From contig JAGVVL010000013.1 in the NCBI GenBank assembly GCA_018287875.1, forward strand, positions 1,302,001 to 1,366,000: a stretch of 64,000 nucleotides of DNA, given 5' to 3'. This DNA comes from Nigrospora sphaerica (lineage: Eukaryota; Ascomycota; Sordariomycetes; Amphisphaeriales; Apiosporaceae). The notes under the pieces were generated by a model that did not search any database, was not told the DNA's origin, and worked only from the letters and a program-made list of their open reading frames with translations. Shown here piece by piece: positions 1 through 64,000 of the stretch (positions are counted from its first letter, which is position 1; each line of letters starts with the position of its first letter). The position numbers and the translations under genes were made by a program.

Positions 1-1960
1 CTTGTCGGCGGTTTAATAACTTTGTCGTTGTGAAGTATTCCAGGTTCCGGTGGTCGGTGATGACCCTAATCGGCGACAGCGCGCCTTCTAGTTTAGGGCG
101 CCATTCTTCGAAGCAACGAATGATGGCTAGAAGTTCCTTATCGTAGATCTCGTAGTTACACTCTGTCGAAGAGTGCTTTTTTAAGAAGAAGGCAACCGGG
201 CGTAAAATTCCGTCGTCTCCGTACTATGACAGCACACCAGCAGAGACGTAGTCCGAGGCATCGGTCTCTAAAATCACTTCTTTCTCCCAGTCGAAGGGAG
301 CTAAGATCGGGGCCGATATGAACGCGTTCTTTAACGCAACGAATGCATTCTCACATTCTTCCGTCCAAGCGAACTCAACCCCTTTCTTTATGAGGTTGAC
401 TAGCGGGGCAACAATCTTCGAAAAGTCTCGGATAAACCTGCGGTAGAAGTTCCCAAAGCCGATAAACGCTTGTACGTCGGTTAAGCAGGATAGGGTGGCC
501 CAGTTCTTAACTGTCTTAATCTTAGCGGGGTCTATACGTAAGCTATCGCAGCTAACAATCATCCCTAGGAACGTGGTCTCAGTTTTAAAGAATTCGCACT
601 TCGACATTTTCGCGAATAGGCCGGCTTCTCTTAATACTTGAAGCACCCTTCATAGGTGTTCGACGTGTTCCTCGCGGGTCCGGCTATAAATCAGGATGTT
701 ATCTAGGTACGCAGTGCAGCAAATGTCCAGGTGGTGTCGTAAGGTATTGTTAATAAACCTCTGGAATATGGCAGGGGCTTTAGTCAGTCCGAAAGGCATA
801 ACTAACGACTCGAATAAGCCAAAACGGGTGCGGAATGCGGTCAGGTATTCTTGTCCCTCTTTAACTCTGATCTCGTTAAATGCCGCAATGATGTCGACCT
901 TAGAGAAATACTTCATTCCCTTTAGGTTATTTAAGGTCTCCTTAACTAGGGGCAGCGGGTAACGGTCCTTAATAGTGATGTTATTTAGGGCGCGGTAGTC
1001 GACATAGAAACGGAGCCCTCCTCCAGGCTTCTTAACGAACAGGACAGGGGACGCGGCCGGGGACGAGCTGGGTCGGACAAACCCTTTCCGGAGATTCTCT
1101 TGTAGCCACTCTTTTAGTGCGGCCAGTTCTTCGCGGGACATAGCGTATAGGGGTCCGAAGGGGGGCATTTTCCCTTCCATTAGTCTGATCTCGTGATCGT
1201 GATCTCGGTGCGGTGGTAGTTTCTCTGCCTCTTTCGGCGAGAACATATCTTCGAATTCTCGCAGTTCTAGCGGGAGTTGCTCAGGCAGGGGCGGATTAGC
1301 CTTCTGGGATAAGTGCTCGTCGATCTCTTCGATGGTGACGGGAAACGCGGCGTATCCTTTCCTTAGGTACGCTGAGCAGGCGCGAGCAGTGATCGGGGCA
1401 ACGTCCCATCGGGATAAGGCCTCCGGACGGTTCGGCAGGTTCTCCGGACGGGCTCGTGCAGGGACGTCATACATGGCGACGACCTTTATAGGTCTCTCTG
1501 GCATGTTGCAGTTCTGGCGACAGAATTCGCTGTTAAACGTGAGCGTGTGACTCGCGAAACCCACACGGGGGTCGTGTATTTTAAGCCACGGGATTCCAAG
1601 GACAACGGGGAAGTAAGCTAGCTGGGTTACGAAGAAACGTAGTCGTTTCTTATGATGATCGTTTATCCGCATCGAACATTCGACAAAGTGGGTAACCTTC
1701 CCACTCTCGCTCGGGCGACCGTCGATCACCTCGATCTCGAACAGTCTCCGTAAAGGTCGCATCGGCAGCTCGTGGGCTTCAGCCCAGCTGCGGTCGATGA
1801 ATGCTTTAGCGGCGGCTCCGGAGTCGGTTAGGGCGTAAGTCGGTATAGTGCAGTCATCGGAAATTAAGGTGGTAGGTAAAACCATAAGCTTTCCACGTAT
1901 ATCTTCCTCTTCGCGGATAGACAGGCTATAGACGGAACAGGCAGATATCAGTAAGGGCAA
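1..1960 (-). pseudogene. Gypsy pol remnant: protease, reverse transcriptase, RNase H
   Basis: The segment 650-1960 has a retropepsin-like Asp-Ser-Gly motif near its start and then a reverse transcriptase with the recognisable FYVDYRALN and [13 protein letters not shown] blocks. The catalytic YxDD box reads YLDN, so one of the two metal-binding aspartates is lost by a G-to-A change. Segment 224-646 continues with the RT connection and the start of RNase H ([15 protein letters not shown]). RNase H sequence continues in frame past a stop to position 1. Integrase is outside the window. Confidence 0.85.
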
Positions 1961-2049
1961 CGGAGTTAAGGCGCCGGGATTGGGAGCCTGTAAGCGACTT
2001 AATACAGGCTCACGCCATTTAACGACTGGGGGCTCTCGGTGCGCGGCTC

Positions 2050-3390
2050 CTAGAACCGGTTAATAGACACGGCTGCAGCGGAGATAGGCTGGGGGGACCG
2101 AATGAGCGTGGGTAGTTGACGAGTGGGTAAGGTCGTGGATATTGTGGGGGGCGGGCTTCCTCGGGGGCTCGGAGTACGGGCCTGGCGGAACCGGATAGGT
2201 CGGAGGTCAGGTTCGGGGCATTGGGCGACTATGTGGCCTGTATAGCCGCACCGAAAACATTCTCCTCTCTCTCTTCGACTAGACGGAGAGCGGGGGCGGC
2301 TACATTGGTGACTTAAGTCCATAAGATCACCGGCGTCGGTCTTAGCAGCAGGCAGGCAAGGTTCGTTCCAGGGAGGCACGTTATAACCGGCGGGGGTAGT
2401 GATGCTGTTAGTCTTAATCGTTCCTTTATAACCGTTAACCTGCCGCTGGTGCTAGCAGAACCGGTTATCGAGAGTCTGAAGATGACGGGCAAACGCGCGA
2501 TACTCTCTCGTGGGGGCAGGGTTATGTAATAGCATGTCCTGGATCTCTCGGGACACACCTTGGGACAGTAGAGGGGGCAGGGCAGCTTCGGGGACCTCGC
2601 TTTCCAACGCGAGCCTCTTAAACTCTGCGAAAAAGACGCTGAAGTCGAGGCTCCGTTGTTTTAAATTGTATAGTTTATTTTCAGCATTCTGCTTCCGGTC
2701 CGGGTCTCTAAAGGCTTCTTCTAGGTATAACAGCATATTGGTATAGTCTGTAAACTGGGGGATTCTATGTTGGATGCGGGGCAGGATTAGGTCGTAAGCT
2801 TTTCCGGATAAGCGGCTAGCGACGTAATTTAGGCGGGAAATAGCGGACGGGAACCGGTCGGCGTTGGAGACCATCTTCGAATGGACTTGTTGGACGAACC
2901 TCCGAAGGTTGCTTCGAGTTCCATCAAACTCCTTTAGGTCAGGGATCTTCTCACTAAGGGAGGTGGGTTCGGAACGTGAGGCAGGAGCAGATGTAAGCGT
3001 TCGCGGAGCATGATCTACCGGCGCTTCAGTGGTAGGTTCGGGACGGGGTGACTGTTCGGTCGGGGGTGTCTGTACAGTAGGGAGGGCGGCTTGGAGGAGG
3101 CGTTCGTTCTTAACGCGGAGGTCGACGATGATCTTTTGGTCCTTATCTGAGCGGCCCTCTTAGTAGCGGACTATCCCTTCTTTTTCTACAAGGGCGATTC
3201 GGACAGAGGCAAGGGAGGAGTCCCTTTCAGCTAAAGCAGAGTCCCTTTCAGCTAAAGAGGTTTCCAGGTTCGAGATATACCCATATAGCGTGCGCAGGTA
3301 TAGTAGCCATCCAGACGCATCGTCCTAGACGCTCGCGAGCAGTTCTCCGGGATCTTCGGTATCGGTAGGTGCGGTAGGTCGGTTCGACAT
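2050..3390 (-). pseudogene. Gypsy gag polyprotein remnant
   Basis: A capsid-like reading frame begins with ATG near 3390. It runs through a region rich in Glu/Arg/Ala repeats (3180-3260), then a retrotransposon gag domain (2452-2874) and a CCHC zinc knuckle (CFRCGYTGHIVAQC, about 2220-2265). The frame is interrupted by stop codons around 3329 and 3170 and by a frame break between 2452 and 2379. The domain order is certain, but the protein cannot be made as it stands. Confidence 0.75.
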
Positions 3391-3428
3391 TTCGAAAGCA
3401 GTGTCGAGTTTAGGAGGAAGCTACGTAA

Positions 3429-3717
3429 TGTCAAGGAGCGGGCAGGCAGGCGGATAACGGAGTCGATTTAGGTTCTATGCTACAGGTCCAGGTTCCTATT
3501 CTGTCGGTACAGGTCAGGCTTGGTGGACAGGACGTAGCTTGAAGAGCTACAACTGAAGTCTCCTCGGTCGCAGACTTCTTATCTAAATCCCCAACGGAGG
3601 TCCGTACCGAGCGGTCTTGACAGAACTCCATCACGGGACGACTAATCCGTAGCCAGTTTAGGATGTCTCAGAGGCTGCCCTGTGCCGGTACGGTCTGTCA
3701 CGGTCCACCCCGTGACA
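3429..3717 (-). repeat. Probable 5' LTR of the gypsy element
   Basis: Read on the minus strand this 289-bp block starts TGTCACGG and ends CCTTGACA, giving the TGTCA...TGACA inverted termini usual for fungal gypsy LTRs. It ends about 40 bp before the gag start near 3390. The partner LTR is outside the window, so the boundaries rest only on these termini and on the gag position. A short palindrome (tgtcacgg ... ccgtgaca) sits at the outer edge, 3696-3717. Confidence 0.55.
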
Positions 3718-5038
3718 TCCTTTGTTTTTCCTAATAGAACAATCAGAACCTCGTTACTCACGTCCCCTGAAGTGCGACATAATAAAATCAATCTGCGAAG
3801 TCGCCTCGGTTAGGTTATGCGGCGTCTGAGAGGCCTATAGGACGCTTGCAGCTAGAAGGCTTCCAGTGGGCGAAGGTGTCGATAACTTCATATCCAGCTT
3901 TGCGAGCACTCTTTCCGGATTTAAAGGTATTAAGCCGGCTCCTAAGAATCCAGCCTTAACGTTATTCGGTGTAAAAACCTTTATAAATACAGCTTAGAAG
4001 GCGATTAAAAACTCGGCCTTAGTGATATAGTTAACGAGTAACTTTATAAACCCTTCGATTTCGCGATTATACGCCCGCTTTAATAGGCTGAAACACTTAA
4101 CGTCAAGTGGCTAAAGTAGATACGATAAGTATGGAGGTATAGAGACCGCCACGATGTCCTTCTCTTTATAGAAAGCCTAGAATTCGGTCGAAACGTGGCT
4201 CTCGTGCCTATCGATCATTAATAGACGATATCGGCCTGTTACACGCGACGACGTATGTTTATCGAAATGCCGAATCCAATCTAGGCTCGTCTCGTTATCG
4301 ATTTATCCATTTTAGGTCGGTTTAATTACCCAGTCGCACGGGAGGGTGCTGTCGGCGTACTAATTGGCGAGGTGGTAGGCGCCCTTTACCACGATGAACG
4401 GCGGGACACACTAACTATCGGAACAGACGCCGTGGATCACGGTAACCCATTCGCGATTACCAGGCTGGACTTTTTTTTCGCTTTCCGCTGCGATTAGCAC
4501 CGGTCACGACTATTAAGGACGTGATTTGGCCTATCGTGAAGCCGGTCTCGTCGAAGTTGTAGATATCCTCGTCCTAGATACTGTACTTGGCCTTCAGGTT
4601 CGCGAAAAGCACGAACCAGCCCACGATTTTCTCAGGATCTTCGCAGAGGGCCCTCTGGTAGTCGTATACCCAAGAGAAACGCGTTCGGAGGTCCGGTTGT
4701 CGCTTAATAAAGCTTGAGGCCCAACGCGTGCCGACGCGTGACGCGTCGCGCGACTCGGCAATAACATTAGCCATATCTTCCACATCACGAAGTCGCGGCG
4801 TAAACCCTTGCGCATCTAGGTCCAGTATGTATCTGACAAGCGTCTTCTCTTCCAGTTCGGTTAATCGAGCTGACTTAGGGCGGGTATCTTGCCTAGCGTG
4901 TATGCCGGCTATTCTTCGACGTAGGGTAGTTTCCGGGACGTTGTAGATTGTTGCAGCGACTTGGCGGGTTAAATAAGGGTCTTTCTGGAGTGCTTGAATA
5001 GCAAGAACCATCTGACCCTCTTTAGATGCGTTCTCCAT
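3718..5038 (-). pseudogene. Pogo/Fot1-like transposase remnant
   Basis: The start at 5038 gives an intact 154-residue N-terminus with a Psq-type helix-turn-helix (residues about 8-50, TRQVAATIYNVPETTLRRRI) and a CENP-B/Tc5-type DNA-binding domain (about 60-125). Downstream, a block near 4195-4235 reads like the second catalytic block of the DDE_1 family (RYRLLMIDRHESH, with Asp-Arg-His in place of the usual Asp-Gly-His). Stop codons after 4574 and the gypsy insertion make it non-functional. Confidence 0.7.
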
Positions 5039-5259
5039 GTTTGTTTGTGGAGATGTAGTGTCTTAAAGTTGAAGTAACGAATTTTAGCTGGAAGTGCGCC
5101 ACTCACCCGCCTGCGCCACTCACCCAACACCCACGTTACACTTCTAAATTAAATTACAGGTCATTTAAAGTAAAACTGGCGAAGAAATATAAAGTCTTAA
5201 TTCGGGTGGCTGGGATGGCGGTGAGTATTTAAGGGGGGCCAAATGGGGGTACTCTAACT
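3718..5259 (-). mobile_element. Pogo/Fot1-like DNA transposon, 5' part, interrupted by gypsy
   Basis: The right end, about 5231-5259, reads ggggggcc-aaatgggggt-actctaact followed by TA. This closely resembles the terminal inverted repeat of the complete element at 16128-17988, so the two are related Tc1/mariner-pogo elements that target TA. The transposase gene reads leftward from 5038. The left end is missing: the gypsy element begins at 3717 and the remaining few hundred bases presumably lie beyond it, outside the window. Low-complexity TTA/TAA-rich sequence between 3720 and 4570 shows heavy decay. Confidence 0.75.
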
Positions 5260-5505
5260 TACCGTGTCCTTTCCTGCCGCTCGGTACTTGTTCGTATACA
5301 AAAAGTGAATAACCGTATGGCCTGCATCGTCTGGAACATTCTGAGCATGGATCTCCTTAGAGGTGTCGCAGATATTGTAGAGCACGGAGCTGGTGCGGAC
5401 GATGTCGCAATGAACTGGAAATGGCCGTTTAGAGCTGAAATATATCGTGCAAATGGGGCTTTCGTATAGACTTGAGTCGGATATTAGCTTCCAAGAGACC
5501 GTCAC
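5260..5505 (-). pseudogene. BTB/POZ-domain protein fragment cut by the transposon
   Basis: The open frame begins at ATG 5505 and resembles a fungal BTB/POZ domain: a short beta segment (SPICTIYFSS), a KRPFPVH block (the usual F-x-V-H before the first helix), and HTVIHFLYTNKYRA (the usual LLxYLYTxxY block). It ends where the pogo-like element joins at the TA dinucleotide 5260-5261, so the transposon interrupts this gene. The other part is not in the window. The family call rests on motif spacing only. Confidence 0.45.
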
Positions 5506-7144
5506 TAGGACAACGGGACGTACGAGACAGTCCCACTAGCTAGTGTTTCGTCGTCGGTGACAGAACTGCGTCCTTTTGCCGTTGGACTTTTTTTCTTGAT
5601 ATCCGTCTTGGGCGGTCTTATCCGCTTTGCGAAAAGAGATGCCATCATGATCCAATAAGACTGAGGCGCATGGGCTTGTACGCCGATGAACCGCGTCTCA
5701 CTAAGGGAATTGCGCGTCGGCTGGAGTCGCCGGTTGGTATGAGGAAAAGTGTTTCGTTATCAAAAATTCGAGCGTGCTGTTTTTATATAAGTAGAATGGC
5801 GGGCCTCGATCACATGTGTTGTTCTGGTCATCAACATGGTTCACCTTTGAATTATTGCGGTCAAACTGAGTAGTGGGCTTTTTTGAGCATGTTATTAGTT
5901 AAAGAGAGTCTCTCTCCGGCCAAGCTTGCCAGCACTATTAAACTCAATACCCCCCCGCTGGGCGCCAATGTACTTAGACAAGCCACCAGCGTCAATGAGC
6001 AGTCCTAAATATTGGAAAAGAGACTGGCCGGCTCAAGTTTAATTAGGCTTAATATGGAGACGAAGCCGGCGCCGTGCAACTCATGACGCAAAAAGCTCTC
6101 TGCGTGACCAGCTAAAAAAATAATAGCCCTTGCATAATAAGCCGTGGCGGCAACCCTTGGCAAGTACATATCACACAGTGAGTGGGATAGGCATCGCAGG
6201 GGTTGTGTCAGACCATGGTAACCTATAGGAGAACAGTATTCTTTATTAGTGGGAGCCCCTGGTCATGCTGCGGGGCCCATTAATCACTTGACTCTGCAGG
6301 CGCTGTCCGAGTCTGACGTGGATCGTTGTCACTAGCCAATGGCTTCTGCTGTGAGTACCTCAAGTACAGCCTGCCTACGGCGTGCTTACAGACTGCCTAC
6401 AGTCTGCAGCCATGGCGTTCTTCTACACTTTCATTGGATCGACGGTAGCCGCTTAGCTACGGTAATGAATTGCGACGGGTAGGGATTTGCGGCTGGCCAG
6501 GGTAAACCCCCAAGTCAGACTTGACCCCTGGCTGTAAGCGCAGCCTGCGCACCCCACAGCCCTTGCGATGACTGGAGGTCGTTTTTCGTGCCAGTCAAAC
6601 TGGCCGAGCGACTACCAGAGCAACTGCGGATTGGACACTGTAGCCCCCACACCGATACCTTGTAGCGGCATGCTTCACCCGCATTATACTATGTGGCAGT
6701 GGCTCTCACTGACAACTTATTCATGCGTCGGCGGGTCGTCATAACCTTTCCGACAGTGGGGGTCTCGGACCGCCGTACCGGTGGCCGCACATCCGCCGAA
6801 TGCACCAATTCGGATTGAGCCCCGCCCTGTCCAAGAAAGCCTCGCTGGGTGGTGTCCTGCATTTTTTGGGCGCCAGACAAGAGGCAGCGCAGGGCTGGCT
6901 CGGAACGACACGTGAAGACACGTACCACAACCCCTCGAAATGGGCGCGGCACTTTCCTAGGGTCCAAAAGCATCACCATAGAGAAAACGATTATGTGTGT
7001 TTCCGACTCGGCATTGCAAACCGCGTCTTGAAGCGGAGACACTTATTGCCGCGTAGGTGGACAACGATTTACCCAACAATGGGTCATGACACTATGGCTC
7101 TACTTGCCTTTGGTCTTTTGCTTCCACATCCTCCTCTGTACACC
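5506..7144. other. Intergenic, no gene recognised
   Basis: I see no supported gene. Short open frames on both strands (for example 5670-5873, 6689-7042) overlap one another, have biased low-complexity content and match no family I know. The end of the region (6800-7144) is antisense or 3' flank of the DUF3176 gene. Confidence 0.5.
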
Positions 7145-9200
7145 TCAGACGGCTTCCCTCGGGTTAAGTCCCGCCGCTTCGTTATCCTCAGCGCCGCCGT
7201 GCGGTTCCGCCTCCCCCGGCCTACTCCGGCGCAGTCGCACTTTGATGGTCTGCGCGACGGCTTCGAGCTCGTCACTCGTCATGAAGCGATCCGTCTCGGC
7301 GCTGGCCATCTCAAGAGGGTCGTAGGCCGAGCGCGACAGCCCCGCGGGCTCAAGCCCGGAGAAGCGCGACTTGTAGTAGAGGAGCGGCAGGACGCTGCTC
7401 TTCCACACGGCCTCGCGGTCCCGATAGCGGACGCTGCGAGCAATCATGTAAACGAGTAGGGTAATGTCGAGGGCCAGGAGGGCCATCAGCAGGATCAGCC
7501 AGGTCCACTCGATGCGTATGTGGGCGACTCGTTGGACGGATATTCCTTCGACGCGCTCCGTCGTCCCGTCCACCCGCAATAGGCCGTTTCGGATTTTGAC
7601 CGTCAAAGCTTCAGCTATATCGTGGAAGGAAGCGCTGAGGAACCCCGAAGTGGCGTTTCCATTATTGAATAGAGTCCCAATCCACCTGGGCGCCGTTAGT
7701 TCTCTCTTCTTTACTCGGTTTCAGTCGTTGGTTTACTCACAAGCGGTCCCCACAAAAGAGTTCCATTTCGCCGAGAGTGGTGGTGTACCGGCAGGCACCT
7801 GGACCGAAGGTTGAATATACCCCTCCAATGACACTGTTAGCGCGCATGTCTATTCGTGTCACGCACTCCTCGGGTGCTCGGGTTGGCGGATAGCCCGGGG
7901 CTGCATCCGCTGCTAGCAGCCTCACAGGCACGGCGCCCGGGGCTTGTGACATGTTGGATACCGAATAGATGTTGTTGCCGATCTTGCAAGGCGATCGAAT
8001 GGCCGACAGGTTATACCGGTTGTATTCGTCAACTAGTGCGACTTTCAGCCAAATTTCTGTGCTGAGCTCTGCTCCAATTCCGGCGTAGTCGCCGAGGTCG
8101 GGTACTAAAGGGGTAGTGTCCAGCAGCTTTTCGGACAGTTTGTTATCTCTTATGCTTGCTGAATACGACCGGAGACAGGTATAGAGTGAGCAAGCAACTG
8201 CTACTGGGGTACCTGGAGGACCGGGTGGTCTCTTCGAGTAATCCATCTCCACGTCGCGCACGGTCAAAACGGTAGCGTTGAAGAGTGCCCATCGGGAGGC
8301 CGAAACGTGTTCTGTCGTCATGACTGTTTCTGCCCAGCTTAAATCGGAGGTTGTATTGACTGTTAGCCACATTTCTTCAGAAGTAACTGGGATCTCAAAG
8401 GTTGGGAATCTGTAATCGCTTTCATTCCCCCGTTTCACTAGCGAAGTCAAGTCGAAACAGATGCTGCAAACTCCCAAAGATGCGTGCGTGGTCTCAACGC
8501 CGGCCATCAAAGGCGGGAAGTCGCAATTGCCAGTGGGACACTCAGGAGAGAGGGTTGACTCGGAGCTTTTTGGGTTACTGATGGCATTGAAAACGGATAA
8601 CCTTGGGTTGATAGGAAGAGATGAAGTGCCGAAATCACCTCCTCCGGCGTAAAGGTAGCTCGAGGGGCTTGAACCGCCGTTCATGGTTGTCGAGATGGGT
8701 AGCGAGGCTGCGCCGAGCTCTGAAGGGACGTCTCGGTAGAAAATGCGAATAGACTGTTGCGCAAATGGGCTCACCAGCAGTGAGGTAACGAGGGTCAAGA
8801 CAGGCAGCATAGCTAAGGGATAATGCCGTGCCACAATAGGGATAAGCTTTAAACCTCCTAGCAGGCTCCTACTGCCGGCGTCGAAAGATTGTATATGGCT
8901 GATAGGACGACGACCGGACTCGGGTATCGACCAGAACCATATCCACTTCTGCTGGCTTATAATCTCTGTGGCCGTTGCCGCTAGACAAGCGCGGAATAGA
9001 GTCGAGAGTGTGTTAACGAGGGAGTTGAGTGTAATCGGGAGTTGCCACTCTTCCTGAGGACGTTTGTCGACGCACGCGAGGATAACAATGATGGCCGTTA
9101 AGAGGATGGAAGAGGACGTGCAGCAGAGGACCTCCCACGTCCAAGGGACGAAGGCACTTTGGTACGCGCCCCTATGCACATCGTTCGATGCCTTCGTCAT
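7145..9200 (-). CDS. DUF3176-family membrane protein
   Basis: Two exons, 9200-7741 and 7685-7145, are joined across a 55-bp intron (GTGAGT donor, CTAAC branch, CAG acceptor), giving 666 residues. The N-terminus has the family layout: two adjacent hydrophobic segments (residues about 20-45 and 55-75), an IISQQKWIWF block, and a third transmembrane stretch (PLAMLPVLTLVTSLLVSPFAQQ). A long extracellular-type domain follows with paired cysteines (CPTGNCDFP) and Asn-glycosylation sites. Exon 2 adds a final transmembrane helix (WTWLILLMALLALDITLLVYM) and a WKSS-LPLLYY motif typical of the family C-terminus. The function of DUF3176 proteins is unknown; they are common in Pezizomycotina and often lie near HET-type and secondary-metabolite genes. 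Confidence 0.88.
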
Positions 9201-11498
9201 CGTGGTGGCGACGAAGATGTTGCTGGGTGAGGGTTTCTATCGAGCTCGAAGACATCGAGTAGCCAAGACAGAAGCTTGGGTCCGAGTCCAGGGGGCGCAG
9301 CTTCTTTTATACTACATACTAGACCCCGGCCATCCCAAAGCCCTGCAGCAGAATCGGAACCGTATGTATATACGCAACCCAATCAGAAGACCCCGTAGAC
9401 GTGGGGCTCGGTGTGCGATGTCTTGGCGAGCACCTGAAATCTCGGTAAGAGGTGCTCCATATGCATGTCAGATTCGTGCGGGGGCTGTTGGGGGCTTGGC
9501 GTGAAGAAAAAGAAGAAGAACCCGGCCACGGTTGTGAAAGTGTATACGCCAGGTTGAGAGGTAGAAATTGAAGGTGATGACGACGATGATGAGGAATGGG
9601 ATAGGAAAGGTAGCACGTTGGAAAGATGGCACGCTGGAAAGATGGTGAAGAGGGTCTCAAGCCTTGCGTTGCACGGCTGGGTGGACCAGGTGGCTTTTGC
9701 GCTATTGCCTATGTAGGCAGTAAACCCCGACCTTGCGCTAACCGCTTTCGTAGCACAGCTTCGTCTCCCCATGCACGCGCATGCTTAGAAAAGATTTTCT
9801 GGTGCATGGATGTCCCCGAATATCCGCCGTATGTTGAAGTACCCCCACGCTGTTTTTTAAAGTGCTCGAGGCGTGCCTGTGCTCGGGGGTTTGTATCACA
9901 TATTTTCCATGCTCTGATTACTTCCGGTAAAGCAACCCATGGAGATTAAGTCTTCATCAGTAATACTTAAGGATTTACTTCGAGACGCCGGGTCGTCATG
10001 AGCAGATCGATTTGACAAGGCGAGCGAATCTTCTCAGAAAGATATGGACAGGACGAAAAGAGTGTGTACAGGGAGGGATAGGGCAGTACATAGCCAGAGA
10101 CAGGGCAACCTGTGCTTTTTAGGGAGTACCGCCCGCTTGGTGAGGGCGGGTACGTTCTCGAAGCTTTTGTCAACGAAACTCTCATCACAGCTTGCTATAG
10201 GGCAAAAGGTGCTCTCGTCTGTCGATCGATCGCTGAGGTGATGGGAGGTCCCGGATGCTTGAGCCTCGTCTCCGGCTGCCTTGCAAGTTGGGCCCTAGGC
10301 GCGGGTTACTACGCTTAGTACTGGGAGTTCCAAGCCTGTTTAATACTGACTGCCATGGGCATCTCTCCTTGGTCTTGACGCTTGGCACTGTTCCTACTCC
10401 CACTGAGACCAAATGGACTTTGGTGTAGCTACGTGGAGTCTCGTCCTGTGGCGCCACACATTAGCCGGGAGCAGCTCACGCGGGTCGTCGTGAGGGAAAT
10501 AAACGAAAGTTTGCAATCCGGGCCAGTGAGCAAGCACATCTACCTGCGTCAGCGCAACATCACAGAACAGACCTTGCCGGCTATTCTTCCAGAGGGTGTG
10601 CAAGACGTAGACACGTCTCGTCCACTGCAGAACGAACAAGTGTGACGGGACGGCAAAAGCCGGGGCGGCGGCCAGCTCGAGTCGCCCCTCCTCGGCAGTG
10701 TGACCCTGCTGAATTTTGTGCCAGACAGCCACGGCTTGCCACTATCGGCGCAAAGGCCAACATGCGCTTCTGGAAGATAAGCTCGCCTCCACTGCTGCCC
10801 CGTTCCATCGAGACGATCAGGCAGCGACCAGGGTGTAAAAAGGGCAACGGCAGCCCAATACTCACATTCCTTACGGCGTTTCGTCCTCCAGAAGATCCAA
10901 ACCGTTGAGAAAGACGAGTGCCGCCCAGCGGCCCGTACGGCATATGTCCCGTGACAGTGGCGCCAGCTTTGGGCCGCAGCGCGAGCACTAAACCAGCTCA
11001 TCGTCGTAATACTGTACTTCGTCGAGTATGAATTGTGTTCTTGGTGGCACTGAGTAGCTATAATCACGACACAGGAGCAAGAATTGGGGGTTGGCCAAGG
11101 AGGGGGTGATAGCAGAGGACCGATATAACAGCAGGTGACGTCGGCCACAAATGAGTGACGTGCCGCTTCATGACTCATGTAAGTAGATGAACAGAGTTAA
11201 AGATTTGTCGGTCAATCGCGAAATGCACAAGCAATTCGTTCAACCTTGACGCTAATGCATAAGTCTGCACGATGTCTCAAAAAGCTCCCTCGAAGCCGGT
11301 TATCTGAATGCAGCTACCTTGGCGCAAAATACGACGTCAAGGGAACTCCCGTCACAAGCCAACGCCCAATCACAGCATAGACGACGAACAGCATCTGGGC
11401 CCTTGTCCCTCTACTGCAATCTTTCCCAACACTCACGTCTTTCCGTGAATGGACAAACATCGCATCTCATCATTTTTCTCGCACTTCGATTCTTCATC
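9201..11498. other. Intergenic with unassigned open frames
   Basis: No gene can be supported. Two overlapping minus-strand frames (10394-10732 and 10581-10988) are unusually long for spacer and contain no tandem repeats, so a decayed or intron-containing gene is possible, but I recognise no domain in either and no set of splice sites joins them convincingly. The stretch 9490-9620 is rich in GAAGAAG/GATGATG simple sequence. Confidence 0.4.
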
Positions 11499-12445
11499 AT
11501 GTCCACGGCCCGATCAAGCCTCGATTCTGTGGTCCTGGCTAACAGATCTGATCAGTTACTTCTCCAGAGCCAAAAAGCAGCAAGAAGGCCAGCCTGCGTG
11601 ACAAACAATCCACAAATATTGACCTTCGTCTTTGGAGTTTTGGCCGGTGCCATTCTTGTGGTACTATTTGCTTTTATACATGGCCACGAGGCCAGGCCGA
11701 TACAAGGTCAGCTCGCTGGGGAGCTCAACGGCTTAGTTCCCAACTGTGAGTGGATAAAAACGCCCGGAATCGGACTTGATACACCTCTTGTACTTGCCTA
11801 ACGGCCTTCCGCCTTTGCTATCTCAGTTACTCTTCACAAAGTCATCTTTGAAGAGGACCCGCGAGCTACCGTTGATCATGAGACGACCGAATCTCAAAAC
11901 GCTACCAAAGAAAACTGGCTGTCATACATGCCTGGTAAGAGATCAGCTGTTGCGCGTGCCCTATCTGCACTCCGTACTAACCTGCCTTTGGATCATAGTC
12001 GGGAACGGATTCGTTTCCATTGACAATGCGGCAGCGTATGATCTCCCGCCGCCGATCCAGATGAACGGACGGGACGTATACTCTCTCGCCTTTACCCATC
12101 AGCTCCATTGCCTAGTCAGTAAGACCTTCCCATGTTTATACCTGCGCTATAACTGACATTGCTGGTGCCTGCCATTGTTGCTTTCAGTACAGCATTATGG
12201 ATAGGTACAACGGACTGCTGGATGGGACGGCCAGTCCCCATACTGACTACAAGCACATTGACCATTGCTTCCGGTACTTGCGCCAGTCCATCTTGTGCTG
12301 TGGCGATACGGCACTCGAGGGTCAGAATCCACGTCACGCCTATCCAGGCACAGACGGCACAGGGGCGGTTCACATTTGCAAAAACTGGCCGCAGCTCTAC
12401 CTTTGGGCCGAAGGGAGACGGAGTAATGATAAGAAGGTAATATGA
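11499..12445 (+). CDS. UstYa-family (DUF3328) oxidase, copy 1
   Basis: Four exons (11499-11745, 11827-11934, 11999-12114, 12188-12445) give 242 residues with every junction in frame; intron 2 has a perfect TACTAAC branch. The protein has a short cytosolic tail, one transmembrane anchor (residues about 45-65, ILTFVFGVLAGAILVVLFAF) and a lumenal domain. The domain carries the family's two histidine motifs, HQLHCL at the end of exon 3 and HIDHCFRYLRQSILC in exon 4. In ustiloxin, phomopsin and asperipin pathways such proteins oxidise and cyclise the core peptide. An upstream in-frame ATG at 11319 is possible but would add about 60 residues not typical of the family. The gene lies about 640 bp from the 3' end of the convergent precursor gene. 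Confidence 0.88.
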
Positions 12446-13086
12446 CGGCGAGGAGAAGAAAACCTACGACGAGGAAGATTCTACAAAAGTTATGAATGTC
12501 TTCAACATACGTACACAACTGATTCTGCCTCCATCACGTTTATGCCACCACAAACAAGCCACACATGTCATGCTCCCGTGGGTACGGGTTTCACGAATGA
12601 AATTGATTTCCACATGGGTTCCGGAAGTTTCCGTTAGAGTCAGCGTGTGTAAGGGTAATGAGAGACAGGGTAACAGGCACGGTTCTCATTAGCTATCTAC
12701 CGCCGTGAAAGGTGCTAGTTGATCTAGGGCCTTGTCCACGGGTTATATCATCTATAAGATGGTCGAAATACCTGGTGTACCATATCAGTTCCCTATTTAT
12801 TTTCTTTTATCGCATTCGTGCGAATATGGACATCATCAGTTGATGCGCCCTTGCGAGTTCAACATATACTATGGGGATCGAATAAATATAAAGTCGAAAT
12901 CGATTCAAGTAAGGTGTACTGAAATGAAAACCATCGAAGCCATATTTACACATCGTTCCAAGGCCAGGAGGTGGGGCATCGCAGCATGATGGATGGCATA
13001 ATCGATTTGCTACTGGAACTTGAGCATCTAGCTGAGTCTATGCCAAAGCCTCCAACGTAGTCCTCGACGCTATACACAGCTCCAGT
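12446..13086. other. Convergent 3' flanks; AT-rich
   Basis: This spacer lies between the ends of the convergent UstYa-family gene and the precursor gene. The only structured element is the extra core-like unit at 13039-13086, listed separately. The remainder (12700-12980) is AT-rich and holds only short frames. Confidence 0.6.
13039..13086 (-). repeat. Decayed fourth core unit after the precursor stop
   Basis: Read in the precursor frame beyond the TAA at 13087-13089, codons at 13039-13065 again spell EDYVGGF followed by Gly-Ile instead of Glu-Val. Its spacing from the third core is exactly 19 codons, and the stop codon occupies the position of the Arg in the expected Lys-Arg. It therefore looks like a former fourth repeat cut off from the open frame. 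A 21-nt GT...AG pair spans the stop, but that is too short for a normal intron. Confidence 0.75.
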
Positions 13087-13407
13087 TTACTTGTCGACTT
13101 CGAAGCCTCCTACGTAGTCCTCAACGGCGTCCGGAGTCTTTGACCGCTTTGCAACTTCGAAGCCCCCGACGTAGTCCTCAATGACCTCTGGGGTCTCTGA
13201 CCGCTTTTCAACCTCAAAACCGCCAACGTAATCCTCAACTACGTCCGTGGTCTCTGACCGCTTGTTGACATCCGGAGCTTTCTATATGCATCTTGTCAGC
13301 GCTGCATAACATGGATCGTGTATCAGAGTTCCTCTGACCTGGATGAGGATAGGCGAAGCTGTGGCGAGGCCAGCCATGACCAAGACGAGACCGTTGGAAA
13401 AGCGCAT
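13087..13407 (-). CDS. RiPP precursor peptide (dikaritin type) with three repeated cores
   Basis: Two exons, 13407-13339 and 13281-13087, flank a 57-bp intron (GTCAGA donor, CTGAC branch, TAG acceptor) and code 87 residues. Exon 1 is a signal peptide (23 residues, starting MRFSNGLVLVMAG, hydrophobic, small residues near the end). Exon 2 is three tandem 19-residue units, each with the identical core EDYVGGFEV (13210-13236, 13153-13179, 13096-13122), set off by Lys-Arg at 13258-13263, 13201-13206 and 13144-13149. This signal peptide, repeat and Kex2-site plan is that of UstA/PhomA-type precursors. The two UstYa-family genes and two tyrosinases nearby fit the pathway. The core is acidic-flanked and contains Tyr and Phe, as expected for phenol cross-linking. 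I do not recognise YVGGF from any named product; whether the product is toxic is unknown. Confidence 0.85.
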
Positions 13408-13524
13408 CTGGAACAACGGCAGGATACTGATAGAGGAATCTGGGCAGATACAGGATGCTAAACTTGGGTATTTTCGAGTCTGGGGATGAGAAAAACATTT
13501 CTCTCAGATGCAATGGGTTTCCAA

Positions 13525-13534
13525 CCATTTATAG
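13525..13534 (-). promoter_or_regulatory. TATA box of the precursor gene
   Basis: Read on the minus strand the sequence is CTATAAATGG, about 120 bp upstream of the precursor ATG at 13407. No other TATA-like motif lies closer on that strand. Confidence 0.5.
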
Positions 13535-15486
13535 AACCCCGCCCGACCTATCTTCTACTTAGGCCCGTCGACCTTTGTCTTGTTCCGAGCCCTCATTGCC
13601 GCCCGACTCAAGCACTCTGGCTAAGCAGCACATGTTCCGCCAAGTCGGGCTTGATCCATGTGCAGACACTAGCGACTGCCGTGGTATATTCTGAAAGCTG
13701 GTCTATAGAGGCGGACTGAGTAATGCAGCACGACAACAACCAAGTCATACCACGGGGAAGTGCATATGTGCGTTTGGGTTCTTTGGGTAGTTACAGTGAC
13801 TCCAGACCCTGCCGACCTAGGTTGGGCCGCTGCCCTGGCTCAAGCTTGGCGTTAGCCTGCGGCTGTAGTGTATGAGGGAGTCTAGGAACGGAGCGGATGA
13901 ATGGGCCCTATCCTGGGCTAGACGATACTGTTCAGCTGCTAGTACGGTGGAGCAGGCCAAAAGGCCTTGCAGGGGCTTTCGCCATTGGCGGTCCCCCTGA
14001 GATACTGCCAAGCCAACTAAAAAGAGCGCCGTGAGAGGCACCGCTGATGGTTTGAATCCTGGCACCAGGACTTGCGGTTGTGCCACGTACGTGCAGAAGC
14101 TGGTGTATAAAGTCTGTAGATAGCTGCTGAGTCAGATGGGTGCCATCAGTCACCGGATTTGGCACCCGGATGGTCGTCGTTTCTCTCAAAGCGAGCACAG
14201 AGACAGGGCCAGTCGTAAATAGGGCGATACAGTCGGTTTAAGCTGTGTCCGCATGTACTCCCAGTATAAGGCTCCCTATATTTTTCAGTTTCTAATGGAG
14301 ACGTGAAAGGCTTGTTTGGCGTCTATTGCGCTTCCCAATACGCCATGGCTTCAGCACTGGCTGAGTCGTAAGAAGCTCACCGAGGAACTTAGACAGAGTC
14401 CCGAGAAACATCGCCCACCTTTGGAACTCTATTCTGCACCCGAAATGATGGCTGCCGTCGGGCACCTACAATTTCTTGGGTTCTCCAGATCAACCATGAC
14501 TCGTCTAGCGGGAAATCCCCTGTGCAAGATAACATCAAGCAGATTTTCACGACTTGAGATGGCACCCTCACGCACGCTTATGCCAGCACCGCTGCCATAT
14601 CATCATTATTCACATGTTCGAAGTCTACTCTAGCGGGAGCAAGCCCACGGAATTCCAATTTCAACAACCGGCCAATCGGTATCACCCAGGGTCTTGTTCC
14701 ACGACAGCGGAAATCCCGGGGAGGAGCAAGAGTTTTGGGAACCCCCGCATCGACTGATTCTCACCCTCAAGTTATGGAACTCCCGGCAAGGGCTGGCTCG
14801 CTGGGCTCTGGAAAAGTTCGATTGGTTCGTCCCCTTTTTATTATCGTGCTCGGGTTCAGCAATAAACTAACCACTACTACATGTACCTTGGTTAGTGACG
14901 GAAAGTTCCGGTGCTAGACGGTGAATGAAATTTCCTTCAAGTGGACTCAGTGGTTGTTAGCATTAAGTTCATTAGGACCCGCTTCAATACAACGAGTCGC
15001 GAATCAGTCCCTTGGATGATGCCAGACCGTATGAAGCGAATTGGAAAACTTTACTGACAGTGTTTCGAGAGAACCTGCGGCAGGGTTTTGAAGGTCCGTT
15101 CCGCCAGATGCTGTCCCGGCTTGGCCGGGCCTCCTCGCCATTTCCGAGGCGGGGGAGCTGTACTGCAAACTAGGCAGGCGTTAAAATGCAACTGTTAATA
15201 TGAAGAGATGATAGTAGCTCGGAGATTCACAAAATTCATATGCGGAGGTGCGTATGAGAGACGCAATGCAAGTCTTTAGTGTTGGTGAGTCACGAGAAGG
15301 CCCGACCTCGCTGAGACTGCACCCGTAGACAAGCGTGCTGCCTACCGCCAAAACCAAATGTTTTCCTCTCCGCATATATTTTGGTCCTCATCAAAATGAT
15401 GGCACGTCGGTGAAAGATTTGGTAAACCACTCGGACATCCTCACATATGTTCCGGACTGTACTGCAAGTTTCATAGAAACGTGTCC
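13535..15486. other. Intra-cluster spacer with unassigned coding-like stretch
   Basis: No complete gene is supported. The plus-strand frame 14634-14870 stays open for 78 codons and has protein-like composition (EEQEFWEPPHRLILTLKLWN), but it has no ATG and I recognise no family. The frame 14316-14633 just upstream could be an earlier exon or a decayed part of the same gene. Their place inside the cluster would suit a lost tailoring gene, but this is only a guess. Confidence 0.35.
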
Positions 15487-16127
15487 CTAGTACCTGTAAC
15501 ATAGGGAACCCGTCATAGTATCCATGTACTCTGCTACCGTGCCATCATGTACCAGGTCGCCCATGGGTAAAATGTCGGTCAAAGCGGCTCCGGTGCTCTC
15601 GGGGGTGCGAAGGAAGTTGTCCAGCGCCCCGAAGAACTGTCGCAGGCGCTGGCTGGGTTGGCGTTGCTGCCACAGCCACCAAAGCCTGTCGACTTGGGTG
15701 TGATGCAAGAAGAACACAGGATCTTATCATCGTAAGCAAAAGCTTCATAGAATCTAATGTCCCCTAAGTGCGGTACTTGGGGCAGTCCTACCATTGGGTG
15801 ATGAGAAGGTTGTCCATTCACCTCGGATAAACAGCGGAATCGCATTATGCGGCCCGTTCTCGAAGGCGCGGAGGAACGAGTCAAAATCTGGTTGTGACAA
15901 TACCGTTTCAACGTAGTCTGGACCGATTTTGCTCTGAATGCGGGGGATGCGTTCCCTCTCCACTTCGGTCGCGTTGGTGTCCTCGTTCAGGAAACCGCGC
16001 GCGATGCAATGCGGCTCGTACACAACCGTGTTGGCTCCATCGATGGGCTTGACAAGCCATGGACGCCTGATGCCAGCGAAGGGCCCGTCGTGGATGCAGT
16101 GACCGCCATTGAGGCTCTTGGTGCTTA

Positions 16128-17988
16128 AGTTCGAGGACCCCCATTTCGGCCCCCCCCACATTTCGGCCCCCTAAAAACACCACGCTTAAAACCAGCCATA
16201 TCAATAGAAGTTAAGATGCAGCCTTAATTAATAGCAACTCTAATGCAGGAACTGGCCTCACTTAGGCTTTCGCTATCGCTCTCTTCATCTAGACCATTTT
16301 CAACCTCCCCGACCGCTAACTGAGCTCGGTGGATGTCTTCAATGTTCGCGAACTTCGAATTAGGGCTCAAATCCACCTTCTTCCTCTTCCTTAGTCTGAT
16401 AGTGTCAATCCTAGCTTCGAGGGCCTGAATTTGCCTTTGAGTAGTAGCCAATTGGACGTTCTTCTCATCAAAGGCCTTTTGGATCTTCCGGAAGAGTAGT
16501 CGTTGTGTGGTTGAGTGTTTCGCTAGCTGGTTCGAAAGCTGTACTTGGTCCTTAAAGTCCGACGTCTTCTTTGGAGTTGACTAAACCACTATAGAAGTAT
16601 GGGATCTCGTTGGAGGTGTTGAGAGGACCCTTTTCGAGTGGGATTCCTTCGAATTTACTGTGTCGGGTGTTGTTTGGTGTATATTTTGAATTAAATTCCG
16701 GCTTAGAAGCGGTTTAGCCATACTCACTAGCCAGAGACCAGCTGCTTTCCACCTATTCCGGATATTCTGGCTAGTAAGGCTAGCTAAACGAGCCTTCTAA
16801 TAGCAGGTAAGGAAATTTCGCTTGCCAACTACCGTAGAGTCCGTTAACTAGGTCAGAAATCCGAGCTCTTTCCGGTATGCCGATTTTAAAGAACTGAAAA
16901 CGGCTAAATCGAGAGGTTGGAGGACATGAGAGGTATGAGGGGGCAAAAACAGAAGATAAATCCGGTGCGAGAAGCATTGGAACATAAAATCAGTCGTTGT
17001 ATGGCTTCCATGGCCGTCCATAATAAGTAGGCGGTACTCGGAAGGGTCCTCGGGGGTGGTATTCGGGATAAAGACTTTCTCGAGCCACTCGAGCGCTGTT
17101 TCGTCTGTGATCCATCCGTTTTCGGTTGCAGTGAACTGCCAGCCTCTGAATTGGCTTAAATCGACCGGGAACCATTGCTATTAAACCGTTTTGCCCTTGA
17201 AAATGACTAATAGGGGCAGGGCGTGGCCTTAAGCAGAGATGCATTCAATGAATGACGTCCAAGCACGAGAACCAGGCTGTTTCTTTCGGACTGAGCGTTT
17301 TTCGGAACCTCCAAGTACTAGACCATTCGATCCAGCACCTTTTAGGAGTCCTGCTTCATCCATGTTATGGCGGTTAGCCGGCTTCACCCTCTGGACCTCC
17401 GGCAGCTGAAAATATCGGAACTATAAGCGAATTACCTCGATTGAGGCGCCATTAACACGCTGCGAGTCGATAGACCGGCTCTTCTGGACCCGTACAGCTG
17501 GGTTCCTGCGTAGGAAGGCCTGCAGCCATCTCTTTCCAAGTGGCTCGCTGTCGCCCTGAGCCCGGAGGATACATTCGGCAAACTCCTTAACTTGGGCATG
17601 GGAAGGTGGAAGCCCTAGGGCAGCTTGGGTCAGGATCCAATTCGTAAGTAACTCTTCCTGGACTGGTCTGAGCCTCTGTTGGTCTGCAAAGGCTTCGGGC
17701 CTAGGTTGATGGCCTTTAATTCGGCTTTGCAGTGTTGACTTCGGTATGCCGTAATCTCGAGAGGTCTGCTTAATTCCACCCCCAGCTGCAATAGCAGTTA
17801 AGGCTTGTTGAAGTTCGGCTTCTGAATATTGCTTCATAATAAGAAATTGAATGCAGATACCAAGTTTCGGATAGATTAAAGCAAATTTGCTAAAGTAAAT
17901 TCAAAAAGAAGTCGAGGGGCTGGAAATTCGGTGGCTGGTTTTTGGGGGGCCGAAATGTGGGGGGGGCCGAAATGGGGGTCCTCGAACT
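16128..17988 (-). mobile_element. Complete pogo/Fot1-like DNA transposon with TIRs and TA duplication
   Basis: The element is 1,861 bp with terminal inverted repeats of about 50 bp that match almost perfectly; the outermost bases are AGTTCGAGGACCCCCATTTC. It is flanked by the TA target duplication at 16126-16127 and 17989-17990. The TIRs contain a double ggggggCCGAAAT motif. The transposase gene reads on the minus strand, the same direction as the tyrosinase it splits. Confidence 0.93.
16224..17837 (-). pseudogene. Pogo/Fot1-like transposase, broken
   Basis: The start at 17837 gives 138 open codons with a Psq-type helix-turn-helix (residues about 5-45, GGIKQTSRDYGIPKSTLQSR) and a CENP-B/Tc5-type domain (about 55-120). 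The DDE_1 catalytic domain follows after stop codons: a first-Asp block MDEAGLLKG near 17345-17365 and the second block LLIMDGHGSH near 17000-17030, then LLFLPPHTSHVLQPLD near 16905-16955. The C-terminal coiled and acidic tail is in 16224-16451. At least two stops (near 17421 and 17180) block translation, so movement would need a transposase made elsewhere. Confidence 0.82.
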
Positions 17989-18669
17989 TAAAGGGTCCCC
18001 GTTACCTCCAAAACCGTGCTCTCCGTCCCAGATGGGCGCCGTGGACAAGTCCTCAGCGTCGAGTGTCCAGTCCCAGTACCTAGACGAAGATAATCAGCAA
18101 CGCAGACACCAGGCGCAAGGAGGGACAAACTCACGGTTGCGCCCCTGTATACCCGCAGTTGTCCTTCAGTTCTTGTTCGTGAACGTGGACAAAGAAGCGA
18201 TGCCACGGCAGGAATGCCGCCGTGTAATGGGTCACGTGGCCAAAGAGCCCGTGTACCCTAACAATATCATCATAGCGGGAGGTATTGGGAGTGACCATCG
18301 ATGGCTGTTGTGCTAGGCAGTGTACGGCCTGCAAATAATTGTGTTGATCCGTGGTAGTGAGGGATCGCCACTCCTTGCGATGGGTCGGATTTTGGCAGCG
18401 CTCGGTCGTGAAAGGGAAAACGGACAAATAGACTGCGCTCGGCAACAAAGCTATCACCAATACAGCGGAGAAAAGGAGCAGAAGTAGGCAGCTGAGTACA
18501 AGACAGACAGTCCTTTTGCGAATTAAGCATGTTGTTTCTGATTAGAGGCTGAGACGTATACTTACTTGGATGCTGGCCTAGCCTTTCCCTTGCCGGCGCA
18601 TTGGGATTCTGGTACCTCTTCAGTTGAGGAAAGGGGCCGGTAAGCCCACTTATTGCGTGGAGTTTGCAT

Positions 18670-19089
18670 TGACCGATGGTTGGTTTGGCGGCGGTAATGC
18701 TTAGAGCTAGATGCGATTCCGCCACATGGGAAAAAGGTATCAGTTCGCCGCCTCGCTTAGGGTGTTGTAAAAAAACGACGACGGATGTTGAAAGAACTAG
18801 TCACAATCACGTAAGGATTTCATGTGATCACTAGTGGATTGAAAAACAAAAAGGCAAAATTCCACGCATGCCTAATTGTCCCGTGGTCCGCGCGTGGAGA
18901 GTAATAGATATTTAAAAGGCTTGTTGCCTCTACCCATCACACTGCAACCACGTCGCCTAGTGTATGCTAAGAGAAATCTGGTCAGGGCCATTCCTATAAA
19001 ATAAACTTCAGTAGTTCCCCCAGCTCCTGTCAGGACTCTTTGGACAGCCTTTTCCTGCCCTCTCACCCACTCTAGCTCTCTGTTCCATT
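18670..19089. promoter_or_regulatory. Divergent promoter shared by tyrosinase 1 and UstYa-family copy 2
   Basis: This 420-bp gap separates the tyrosinase start (18669, minus) from the second UstYa-family start (19090, plus). A plus-strand TATAAAATA lies at 18995-19003, about 87 bp before the ATG. Such a compact divergent arrangement suggests co-regulation of the two cluster genes. No specific regulator site could be identified. Confidence 0.55.
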
Positions 19090-20106
19090 ATGTCCGTGAC
19101 CAACAACGTGTCTAGTGGTTCCTCCAGCTTGACGGATACGAGTGACGGGGACTTGTTAACGATCTGCACCACAGACCTCGAGAAGCAGCCCTTCGAATCC
19201 GGCGACGCCTCAACTTCTGAAACAAATATCCAACAACGCGATGGCCGCCGTCAATACCCACATCTCAACCGTTGGCTGCTACTCTCTTCACTTCTCAACG
19301 TCTTTCTAACCATAGCCTTCATTGTAGTCCTTTCACTTTACGTTACACAGTCTCGGTGCGGCGGTAAAACTTGTACTGAAGTGGACCTAGCCAAAGAGCT
19401 TCACGCCCAGGATATGACACCGTCCTGGCTCCCGCCCGAAGGTTAGCCGCCATGCACGATACCACCGGCGTTCCCTAACGGAGAGAGGAACTGATGTCGC
19501 GCAGTCCCGGTGAAAAAGACACTTTACTTCAATCGGCTCTACGGTCGGCCACCCGACGAGGAGAACCAAAAGGCGTGGGATGAATTGATGCCACGTATGT
19601 CACATCCGGGACATAACCCGTTCGTTCCGCACTCTCCCCCGAACAGAGAGACTGACTCAAGGTTATACAGTCGGGCGTGGTTTCATCGTTCTGAGGAACG
19701 AGACGCCCTTGCCCGATATGCCCTCGTTGCACCAAGAAGTGCCTAAACAGCATGCTCTGGTCTCGGCGTTTCACCAAATTCACTGTGTCGTGAGTCGGCC
19801 CGCCCCCGGTGGTTCTTTTTGCAACCTACTTACCGCTGTATCTGATCCCAGTGGGCGTCCAAAAACAGCTTCTTCAAAGCGTTGAACGGCACCGCCGACG
19901 CCGACGATGTTTTGCACATGTCCCACTGTTGGGACTACCTTCGACAGGCCATCATGTGCCACGCCGATACCACGCTCGAATGGATGCCCAACTCGGAGCA
20001 GCACGTAAGCAAGGGCTGGGGCTATGAACATCGATGCCGGGACTGGGATGCTCTCTTCAATTGGGCCGAGATCAACAGGTGGGGTGATGGGTACGGAGTT
20101 CACTGA
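19090..20106 (+). CDS. UstYa-family (DUF3328) oxidase, copy 2
   Basis: Four exons (19090-19441, 19505-19594, 19662-19789, 19852-20106) give 274 residues, all junctions in phase. A Ser/Thr-rich cytosolic tail of about 60 residues precedes a transmembrane anchor (LLLSSLLNVFLTIAFIVVLSLYV). The lumenal domain has the family's conserved FNRLYGRPPDEENQKAWDELMP block (split here at exon ends; about residues 124-147) and two His motifs, HQIHCV at the end of exon 3 and HMSHCWDYLRQAIMCHADTTLE-like in exon 4. It is closer to the canonical UstYa pattern than copy 1, which lacks the AWDELMP block. In known dikaritin pathways two such proteins act together. Exon 4's first residues (WASKNS) are less certain than the rest. 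Confidence 0.9.
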
Positions 20107-20639
20107 ATACGAAGATGGAGCGGCGGCATTCGCGTGGGCGGAAGATGGCACCATGGGTCCTGGGAGTTGCAACGTCGGAATTTTGTGCGTCTAAATGCTT
20201 TGAAGTTTTCTCCCATATCATAGTTGAAACCAGGTACAGGCCGACAAAATTAAGAATTCCAAGTGGATACCGGCGAAGGAAAACTCCGTCCAAACTTTAC
20301 TGGTCGCTAAAAATGATCTGGGAGGCCTTCACCAACTGCCGCCATCGGTCCGTCATAGGACTAAATAAGATTAATCTAGAAAGCAGTTGCTGCAGGGGCA
20401 CGAGTAGGGTCCAGCGCTTCGACGCTGGCACTAATCAAGCTTTTCATCGACCGATGATGAACACCACGATAAACAAGATCATTGACATGGGCTTATTACG
20501 TAACGGGGGACCTGCTAACGTTCTGGTCAAGCGAGGCGGTTTTGTTGCTCCTCGCCCGAGAAGAATCGTGGCTCTCTGCTGATACGACTTCCTCAGCATT
20601 ACCCAAATCGCACCCATTATTTGGCATACTTGCTTCAAA
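20107..20639. other. Spacer upstream of tyrosinase 2
   Basis: No gene seen. The open frames 20115-20582 (plus) and 20072-20293 (minus) match nothing recognisable. This is presumably the 3' end of the UstYa-family gene and the promoter of the next tyrosinase. Confidence 0.55.
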
Positions 20640-22045
20640 ATGCCAGCACACGGCTATATAAAGCTTTCAGGTATTTCGGACGTGCATGATGAGAGCAAGG
20701 AACGTCGGTAAGCATGATGAACGATCTGTTTCCTTGTACAGTGCACCTGCTTGCTAACAGCGCTCAATTTTTCAGGTTTGCCGGAAATACCAGCCGCATA
20801 TTAACCATCGGAGCCTACGTCGTGATTGCTTTCTTACTTACCGCTACCTTTGGTACCTTCGCTGGGCAATTTTATGCCTGGCATTTCCAACTTAATCTCC
20901 CCTGCAAGAATCCGTCCATAAGGCGCGAGTGGCGAGCTTTGACCATGGATGAAAAGCGTGACTTCATCCGTGCCTTTAACTGTCTAGCTACCATACCATC
21001 GGCCTGGAGATCCAATGGCACTATCTACGACGAGTATGCATATTTGCATGGGACTATTGGGTCTTGGGGTAGGGCTTCGTGCACGCCGTTTTCTAACCGG
21101 TTGAAAATTTTCTGACGCTGATTGCGATTGCTCGGCCTCTAGCCCATCGCTCTTCGTCCTTCTTCCCATGGCACCGGTACGCACTTCATGCGTGGAAGAA
21201 TACCATGAAAGAGCACTGTGGGTACACAGGGGAGGTACCGTAGGTGAACGCCGTTCCTTTTGCTTTGGAGGGGAAACAATGCCGTAAATGGCTCACGCGA
21301 AGTGCATAGATACTGGGATTGGACGCTAGATCATCGGAATCTTGCCAACTCATCGATATGGGACAGCGATGGTGGATTTGGTGGTGATGGAGACCCTAAC
21401 GGGACTGAGACGGTCGGAAATGGTCGGTGCGTTGTCGAAGGGCCCTTTGCTCACCTACGCCCAATACGTGAGTGCGATACACAAAGCCCCGGGGCAACTG
21501 ACATTCCGCGTGGGTCAGACAGGGTTTTGACAGAGATTTCAGGTTACAACCATACTTACGAAGTGCACTGCCTATCACGGGGCTTCAATGATAACAATGG
21601 AGCCAAGGGTCTTCTCCCCAACCGGCCTTTCAGCCCCGAAGAGGTCGCCAGTATGCTAGGAAATGACTCTTTTTTGCACTTTACGGCGCAGGTTGAGAAG
21701 CTTCTGCACAATGAACTCCACCAAGCCATCGCCGGGGACTTTCTTTCCCTGACCGCCGCCAACGGTAAGTAACATCCGCCTCGTTGCGAGAGTCCGTGTC
21801 GTTCATTCTCGATTGCAGATCCCATATTCTTCCTTCACCACGCACAGCTGGACCACTTGTGGTGGCGGTGGCAACACGACAACTGGCCGGAGCGCGCGCA
21901 TACATACTATGGAAAACACATGTTCAACTCTACCGGTCCTGCGGGTATAGACGATATGCTACTTTACGGGGGTCTCGTTCCGGATATACCCGTTTCCCAG
22001 GTTATGGATACCGAGAATGGTATGCTGTGTTATACCTACAGCTAA
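20640..22045 (+). CDS. Tyrosinase (UstQ-like), intact copy
   Basis: Five exons (20640-20707, 20776-21068, 21143-21239, 21310-21764, 21819-22045) give 379 residues without a frame break. The tail has the same Tyr-x-x-Leu-Ser start as the other cluster tyrosinase. A membrane anchor follows (ILTIGAYVVIAFLLTATFG), then copper-A (AHRSSSFFPWHRYALHAW and PYWDW) and copper-B (LHNELHQAIAGDF and DPIFFLHHAQLDHLWWRW). All six copper-binding His positions look present. The start is chosen because exon 1 keeps frame across the first intron (GTAAGC donor, CTAAC branch). Alternatively transcription from TATATAAAG (20655-20663) with unspliced ATG 20714 would give a different short N-terminus. With the neighbouring copy broken, this may be the only working tyrosinase of the cluster. 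Confidence 0.9.
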
Positions 22046-22942
22046 GATGCAGAAATAATGCTTTTGTAACATGGCGCTGCCCTGCGAAGTCCAATTCTTT
22101 TTTTTCGTTGGTGTGCAACTCTGACATTCTTCTTTTAACTTCGTTCGTTCCTTAATCCACATGGCGCTGAGCACGGGGAATAGGCGACAGAGTGGCACGA
22201 GGACCTATGTATGGCCCCGCCGGTGAAGTGCTGTCGCATCCGCCATCTCGACAGACGAGAAATGCCCAGCACACATTGACATTCTCTCCGTATCTGCAGG
22301 GGATTGATTCTTCAGGCCTCTCAGCCGCGAACTTTCTTGCGTGTTTTATGTAACGGGGACGGGGAAAAGAGAGGTTGACTACGCACACCCGCCCGTAGCA
22401 CGACCTGCGACGCTGTACGCCGCCATGACGGCCATGAAGACTATATGCCACGTTTCATCTTGCGAATATAACTCTTTGGTGGAGTAACGAGACAGCGGAG
22501 ACGAGGTAGGTTTTGAAGGGATCCAAGCACTGTATAGATGGCATTTGTAACGAGCACCAATGATTGGTCAAGAACGATCTGATTGTGAGTGATGGCTATC
22601 ACATTGGCAAGCCATTATCACACACCTAGCGCGTCTTTTTTAGCTGCTGCGCTGTTTCCCCAGGTAGCACCGCAAGCTCAGACTCGTGTCTCATCGTATA
22701 TGCGACTATTACGCTTGTTTGACTAGCATTTGGCCCCTAGGGGCTGTATTTGTAATCAAACCATCAACTCAAAGCCGCGGCCGACAGCACAGGCAGTAGT
22801 ATCAAACTTTGCTTTAAAGTCGAGACCATGTAACACCCACATAAGGAGTCATGGTCTTTGGACATCCCATTCACGCTTTATCGAACCGGGGTGTGTTTTA
22901 AATCATTATTTTACGGCAGTTTCTTAATCAAATCACCTAGTC
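22046..22942. other. Convergent 3' region between tyrosinase 2 and HET gene
   Basis: No supported gene. The minus frame 22152-22451 has no recognisable content. The spacing suits two 3' untranslated regions. Confidence 0.6.
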
Positions 22943-25492
22943 TTAACCCACAACGACAGTTCGCCACTGGGTCTTTGCCTTGATCCACATGTCGGGATAC
23001 ACAACACCCACAGCCACACGCCGACACACGCCTAGATCGTCCTCTTCTGTAATCATCACGATGATATTCCACTCGAGCCACTGGCACAGCTTCTTGGCGC
23101 CTCCTATGCCATCGGTTTCCCGGATTTGCCTCTCCGCGGCACCAACGCCCAAGACGAGCACTGTGTACTCCTTTTCTGGTGGCCCGGAACAAATGTTCTT
23201 TACCAGCCAAGGACTCATGCGCATGGTAATACCCAAGTGTTGCCCATCCTGTGTGGTGATATAACATCCGGTGCGGAATCTGTGGGCCTCGATGATGGAC
23301 CATCCGAAGCCGAATGGTTCCAGCTGCAAACGGGCCACCGAGGTGTTGAAAACCAGGGCATTGGGAATCCCCGAAGCAAGCACACATGCACTCGGCGAGA
23401 GCGTGGATAGGTCTTCCCTCTCTTTCGGATCGTCGGTCATCAGCGGGGGCCACCAGTACGCCGTCTCGTGTTCCTGCAAGACGCGGAAAGCCGTTTGCAA
23501 CCGTTCTGCCGACGAGAGGTCTTCAAGGAATCGCGTCCGCGGCGTCGCGTGTTCATTGGTGAGCTTGGCCCCCTGCTTGGCGACTGCCTCGAGGCACTGG
23601 CTAACGATGTGGTCGATGGCGTCGTCGGGGACGTTGGCGGGTCGGTCGTTCTCGGCGATCGAAGCCGGCCACCATTCGGGGTCCATCTGCTTGATGACCA
23701 TGAGCGCCCACCAGCGGCATTGCTTGCGCAGCCGCGCGAGCGCCATGTCGGCCTCAATAACGCGTCGGAGCCCGGCTTCGGGGTCCGAGACATAGAAGTC
23801 GACGACAGTGGCTCGCACGCCCGGCGTCTCCGCAAGAAAGGTCCTGCCAATGGCCCAACCGTCGGTCCAGTCGACGCCGTCCATGGACGAAGCCCAGCAC
23901 CAGCTCGGGACGCCGGGAACGCTTCTTTTCTTTCCCCCGTCGTCGCTCGGGATCCACAGCAGGGACGGGAGGAAGAACCGCTCGGGGTGACCACACAGCA
24001 CCTTCGTGTCGAGCCGCTTTCGCAGAATGCTCCCCACTCCTGCAAAAGCGTTCAGAATGTCCCGTTGGAAGGTGAGAGACCGGGGGGTGTAGCCGCGTAA
24101 AGGTGTGATGTATTCCTCCAGCGAAACCTTCATCTCTTTGTGAAGATGGCTTCCCAGTCCCTTCTCCTCCCAGTGTGGCGATTTCATCCATGCTTCCTCC
24201 TCGCATCCGGCCGTATTCTCGGACCAACGCTCACGGCAACAATTGCCATAAAGCTGCCCCTCGTCAAAGTACAAGACGCGTCGGGACAGGTACTGTTCTT
24301 GAAACGTCCAGGCCCGGTCGTTCCATTTAGACTTTTGCACTGCCAGCTCGATCCACGGGATCACGGCAATACCCATGGGGTTGCGCATCGTAGCCAAAAG
24401 GTCCCACGAATGGTTCACGTAGGTGGCGGGCCGGGGTCGGGACGAGATGCCCGGGAGGCCGCGGGTGACGCCATCGCCTAGAGCGACAATGGTCAAGAAG
24501 GCCCTGTGATAGACGAGTCCCATGGCGTCGAGTTGCTCGGCTTTGGTGTCCAGTTCATCCTGGACGATGCAGAGCCGATCGATCCACAAGTACCGCTGCC
24601 CCAGTTCGGCGCATAGCTGAATTGCGTTCACGATCACTTCCGGGAGCTTGTCGCGCTGCAGACCTCGTGGAGCCTCCAGAAGCTCAACGTTGTCTTTCTG
24701 CAGTTGCAGCTTCTGCTTTTCGGCCGAGTCGGACGCCAGAGACCAGACGTAGCTCAGGGTCACATAGTCATCCGGCTCAGGCATGCGTACCACGCACCAT
24801 TCGTACGTGTCCACCAGACGAAACGACGAAGGCAGCCTCATGTCTTTCGGGGTTTGCAAGGCGTTGCAAACGGGCCCGTGCTCATGAGTACACCGGGACA
24901 GCCATCGCTCGACCTGATGGTAATTTATGCTGCTTCTTTGCCATAAGGACGCGGTTGATAGGCCATAACACCATTGCTCGTAGCGTAGCTGAAGATGCAG
25001 GATGCGCGGCTCGAAACCCCAGTCGTCCTTAGATGTGGGCGAGGTCGCAATAACGACGGCCAAAACAATTCTCTGCACCGTCGGTAGCTTTCCGCTTTGA
25101 GCGGCAGCCTCCTCGGACACGGCGCGGTGTTCGTCACAAGGGTCGTGTACGAACGGCTTCCAGACCGCAATCTTGCACTTTGTCTCGGTCGCATTATGTG
25201 CCTCGAGTGCTTCACGGACCCGCGCGCAGATGATGCACGCGCCCGCGCCAGCGAAGTCGTGGAGCTCGCGGAACTCGAGGTCTTTCAGTTCTGCGTACCT
25301 GTTCTTTTGAGCTGGGGGCCACCATGGATTATGCTTGTAGCTGAAAAGGAGCGGATTCAGGGGTGCGAACTGGGCCTGCTTGGTGCGGCAAGAGGCGACA
25401 TGCTGCAGGTCATCCCAGTCTTGACAGTCGTCGCACAGCTTGGGATTATGCTGTCGCGGACGGTCCGAGTCACAAAAGCTGCATTTGCTCAT
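22943..25492 (-). CDS. HET-domain (heterokaryon incompatibility) protein
   Basis: A single intronless frame of 849 residues. The N-terminus has cysteine pairs (CSFCDSDR and KLCDDC, then CIICARV) that may form a small zinc site. The HET domain occupies about residues 240-400 and shows its three hallmark blocks: DDYVTLSYVWS, RYLWIDRLCIVQDE and WNDRAWTFQEQYLSRRVLYF. The long C-terminal half has no known domain. HET proteins trigger cell death after fusion of unlike hyphae in some cases, but most, including this one, have no assigned partner. It borders the RiPP cluster but nothing in the sequence ties it to peptide synthesis. Confidence 0.93.
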   Translation of the reverse strand: MSKCSFCDSDRPRQHNPKLCDDCQDWDDLQHVASCRTKQAQFAPLNPLLFSYKHNPWWPPAQKNRYAELKDLEFRELHDFAGAGACIICARVREALEAHNATETKCKIAVWKPFVHDPCDEHRAVSEEAAAQSGKLPTVQRIVLAVVIATSPTSKDDWGFEPRILHLQLRYEQWCYGLSTASLWQRSSINYHQVERWLSRCTHEHGPVCNALQTPKDMRLPSSFRLVDTYEWCVVRMPEPDDYVTLSYVWSLASDSAEKQKLQLQKDNVELLEAPRGLQRDKLPEVIVNAIQLCAELGQRYLWIDRLCIVQDELDTKAEQLDAMGLVYHRAFLTIVALGDGVTRGLPGISSRPRPATYVNHSWDLLATMRNPMGIAVIPWIELAVQKSKWNDRAWTFQEQYLSRRVLYFDEGQLYGNCCRERWSENTAGCEEEAWMKSPHWEEKGLGSHLHKEMKVSLEEYITPLRGYTPRSLTFQRDILNAFAGVGSILRKRLDTKVLCGHPERFFLPSLLWIPSDDGGKKRSVPGVPSWCWASSMDGVDWTDGWAIGRTFLAETPGVRATVVDFYVSDPEAGLRRVIEADMALARLRKQCRWWALMVIKQMDPEWWPASIAENDRPANVPDDAIDHIVSQCLEAVAKQGAKLTNEHATPRTRFLEDLSSAERLQTAFRVLQEHETAYWWPPLMTDDPKEREDLSTLSPSACVLASGIPNALVFNTSVARLQLEPFGFGWSIIEAHRFRTGCYITTQDGQHLGITMRMSPWLVKNICSGPPEKEYTVLVLGVGAAERQIRETDGIGGAKKLCQWLEWNIIVMITEEDDLGVCRRVAVGVVYPDMWIKAKTQWRTVVVG

Positions 25493-25769
25493 GCCTTCGT
25501 CTCGAATTCCTAGCTTGTTTGAGTTTGGTAACGTGAAGGTAGGCGGTGGGACAACGAGGAGTTCAAACGAACAAACAAAAACAAAGGTGAGACGCTAATC
25601 TAATAATAGAACTACTGATTGTATTGGTTGCAACGGGAAAATGTTCTTCCGTGAGATAACTCACGAGAAGGCTATATTGCAACCGGAAACTTAACGGTCT
25701 TGCTTTCCTTATCTAATAACAGTATTAATCTCCGTGACCTTATCGACGCGCTGCCTGTAAGCCTAATAT
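25493..25769. other. Upstream region of HET gene; left flank of LINE array
   Basis: AT-rich sequence with no gene. The last 14 bases, tgtaagcctaatat at 25756-25769, are repeated at 35473-35486 and mark the target-site duplication of the LINE pair. Confidence 0.7.
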
Positions 25770-28700
25770 TATCATTGTTCTTACACCTAGCGACCTATTT
25801 AGGCCATGAGGACCCCCTGCGTATCTAAGCCTAGGAAAACCGTTCCGGGCTGACGTCCGGCCGGATGAAAAACCTAGGTTCCGCTGCGTCGCACCGCTTC
25901 TATCTGCACTTTGACCTGCCATACCGAGATCGGGCTCAGCGCGCCCGCTTCCTAGCTGATGAGTTGATTCGCCAGCTGGAACATATCCAGCCTTCCGGAG
26001 CGGAGTAGCCATCTCGCGATAATTCCTACTTTTCCTGGGGTGTCGAGCATCCTGTCCGTGTCTATCGGTCCTCCTAAAGCTTGGACGAGATGCTCTCGTC
26101 TTTCTCTTTCCCGTGGGCAGAAAACGAGGATATGCCGGATGGTCTCCCTGCCCTAACCGCAGACGCACCAGGGGCTGTCGAAGCCCGGGACCCTACGCTT
26201 AAAAAGGAAGTCTCGCAGCCTAATCTTACTAGTCCTCGCTTAGACAAGGATGGAGCTCTCGGCCTTATGGAGTCCCTTATAGAGCTTGAGGACGTGCTTG
26301 CCTGGCGGCATCTTAGTTGCTACCGGGGTCCGTGCTGTTCGATTTTGCTATGCTTGTTGCTATCTTTAAAGCCAGTCTCTCTCCTCAGCCTTATATATTG
26401 AGTCTCCAGCTAGCCATTTGTCTAGCCACCTCTTACGATCGGGAGCGTCAGGGCCTTTCGGTCTGCGCCGGCGAGTCGGTCTTGTTAGGATCCATCTAGC
26501 TGCGCTATCGCACCTTGCTTGGATAAGTGATGCGATATGCGGCTGTTGGAGCCTCTCTTCCGATGCCGCCACCCTTCTATTAAGCCACGTGTTTAAGGGG
26601 GATACGTAAGCTTCCGTTTCTAGTACTGCAGTGGCCGTGGCTTTGAAAGCTCCTGTGACCTTTTGGAGGCACTCTATCTGGATATTGTTAAGTGCCTTGG
26701 CTTTATTTTTCGAGATCTGGCGGTGCCACTCTGAAGCTCTATAGCCTATCGTAGACTGTACAACGGCTGTATAGACTTAGCGGGCTCGCTGGAGAGACGC
26801 GCCCTATATCGAGCCGGCTATCTAGTCTAGAGCATAGACCTACGTCGCCATCTTCTTCGATATCGACTGGATGTGGACGTCCTAACGGAGACGTCTATCT
26901 ACCTGGATGCTAAGGACATGGCAGGAGTCTTCTAGTTCGATTTTGTGGCCTTCTAAGGCTATCTTTATATCCGGACCTTTCTGTCTTCGAGAGAAGTGGA
27001 CTAGGTGATATTTCTAGACTGCGAAGGTCATACCGTAGCTGACTGCCCATTCTTTACAGATCCTGTGAGCGGCTTCCAGCTGTTTACAGGTCTGCTCGGG
27101 GTTTAAACTAAAGCCCATAAGGTTCGTGTTATCTACGAAGGCTATAGTAGCTATCCCTAGTATAGCGCGGAGAGCCTTATAAAGACCGGCTATATAGAGG
27201 TAGAAGAGGATAGGCGATAAGGGTGAGCCCTGCGGGACGCCTGCCGGGACTGGGATCTTGTCTGATTCCTAGCTGTCGAAGAATAGCGTAGTGGACCGGT
27301 TAAATAAGAAGCTTCGGATCCAGCTAATAGTCTATATAGGGACCCTTAACGCTCGCAGGTTAGCGAGGAGCCTTCCATGGTCGACCGAGTCGAAAGCGCC
27401 CGAAATATCCAGCGATAGAAGGGTTACTGCGCCTCCATGTTTCTAGGCTGTGCGGACTAGGTCCGTTAGCAACTGTAAGGCTGTTTCCATAGAGCGGCCT
27501 TTCCGGTTGCCCATCTGTTTATCCGGGAGTAGTCCATTCTCTTCGGCAAAGTTAGCTAGCCGTTACGCTAATAGGCTCTCGATCGCTTTCCTTATAGTGT
27601 TGAGTAGCGCGATAGGTCTTTATCCGCTGGCTTAGTGATACTCGTTTAGCTGCTTTCCTAGCTTCCAGAGGATGACGGTGATTGCTTTCTGGAACGCTCT
27701 TAGATAGTATCCTATATGCCAGCACGCTTCCGCTAGGGAGGCTAAGGCCTAGAAGAGGGGCTTTCCTAGGCGTTTAAGGAATCTGTTCGGAAGCTGGTCT
27801 AGTCTAAGTGCCTTCCACTGGCCTGCCTTAGTAAGGACGTCTTAGACTTATTCTGTTGTCACCTTGCTGTCCATATCGAGAGGCGCTGCGAGCTAGTTCG
27901 TTATTCGGAAGCCGGTATACGTAGCCTTAAGGAGGGGTTAAAACCTCTCTTAGAAGGCCTCTGTTTTCTCCTTATAGGTCGTTGCTTCGCCACGCGGTGT
28001 GTAGAGTATAGGGACTGCCGGGGGTAACGGCGGTGCTGCTCCTTCCGTTCTTGCCTATCTTGCGATATTCCAGACGCTAGCTAGCTGGCTAGAGGCCTTA
28101 TGGAGCATATATCTCCAGGATGCCGTCTTAGCTTCTTGGATTGCTTTCTTCTTTAAGAGAGTTGACTACCGGAGGGCTCGCTAAGCTATGTCCGTCCTAT
28201 CGGAAAGCCATATCCGCTGGGCTCTTCGCTCCTTCTCTATAGCTTCTTCTATCTCGTGGTTCCACCAGGCTTTTCCTCTCCCTTTAAAGTAGCGGAGGGG
28301 GGCAACTAAGTCGGCTATCCGGGTTAATTCCTTAGTTAACGTTTTAGTGTAGCTATCGATTTCTTCTGGTGTCTCGAGTCGCCCTGGCTGTGGTAGGTGT
28401 GCCGCTTCTGCCTTCGCCTGGTTATAGTCAGCTGTTTTCCAGCTGCGTCGTGGCCTATCTTGGCGGTCTGTATAGAGTCCAGCCATGTGTATCACCTGGG
28501 GGAGGTGATCGGATCCAGCAAATGGGGCATACCCATCGTAGGCAGCTCGGAGATCGTCCGTGGCCCACGCTAAGTCGATCGTAGAGTCCATGCACCCTCT
28601 TCGAGTCCATGTCGGTGTTCCAGGGGGGGTGATTAGCTGGAGTCTCCAGGATTCTGCTAGCTGGAGCAGCTTGTTGGCTGCATTATGGGGTCGGACGTTG

Positions 28701-30590
28701 TATCCTCCCTAGACGGGGTGGTGGACGTTGAAGTCTCTTACGAGGACTGTTTATCTTAGCTGGGGTTCGGCATAGAAGGCTTCGATAGCGGGTAGGTCCG
28801 ATTTGCTGGTGGACCCAGGGGGAGGCGAGTATATGCAGACAACCGTTATAAGACTATCTAGCAGCTGGATCGTGATATGGCACCTGTCTGGCTACGCCTT
28901 ATAGGTCCACTGTGCTAAGGGGAACTTCTTATTAATATATATACATACTCTACCTCCCTCGGTAGCGTATAGGAGGTGGTATAGAGAGGATCTTAGGCAG
29001 TAGGTAATCAGTATATATAGGTTTCGCCAGGGCTCTTAGATAGCCAGTACGTCGTATTCTTCGGAGATGGCATCAACTGCCGGGATCTGTGCTTTCTTGC
29101 TTTTCTTTGTGTTCCAGTGTAGGATCCTTAGCGCTGTTATGGTCGAGCGTGGATGCTGTTTAGTGTTGACTCCGGTGTTTCGATGTCCATGTTGTCTATC
29201 TCTTCGTAGGCGGGTTCTGCCAGTGCTTCTAGTACGGCAGCTGGTTGCTCGACGCTTTCGCGGCTGTACTGTCTGCCAGTCTTCGGCTGTTGGCTTAGGG
29301 GGTTCTTGCGAGGGCAGTGCGAATCCTTTCGGTCTCGTGATATAAGCAGCCTTAGCGATCTGGACCTGCTCCTAGCGGACTGGACACTCCTTAGACCATG
29401 CAGTATGTAGTCCTCGGTATGCTAGACAGCAGTACCGGCTTTTATTCTCGGCTTCTAGGTATTCTTTATTGTCATACTTTGTTAAAGAGTAAAGCCTATA
29501 CCTGCGTGTATAGCGGCAGACATAGGCGATATATCTGTAACGGTAACAGTGGTAGCATTACTTAAGCTGGGCTCCTTCAGCGAAGGGTTCGCATAGATAG
29601 TAGCCATACTGCCAAATAAGGCCGTCTCGATATAGCTGTTCCGCTTATTAAACCGTGGGTACTGCAATATATAGGGCCGTGACCTTCCTAAACGAGTTCT
29701 TAGCGTTGCGAGGGAGCTTAGCCTCTAGGACATCGATAAGGCCGCCGGGCTGGTTCCGGAGTTGGACTTCTAGCTGCCCTTGGTTCGTCTCTATAGCCTC
29801 CTTATTGATGCTATAAGCCACCACCAGGATCTTTCTCTTCTGGATAGAGGCGTTCTCTCCGAAGGCCTCGGCGGTCCAGGCTAGGTCGGCCTTTAGGGCC
29901 TGTTTCTCTGCTGTTGATTTACAGGTGACCGCGTAATCTCCGCTAGGGAGCTTCCTGGCTGCCACTGCTACCTCTCTGCCTATTGCTACGTTAACTTTCC
30001 GTACGATCTCTTCGTAGGTGCGGCCTTCAGTTCCCGCGGCCTTAACCGTGACCTCCCGTTTATGTCGAGGAGGCAGTGTCTTGGCTACCTGAGGAGCCCT
30101 AAGTGTAGGAGCGGCGGTAGGGGTAATAGCAGCTGCAGCGTATATCTTAGGAGCTTTAATTTCCTTGTGGATAGCCTGGAGCGCGTTCTCGATATTATCG
30201 ATGCGTCTTTCGATACTGGTCTAGCTATCTGGTTCCTTGGCTGCCGCCTCTAGGACCGGGATGGCGGCTTATACGGCTACGACCAAGGTCGCAGCGTCGG
30301 AGTTACCGGCTAGGAAGCGTTTGAGGCGGTTTACGGTACCGCGTATAGCTTCTGGACTGCGTCCAGGTGTAGTGTTGCTGCTTGGCGATGGCGTTCGCGA
30401 GTCTGGAGGCGACGGCTCAGATGGTGGGGCGGCCTGTTGGCGGCTCCCACCACCCGCGTTTTGTTTCACTGGTGGTGGATCGACCATTTCTAGGGTAAAT
30501 GAGGCCCTAGGAACAGTTTCCGGGCTATCCGGTAGGTTTTAGAGTCGTGGTTGTGAAGTTATCGCCGTGTGGGGTCAGTTTCGAAAAGTT
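25770..30590 (-). mobile_element. Tad-like LINE, copy 1, heavily RIP-mutated
   Basis: A near full-length non-LTR retrotransposon read on the minus strand, with its 3' end at left (ending ...GTCGCTAGGTGTAAGAAC) and its 5' end at about 30590. The order is ORF1, endonuclease, reverse transcriptase and a C-terminal CCHC-like region. Against copy 2 it carries many C-to-T and G-to-A changes in CpA/TpG context; for example copy 2 CCCCATGGTG (32422-32431) is CCTTATAGTG here (near 27590-27600). ORF1 pieces remain at 29648-29965 and 30269-30487, and an endonuclease piece at 28181-28591. No intact ORF is left. Its 5' end stops at CGAAAAGTTT, about 50 bp short of copy 2's. Confidence 0.88.
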
Positions 30591-30610
30591 TATTTATTTA
30601 TTTATTTATT
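30588..30610. repeat. TTTA microsatellite: 3' tail of LINE copy 2
   Basis: About five TTTA units, read on the minus strand as a TAAA tail directly after the 3' end of copy 2. This marks the junction where copy 1's 5' end meets copy 2's tail. Confidence 0.8.
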
Positions 30611-30779
30611 ATTCTTACACCTAGCGACCTATCTAGGCCATGAGGACCCCCTGCGCATCTTAGCCTAGGAAAACCGTTCCGGGCTAACGTCCGGCCGGGT
30701 GAAAACCTAGGTTCCGCTGCGTCGTACCGCTTCTATCTGCTCTTTGACCTGCCTTACCGAGATCGGGCTCAGCGTGCCC

Positions 30780-31437
30780 GCTTCCTAGCTCATGAGTTGA
30801 TTCGCAAGCTGGAACATGTCCAGCCTGCCCGAGCGGAGTAGCCATCTCGCGATAATTCCTGCTTTTCCTGGGGTGTCGAGCATCCTGTCCGTGTCTATCG
30901 GTCCTCCTAGAGCTTGGACGAGGTGCTCTCGTCTTTCTCTTTCCCGTGGGCAGAAAACGAGGATATGCCGGATGGTCTCTCTGCCCTGACCGCAGTCGCA
31001 CCAGGGGCTGTCAAAGCCTGGGACCCTACGCTTAAAAGGAAGTCTCGCAGCCCAATCTTGCCAGTCCTCGCTTGGACGAGGATGGAGCTCTCGGCCTTAT
31101 GGAGTCCCTTATGGAGCTTGAGGACGTGCTTGTCTGGCGGCATCTTAGTTGCTGCCGGGGCTCGTGCTGTTCGATTTTGCTGCGTTTTTTGCCATCTCTG
31201 GAGCCAATCTCTCTCCTCAGCCTTGCTCGCCGAGTCTCCCGCTAGCCATTCGTCTAGCCACTTCTTGCGGTCGGGGACTTCCGGACCTTTTAGTCTGCGC
31301 CGTCGAGTCGGCCTTGTTAGGATCCATCTGGCCGCCTTGTCACAACTTGCTTGGATAAGTGACGCGATGCGCGGCTGTTGGAGCCTCTCTTCCGATGCCG
31401 CCACCCTTCTGTTGAGCCACGTGTCTAAGGGGGACAC
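30780..31437 (-). pseudogene. LINE copy 2 ORF2 C-terminal region, frameshifted
   Basis: The frame 30907-31437 matches the C-terminal region of copy 3 (MSPLDTWLNRRVAASEERLQQPRIASLIQ at its start, split over the first 30 residues). It changes frame near the point where copy 3 reads FLFKRRVPGFDSPWCVCG, so the Cys-rich end is out of frame in copy 2. Confidence 0.75.
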
Positions 31438-31635
31438 GTAAGCTTCCGTTTCTAGTACTGCGGCAGCCGTGGCTTTAAAAGCTCCTGTGACCTTGCGGAG
31501 GCACTCTGTCTGGACGTCGTTGAGTGCCTTGGCTCTATTTTTCGAGATCTGGCGGTGCCACTCTGAAGCTCCATAGCCTATCGCAGACCGTACGACGGCT
31601 ATATAGACTTGGCGGGCTCGCTGAAGAGACGCGCC

Positions 31636-33960
31636 CTATGTCGAGCCGGCTATCCGGTCTAAAGCATAGACCTGCGTCGCCATCTTCTTCGATATCGACT
31701 GGATATGGGCGTCCCAGCGGAGACGTCTATCCACCTGGATGCCAAGGACGCGGCAGGAGTCTTCTGGTTCGATTTCGTGGCCTTCTAGGGCTATCTTCGT
31801 ATCCGGACCTTTTCGTTTTCGGGAGAAATAGACTAGGTGGTATTTTTTAACTGCGAAGGTCATGCCGTGACTAATTGCCCATTCTTTGCAGACCCTATAA
31901 GCGGCTGCTAGCCGCTCGCAGGTCTGCTCTGGGTCTAAGCCGAATCCCACGAGGTTCGTGTCGTCTGCGAAGGCTATAGTGGCTATCCCTAAGACAGCGC
32001 GGAGAGCTTTATAGAGACCGGCTGTATAGAGGCAGAAGAGGATGGGCGATAGGGGTGAGCCCTACGGGACGCCTGCTGGGACTAAGATCTCGTCCGATTC
32101 CTGGCTGTCGAAAAACAGCGTGGTAGTTCGGTCGGACAGGAAGCTTCGGATCCAGTTAATAGTCCATATAGGGACCCGTAACGCGCGTAAGTTGGCAAGG
32201 AGCCTTCTATGGTCAACGGAGTCGAAAGCGCCTGAGATATCTAGCGATAGGAGGGTTGCTGCGCCTCCATGCTTCCAGGCTGTTCGGACTAGGTCCGTTA
32301 GCAGCCGTAAGGCCGTTTCCGTGGAGCGGCCCTTTCGGTTCCCCATTTGTTCGTCCGGGAGCAGCCCGTTTTCTTCCGCAAAGCTGGCTAGCCGTTGCGC
32401 TAGCAGGCTCTCGATCACCTTCCCCATGGTGTTAAGCAGCGCGATAGGTCTCCATCCGCCGGCTTGGTGGTACTCGTTTGGCTGCTTTCCTGGTTTCCGG
32501 AGGATAACGGTCACTGCTTTGCGGAACGCTGTTGGATAGTATCCTATACGCCAGCATGCTTCCGCTAGGGAGGCTAAGGCCTGGAAGAGGGGCTTTCCTA
32601 AGCGCTTGAGGAATCCGTTCGGAAGCTGGTCTGGTCCAGGTGCTTTCCACTGGCCTGCCTTACTTAAGACATCTTGGACCTGCTCCGCTGTCACCTCGCC
32701 GTCGATGTCGAGAGGCGCTGCGAGCCGGTTTGTTGTACGGAAGCCGGTATACATGGCCTTAGGGAGAGGGTAAAACCTCTCTTGGAAGGCCTCGGTTTTC
32801 TCCTTATGGCTCGTTGCTTCGCCTCGCGGTGTGTGAAGCGTGGGGACGGCTGGAGGTAGCGGCGGTGCGGCTCCTTCGGTTCTGGCCCATCTCGCGATTT
32901 TCCAGACGCCAGCTGGCTGGCTAGAGGCCTCGTGAAGCATATTTCTCCAGGTCGCTGTCTTTGCGGTGCGGATCGTTTTCTTTTTCGCAAGGGATGCTTG
33001 CCGAAGAGCTCGCCAGGCTGCGTCTGTCCTGTCGGATAGCCATGTTCGCTGGGTTCGTCTCTCTTCCTTTATAGCTTCTTTTGTTTCATGGTTCCACCAT
33101 GCCTTGCCTCTCCCCTTAGAGTGGCGGAGGGGGGCAACTAGGTCGGCTATCCGAGTTAGCTCCTTAGTTAACGTCTCGGTGTAGCTGTCGATTTCCTCCG
33201 GTGTCTCGAGTAGCCCTGGCTGCGGAAGGTGTGTCGCCTCGGCCTTCGCTTGGTTATAGTTAGCTGTTTTCCAGCTGCGCCGTGGCTTATTCTGGGGGTC
33301 GTTTTAAGGTCCAGCCACGCGTATTACCTGCGGGAGGTGATCGGATCCAGCATATGGGGCATACCCGTCGTAGGCAGCTCGGAGATCGTCCGTGGCCCAC
33401 GCTAAGTCGATCGTGGAGTCCATACACCCTCTTCGAGTCCATGTCGGTGTTCCAGGGGGCGTGATAAGCTGGAGTCTCCAGGATTCTGCTAGCTGGAGCA
33501 GCTTGTCGGCTGCCTTATAGGGTCGGACGTTGTATCCTCCCCAGACGGGGTGGTGGACGTTAAAGTCTCCTACAAGGACTGTTCGTCCTGGCTGGGGACC
33601 AGTAAGGAGGGCTTCGATAGCTGGCAGGTCTGATCTGCTAATCGATCCAGGAGGAGGCGAGTATACGCAGATGACTGTTATAGGACCATCTGGCAGCTGG
33701 ATCGTGATATTGCACCTATCTGGCTGCGCCTTAAAAGTCCACTGCGCTAGGGGGTGCTTCTTATTAATGTAGATGCAAGCTCTGCCTCCCTCGGCGGCAT
33801 AGAGAAGGTAGTACAGGGAGGATCTCGGGCAGTAGGTGGTCGGCATATGTGGGTTTCTCCAGGGCTCTTAGATAGCTAGGATATCGTACTCTTCGGAGAT
33901 AGCATCGACTGCCGGGATCTGTGCTTTCTTACTTTTCTGCGTGTTCCAGTGTAGGATCCT
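31636..33960 (-). pseudogene. LINE copy 2 ORF2: endonuclease and reverse transcriptase, broken
   Basis: Segment 33304-33846 is an apurinic-type endonuclease with YSPPPGS, VLVGDFNVHHPVWGG and GSDHLP blocks, ending in a stop. Segment 32062-32940 is the reverse transcriptase with PGPDQLPNGFLK, GWRPIALLNTMGKVIE and SLDISGAFDSVDH blocks. It stops (32059-32061) inside the conserved VPQGSPLSP block. Segment 31636-31950 continues the thumb (MTFAVKKYHLVYFS ... VLGIQVDRRLRW). Stops lie at the segment ends, commonly TAG where TGG or CAG is found in another copy. Confidence 0.85.
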
Positions 33961-33968
33961 TAGCGCTG

Positions 33969-35327
33969 TCATGGTCGAGCGTGGATGCTATCCAGTGTTG
34001 ACTCCGGCGTTTCGATGTCCATGTCGTCTGTCTCTTCGTGGGATCTGCTGCGGGCTCTGCCAGTGCTTCTAGTACGGCAGCTGGTTGCTCGACGCTTTCG
34101 CGGCTGTACTGTCTGCCAATCCTCGGTTATTGGCTTAAGGGGTTCTTGCGAGGGCAGTGCGAATCCCTTTGGTCTCGTGATATAAGCAGCCTTGGCGATC
34201 TGGACCTGCTCCTGGCGGACTGGACACTCCTTAGACCACGCAGTATGTGGTCCTCGGCATGCTGGACAGCAGTACCGGCTCTTGTTCTCGGCTTCTGGGC
34301 ATTCTTTGTCGTTATGCTTTGTTGAAGAGCAGAGCCCGCACCTACGTGCGTGGCGGCAGACACGGGCGATATGTCCATAACGGTAGCAGTGGTAGCATTG
34401 CTTAAGCTGTGCTCCTTCGGCGAAGGGCTCGCATGGATAGTAGCCATACTGCCAAATAAGGCCGTCTCGACACAGCTGTTCCGCTTGTTGGACCGTGGGT
34501 ACTGCAATATATAGGGCCGTGACCTTCCTGGACGAGGTCTTAGCGTTGCGAGGGAGCTTGGCCTCCAGGACGTCGATAGGGCCGCCGGGCTGGTTCCGGA
34601 GTTGGACTTCTAGCTGCCCTTGGTTCATCTCTATGGCCTCCTTGTTGATGCCATAGGCCACCACCAGGATCTTTCTCTTCTGGATAGAGGCGTTCTCTCC
34701 GAAGGCCTCGGCGGTCCAGGCTAGGTCGGCCTCTAGGGCCTGTTTCTCTGCTGTTGATTTGCAGGTGACCGCGTACTCTCCGCTAGGGAGCTTCCTGGCT
34801 GCCACTGCTGCCTCTCTGCCTGTTGCTGCGTTAACTTTCCGTACGATCTCTTCGTAGGTGCGGCCTTCAGTTCCCGCGGCCTTAACCGTGACCTCCCGTT
34901 CGTGTCGAGGAGGTAGTGTCTTGGCTACCTGAGGAGCCCTAAGTGTAGGAGCGGCGGTAGGGGTAATAGCGGCTGTAGCGTATGTCTTAGGAGCTTTAAT
35001 TTCCTTGTGGATAGCCTGGAGCGCGTTCTCGATATTATCGATACGTCTTTCGATACTGGTCTGGCTATCTGGTTCCTTGGCTGCCGCCTCTAGGACCGGG
35101 ATGGCGGCTTGTACCGCTGCGACCAAGGTCGCAGCGTCGGAGTCACCGGCTAGGAAGCGTTTGAGGCGGTTTACGGTGCCGCGTATAGCTTCTGGACTGC
35201 GTCCAGGTGCAGTGTTGCTGCTTGGCGATGTCGTTCGCGAGTCTGGAGGCGACGGCTCGGGCGGTGGGGCGGCCTGTTGGCGGCTCCCACCACCCGCGTT
35301 TTGTTTCACTGGTGGTGGATCGACCAT
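33969..35327 (-). CDS. LINE copy 2 ORF1 (gag-like nucleic-acid-binding protein)
   Basis: An intact 452-residue frame. The N-terminus is Pro/Ser/Ala-rich, then comes a mixed charged region with a short coiled-coil-like stretch (about residues 85-110). The C-terminal third holds three zinc-knuckle-like motifs: CYHCYRYGHIARVC, CGLCSSTKHNDKEC and CPACRGPHTAWSKEC. An Arg/Ser-rich basic tail follows. This is the usual ORF1 form of Tad-clade LINEs, which coats the RNA. It is the only complete LINE frame in the window. Confidence 0.88.
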   Translation of the reverse strand: MVDPPPVKQNAGGGSRQQAAPPPEPSPPDSRTTSPSSNTAPGRSPEAIRGTVNRLKRFLAGDSDAATLVAAVQAAIPVLEAAAKEPDSQTSIERRIDNIENALQAIHKEIKAPKTYATAAITPTAAPTLRAPQVAKTLPPRHEREVTVKAAGTEGRTYEEIVRKVNAATGREAAVAARKLPSGEYAVTCKSTAEKQALEADLAWTAEAFGENASIQKRKILVVAYGINKEAIEMNQGQLEVQLRNQPGGPIDVLEAKLPRNAKTSSRKVTALYIAVPTVQQAEQLCRDGLIWQYGYYPCEPFAEGAQLKQCYHCYRYGHIARVCRHARRCGLCSSTKHNDKECPEAENKSRYCCPACRGPHTAWSKECPVRQEQVQIAKAAYITRPKGFALPSQEPLKPITEDWQTVQPRKRRATSCRTRSTGRARSRSHEETDDMDIETPESTLDSIHARP

Positions 35328-35499
35328 TTCTAGGGTAAATGAGGCCCTAGGAACAGTTTCCGGGCTATCCGGTAGGTTTTAGAGTCGTGGTTGTGAAGTT
35401 ATCGCCGTGTGGAGTCAGTTTCGAAAAGTTTTTGGGCGCGGTGCAGTAATTTTTCGAAAAGTTTTTTGTATATGTAAGCCTAATATAAACAACACTCCG

Positions 35500-36630
35500 G
35501 GCTGGCGAAGTCGGACTCTACAGCCTCCCCGCGGCGCCGGCTGGAAATCTTCCTAGGTCAATTGACTGAGGGAGAGCCGATGTAGAGACGCATTCTGCAC
35601 GAAAGTGTAGCGAGGCGCCATTGCTGCGTCGCTATGTCGCTGCACCGGAGTTGTGCTGAGACGGTCTGTGATGCGGGATTTTCGGGCGTCGCACGACCAA
35701 AAATTTTTCGCCCCCGCCAAACGCAGCAAGCAGCCTCGAAAATCGACACCGCGCAACGCCGGATCGACGACAAAATAGGCGCGCAGCGAAGGCCCTCGTC
35801 TTTATAGAGGGATTTGTGTAAAAAAACTATCCGACGTCGACTCGGTTCTCGAGGCGACGACAGGACACCCTCGGCCCTGCCGAGCTCTGAGACGGCTTAC
35901 AGTGAATAGCCGCGAGGGCATCGAACGAAGACCTAAGTGGGCGTGCGTACAGAGTAATGGAAGTTGTTAAGAGCACAGGAATGGAGTCGTTAAGGCAATA
36001 GTGGCTACAGCTGGCCGCCCGTGTCGCCCTTTGGGGTGACAGCGCACCGCTCCGGAGACGAACATATAGTGGATCAGGGCAGGTTAGTCGAGGCCTTACA
36101 GGGTACTATACCGGCGTGGTGGTACCCCTTACCGAAGGCCTACAGCAAGACATAGTCGGCTCGCCGGCAGAGATGGCGGCGAGCAACGGGAAGCCAGTCT
36201 AAGGCTCGCCACCTTAGGACACCGGTGGGCCGTAGCATAGCACAACGACCGCGGGACCGGCAGAAGAACAGGGTAGCCCCTACGTCCCCTACTCGCACTA
36301 GGGTCGACTAAAGATAGAACCAGTTCGAGGACTTGCCGTGGAAGGGGATGAACAGCTGGATAGGGCCAGCCTAGGGACCTGGAGACAAGGATAAGACGGA
36401 CTGCCTTCGATTGTGCCAAAGGGCATCTTCTCTATCGGAGTGTCGCTGGCGCAAGTGCTATCCTGGGAGGCTGCAGGTCGAGGAGGTCGTGCTATGGCTC
36501 GAGAGGACGGATGCGCATGTCGGTGGTCCTAGAGAGGGATATGCCCTTGCGGGCTGCTTAAGGTGCAAACCTTCTATTCCCCACCTCTTTCTATGGAAAG
36601 CGCAGAGAACTAGACCCGGGGGATAGGGGG
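35500..36630 (+). other. Non-homologous 5' block of LINE copy 3
   Basis: A GC-rich stretch with many short frames and no domain I can name; 36411-36626 is open but unrecognised. It lies inside the 13-bp duplication and so probably moved with the LINE. It may be the 5' region of a different LINE joined by template switching, or an older element that happened to be there. Confidence 0.5.
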
Positions 36631-36700
36631 CCCGGCAGTCGATGCCATCTCCGAAGAGTACGACGTCCTGGCTATCCAAGAGCCCTGGCGAAACCCAAAT

Positions 36701-39700
36701 ATGCCGACCACCTACTGCCCGAGATCCTCTCCATACTACCTACTCTACGCAACCGAGGGAGGTAGGGCATGCATCTATATTAATAAGAAGTACACCCCAG
36801 CGCAGTGGACATACAAGGCGCAGCCAGATAGGTGTCACATCACAATCCAACTACCAGACGGTCCCATAACAGTCGTCTGCATATACTCGCCTCCCACTGG
36901 GTCCACCAGCAGATCGGACCTGCCCGCTATCGAAGCCCTCCATGCCGAACCCCAGCCAAGACGAACAGTCCTCGTGGGAGACTTCAACGTCCACCACCCT
37001 GTCTGGGGAGGATACAACGTCCGACCCCATAGGGCAGCTGATAAGCTGCTCCAGCTAGCAGAATCCTGGAGACTCCAGCTGATCACACCCCCTAGAACAC
37101 CGACATGGACTCGAAGAGGGTGCATGGACTCCACGATCGACCTAGCGTGGGCCACGGACGATCTCCGAACTGCCTACGACGGGTACGCCCCATATGCTGG
37201 ATCCGATCACCTCCCGCAGGTGATACGCGTGGCTGGACCCCATACAGACCGCCAAGACAGGCCACGACGCAGCTGGAAAACAGCTGACTATGACCAGGCG
37301 AAGGCAGAAGCGGTATACCTACCACAGCCAGGGCGACTCGAGACACCAGAAGAAATCGATAGCTACACTGAAACGTTAACTAAGGAATTAACTCGGATAG
37401 CCGACCTAGTTACCCCCCTCCGCTACTCTAAAGGGAGAGGCAAAGCCTGGTGGAACCGCGAGATAGAAGAAGCTATAGAGAAGGAGCGAAGAGCCCAGCG
37501 GATATGGCTTTCCGACAGGACGGACGTAGCTTAGCGAGCCCTCCGGCAGTCAACTCTCTCAAAGAAGAAAGCAATCCGAGAAGCTAAGACGGCGTCCTGG
37601 AGACATATGCTCCACGAGGCGTCTAGCCAGCCAGCTGGCGTCTGGAATATCGCGAGATGGGCAAGAACGGAAGGAGCAGCACCGCCGTTACCCCCGGCAG
37701 TCCCTACACTCTACACACCGCGTGGCGAAGCAACGACCCATAAGGAGAAAACAGAGGCCTTCCGAGAGAGGTTCTATCCCCTCCCTAAGGCTACGTACAC
37801 CGGCTTCCGAACAACGAACCGGCTCGCAGCGCCTCTCGATATAGACAGCAAGGTGACAGCAGAACAAGTCCAAGACGTCCTTACTAAGGCAGGCCAGTGG
37901 AAGGCACCTGGACCAGACCAGCTTCCGAACGGATTCCTTAAACGCCTAGGAAAGCCCCTCTTCCAGGCCTTGGCCTCCCTAGCGGAAGCGTGCTGGCATA
38001 TAGGATACTATCCAAGAGCGTTCCGGAAAGCAGTCACCGTTATCCTCCGGAAGCCAGGAAAGCAGCCAAACGAGTATCACCAAGCCGGCGGATGGAGACC
38101 TATCGCGCTGCTCAACACTATAGGGAAAGCGATCGAGAGCTTACTAGCGCAACGGCTAGCTAGCTTTGCCGAAGAGAACGGACTGCTCCCGGACGAACAG
38201 ATGGGCAACCGGAAAGGCCGCTCCATAGAAACAGCCTTACGGTTGCTAACGGACCTAGTCCGTACAGCCTGGAAACATGGAGGCGCAGCAACCCTTCTTT
38301 CGCTGGATATTTCGGGCGCTTTCGACTCGGTCGACCATGGAAGGCTCCTCGTTAACCTGCGAGCGCTAAGGGTCCCTATATGGACTATTAGCTGGATCCG
38401 AAGCTTCTTATCTAACCGGTCCACTACGCTATTCTTCGACAGCCAGGAATCGGACGAGATCCCAGTTCCGGCAGGCGTCCCGCAGGGCTCACCCTTATCG
38501 CCCATCCTCTTCTGCCTCTATACAGCCGGTCTTTATAAGGCTCTCCGCGCTATACCAGGAATAGCTACTATAGCCTTCGCAGACGACACGAACCTTGTGG
38601 GCTTCGGTTTGGACCCCGAGCAGACTTGCGAGCGGCTAGAAGCCGCTCACAGGATCTGTAAAGAATGGGCAGTCAGCCACGGCATGACCTTTGCAATCCA
38701 GAAATATCACCTAGTCCACTTCTCTCGAAGACGGAAAGGTCCGGACACAAAGATAGCCTTAGAAGGCCACGAAATCGAACCAGAAGACTCCTGCCGCGTC
38801 CTTGGCATCCAGGTGGATAGACGCCTCCGCTGGGACGTCCACATCCAGTCGATATCGAAGAAGATGGCGACGCAGGTCTATGCTCTAGACTGGATAGCCG
38901 GCTCGATATGGGGCGCGTCTCTCCAGCGAGCCCGCCAAGTCTATACAGCCGTCGTACGGTCTGCGATAGGCTATGGAGCTTCAGAGTGGCACCGCCAGAT
39001 CTCGAAAAATAGAGCCAAGGCACTTAACGACGTCTAGACAGAGTGCCTCCGAAAGGTCACAGGAGCTTTCAAAGCCACGGCCACTGCAGTACTAGAAACG
39101 GAAGCTTACGTGTCCCCCTTAGACACGTGGCTCAACAGAAGGGTGGCGGCATCGGAAGAGAGGCTCCAACAGCCGCGTATCGCATCACTCATCCAAGCAA
39201 GGTGCGATAGCGCAGCTAGATGGATCCTAACAAGACCGACTCGCCGGCGCAGACCGAAAGGCCCCGACGCTCCCGATCGTAAGAGGTGGCTAAACGAATG
39301 GCTAGCTGGAGACTCAGCATATAAGGCTGAGGAGAGAGACTGGCTTCAAAGATGGCAACAAGCGCAGCAAAATCGAACAGCACGAACCCCGATAGCAACT
39401 AAGATGCCGCTAGACAAACACGTCCTCAAGCTCCATAAAGGACTCCATAAAGCCGAGAGCTCCATCCTCGTCCAAGCGAGGACTGGCAAGATTGGGCTGC
39501 GAGACTTCCTTTTTAAGCGTAGGGTCCCGGGCTTCGACAGCCCCTGGTGCGTCTGTGGTCAGGGCAGGGAGACCGTCCGGCATATCCTCGTTTTCTGCCC
39601 ACGGGAAAGAGAAAGACGAGAGCATCTCGTCCAAGCTCTAGGAGGACCGATAGACACGGACAGGATGCTCGACACCCCAGGAAAAGCAGGAATTATCGCG

Positions 39701-39763
39701 AGATGGCTACTCCGCTCGCGTAGGCTGGACATGTTCCAGCTGGCGAATCAACTCATCAGCTAA
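36701..39763 (+). pseudogene. LINE copy 3 ORF2: endonuclease, reverse transcriptase, CCHC end
   Basis: Three in-order open segments are separated by single stops. 36701-37534 is the endonuclease (VLVGDFNVHHPVWGG, GSDHLP). 37607-39037 is the reverse transcriptase with an intact FADDTNL catalytic box and VPQGSPLSP. 39110-39763 is the C-terminal region with CVCGQGRETVRHILVFC, a CCHC-like motif common at the end of Tad/CRE-type ORF2. The stops at 37532-37534 and 39035-39037 are TAG codons in RIP-like context. Copy 3 retains the best preserved ORF2 of the three. Confidence 0.87.
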
Positions 39764-39955
39764 GAAGCGGGCGCGCTGAGCCCGATCTCGGTATGGCAGG
39801 TCAAAGAGCAGATAGAAGCGGTGCGACGCAGCGGAACCTAGGTTTTTCACCCGGCCGGACGTCAGCCCGGAACGGTTTTCCTAGGCTAAGATGCGCGGGG
39901 GGTCCTCATGGCCTAGATAGGTCGCTAGGTGTAAGAACAATAAAACAACACTCCG

Positions 39956-42308
39956 CCCTTCTCTTTGCTTGCACAGAACGAAACCCAGCCGTCTCCTGTC
40001 TCTCTCCTTAATGTCTACTTTTATTGGTCAGGACCAGTTGCTTCATGAAGGCGCAGTTACTCATACGCACTCACCTTCACAGTGCTGTGCCTGGCTTCTG
40101 TATTTGTATCTTTTTACAGTTCCGTGTAAGACTACAAATGGCCCGACGTGTAGCTTTTTGGCTTCCACGCTGCTTCAATGCTTCCCTGGAGAACAACATT
40201 CCATCTCGCCTTCCATTTTACCTATCTTTACGTCGCATGATTCATTGCTGCGAAAAGGTTCTATTGATACGCCACTATTTGGAACTCATGATAATGGAAA
40301 ATAACATTTGATGAATGTGCATAGCGGCTGGGTCAATTCTCCCAAGTCTTCTGTCAGTCCATATCAATGCAGACCGCCGATAACCAAAATAAATGGCAGT
40401 AATACAATCCTTTAGGGGACTCTGCTATAGCCTAGGGGTTGGCCCTATGTCGTTCGTAACGTTTACGTCGAGCTCCTCCGTGTCGTGGCCTTGTTTGTCA
40501 AGAGAACGGGCGGCGAAGCGTGTGCATTATGGGAACTGGGATTGGGTAGCCTAGTAGATGCAGCGTAGAACGGCCCACGATTCTGCGCGTATAATTGCTG
40601 TCTTTTTGGTCAGCTTCCAATTTAGATGATGGCTTTCACCAACCCTGACAGCTAGAGCCAGGCGCACATTGCCATACTTGGGACACACTGCGCAAAGGGC
40701 CGGCCAACTGCAGAGTATGTGGTGGAGGTGCGTTCTGGCTTAGCAAAAAAATCCAAGAGAGGGCCACGGATGCTGTTGCATATGCGTGAGATGAGAGATT
40801 GTTTCGAAGGAGAGGCTGATGACTAAAGGAGGGAGGTTTCTGCTTCATATATGAATACGGAAGGAGCGGCTGAAAGTTAGTTCTTGGAATACATATCGGG
40901 ACCCTCAGCCTCGTTGCAACCCAGGAGAAAACTGATATGCAGCCTTCTTACTATGGTAATCTATACCATTGCTCCGTCCACCTCCTTCGCCCGAAAACCG
41001 TATGAACGCAAACTGATGACTGAAACCACCGCTGCGAGAATCCCTAAACACCTACCGAGGTATTCACGAACACCTAAACAACTACTCGAGCATCCGTCAG
41101 TCGTGACCTATAGTTGCGGCTTAATTCTGGTAGCCAGGATACGGTCGTTCACAGTTACACAGACGTTAACATTTACCTGCCCATCAGCAGCAGTTGCAAC
41201 CGACAGCAAGGCCAGAAGAAAGACTTCTGGAAACCACGATAGAGTCAACTGGACGATTTCCTTGTCAAAGCTTACACCAACACCGCAGCCTACGCCACAA
41301 AACATCTGGCCGCCCGGTTGTAGTTCCCAGTCGATGATTTAGCCTGAGGGTGTTGGCAGAGTCAGACACGGGCTCAGTTTCTGCTTGGAAGGGCGGTCAG
41401 TAAGTCGTAAGCCTCCAGCGCCAGTGTTTACAAGCGCCAAGATGGAGCTAGCACTGTGGACTCCAATATCACCACCGCAACCGGTTTAAACAGGTCACAG
41501 CGGCTCATGATGTCCGTGGTACTTCCCCACCGGTCGTAGCCTGTCGAAGCTCACAGTTCATGCGAACCTGCTGCTGGCAAGGTTAAACGCAATATTCGCC
41601 TGAGTGGAAACAGCATGGGATGAATTTGGCCCGGCAAGCTCCGCTTTCCCCTGCCACGACTCATTCTCTCAAGTGTAAGCCTTGGAAAGCCCCCGGCCCC
41701 CTAGTATGGCTTGAAGTTCTTGTCTTTAAATTGCCTAAGCGCATGCTACCCACCATGCCCACCTTTGATTCGACGTCCTCTTGGCGGTTATCCAGTTGAC
41801 TCTCGCCCACGGCGGGCCCACGTCAGCGGGCGTCGAGGGCGAGGTGGCTCAGCTTCCTCATACTATGGGTACCGCTAATCTGTGCCCTAGAAAGAACATT
41901 GATCCACACTTATCAACAATAGTTCCCGCTAGGCCTAAGTGCCAGGCAGCTACATAGCCGATGTACTTACTGCCTTAGCCTATTGACCAGGGCCATGCTT
42001 CGATTGCGTGGTCAGCACGCCGTGCGGGGGGGATCCACTACATCGAGTGGAAGGACCCGCGGTGCCAAACAGGGCGTTAGGCTACGCAGTCCAATGGCGC
42101 AGGGCCAAAAGAAAGTGCTCTATTTCAAATACTAGCAGTGATTCTGTGGAAACACAAGTATAAATACGACAGCCAACAGCCTACAGATAATCATGTCAGA
42201 GTGGTACAACGCAGAAGCAGTGAGAGCCGCCTATTCCCAACTCCTTCGCACACCTCACCCTCGTTTTGCTACATCCAATCACCTTAATATATCTCTACAT
42301 CCGCCACC
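39956..42308. other. Intergenic, no gene recognised
   Basis: The right flank of the LINE array. Short frames at 40884-41342 (plus) and 41108-41305 (minus) are of protein-like length but have no recognisable domain. A TATAAATA at 42159-42166 probably serves the following dioxygenase gene. Confidence 0.55.
42159..42166 (+). promoter_or_regulatory. TATA box of the intradiol dioxygenase gene
   Basis: TATAAATA lies 143 bp before the ATG at 42309, which is itself in a strong translation-start context (CCGCCACCATG). Confidence 0.5.
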
Positions 42309-43524
42309 ATGCGTTTCTTCGCATCACTCCCTGCCCTCGTGCTGCTTTCCGGCCCTGCCTTCGCGCACCCCGGCCATGACCTCCGGGAAGAGATTGCCGA
42401 ACGCCGCGATTTCCTCAGTGCCGTCAAGCGTGCCGATCTGAGCCACTGCGCTGAGAAGCTTAAGGCGCGAGGCGTCAGTGAGAGAAATGTCGCTCGCAGA
42501 CAAGCCCTCGTTGAACATGCCAGGGCCAAGAGTAGGTCATCTCCCGGCGTATAGACTGGAAAGGTGAAAGACGGTGGCTCATTAAAGATAGGGGGCATCG
42601 CCAAGCGCGACCTGGCTAGTGTTCTCGCCACCTCCCATAACAGCACCTCTCTGGGATATACGCTCAACACCGACGCGGCCACTCTGTTCGCTGGCAACAA
42701 CTCCTGCGTTCTGACGCCGGAGGTGACTCAGGGCCCCTACTGTGCGTGATTCCCAGATGCTGCGACACTAATTACATACTGATCCGGTGGCAGACGTCGG
42801 TGGCGAGTACATCCGACGCGATGTCCGCGAGTCCCAGAAGGGCGTCGACACAATCATCGACTACCAGGTCATCGATGTCGACACCTGTGACCCCATCCCG
42901 AACGTTTACCTCGAGATGTGGCACTGCAACTCGACGGGCGTGTACTCGGGCGTCGTGGCTAACGGCAACGGCGACTCGTCCGACGAGACAAACATCAACG
43001 CCACCTTCCTTCGCGGTATCCAGAAAACCGACAATGATGGCGTGGCCCAATTCGAGACGACGTTTCCGGGGCATTACACCAGCCGCGCCACCCACATCCA
43101 CCTCCTGGTCCACACGAACGCGAAGCGGTTCTGCAACGGGACGCTGGGCAACTCGGTCTCGGCCAGCCACGTGGGCCAGGCCTTCTTCGACCAGGACCTG
43201 ATCACGGCGGTCGAGCAGACGGCGCCCTACAACACCAACACGCAGGAGGTCACGACCAACGCCGAGGACCAGATCCTGGCCCAGGAGGCCGAGAGCGTGG
43301 ACCCGTTCCACGAGTACACGCTCCTTGGCGACAGCGTCGAGGACGGCATCTTCGCCTGGATCGCCTTCGGAGTCAACGCGACCTATTCTTCGACCGTCAC
43401 CCCCGCCGCCTTCTACTACAAGGAGGGCGGCGTGGCCAACGGCGACAGCGGCGCCGGCATGGGCGGACCGCCCCCTGGCGGCAACGGCACCGGCCCCGGC
43501 AATGGTACCGCCCCCCCTTCCTAA
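42309..43524 (+). CDS. Secreted intradiol ring-cleavage dioxygenase
   Basis: The protein starts with a signal peptide (MRFFASLPALVLLSGPAFA) and the HPGHD pro-region usual in secreted fungal members. The dioxygenase domain follows: CVLTPEVTQGPY at the end of exon 2, then VGGEYIRRDV, IPNVYLEMWHCNSTGVYSG, FPGHYTSRATHIHLLVH and the Gly/Pro-rich tail. Tyr and His residues in these blocks are the expected non-haem Fe(III) ligands that cleave catechols between the hydroxyls. A clear 52-bp intron is 42742-42793. Between ARAK (42530) and KRDLASVL (42600) the frame is continuous except for one TAG at 42552-42554. A GT-AG pair 42532-42570 would remove it, but at 39 bp it would be a very short intron. 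Otherwise the gene would be broken. Confidence 0.85.
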
Positions 43525-46500
43525 ATCTAAGCCTCGTTGGATCTGAAGGCCTGCAGCGCCCAAGTTCCAACCTTTGAGGGCCTTAGATGGGACACAGGGG
43601 AGACAGTGGAGGCCTACTACCCCATACACAAGTAGATTCAGTCTTTGGGCGACGCCCACATATTCGAGAGGTTGGAGGAGTCTTTGCCTCCAACAGCCAC
43701 GCACCTCCCTGTCCACTGCCACTCGGCTCAAGGGACTGGGTGCTTCTTTAATTAGCAGTCATAGAAATCTAAAACAAACACATGCCGGTCTACTGAAAGC
43801 TTTTTGAAATGCCCAGGCTGCTGCGCTGTCCGTGATGTTCACGAGCTCATATAGTGGTCTGTCGCGTACGTGTGCCATCCTAGTGGAGGACACCCGCCAA
43901 TGGGGCGTAGGCGGAAGGCCCCTTACGGCACACTCTTCATGCCGGGTCCCAACAGGGGCTTCACTTCTAAATCCGTCTTATTTGCTCCCTGTCCTTCCTC
44001 GCAGCAGAGATAGATGTAGGGGAAGTGCTCCCTTACTCTCCGCTTACCGGTCGGCATTCTAGGGTATACGTAAGCGTTAACGACCACTGTCCGCGCTAAA
44101 ACTCGATGAGGTGCCAATGCAAGACGCCGGGGCCGGGGGCCATTGCCCCTTTAGTACAGGCTCTAGTCACTAGGCGGGTGCGGTACGTAACCCAGCCCAG
44201 GCTGAGCTACAGCCTCAAAAGCAAAAGCCGCAGACAACAGCAACGAGTAAAGTAGGATTATCTTAGACTCATCGGTGTCATATGACCAAAACATCAAGAA
44301 GATCACAAGTGTTCTGCTCCAACTCCGGTATACTAGGTAAGTGCCTGGGAAAGCCTGATACCTAGACGAGGATGCAGATGGCTGGGGTGGTTTTTGCTTC
44401 CATCTGATACCCTCAAACAGATGCTCTACCGGCTATTGTTGCATCTCCGCCTCGCCTGCAGGAAATTTCTACGATGACAGGTTAAGATGACAAGCTGCCG
44501 CCTTACTATGATCAACAAAAGTCTCGAAGAAACGGAACAGGAAGAAAACGCTGCAGGTACTCAGGGAAACCTGCGGGAAGCAGCTAGTCCTGCCCAGGGC
44601 TCGTGTTAAGCGCAACACCATGGAGGCGGGCTCCCCGTGGCAGACCTCAATAGAGAAACCAGCCTCTAATCAAATCCAAGTCAATGTGCGGGGCATACTG
44701 TCAGCACCCAATGGCCATAATTTTACGTACCAGCATGGGCTCGAAATACTCCTTTTATTGAGTTTTTAGTTTGGTGTCTTCCCCTGCTGGTCCACCACCT
44801 TGCGTCTCGCGACGGAAACATCGGCCGGAAAGTCCATCCCGATGCAAGGTGATGGCAAACCTTGGCCAATACGTCCAGGACAACATCCTCAGGCGTCGAA
44901 TGATGCTTGCCGGAGCCCAGGTCACCGACCTATTGAAAAGCCACGCATCAGCAAGAGTCTGTCGTCAGTCCGTTAGAGAAGCGCGCCCGTGGCCTGTCGC
45001 TGGCCATCGAATGAGCAGTGGTCCCCGGCCTCCTTCTGGTGTACGCGACGACGACGCGAGTATGTGCTAGCTGTCCGTTTTCGCATGCACCTCCGAAACG
45101 CCCCGCGGAACCAAGCTTGACCGACAGGTACCCGGCGCGTTCATCGACAGGTGGCTGGGATCCCCATACCGCCAGCGTTGCAAGGCTAGCCGTCAGCATG
45201 CACCCCAAGTACACAGTGACCTGGCGTGGGGCAGACCTGACCCATGTGGCGGGCGGCTACATCGGCCAGAGCACAGCTGTAGAGGACCCCAGCACGCATT
45301 CCATCGTCGCTTTAACCACCTCCAGGCTTCCCAGGTTTGTTAGGATAACCATGTCGCCGTTCGAGGCGGGCTGCGCAACCCCGGCGATTTGGTCAGGCGC
45401 CGGTGGAGGGAGAGGCCGGACGCGATTTGACGGCGTCGCAACGGTGCAGACATTTAGTCCTGCCTTTGGACCAAATTTAGCTCGACCGGGGCACCCGAGG
45501 ATACAGGAACTGTGTCGATGCGCGTTCCCTAAAGGAGCCGAGCCGCCCAGGTGGTACGTTCCGTTTGATCCACCTCGACATGTTTTAACGGGCGTACGCA
45601 ACACCTCAGCCTCGTGGCGTGCCCGATGACGACAGTGTAGCCCAAGTATCCTCCTCCTCCCGGCGACGGCGTCCGGGATCGTCGTTTCGTCTGATGTAGC
45701 ATCAGAGTCCACATGGCGTGCGCCCGGAGGCACACGCGGCCGCACCGTAAATAAGGGCGGTGTGGGGGCCAACGAAAAGGCTGATTGCCGGTCCTGGTGG
45801 TCCCGGTGGTCCCGGTGGTCCCGTCGGATTTCTACCGACCTAGCGCACACTTCTGGCTGACAGGCCTGGTTATGAAGGCTGTCCCTATCTGGCTAAAAGG
45901 GAGCTGCTAAGGGAAGGAGGCTGTTGAGCCAGGTGATACTCGTCGAACCGCGCAAACATTCGGTTTTGTTATTTTCGCTGTAGACTTCAAGGAGAATTTT
46001 GGCCTCGCTGAACGAATCACCCGCGGTGCTGTGCAGAATGCTGTTAGAAGGGCACAGCGCCCTACGTCTTTGTGCGCGCCATTGTCACCGACCGACACCG
46101 CTAGAATGGGACCGGAAGGTGGAAGCAATTCGTACGCCCCACGCGATGGATGTACGTGTTGGCGGGAGGCTTAGCAGTTGGCACACTTATCGCGGCTAGT
46201 TACTATCGGGAAGGAGGTGGAACTTCGAATTGTCATTGAAGTAGACTGCGATTTTAGCCCCAGAAGCAGTTGCTGGCATCTTGCCAGCGCCCCCCCCCCC
46301 CTTTCTCCCCCCATCGGAAAATATCTAGAGAGGGCGGGGCGGTAGACGACCCCCCCTGTTAGCTTCCCAAAGTTCCCTGCATGAGACCTACTAACGGGGG
46401 GCCGTTCAGCCCCTCCCCATCTCGAGTCAGTAAGGATCATACTTGCAAGAGGCCCCGCCAGAACGGATGGGCGCAGCAACCAATTGCCGGGGTGAAGGAC

Positions 46501-47076
46501 GGCGCGCGGGCTTTCGACCCATCCACCACTCCCCATTGACTATTCTCGGCGCCGGCTGCAGCTAACGTTGTGCGGACCTCTTCAGTACCTACTAGCCAGG
46601 GACCCCGCCGCGTCCGGCCGGGGCGACAGCGCCTCCGCCAGCGCTAAAGCAGAATAACTGGTGGATCCTTTCCCATGTCAGAATGCTCCAGGGGGGCAGG
46701 TGGCAGGGGACTTGCGTCGCACAATTGACATGGCTTGATTTACCGACAGAAAGAAACGCCGCGTCGTCCATTGCCCGTGCCCTCGGCCCCATGATCCCTC
46801 TGGAACCTAATCGATCGAGTACCCATACAGCACAGTAACCCGTTGGGGCTTGGATAGATACCTGTTTCCTGCCACCGGACCTCCCTCCGTTGCACAAATG
46901 CGACTCTGTTGCCCCCACTGCGTAGGCTGGATACATCCCGACTCCTGGGACACGGTGATGCATGAGAAGAAAAATAACGGTGATGGGGAAATGGTTTAGT
47001 GGAAAGCGTATCATTTAGTCTCAAGTCCTTCTGGCGTCCTCTGTATCAAGTGGCATGCGCCCAACACCAATGTTCC
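43525..47076. other. Long intergenic region without recognised genes
   Basis: About 3.5 kb. Overlapping frames on both strands (for example 45018-45629 plus, 45257-45850 minus) mirror each other and contain no known motif. There is a poly-C run near 46290-46301 and a 9-bp minisatellite at 45789-45824. Confidence 0.5.
45789..45824. repeat. GGTCCCGGT minisatellite
   Basis: About four copies of a 9-bp unit, the first slightly changed (GGTCCTGGT). Not linked to a supported coding frame. Confidence 0.8.
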
Positions 47077-48442
47077 TTAGTCAATCGTCATCCTTCTGCC
47101 CGAACCTGGTTTATCCCTGGTTTCCATATTGTAGCTCGAGTTCTGGTCGTGGAAATGCCGCGGCGTGGATACAAGGTGCGGCTTGAGGCCGGCGCCAAAG
47201 TTGAGCATGCAAACCACCGAATTCACCATGGTGAGGACAATGAGGACGACAGTCAAGACGGCGAACCCGGTCAGCGACGTCCGCACCGGCATATATAGCG
47301 CGCTGTGTACAGGGTCGTAGATACGCTGCATCTTGAAGAGGAAGTAGCCGAGGCCGCCGGTGTAGAAGAAGATTACCATGATCATCCCCTTTCTGCACTC
47401 TTTCCGCACACTCCAGGCTGCAGTAAAAAGTACTGCGACTGTTATAGGGATCGTCAAAACAGTCATTCCGTACTCTACATCGTTGCTCCCGCGCACGACG
47501 ACGAGGAACTGTATGGTGAAACCTAGAAAGAATAAGAAGTCGAACTTCAGAAAGGTTATGTAGATCTAGTTTGGGATTAGTCTTGTTCGCATAGGTTCAC
47601 CAACTCTGTCTGCTTGCCTGGTAGTGAAGAAATCGCTTCTTCATCCGATAGTCGGCGCCCATGGTCTTCATGATGTCCCAAGCAAACTCTTGAAGGAGCT
47701 TCCATGTGTTGGCGCCCATGCCCAAGCTCAGAATGCCCATGACACACGTGATGGCGATCAAAACCGGTTTGAGGTCGTCCCAGATATCCTCTTTCTGGAT
47801 GACGCCGTGGGTAACGAGGTCCTCGATGGCATCTTTGATCTGGCCGATCTGGATGACTGCATACACCAGCAAAGCCAGGTTCGTGATACATACTCCCGCA
47901 ATCTGGATAATGTTCTTTAAACGGAGCGCGTCCCAAGTCAAGATGACGTGACACAAAAATCCGAATATGAACAACGTAAAAAAAGTAGGGATAGTTTCGA
48001 GCTTGGGCTGGAAGTTGCCAGAGCCGTCGGCCTCGCCCTTTGGCGATCCGCGGAATTGGCTGAACGTGTAGCTGGCAGCAGTGTTAGTTAGCCCTGCAAC
48101 CACCCCGTTGCAGTGCGGTCAGCCAGCGAGGGGGTCACGGGCAACCTACGCTTCCAGGCTGATGCAGACGATGGCCTGCAAACACGCCAACAAGAAAAAG
48201 GTACGCGGCCACCTTTGTCGAAAAATATCCACCAAGCCCGTGTCCCACCTGGAACGCTTGGCGGCTAGGCTTGACGGCCGTACGGGCGGAGCGCCTCCCG
48301 TCGCGCTTGACGTCGCCTGTTTGCGTGGTTGCTCCGGCACATCCTGTGCATACTGTGGGTACTGCGCGTACGTGGACTGTGGCTCGCAGAATCCCGGGTT
48401 CTTTTCGAAAAGAGACAGGCCGAAGTCCCAGCTGGAAGACAT
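47077..48442 (-). CDS. UPF0658-type Golgi membrane protein
   Basis: Three exons (48442-48150, 48071-47618, 47565-47077) give 411 residues. The protein has an N-terminal hydrophilic segment followed by about seven transmembrane helices, with LACLQAIVCISLEAYTFSQF, then FFTLFIFGFLCHVILTW, KFDFLFFLGFTIQFLVVV and GGLGYFLFKMQRIYD. This matches the layout of the fungal UPF0658 family, named for a fission-yeast Golgi protein; its molecular role is unknown. The first intron has a TAACTAAC branch. The second begins GCAAGC and ends CTAG, a GC-AG intron, and only this junction gives the continuous HYQIYITFLKFDF. Codon use and structure look ordinary, and this is a conserved housekeeping-like gene. Confidence 0.88.
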
Positions 48443-49748
48443 GGCGGCAAAGGCGATGGAAAAGAAGCAGCACCGACGCAATTGGCGTAAGGAAACATGA
48501 GTCTCATTCTTAAAGACGCAGCGCGTGGCGTGGAAATGCGACGGCGCGAATGGGGAATTGTCGGACCGCCGCGACAGCAGCAGACGCCGTTCCGCTATTG
48601 GACTCATCGCGACTTACTACGGCCCTGGAGTCGGCAATGCCGCAAGCCTTCTAACCAGGCCCGGATGGGCGGATACTCATTTCGCTCGTTCCCTGCACTT
48701 GCTTGCCCGTCGCGCCTGCACAGCAGGGCTTCGCAAATGAAATGTGGCTGTTGCGATGCCACACTCCGGCGGGATAAGAAAACCGGAGGAGACCACTTCC
48801 AACCCCTGAGGCGGACAGGCTACTACCACAGATCCAGAATTTTCGGCTAAGTCGGTACGGAACCCACCGAATTAGCGGCTCCATAGGCAGTGGCAGCTGT
48901 CCGGCATCGGAGGGAGCCGCCGGAGCAGCATTCTTTTCTTTGATTTCTTTTGCTCCTCTTTGAAACCCTTACGGTGCCGCGGACCCAGCCCCGGTTCTCT
49001 TTGGCTTCTGCACCACTGCCCGGTTGTGCGGATCACACACCCGCCAGTCTAGTCTGGGGTGCCACAGGTGAACCATGCGGGCTCTCCAGGGAGCCTAGAT
49101 CCCAGTTACCATTAGCGTTGACCCGTTCTTCTTTCTTCCATGTCGCTCGGCGTGTCCAAACCACAACAAAGGGGAAATTCATTCCCTGGGTGGCTGTTTG
49201 GGTTCCTTGTGCCAGTAATTCTTTGTGGGTCAATATGTCCGAGCTAGGGGGTCTGCAGTAGCAAATAATCGCCAAGCTGGTAGCAGCGCCAGTGCGCATC
49301 TCACAGCATCCCCCAGCGACCGGGCACCTCCAGCCGGTTCCTATGAATGAAATGTAGATTCCGTCAATCAAACTAGGACGAGGTCAGCTTGCGAACATGA
49401 CAGGGTCCTTACCATAAATCAAGGGTGTCTACGGTGATGTAGAAAGTCGCTGCTCTGTAGCGTCAGTTGGACCACATCGAACAGGGCAGGCAAACAGGCC
49501 AAATGACCCCATTTTGTTGGTCACAAGAAAGAAATTGAAGAACTGGATGAAGTCTGAGGGAAACGACTTTATTGAAATGAGGGCTAAGGCTATTGATCCA
49601 GCAGCGTGGCCAGCCAACGCGAGCCAAATAAAGAAACAACTATCCTACGACCTAACCGGACCAAAGGCGCCGCCCCTTGAGGGGCTTCGCGTACAAGTCC
49701 TCCGCTATCTCCCCCCTCAATGATTCGCAATGCCAGGGCCAAGCGCAC
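48443..49748. other. Intergenic, no gene recognised
   Basis: Only short overlapping frames. The span holds the promoter of the Golgi-type gene and the 3' region of the proline-rich protein gene. Confidence 0.55.
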
Positions 49749-51056
49749 TTAGCAGCCGACGTCGAAAACGAGATCGAACTTGGCACCGTCCTTGGGGGGC
49801 AGCACGCCGGCGCTCACGTCGAACAGGGAGCAGTGGGGTGCGCCGCCCTCAAGGGGCTGGCTGAACTGGACCGCCACGCAGCCCACCGTGGTCTTTCCGA
49901 GGGCGAGACAAGCGTCGGCCGTCGCGATCGACAGGTCCAACTTGAAAGGCTGCGGCGCGCGTCCGGCGGGCCCAGCAGGCGCGGCGCCGCAAATCTTGGC
50001 TTCGCCGCGGGCTTTGGGACCCTCGGGCTTGGGCTGAGCAGGCTTGGTCTCCTTGGGCTTCGGCTCCAGGGGCTTGGAAGCGGGAGGCGGGGGAGGGATG
50101 GGCTCGCCACGAGCCTTGGGACCCTCAGGCTTGGGCTGGGGAGGCTTGGTCTCCTTGGGCTTGGGCTCCAGGGGCTTGGAAGCGGGAGGCGGAGGAGGGA
50201 TGGGCTCGCCGCGAGCCTTGGGACCCTCAGGCTTAGGCTGAGGAGGCTTGGCCTCCTTGGGCTTGGGCTCCTGAGGCTTGGGCTCCTGAGGCTTAGGCTC
50301 CAGGGGCTTGGAAGTAGGAGAGGGGGGAGGGATGGGCTCGCCACGAGCCTTGGGACCCTCAGGCTTGGGCTGGGGGGGCTTGGTCTCCTTGGGCTTCGGC
50401 TCCAGGGGCTTGGAAGCAGGAGGCGGAGGAGGGATGGGCTCGCCACGAGCCTTGGGACCCTCAGGCTTGGGCTGGGGGGGCTTGGTCTCCTTGGGCTTCG
50501 GCTCCAGGGGCTTGGAAGCAGGAGGCGGAGGAGGGATGGGCTCGCCACGAGCCTTGGGACCCTCGGGCTTGGGCTGAGGAGGCTTGGTCTCCTTGGGCTT
50601 GGGCTCCTGAGGCTTGGGCTCCTGAGGCTTAGGCTCCAGGGGCTTGGTGGCAAGGGGGGTAGGGTGGATGGCCTCGCCGCGAGCCTTGTGCGCCTTGCCG
50701 ATTGGGCTTGCCTGAGTGGGCTTGCCGGTGGGGACGCCGGAGCAAGCGACGTCAAAGACGACGACGTTGCTGTCCTGCTTCGGCACCTGGGCCCCCTCGA
50801 CGCCGAACAACTTGCATTCGGGGGCGGAGGCCTGAGGGGGCAGGCCGAAAGCGAAGCTCTTGCAGGAAGCATCCTTGGCGCAAGCCTGCTGGCAGGCATC
50901 TGCCGTGCCGGCGTTGGGGCTACCGAGGGGCTGGTGGGACCCCGTGCCGGCCGGCGTCGTGCCGCAGGCCTGGGCCGTCAGAGCCGCCGGAAGCCCGTAT
51001 GCCTTGGACGCCATGAGGCTGGCCACAAGAGCGACGGTAGACTTGGAGAAGTGCAT
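49749..51056 (-). CDS. Secreted proline-rich tandem-repeat protein
   Basis: A single 435-residue frame. A signal peptide (MHFSKSTVALVASLMASKAYG) precedes a Cys-containing domain (about residues 25-105; ADACQQACAKDASCKSFAFG, CKLFGVEG, VVVFDVAC) that resembles an apple/PAN-like fold. Next are about six tandem units of 30-40 residues built from KARGEPIPPPPPASKPLEPK and (K/Q)EPKP blocks. A C-terminal domain repeats the first domain's plan (ADACLALGKTTVGCVAVQF, CSLFDVSAG, LVFDVGC). Lys-rich, Pro-rich repeats between two Cys domains suggest a cell-wall or extracellular linker protein. I know no named family for it. A TATA-like TATATAA (minus strand, 51244-51250) lies about 190 bp upstream. Confidence 0.85.
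   Translation of the reverse strand: MHFSKSTVALVASLMASKAYGLPAALTAQACGTTPAGTGSHQPLGSPNAGTADACQQACAKDASCKSFAFGLPPQASAPECKLFGVEGAQVPKQDSNVVVFDVACSGVPTGKPTQASPIGKAHKARGEAIHPTPLATKPLEPKPQEPKPQEPKPKETKPPQPKPEGPKARGEPIPPPPPASKPLEPKPKETKPPQPKPEGPKARGEPIPPPPPASKPLEPKPKETKPPQPKPEGPKARGEPIPPPSPTSKPLEPKPQEPKPQEPKPKEAKPPQPKPEGPKARGEPIPPPPPASKPLEPKPKETKPPQPKPEGPKARGEPIPPPPPASKPLEPKPKETKPAQPKPEGPKARGEAKICGAAPAGPAGRAPQPFKLDLSIATADACLALGKTTVGCVAVQFSQPLEGGAPHCSLFDVSAGVLPPKDGAKFDLVFDVGC
50010..50690. repeat. In-frame minisatellite coding the Pro-rich repeats
   Basis: About six near-identical units of 99-123 bp containing ggcttggaag and gagccttgggaccctc landmarks. Units differ mainly by whether the EPKPQ block is single or repeated, so the array probably varies in length between strains. 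Confidence 0.85.
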
Positions 51057-51174
51057 CTTGTTGGCGAAGTGGCTGGTTGAGATTTCTAGGTGGAAGAAGA
51101 TAGGAAACTTGATAGAGGCAAAGGAAGTATAAAGCGAGCGAAATGTAGTTAGGATGTAGTGTTGGATTGAGTGT

Positions 51175-51205
<31 letters not shown>

Positions 51206-52990
51206 AATGAAAAAGCTACTCTAGTTTAGCGAAGATAGAACCCTTATATACATTGAATACCCTTTCGTGTGAGTTCCGTAGCCTGCTGTGTTATACTCAC
51301 GACGCCATCACCGATGTTGACAACTCCTGAATCAACCGGACCACAGGCATTACGCGGCACTCTGCGTGGCCGACTCGTTTGATGCTATGCAGACGGATCG
51401 CAAGCTGCCGGAATTACGACGACGATGGATCCGGTACGCGCACACCACAGCACACCACGGCCAGGCCCGAGGCGTGTTTTCGTCGAGCCGCATGGGCGTG
51501 AGTGCGTGATACGGGGCCATGAGTAGCCTCACTCTCTGTTTCCCGGTCTCATTATCCAGTACAGTCTCTCCGCCTAGAGAAGATTGACGAATTACACAGC
51601 CTCAACGCTTCCTCGGGCACATAGGCGGTCTGAAAGCCAGTGCACAGGTACCAAACGGCTCGGGCGTCCAATACGTTGCAAATAGCTCTTGAAGCGTACG
51701 CGGCTTCAATGACGTTGAGCGTGGCCCTTCATGTCTCGCGTGGATCAACGCTATCCCCACTAAGAATATCCTCGTATGTACTGCCCGAGAGCCGTCTTTC
51801 CTACAGTCGCAGTTATTTTGGTGCGCCACACAAGGCAGTAGTTGAGGTATGCAAGGACGGGACTGAGCCGTTGGTGTTTCGAGACTGTCGGACGAGGCCC
51901 TTCGACGAAGCGGGACTAGCGCTCGGGCGCAGTCACACTGACTACGTATGCACAGGCTCTACCGCTTTAAACAGTCTAGGTCCTTGCGTGGCACAGAACC
52001 TAGCTTCCGGAGCGGCTAAATCCCTACCCCTCATGCAGCTGGTCGTCGTCGTTCTGGGCAGCGACATTGAGCCGGAAAAGTACTTATCCGCTTGTGTCCA
52101 CAGCCATGCCCATTAGCCCGTTCCCCTGAATGAAGATGGAGCCGCCATCTCCACATTGCCAAGCCTTCACGGTACTTTCCAACGAGCTTGGCGAGGCTTG
52201 TAAGCTGGAATCGGCACGTGGGGGCTGAGCGAAAGCTCGGTCGTATGCAAAACCCACGATGACAGTATTGGTTTGCCGCTCAGGTCCAGTAGGTAGAACA
52301 TGCGTCCCTTGTCATCCACGTTACGTGGGGTACGTGGGCTGCCAGAGTGGTCCATAGGTCTCCGCCGTTAGGGCTAACTAATGGCGGAGCATCCCTGTTT
52401 TCAGCTGTTCAGGCATGCGCCCGCTTGGACCCGCACCTGTCACGGCTGTTACCGTGGAGCACACAATTCCGAGGACGACGCGCGGAAAAAGAAGCTCGGT
52501 CCCAGCAAAAAAAGAATGGAGGCAGCGGGTCAGCAAGGGGGAAACTAATACTTCGTAGGCTGAATTAAAGTTCTCCGAGTCCAACTATTCAACCGATGGA
52601 TAGGCACACGCAGACAGCTAAAGAAAATAGAGGTACGTGTGGGGCCGTACTAATTTGGAGGCGCTCTACGTACCCCTGAATCGTCCTTTTGATGTTAGGC
52701 GCATAGACGGGCCGCACTCTACTTGGGAATGCAGACCTTGTAGCGAGAAACGTTCCACGAACCCAGATGAAACGGGTAGGAGTGTAATGCCGCCGTCAAG
52801 AGATTACGCTGCAGGTGAGGATGCGGGTATGTTCTGGCGATTTGCAAGAGGCCGATTCATAGGCGGCCGCCTCGTGTACGTGATGCCCGTATCTTGCTAC
52901 GTTCCATCACGACGTGATTGGGTTGTGCATCCCATTAATCTATCTTTAATTACTACATAAAAGCCCAGATCTATTCCTCGCCAGTCTGTC
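51057..52990. other. Intergenic, no gene recognised
   Basis: Holds a GAT-rich microsatellite at 51174-51209 in the presumed 5' leader of the proline-rich gene. The frame 51640-52116 (plus) is open for 158 codons but has no recognisable domain. Confidence 0.5.
51174..51209. repeat. GAT trinucleotide microsatellite
   Basis: About ten GAT units with one GGT interruption, 120 bp upstream of the proline-rich protein's ATG. Confidence 0.85.
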
Positions 52991-54049
52991 CTATCCTCTA
53001 AAAGGATCTCGGCTCGAGTCCGGCTCTTGCGATTGCGTAGGGGGCGTAACAATCGGCGCAAAACTGAATGGAGCGTTGGGGGCCCTTTGCTGCAAAAGTG
53101 GCTCCGTCGCTGCGCTGTCTTTAGCAATGGCGGCCGCCGCCACTTTGGCGTGCTGGCGCTTTCGTTCCAGGCGGTCCCGGATGCACAAGGTCGAGATGGT
53201 GCCGATGATGGCAGCCAGGATCACGGCCAGGATGATGGTGACGACAGCGCCCGATGTCGTGAGCCCGTTTTGCTCCACCATGCACAGGTGGTTTCCGGCC
53301 GTGTCGGTGGTGCAGTACAATCCTTCAACGCAAACAGACGTCGTCGTCGCCACGAGGGAACAGTCGTAGGTGCTAGTTGCATCACACGACGTGACCGATG
53401 TTTCTTTCTCTGTCGAGCAGACCAGCGTAGTTGTAGTTGTGCCTGTGCCCGTGGTGGTGGCGGTTGTGTCGGTGGCGGTAGCGGTAGTGTCGGTGGTGGT
53501 GGCGGTAGTGTCGGTGGTGTCGGTGGTGGTAACGGTACTATCGGTTGTAGCGGCAGTGTCGGTGGTGGTAACGGTAGTATCGGTTGTAGCGGTCGTGTCG
53601 GTGGTCGAGGCCGCAGTGGTAGTAGTATCACGTCTCCTGAGACGACCTTCATTGGCTTTCCGGCGATGCGAACCTGCTTGAAATCATTTCAGCCGCCAGA
53701 ATCCGACTTGATTTGGCCGAAGAAGCCGGTAGGTGTATTGTGGCTTAGGGACGACCAAGTAGCGGTGCCTATCGGATGGTAGTATTGGATGTGGCGTACC
53801 TGAAATGCCCCGCTCGCTCGATGTTTCCGTTTCTTCACCATCACAGATGCCTACCATGTAGGCAGTCATTTTGGTGGCGGTTCTCAGTTCCGGGGTACCG
53901 CAGCTTGCAGATTCAAAACAATTTGGAAGGGCCTTGATTGTGTCTTTATCGGGGAGATCACTGAAGCATTCCTCGGCGATAGTGACGTGGCGGCAGCCCA
54001 AGGATTGGGCAAAGAAGAAGCTCTCGCGCTCAACACAAATCGATAGCAT
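52991..54049 (-). CDS. CFEM-like single-pass membrane protein with Thr/Asp stalk
   Basis: Two exons (54049-53800 and 53673-52991) joined over a 126-bp intron give 310 residues. Exon 1 carries a Cys-spaced region (LGCRHVTIAEECFSDLPD, then LPNCFESASCGTPEL and MVGICDG) that resembles the second half of a CFEM domain. Exon 2 begins with a basic stretch ending RRRD, a possible Kex2 site. Then comes a stalk of about 70 residues of Thr-Thr-Asp-Thr repeats, a Cys-rich block (VCVEGLYCTTDTAGNHLC), one transmembrane helix (GAVVTIILAVILAAIIGTIST) and a cytosolic tail. The start at 54049 gives no clear signal peptide, so an upstream exon is probably missing from this model. Confidence 0.65.
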
Positions 54050-55351
54050 CTTGGCGAAATGAAGGTGAATCTCTAAGGCAAAGAGTGTGATTATAAACAG
54101 AAGACAGTGACTTTACGCTTCGAGTTCATATGTTATCACAAATCTTTCAGTCTTCTATGCCTTGATATTCAGGAAACTTTTTTCTCCAACCTCAAGTATC
54201 GTACCTGATTTGGTTCGAAGACCCTACGAACGACTAGGCAATCCCGACCTCCACTGCTGACAGGAACAGTCCCCACTCGACTTAACAACAGCACCGCCCT
54301 GATTGCGCCTTGCAGTCTGCCTTACGCTGCGTGACCCGTTTTCGGTAACCGTCGTGAGAGTGGGTTGGGTCATTCGAAGACATGGGAACCATGAAGGGGC
54401 ATCCGGAAGCGGTCCGATCGATAGTCGGATAGGCAAGGTGCCCAAGTCCAAGATCCGACACGTCGGGTGCCCTCTGGTCTCTCTGTTTGAACCGTGCACC
54501 CTCTAGCGAGCCCACAGCGGAGGCAGAAATCAAAATTTCCGCTTAATAACAAGCTTCGCAGGCTTTGCGGGTCTGCAATGGAGTCTGCTGGTGGGTTCTC
54601 TATTCGCTGTTCCCGTTGAATGAATGTGGCCCACATGGTCAGGGCAACTAGAGGGGAGCGGGTGTTGATGGCTGTTGCCGCTAATAATGAGCCTCGAAGT
54701 ACGTACGGATGATCACACCGTTCCTTTGTTCCCATGACAGCCGACCGAGATCGCTTCCGATAGTGCTGTCGGCGTCTCCGCTGCCCTGAGTGTGCCACAA
54801 GACATTCTCCCTGAGTGGAAACGGCGCCCGGGCTCTCGGCTGTGCGGCGGGACTGCCAAGTCGTCTTCGTGAGGGATTCGACCAGGCTCCAAGCCTATCC
54901 CATATTTGACCCTCTATCGTGGTCTGTATTTAGAAAATCCCGGCTTGCAGTGCAGTTGTGGCTCAGCCATTACAGGTCCGCTACCCATTGATCCCCCATG
55001 CCAGGCTTTGCCTGATTCAGTCAACCAGTAGACCACGCATTCGGAGCTGTTCCTCGATGCGGCGATACGCGGTAAGAAGAGATTTCGACAGGCCCGTCGA
55101 CGAGGGAAGCGGAAGGTATCGTGAAGTATTTAAAACTCGTCGGGGTAGTAAACTGTAGAGTACTTGAACCGTGCAACTTCATAGTGATCAACATCGCTCA
55201 AGAATCTCCTAAATTCCATCCGGCCGAGGAACATCGCAGGTGAGAAGTCTCCCAGGCCAAACGTGGTGGGACGAGAAAAAAAACCAGTCTCTGCTTCCTG
55301 CAGTATGGGGTCCAGGCACAACCCTTCACTGACACCCAATCTACAGTGACT
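54050..55351. other. Intergenic, possible missed first exon
   Basis: No gene is supported. A signal-peptide exon of the CFEM-like gene could lie in 54050-54300 on the minus strand but I cannot identify it. The rest is the promoter of the rhomboid gene. Confidence 0.45.
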
Positions 55352-57102
55352 ATGGCCACTCAGCGGGATCCCGACCACAGGTTCGAGCCAAGAGAGCGCG
55401 CATTCGATGACGACCAGGTCTCGCCTGTGGAATCTAGCCCCAATTCAGTCTTTACACTTCGGCAGGAAGACACACCGCCCCTGAACGGCCTAGGTGTCGC
55501 TGACCATCGGAGACGGGCCTCAGCATCCAGCGCTCGCACGGTCGGCCTTGCTGAGAATAACTCGCCAGGGCTACTGCAATATTCCAACCACGGCCACGAT
55601 GGCGAGTTCACCATTGTCCAAGAGCCGCCTTACCAAGACGTTGCCCTGGGGCCTGTTTCGCCGGTAGACGATTCTGCACGAGACAATGGCAATCCTGCCG
55701 GTAGAACTGGACATCAAAGCCCCGTGGCAACTGTGTCTTCGATGCACGAAGGTGCTTCGCGCCGCTCTTCTGGCCAATTCGTTCATTCTGGCGCCCTATA
55801 CCCAGTGTCGGAGGGGAGGCCGATGGGGGAAAACGCCTCCTTACTGCATTCAGAAGAGCCTGAACAGCACCGCACCAAAACAACCCCCGCCTCACTTGGG
55901 GACATGGAGGACCACGTGCACGACGCCAAGATGGCTCCCCCACCCACGAAAAGCGGTGGCGCCCCGTCGAGAGCAAAGCTATGGGGCCTGAAAAGACGGA
56001 TTCCTGTGGTCGCCTACCTTTTTTCCACGGTCCAAGTCGCTGTGTTCGTCGCCGAGCTCGTCAAGGCGACCCAGCTGACGGGCTCGCCGATCCAGACCCA
56101 GCCGCAGTTCAACCCCCTGATTGGGCCCTCGCCGTACGTGCTGATTAGCATGGGGTCGCGGTTTGACGTGTGCATGCGCAACGTGGCCGGCGTCCAGGAC
56201 GCAGCCACGGCGCTGGCCTGGCCCTGCCCCAACAGCACCACGACCAGCAGCGACGACGCCTCCAACCAGTGTACCCTGTCGCAACTGTGTGGGTTCGGCG
56301 GCGTGCCTGAGCCGTGGGTCGGGGGGTCCCTCAGCCAAACCCCCGCCCCGAACCAGTGGTGGCGTTTCATCGTGCCCATATTTCTGCACGCCGGCGTGAT
56401 CCACATCGGCTTCAACCTTTTGCTCCAGCTCACCCTGGGCGTCGACGTGGAGAGGTGCATCGGCCCCATTCCCTTCTTCGTCGTCTACATGGCCTCGGGC
56501 ATCTTTGGCTTCGTCCTGGGGGGCACCTTTGGCGAGTCGGGCACTTCGTCGGCAGGGGCCTCGGGCGCCCTGTTCGGCATCATAGCCCTGGCGCTCTTGG
56601 ACTTACTGTACCCGCGAGAGAAGCAAAGGTCGCATGGCCGGATCGCCTGGATGGTGGTGGGCATTGTGGTTTTCTTTCTTATTGGTCTCTTGCCCGGCAT
56701 CGACAACTTCTCCCACATTGGCGGTTTCGCCATGGGTCTTCCCCTGGGACTCATGTTTCTCGGGCCCCGCCGTTCGGAGACGTCTTATTCTAGGGTCCGC
56801 ACGGACGCTGTGGCGACGTCGCCCCTGCGGAGGATGGCCGGCACGTTCAAGGGGAAAAGCGGTCTCTGGTGGATCACCCTGCTATTCCGGGTGGTATTGC
56901 TGGGTTTGGCCATCAGCGCCTTTGCTGTGCTTCTCAACGCTTTCTACAACGAGGACATCTCATGCGACTGGTGCAAGTATTTGAGTTGCATTGTAAGTGC
57001 TGTACCTCCCCGAAAAATTGTCTACTCTTCACCCTTTACTGACCTTTCCTGTAGCCGGTGGACGATTGGTGCGAAGCGACAACCTCCTTGATTCAGAATT
57101 GA
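55352..57102 (+). CDS. Rhomboid-family intramembrane serine protease
   Basis: Two exons (55352-56992 and 57055-57102) give 562 residues. A long Ser/Pro-rich cytosolic tail (residues 1-210) precedes the first transmembrane helix (VVAYLFSTVQVAVFVAELV). The rhomboid core follows with WWRFIVPIFLHAGVIHIGFNLLLQ (the loop-1 and HxxxN region), the catalytic serine in GASGALFG and the catalytic histidine in HIGGFAMGLPLG. A late helix and a short Cys-containing lumenal end (DISCDWCKYLSC) finish the protein. It would cut transmembrane substrates within the bilayer. The first ATG in frame is at 55352; the terminal exon adds 15 residues ending SLIQN. Confidence 0.92.
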
Positions 57103-58763
57103 GAATGGATCTGTCAACGGGAACAACCACCGTAGCATGGGTGTTTTAGGGGATTGGCATCTTCCGATGATAGGTGTTTCTTATGCGTAACCAGAACATC
57201 AATCTTGAGTAATGAAAATGCACGATAAATCGAAACCAGACCAAATGAGCCGATTTCACGTTCTCTACTGCAATTGAGTTTCCCAATCTGCCCACTTGGG
57301 AGGTGTTTCACCAAGAAATACCACAATACTGATACAGCTTGGGGAAAAAGCTTTCGATCCGATCAGGTGATCTTCAATAAAGACCCTTAGGTATACTTCG
57401 TACATGTTATGCCGTTGGTCCTAATCGTACATTAATATGCTGAAGAAGTCGAGCATTGCTTTCTGCTTTATTTTCTTCTCTGTATTAACACCCATCAGTT
57501 TTTGGTCAAGCGGGTGCTATTTATTGTACCTGCTTACGGCTGGCGAGACCATCTTGCAAGACCAGTCCAGGCACTATGGGCATTCAAGTTGTATTGAGGG
57601 CTTATGAACCAGGTTCTGGAGGAGGAGTAAACCGATAACCGCAAACAAGCACCGGCCAGGCGGCTAGCACAGGCCCAGAACCAAGCAGACGGGGCGAAAA
57701 GCTCCCCGGTATAAATCCGGTCCCCACCTGGCCACTACTGCGTCAGCTCGCTGGCCCTCTAACCTTGCATGCAACCCCTACTTTTGACACCCTTTCACAG
57801 CGGAGACAAGCCGCTTGAATGAAACGGCTTAATGTCGGGGCACTAGAGCAAGGCATGTTATGGAATTCTGCTGCCTAGCAGGGGATCTCGGTCAAGTTTC
57901 TCTCTCGGCTCACGGCCGCGCACTTCTGTGGCGGAGGCGTTGCATCAAGGGTGCTCCTTGTCAGCGCGCAGCGGCCGGGGCTCTAGCGGGGGGAAAACCA
58001 GATGACTGGGTAAGCAGCGTGACCCTCCACTGCGGAATACGCCGTAGGGTGCAAAGTCCCCCCCTAACCCTGGGCTCTAGCCCACGCTAAGCAACGGTAG
58101 CACTGGGCCGCCACACTCAACGCGTAGTAGTGTCCACCCTTGACGACCATGCCGATGAGGACACACCGCTGCCGATCCCGTGGGTGGATTCTGTCGTGCG
58201 GTACTCCCCATCATCCTGTCCGCTTTGCTTGCTGTCCCCATGCGCGCAACGAATGGCGTTGCCCTATCTGGGGATTCGTCATCCCGGCTGCAAGCCAAAA
58301 CAAATCAGATCTTGAATGGGATTAGTAGCTGGACATGGTCTTTATCGGGCATCGTCCCCGCCTCCAGCGGCCAATTTCACGGGGCCTTGTCGAATGAACC
58401 CTGGAATCCGCGGGTTTAGATTGTGATGAGCAGCAAAGGAAGGCTCGAGATCCTAATTTGTAGGTGGCCGAGCGATGAGGCGGCCAGGTGATAGATAAGT
58501 CACCTGACCACTGGCTCAACATCATGCTTGCGCAATTGCCAAGCCTCTTTGCAAGCAAGGCGACGCCGGGCTAACAGAACCCTCACGACGGCTGAACGGC
58601 TGAACCCAAACAGAGGCTTCTCAGCATGTTGCATCCCGATCAGGGATAGGTCTGTCCGTTATATCTTTCGACACGCATAAGCAGAGTTACCACCGCTATT
58701 AGCAGGATTGACTCACGTACCTGAATGAGAAAGGGCCACAGCCTATACTGTGAGAGTGCACTG
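57103..58763. other. Intergenic, no gene recognised
   Basis: No supported gene. Small frames on both strands between 57860 and 58560 lack recognisable content. Confidence 0.55.
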
Positions 58764-59606
58764 ATGTCGACTGGTCTTTTCACAATGGAGGGCGGCAGCT
58801 TTTCGCCATGGCAGCTGCCCCCGATCTCACGGCTGCTGACGATACCCGACGCTGATGATTTGCACAAGCTTCCTATTCCGTGTCGGAAAGGTGTGTCCCA
58901 AGCGTGCTTTGCCTTGATGTTTATCAGCGGAACAGGTCTGACGTTGAACAGTGCTACTGGCAGACCTCCTCTCGGCTCATGACATTGTACACGACCATGA
59001 AAGCTCTACATATTACCCATCACCACCGTCACAGAGCTCACCGGAGCTAGAACGAGATCTTTTCGTTCCCAGCCAAAGGTCGCCAGAGCTTGATGGGGAG
59101 GAGACCTCACCAGGGCGACTGCCGTCACCGCCTTCGGGCGCTATGCAAGTGCGTCTGCCAGCGGCTTACGGAGGTGACATGGCTAGCGGGGCGTTGGCTT
59201 CGTTCCAGACCGACGATGAACCCTATTCTCCGGTGAGTAGCCCAATTATCGGCCCCCTAAAGGAGGGATGTCCACTGAAACCATGCTCTCTCCGTAGCAG
59301 CTGCCCGTCTCAAGCCCCCCGGATGCCCGTCCACTGTACCATCACCACCACTTTTCGCCGTTCCTGGAGCTTCCCCAACAGGAGCACGGGAAAAGACACA
59401 CCTGCCAGATCTGCGGCAAGAATTTCCTGAGGCCTAGTTCACTGCGGATCCATGGCAACACACACACGGGTAGTAAACCATACCGGTGCCCACAAAGAGA
59501 TTGCGGGAGAGCTTTCAATGTGCAAAGCAACTTGACCCGACATGTGCGCGTGTTGCATGCTTCAGAGGGTCGGAGTAAGAGTCGAATTAGCCCATATCCG
59601 GAATAG
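58764..59606 (+). CDS. C2H2 zinc-finger protein (two fingers)
   Basis: Three exons (58764-58890, 58964-59232, 59298-59606) give 234 residues. The first half is Ser/Pro/Glu-rich without structure signals. The C-terminal part holds two classical fingers: one in CQICGKNFLRPSSLRIHGNTH and one in CPQRDCGRAFNVQSNLTRHV followed by RVLH. They are joined by a TGSKPYR linker typical of DNA-binding C2H2 proteins, and a short basic tail follows. It is probably a transcription factor; no target can be read from the sequence. The start could instead be the in-frame ATG at 58725, adding 13 residues. Confidence 0.82.
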
Positions 59607-60027
59607 ATGATTAAATCCACGTCCCAAACATTCAGCCGTCGAGGAAAGCTGTGCAAGAGACGGTGTGCAAATAGAATGAACATTGGCACCGAGCAGACCC
59701 CCCCCCCCCCGCCTTTAGCCATGCGTTTTCCGTCCCAAAACCGACGACTTACCAACAACCCGTCTCGAGGCTCAGGCGTCGTATCGCATACAGAACGCTT
59801 AAACGGCACAATCAAGACCATTTCATAAGGAAACACGGAGACGGTTGATGTGGATCTTTAGGGTAATAACGGCTCATTTAAGGTTCTAATAACTACTCCA
59901 AAAGAATGAACCGCCAGGAAATCGATTAAACATGACAAAAGCATTCAAGCTTCGTATAGACCTGTGCTCGAGGCGACATCGAGCACAACCGCATGTCGCC
60001 CGGCACACATCCTTAGATATCGAGGGC
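59607..60027. other. Convergent 3' region
   Basis: Holds a run of about 13 C near 59700-59712 and no gene. Confidence 0.6.
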
Positions 60028-60665
60028 TCAAGGGTGCGACGGCGCGACCTGCCTGAGATCCAAAGCGGGCGTGCCACTAATGTTCCACCCTAACTTGTAG
60101 ACGCCCTCCTCGGAGGTGGGCTGCGCGGTCCAGAGGGTTTCCATCTTTCCACCCACACGGAGGTACAGCATCTTACCGTACCATCCCAGGCCGGTCGTCG
60201 TGAAAGACTCGTTTGCACTGGCCAAGAACTGGATGTTGCCGTGTTCCGGGATCGCGAGCAGCAGCGTCTCGTTGCTGGTATGTGCCACCAACGAGCCGGA
60301 CGAGGACGTGACTGCCAGAAATTACGAGTTAGACCGGGCTTTTGGGGGGATATCAAAACGAAGGTAGAGCGAGCTTGGTTTACGTACACGTTACGTTCTG
60401 GTACTTTGCGTTTCCCATATCCTGTACGTTTCCGTTGATATATGCGTAGCCTGGAAGGAAATGTAAGCACCCCATCCGGCTCGACCTGATGGGAAGGGGC
60501 GGGGGTGAGCTGCGTACCATCGACGTTGACGATGGGGAATCCGCCAATCCCGTTAGCTCCGTATGCAAACAGCATCGTTTCGGTAGCATCGGCCCTCGAA
60601 ACCAAGGGCTTAGCCGTGGCCCCGAGAGCCAAAGGCGCGATGGTGTAAAGAAGCTGTAGCAACAT
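60028..60665 (-). CDS. Small secreted protein, unknown family
   Basis: Three exons (60665-60518, 60450-60388, 60311-60028) give 164 residues. A signal peptide (MLLQLLYTIAPLALGATA) is followed by KPLVSRADATETMLFAYGAN, and the end of the protein has a GWYGKMLYLRVGGKMETLWTA stretch and one or two Asn-glycosylation sites. There are no paired cysteines. I recognise no family. The second donor (GTACGT at 60386-60387) was chosen because it keeps frame; nearby alternatives do not. The gene is convergent with the C2H2 gene. Confidence 0.75.
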
Positions 60666-61614
60666 GATGTAGAGCTCACAAGAACGAATGAAGGAGTTGG
60701 CTGGATTGGTGCTGCTGGACAAGAGAAAGGGCTTCAAGATGGAGGGAAGCTCCTCCAGATAAGTCAGGCGGCGGAGACGACAGCCGGCGTCGCCGAGTTA
60801 TCGTCTTACGTCAAGCCCGGGCGAAAAGTCCCCTGGACACTACATGGGATGGACACTGAGTCAGGGCGGGTATAGGGGCCCGCCCACTGCGTTCTCAGCT
60901 GCTCAAGGGTCGAAAACGGCGATCAGTTCTCAAATCGATATAGTGACTGGCTGACACCCGGCTAACAGCAGCCCCGGCATCAATTATTGCACCGTTTTGG
61001 GTCAACTGCGCCCCCGTAACTGACGTCTTCCGCCAGGGCGCAGCTGTTCCGCGGTATCTGCCGTGTGCTCGTGCTTCAAACCGCGGCTGTGCCGATTGGA
61101 CGAACTCGGAGATGTATTCAGACAGACGGTGTTGAGCCCGAACTCGGCGAAGGCCAGCGGTATGGATTTTAATCGGGGCCTTGTTGTTGGGCTGGTTGGC
61201 CCCCGAGACAAGCCGGTGGGTCGAAGCCCCGGCTGTGTGAGCTTATACCTAGTGTCGCCTTAGTGAAGACTAGGGCCTGAGTGTCTCTGCGCCGTCTCCA
61301 TAAGGCGAAGAGAAATGTGGCTATACAACTTATGTGGTAAGGTCCCGGATTTACCGTGGTGGGCATGATGCGGAGTGGGGCATGGGAAGATAACGACTCC
61401 GCAGGAGACATGGGAATTGCGGTATGGCGAATCCTTTGCACAACGCCCTTGTAGGAACGTTGATACTGCTCAGAAAGTCAAAGCATCAATGCGTACTCGT
61501 AGAGCAAAAGATTGAAACTGAAATATAAAGTCCTTGGGTAGTGAGCAAACCATTTCCCCGTGCCCATCATCATCCTTCTCGCGTTCCTGCCTCGTCACTC
61601 CTTGATCCTCCGAC
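60666..61614. other. Divergent promoter region of the small secreted protein and laccase genes
   Basis: No gene. TATAAAG at 61524-61530 lies about 90 bp before the laccase ATG. Confidence 0.6.
61524..61530 (+). promoter_or_regulatory. TATA box of the laccase gene
   Basis: TATAAAG about 90 bp upstream of the ATG. Confidence 0.5.
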
Positions 61615-63554
61615 ATGCCGCGTTTAGTTTCTGCTGCTGCGCTTGCGGCGTTACTCGTTCCCTCTTTTGCTTCCCCCGCGCTTTCCGACTTCTCCCAGTT
61701 GATTTCACGGGCTGAGACATGCTCGGGCAACACGGCATCAACCCGTTCCGAGTGGTGCGATTACTCCATCGATACTGATTACACCACTACGGCCCCGGAC
61801 ACTGGCGTGACGCGCGAATACTATTTCGAGCTCACCGACGTCACTGTCAGCCCCGATGGCTACGAGCGATCGGCCATTGCTATCAATGGAAGCATTCCCG
61901 GTCCGACCATCTTCGCCGATTGGGGTACGTCACGAAGCGGGTTGTGATAGAGGCTTCTCCCCCCCCCGAGGACCTGTGTCCTTCCTCGGTGGTCGCGAGC
62001 TGCTTGCTGATTAAACACTTAATCCAGGCGATACCGTCGTGGTGCATGTCACCAACTCCCTGACGACTTCGACCAACGGCACCAGCATTCATTTCCACGG
62101 CATCCGCCAGAACTACACGAATCAGAACGATGGCGTTACCTCCATCACGCAATGCCCGACTCCTCCCGGTTCTCAGATGACATATACTTGGCGGGCCCTT
62201 CAATACGGCTCGTCCTGGTACCACTCGCATTTCGCTCTGCAGGCATGGCAGGGCGTCTTTGGTGGCATTTTGATCAATGGTCCAGCGACGGCCGACTACG
62301 ATGAGGACATGGGGTTGCTTTTCCTTAACGACTGGAGCCATGAGACCGTTGATGCTCTTTACTATGAAGCGCAGGCCAGCGGTCCCCCGACTCTCGACAA
62401 CGGTCTACTTAACGGGACCAACGTGTACGGTGACGATGGCGATGACGACCAGACGGGCTACCGATGGAACGCGACCTGGACCGAGGGAACGTCGTACAGA
62501 CTCCGTTTGGTCAATGGCGCCCTCGATACCCACTTCAAGTTTTCCATCGACAACCACACCATGACTGTTATCGCCACGGATCTTGTTCCCGTTACTCCTT
62601 TCACCACCGACATCATTAGTATCGGAATGGGTATGAACCACAACACCCCCCTATCCATGAGAATTGTGGCTTGGAACTAACGGCACGGGCAGGTCAGCGA
62701 TACGACGTTATCATCACGGCAGACCAAGCCTCCGTCGCCGACAGCTTTTGGGTCCGGGCCATCCCGCAGTCGGCTTGCAGTGATAACGATAACGCGGATA
62801 ACATCAAAGGTATCAAGCGTCCCCTGCATTAACCGTGTGTGCACAGCCGCTAATACCGGAACTGCCAGGAATCATCTACTACGGCGACTCTACTACCACC
62901 CCCAACACTACGGCCTATGAATACACGGACAGCTGCGAGGATTTGGAGGCTTCGACGCTGGTCCCCTACCACACGACGACGGTCGGCGACGCTACCTGGA
63001 ACGACCAAGAGGTGGCAACGGTGGCTTTCAACGACGACAGCCTCTTCCGATGGTACCTGAACTCGACGACCATGGTGGTCGAGTGGGACAACCCGTCGCT
63101 GATGCAAGTGTACAACAACGAGACGTCGTTCGAGACGTCCAACGCCGTCATCGAGATCGACGACGAGGAGTGGGTGTACATTGCCATCCAGACGACGCTC
63201 TCGGTCCCGCACCCCATCCATCTCCACGGCCACGACTTTTACGTCCTGGCACAGGGCTCGGGCACGTACAGCAGCAACGTGACGCTGACGCTGACGAACC
63301 CGCCCCGGCGCGACACGGCCATGCTGCCGGGGTCGGGGTACTTGGTCATCGCGTTCAAGACGGACAACCCGGGCGCCTGGCTGATGCACTGCCACATCGG
63401 CTGGCACACGAGCGAGGGCTTCGCCCTGCAGTTCATCGAGAGACGCAGCGAAATGCTGTCCCTCATCGATTCCGACGACCTGCAGAGCAACTGCGATGCC
63501 TGGACCAGCTACCAGACGAGCGTGGCGGTGGAACAGGACGACTCGGGCATCTAG
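61615..63554 (+). CDS. Laccase (asco-type multicopper oxidase), secreted
   Basis: Four exons (61615-61924, 62028-62630, 62693-62809, 62869-63554) give 571 residues; all junctions keep frame. A signal peptide (MPRLVSAAALAALLVPSFA) is followed by three cupredoxin domains. The four copper-binding signatures are visible: HFHGIRQ and WYHSHFALQAWQGVFGG in domain 1, HPIHLHGHDF and HCHIGWHTSEG in domain 3. The protein ends exactly in DSGI, the C-terminal plug of ascomycete laccases, which is usually cleaved or blocks the water channel. It oxidises phenols with reduction of oxygen to water. It is not linked by position to the tyrosinase cluster about 40 kb away. Confidence 0.95.
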
Positions 63555-64000
63555 CGTCGCCAGGACGGCGGGCGCAAGAATGGGCACCGATACCAGACTC
63601 GGAGAGGGTAATGGAAGGACGGGAATTGGACATCAGTATACAGAATGATGCCAAGAGGGAGAGGTATGGAGAGCGTGTGCCGATGTAATGGGGAGTTTTA
63701 TACATACTTGAACTGAGGGGACAGATGCGAAGTCGGCGCCCAAGCACCTCTCTGTGCAGCGTGTCGAATGTGGTGGTATGACGGGAAATGTGTTGCAAAC
63801 CGGGCCTCGAGCGCTCTGATAAGCAAGTTGCCATCAGTGTTCCCGCTTCCCGCATCCCAAACCCGAACTGCCAGTTCCCTGCTAATAAACGAGACGAAGA
63901 TGATAAAGGGCGATGCAACTTGTTATCGGTAATATAAATGCCGCCAATGGGAAGGGAGCGCCCAGAACCAGGGGCGTCCAATGATCAACAGCTTTCCTGG
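63555..64000. other. 3' flank of laccase gene
   Basis: No further gene is seen before the window ends. Antisense frames across the laccase are shadows of its GC-rich codons. Confidence 0.6.

What the first reader, a model, noticed from the sequence alone, without database searches (positions are those of the whole stretch)
11499..22045. Unrecognised dikaritin-type RiPP gene cluster
In 10.5 kb lie a Kex2-repeat precursor, two UstYa-family oxidases and two membrane-anchored UstQ-like tyrosinases. These are the gene classes known to build ustiloxin, phomopsin and asperipin macrocycles. The core EDYVGGFEV is not one I know from those pathways. A Tyr-Val-Gly-Gly-Phe core offers a phenol for ether or C-C closure and a Phe partner. 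The cluster lacks any peptidase, P450 or methyltransferase I can see, so its chemistry may be minimal.
Basis: partly seen in the sequence, partly recalled or inferred. Interest (0 to 1): 0.95.

Follow-up and report, generated by a model that had tools for sequence, protein, structure and literature searches.

The report
Fungal cyclic-peptide cluster, one gene broken
This stretch of a fungal genome holds a small gene cluster of the kind that makes ustiloxin-like cyclic peptides, but its peptide lacks the amino acid through which ustiloxin rings close, and one of its enzyme genes has been split by a recently inserted jumping gene.

Summary
Window 11499-22045 holds a Kex2-repeat precursor, two UstYa-family genes and two tyrosinase genes. 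The core EDYVGGFEV is identical in three tandem units that differ in the core only by silent changes, so the peptide itself was under selection.

UstYa1 is UstYb-like (47% to U. virens ustYb) and Tyr2 falls in the UstQ clade. Precursor, two UstYa proteins and UstQ are the set reported to make the first ustiloxin macrocycle, so a dikaritin-type cluster is well supported.

Tyr1 is broken by a young pogo/Fot1-like element (16125-17991; other copies 98-99% identical). A fourth precursor unit lies in frame beyond the stop.

The new point is chemical. Ustiloxins and phomopsins, the characterised tyrosinase-dependent families, close from Tyr to Ile in a Tyr-x-Ile-x core. Here that place is Gly, which has no side chain. 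If the pathway works, the ring must close elsewhere. Activity is unknown. No precursor relative was found, and a text search for the core found no fungal peptide; published precursor tables could not be read.

The parts
11499..12445 (+). UstYa1, UstYb-type DUF3328/UstYa oxidase, 242 aa, exons 11499-11745, 11827-11934, 11999-12114, 12188-12445; one hydrophobic anchor segment; both HxxHC motifs present
13087..13407 (-). Kex2-repeat precursor, 87 aa: N-terminal hydrophobic signal-like segment, intron 13282-13338, then three 19-aa units ending in KR or K, core EDYVGGFEV
13204..13260 (-). precursor unit 1
13147..13203 (-). precursor unit 2
13090..13146 (-). precursor unit 3 (last translated unit)
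13033..13089 (-). relic fourth unit in the same 57-base register; begins with the precursor stop codon (13087-13089), keeps EDYVGGF, otherwise diverged; not translated
15487..18669 (-). Tyr1, PhomQ1'-type tyrosinase gene, coding region interrupted by the element at 16125-17991
16125..17991 (.). pogo/Fot1-like DNA transposon (54-bp inverted repeats, 98% complementary; Tc5-type HTH, psq HTH and DDE_1 domains), young family
19090..20106 (+). UstYa2, divergent DUF3328/UstYa oxidase, 271 aa, exons 19090-19441, 19505-19594, 19671-19789, 19852-20106; hydrophobic anchor segment; both HxxHC motifs present
20640..22045 (+). Tyr2, UstQ-clade tyrosinase, 354 aa, six exons, hydrophobic anchor segment, histidines present at all conserved copper-site columns

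Best explanation
A small ustiloxin-type (dikaritin) RiPP cluster. Shown from sequence: a precursor with an N-terminal signal-like segment and three selected copies of EDYVGGFEV between dibasic sites; two UstYa-family oxidases with intact HxxHC pairs; an intact UstQ-clade tyrosinase; a second, PhomQ1'-type tyrosinase gene split by a young transposon. Inferred: the precursor enters the secretory pathway, Kex2 cuts it into 17-19-residue peptides, and the copper enzymes UstYa1, UstYa2 and Tyr2 oxidise the Tyr and close a ring from its phenol to a side-chain carbon. The usual acceptor, Ile two residues after Tyr, is Gly here, so the ring, if made, must close on another residue, most plausibly the Val next to the Tyr, the Phe four residues on or the second Val; the sequence does not choose. 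Host peptidases would trim the peptide. The loss of Tyr1 may have removed a step or left it to Tyr2.
For: Pfam hits. Silent-only core variation. UstYa1: 54 homologs, all named ones fungal; U. virens UV8b_06025 at 47% over 83%, named ustYb in PMC12028740. Tyr2: A. parasiticus UstQ 49%, U. virens ustQ UV8b_06024 52%; UstQ clade 100/100. By equal contig lengths, 10 of the 54 UstYa1 homologs share a contig with one of the 120 listed (of 318) Tyr2 homologs (hand count). Passages of PMC6514808: ustQ, ustYa and ustYb are essential for, and in A. oryzae gave, the first cyclic intermediate. Passages of PMC7329392: ustiloxin-type precursors (G-10) keep Tyr and Ile in 441 repeats apart from three deletions, and close Tyr to Ile. 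Passages of PMC12435403: the HxxHC pair binds two coppers. This is one of only two places in the genome with UstYa and tyrosinase matches within 20 kb.
Against: No expression or product data. Tyr1 is broken and the precursor has lost a unit, so the pathway may be failing. The core has Gly where characterised tyrosinase-dependent rings close. UstYa2 is far from the UstYb set (about 27-33% identity; end branch 7.1), and no database search could be spent on it. No S41 peptidase in the window, although the review passages list it among conserved dikaritin genes.
Confidence: 0.6

Rival explanations
1. A dying cluster: it once made a cyclic peptide, but the transposon in Tyr1 and the shortened precursor mean that no mature product is made in this strain.
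For: Element in the Tyr1 coding region with close copies at 98-99% identity; fourth unit left untranslated and diverging. Ustiloxin and phomopsin closure each need a tyrosinase.
Against: The precursor and the other three enzyme genes have open frames with normal splice sites and intact metal motifs. Tyr2, not Tyr1, is the UstQ-clade enzyme. The insertion may be specific to this strain.
Confidence: 0.25
2. UstYa1 and UstYa2 close the ring alone, as AprY does for asperipin-2a, and Tyr2 does something else, such as making a catechol on the Tyr.
For: AprY, a single UstYa homolog, makes asperipin-2a ether rings to beta-carbons without a cluster tyrosinase (passages of PMC6514808).
Against: UstYb-like and UstQ-like genes share contigs in 10 species, and both are required together in ustiloxin B.
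Confidence: 0.1
3. The precursor yields linear secreted signal or pheromone-like peptides and the oxidases nearby are unrelated.
For: Most repeat precursors lack nearby UstYa genes (6120 of 7878), and some act as linear peptides (passages of PMC7329392).
Against: Two UstYa genes and two tyrosinase genes within 9 kb, against under 0.01 expected of each family in 10.5 kb; Tyr-containing core.
Confidence: 0.05

Closest known systems
Ustiloxin B pathway (UstA, UstYa, UstYb, UstQ; Aspergillus flavus, Ustilaginoidea virens)
   Same: Kex2-repeat precursor, two UstYa-family oxidases, UstQ-clade tyrosinase; UstYa1 47% to U. virens ustYb, Tyr2 52% to U. virens ustQ
   Different: Core has Gly in place of the Ile that takes the ether bond; three translated units; no methyltransferase, P450, FMO or PLP enzyme matched in the frames scanned (21 of 33 of at least 190 aa)
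Phomopsin pathway (Diaporthe leptostromiformis)
   Same: Tyrosinase(s) plus UstYa-family enzymes; the 3' piece of Tyr1 groups with phomQ1' (97/95)
   Different: Five UstYa genes there (PMC7329392 passages) against two here; Tyr-x-Ile core there; Tyr1 is broken here
Asperipin-2a pathway (AprY)
   Same: Few-gene cluster with Tyr-containing core lacking Ile (PMC6514808 passages)
   Different: One UstYa homolog and no tyrosinase there; bicyclic product
Victorin
   Same: A Kex2-type multicore RiPP ring that uses Phe (PMC9233826 passages)
   Different: Chlorinated, Phe to Leu closure; genes not compared here

Membership tests
Dikaritin RiPP clusters | Precursor with secretory signal and near-identical repeats bounded by KR | tested here: met
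   Three units with KR sites, silent-only core variation. Signal judged by hydropathy only (mean 2.4 over 11 residues); no signal-peptide program was run
Dikaritin RiPP clusters | DUF3328/UstYa-family gene(s) beside the precursor | tested here: met
   PF11807 over cut-off for both; UstYa1 ends 0.64 kb from the precursor stop
Dikaritin RiPP clusters (phomopsin/ustiloxin type) | PhomQ/UstQ-type tyrosinase | tested here: met
   Tyr2 in UstQ clade 100/100; Tyr1 3' piece with phomQ1' 97/95, but that gene is broken
Dikaritin RiPP clusters | S41 peptidase in the cluster | tested here: not met
   PF03572: one match in the genome, on contig C33, none in the window. Listed as conserved in a review passage, but asperipin-2a lacks it among its four listed genes
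Dikaritin RiPP clusters | Zn-cluster regulator in the cluster | tested here: not met
   PF00172: 148 matches, none in the window; nearest at C5:1369463, 3.5 kb beyond the window end and 45 kb from Tyr2 (150 of 250 candidates scored). Listed as conserved in the same passage
Dikaritin RiPP clusters | Methyltransferase or P450 tailoring | tested here: inconclusive
   None among 21 of 33 open frames of at least 190 aa; short exons not scanned
Ustiloxin/phomopsin core (G-10 precursor type) | Tyr-x-Ile-x core closed Tyr to Ile | tested here: not met
   Gly at the Ile place in the three translated units and in the relic unit; core rule from passages of PMC7329392
UstYa (DUF3328) copper enzymes | HxxHC...HxxHC pair | tested here: met
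   Both motifs in UstYa1 and UstYa2 at columns conserved in 45-47 of 47 homologs
UstYa (DUF3328) copper enzymes | Two coppers bound, dimer, O2 dependence | not testable with these tools
   Known for CctR (PMC12435403 passages)
Dikaritin RiPP clusters | Cross-linked peptide product | not testable with these tools
   needs mass spectrometry

The most novel reading that the evidence does not exclude
UstQ- and UstYb-type enzymes in this fungus, and perhaps in the Coniochaeta and Apiospora relatives whose UstYb forms a clade with UstYa1, have moved to a Gly-Gly core and close Tyr onto Phe or Val, giving a macrocycle class outside the Tyr-Ile ethers of ustiloxin and phomopsin.
Probability: 0.35. Interest if true: 0.65.

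Novelty: new variant of a known kind. Interest (0 to 1): 0.45.

Why it matters
How UstYa and UstQ enzymes share the ring-closing work, and what fixes the site of closure, is not settled in the passages read here. A natural cluster with the ustiloxin-type enzyme set but no Ile acceptor would show whether these enzymes are tied to Tyr-x-Ile or can close other rings. The young insertion in one tyrosinase also gives a natural comparison, if strains without it exist, of what the second tyrosinase adds.

Tried and rejected
Tyr1 decay by loss of a copper ligand: Tyr1 has Pro where Tyr2 has the second CuB His. I first took it for decay; among 120 homologs this place is His in 55, Pro in 59 and another residue in 6, so it is a subfamily trait, and the idea was dropped.

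Second Tyr2 intron: the 379-aa Tyr2 used for still held an intron (21468-21542). The corrected 354-aa model raises identities slightly (A. parasiticus UstQ 49% to 53%).

Precursor relatives: none in the protein search and no second copy in this genome. A scan of 20 fetched stretches found six other repeat-precursor-like frames beside UstYa genes, none with a Tyr-x-Ile core and none beside a tyrosinase match. A second UstYa plus tyrosinase place on contig C16 showed no repeat precursor in 14 kb.

Solved structures: UstYa1 matches none at E <= 1; Tyr2 matches tyrosinases, catechol oxidases and hemocyanins.

Genes in the 13.5-15.5 kb gap: six open frames of 84-108 aa or so there gave no family above cut-off. 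The species was not identified.

Full report
What is there. The window lies at G000:C5:1302001-1366000 of a 51.6-Mb fungal genome in 33 contigs. Hand-made gene models with canonical GT-AG introns give UstYa1 (+, 11499-12445), the precursor (-, 13407-13087), Tyr1 (-, 18669-15487, interrupted), UstYa2 (+, 19090-20106) and Tyr2 (+, 20640-22045). The models rest on reading frame, splice signals and similarity, not on transcripts; early versions of UstYa1, UstYa2 and Tyr2 were out of frame or kept an intron and were corrected. To the left lies a DUF3176 gene (7737-9236), to the right, 0.9 kb after Tyr2, a HET-domain gene (22943-25594). Reverse-transcriptase fragments lie on both sides.

The precursor. 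After a 23-residue exon with a hydrophobic stretch and a 57-base intron come three 19-aa units, R-S-x-T-x-x-x-x-EDYVGGFEV-x-K. Core codons differ between units at 6, 7 and 3 of 9 places, all silent; the other 10 codons carry 4, 4 and 5 amino-acid changes. Counting by hand on those units, at least 9 changes occurred in the core, none changing an amino acid, where about a fifth would be silent by chance. So the core was kept by selection, the flanks less so. The frame then stops, and one further unit follows in the same 57-base register, keeping EDYVGGF but changed elsewhere; it is no longer translated.

The oxidases. Both UstYa proteins carry the two HxxHC motifs at columns conserved in 45-47 of 47 homologs; in the CctR enzyme this pair binds two copper ions (passages of PMC12435403). 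UstYa1 has 54 homologs at E <= 0.001. It forms a supported clade with proteins of Coniochaeta sp. PMI_546 and Apiospora hydei (98/96) in a tree of 26 rows that includes U. virens UV8b_06025, which PMC12028740 names ustYb (passages). UstYa2 is only about 27-33% identical to its best matches in that set, has a very long branch and could not be searched further.

The tyrosinases. Tyr2 falls with A. parasiticus UstQ and U. virens ustQ in a 16-row clade at 100/100 in a tree of 28 rows and has His at every conserved copper-site column. The two sides of Tyr1 were handled apart; the 3' piece groups with Diaporthe phomQ1' and a Zymoseptoria protein (97/95). That tree warns of two long branches elsewhere, and the piece fills 44% of its columns. 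Tyr1's Pro in place of the second CuB His is shared by 59 of 120 homologs, against His in 55, so it is a subfamily trait and not damage.

The insertion. A 1867-bp stretch with 54-bp inverted repeats (98% complementary) and Tc5-type, psq and DDE_1 transposase domains sits inside the Tyr1 coding region. The genome search scored 40 of 200 candidates and lists 40 long matches including this one; five other full-length copies and one partial copy are 98-99% identical, the rest 81-91%. Most full-length copies align from base 2 to 1866, which fits an element flanked by a duplicated TA (that pogo-type elements target TA is recalled, not from a call). The insertion is therefore young on this family's scale. 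Whether other strains carry it is unknown.

Linkage elsewhere. By equal contig lengths, 10 of the 54 UstYa1 homologs share a contig with one of the 120 listed (of 318) Tyr2 homologs: in Chaetomium tenue, Diplogelasinospora grovesii, Aspergillus bertholletiae, U. virens, Cordyceps fumosorosea, Cladobotryum mycophilum, Pseudoneurospora amorphoporcata, Sordaria brevicollis, Bombardia bombarda and Lasiosphaeria hispida (hand count). Only in U. virens do the locus tags also show them to be neighbours. The closest UstYa1 relatives (Coniochaeta, A. hydei) are not among the 10. No tool here holds those fungal contigs, so their precursors could not be read.

How it most likely works. In ustiloxin B biosynthesis ustQ, ustYa and ustYb are essential for the first cyclic intermediate, and expressing them in A. 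oryzae gave it (passages of PMC6514808). The same gene classes are here. Kex2 release and oxidative closure from Tyr are inferred. The usual acceptor is Ile two residues after Tyr: in ustiloxin-type precursors Tyr and Ile are kept in 441 repeats apart from three deletions (passages of PMC7329392). Here that residue is Gly in each translated unit. Glycine has no beta-carbon, so that bond cannot form. Rings through other residues do exist: asperipin-2a uses Tyr to beta-carbon ethers, made by one UstYa homolog, AprY, and victorin closes Phe to Leu (passages of PMC9233826). Val, Phe or the second Val are candidates; nothing here chooses among them.

Against this reading. Tyr1 is broken, the precursor is shortened, no expression or mass data exist, and no S41 peptidase or Zn-cluster regulator lies in the window. 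A failing or silent cluster is the main rival.

Genome background. The same genome shows six other repeat-precursor-like frames within 1.1-2.7 kb of UstYa matches, none beside a tyrosinase match, so this fungus is rich in such loci and an unfamiliar core alone is not rare. In the survey of 1461 strains, 1758 of 7878 repeat precursors had UstYa-type neighbours and 341 tyrosinase genes were counted near precursors (passages of PMC7329392). What sets this locus apart is the ustiloxin-type enzyme set with a core lacking the acceptor.

Literature. Seven paper searches were made. Only looked for the core letters: three papers, none by title or abstract about fungal RiPP precursors. Six papers were read as passages only. 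Ding et al. 2016 is not held, and supplementary tables were not available, so earlier listing of this core cannot be excluded.

Noticed in passing
G000:C9:405174-405674 (L014) and G000:C10:3523195-3523686 (L015): Two repeat precursors with almost the same unit (NNVDAAATRAGWLY) 1.3-1.4 kb from UstYa genes: apparently a duplicated cluster rich in UstYa genes.
   Followed up: partly
G000:C10:3008268-3008600 (L031): Repeat precursor with units AYLVSYPEEDDKVAKR, 1.1 kb from the UstYa gene closest to UstYa1 in this genome (40%).
   Followed up: partly
G000:C7:2199243-2200139 (L023), G000:C1:7498734-7499999 (L026), G000:C10:3643771-3644478 (L032): Three further repeat-precursor-like frames near UstYa genes: Tyr/Lys/Gly-rich, His-His type and Trp type.
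   Followed up: partly
G000:C16:1439383-1444271: The only other place in the genome with UstYa and tyrosinase matches within 20 kb; no repeat precursor seen in 14 kb.
   Followed up: partly
window 49752-51215 (-): Open frame with a signal-like start and a long Pro/Lys/Glu repeat (KPLEPKPKETKPPQPKPEGPKARGEPIPPPPPAS) between two Cys-containing ends; a likely secreted or cell-wall protein.
   Followed up: no
window 36614-39763 (+) and 650-3159 (-): LINE-type element (endonuclease plus reverse transcriptase, three adjoining frames) and a Ty3/gypsy-like element, so the region is rich in mobile elements.
   Followed up: no
window 62015-63554 (+): Multicopper oxidase (laccase-type) gene.
   Followed up: no
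window 22943-25594 (-): HET-domain (heterokaryon incompatibility) gene directly beside the cluster.
   Followed up: no
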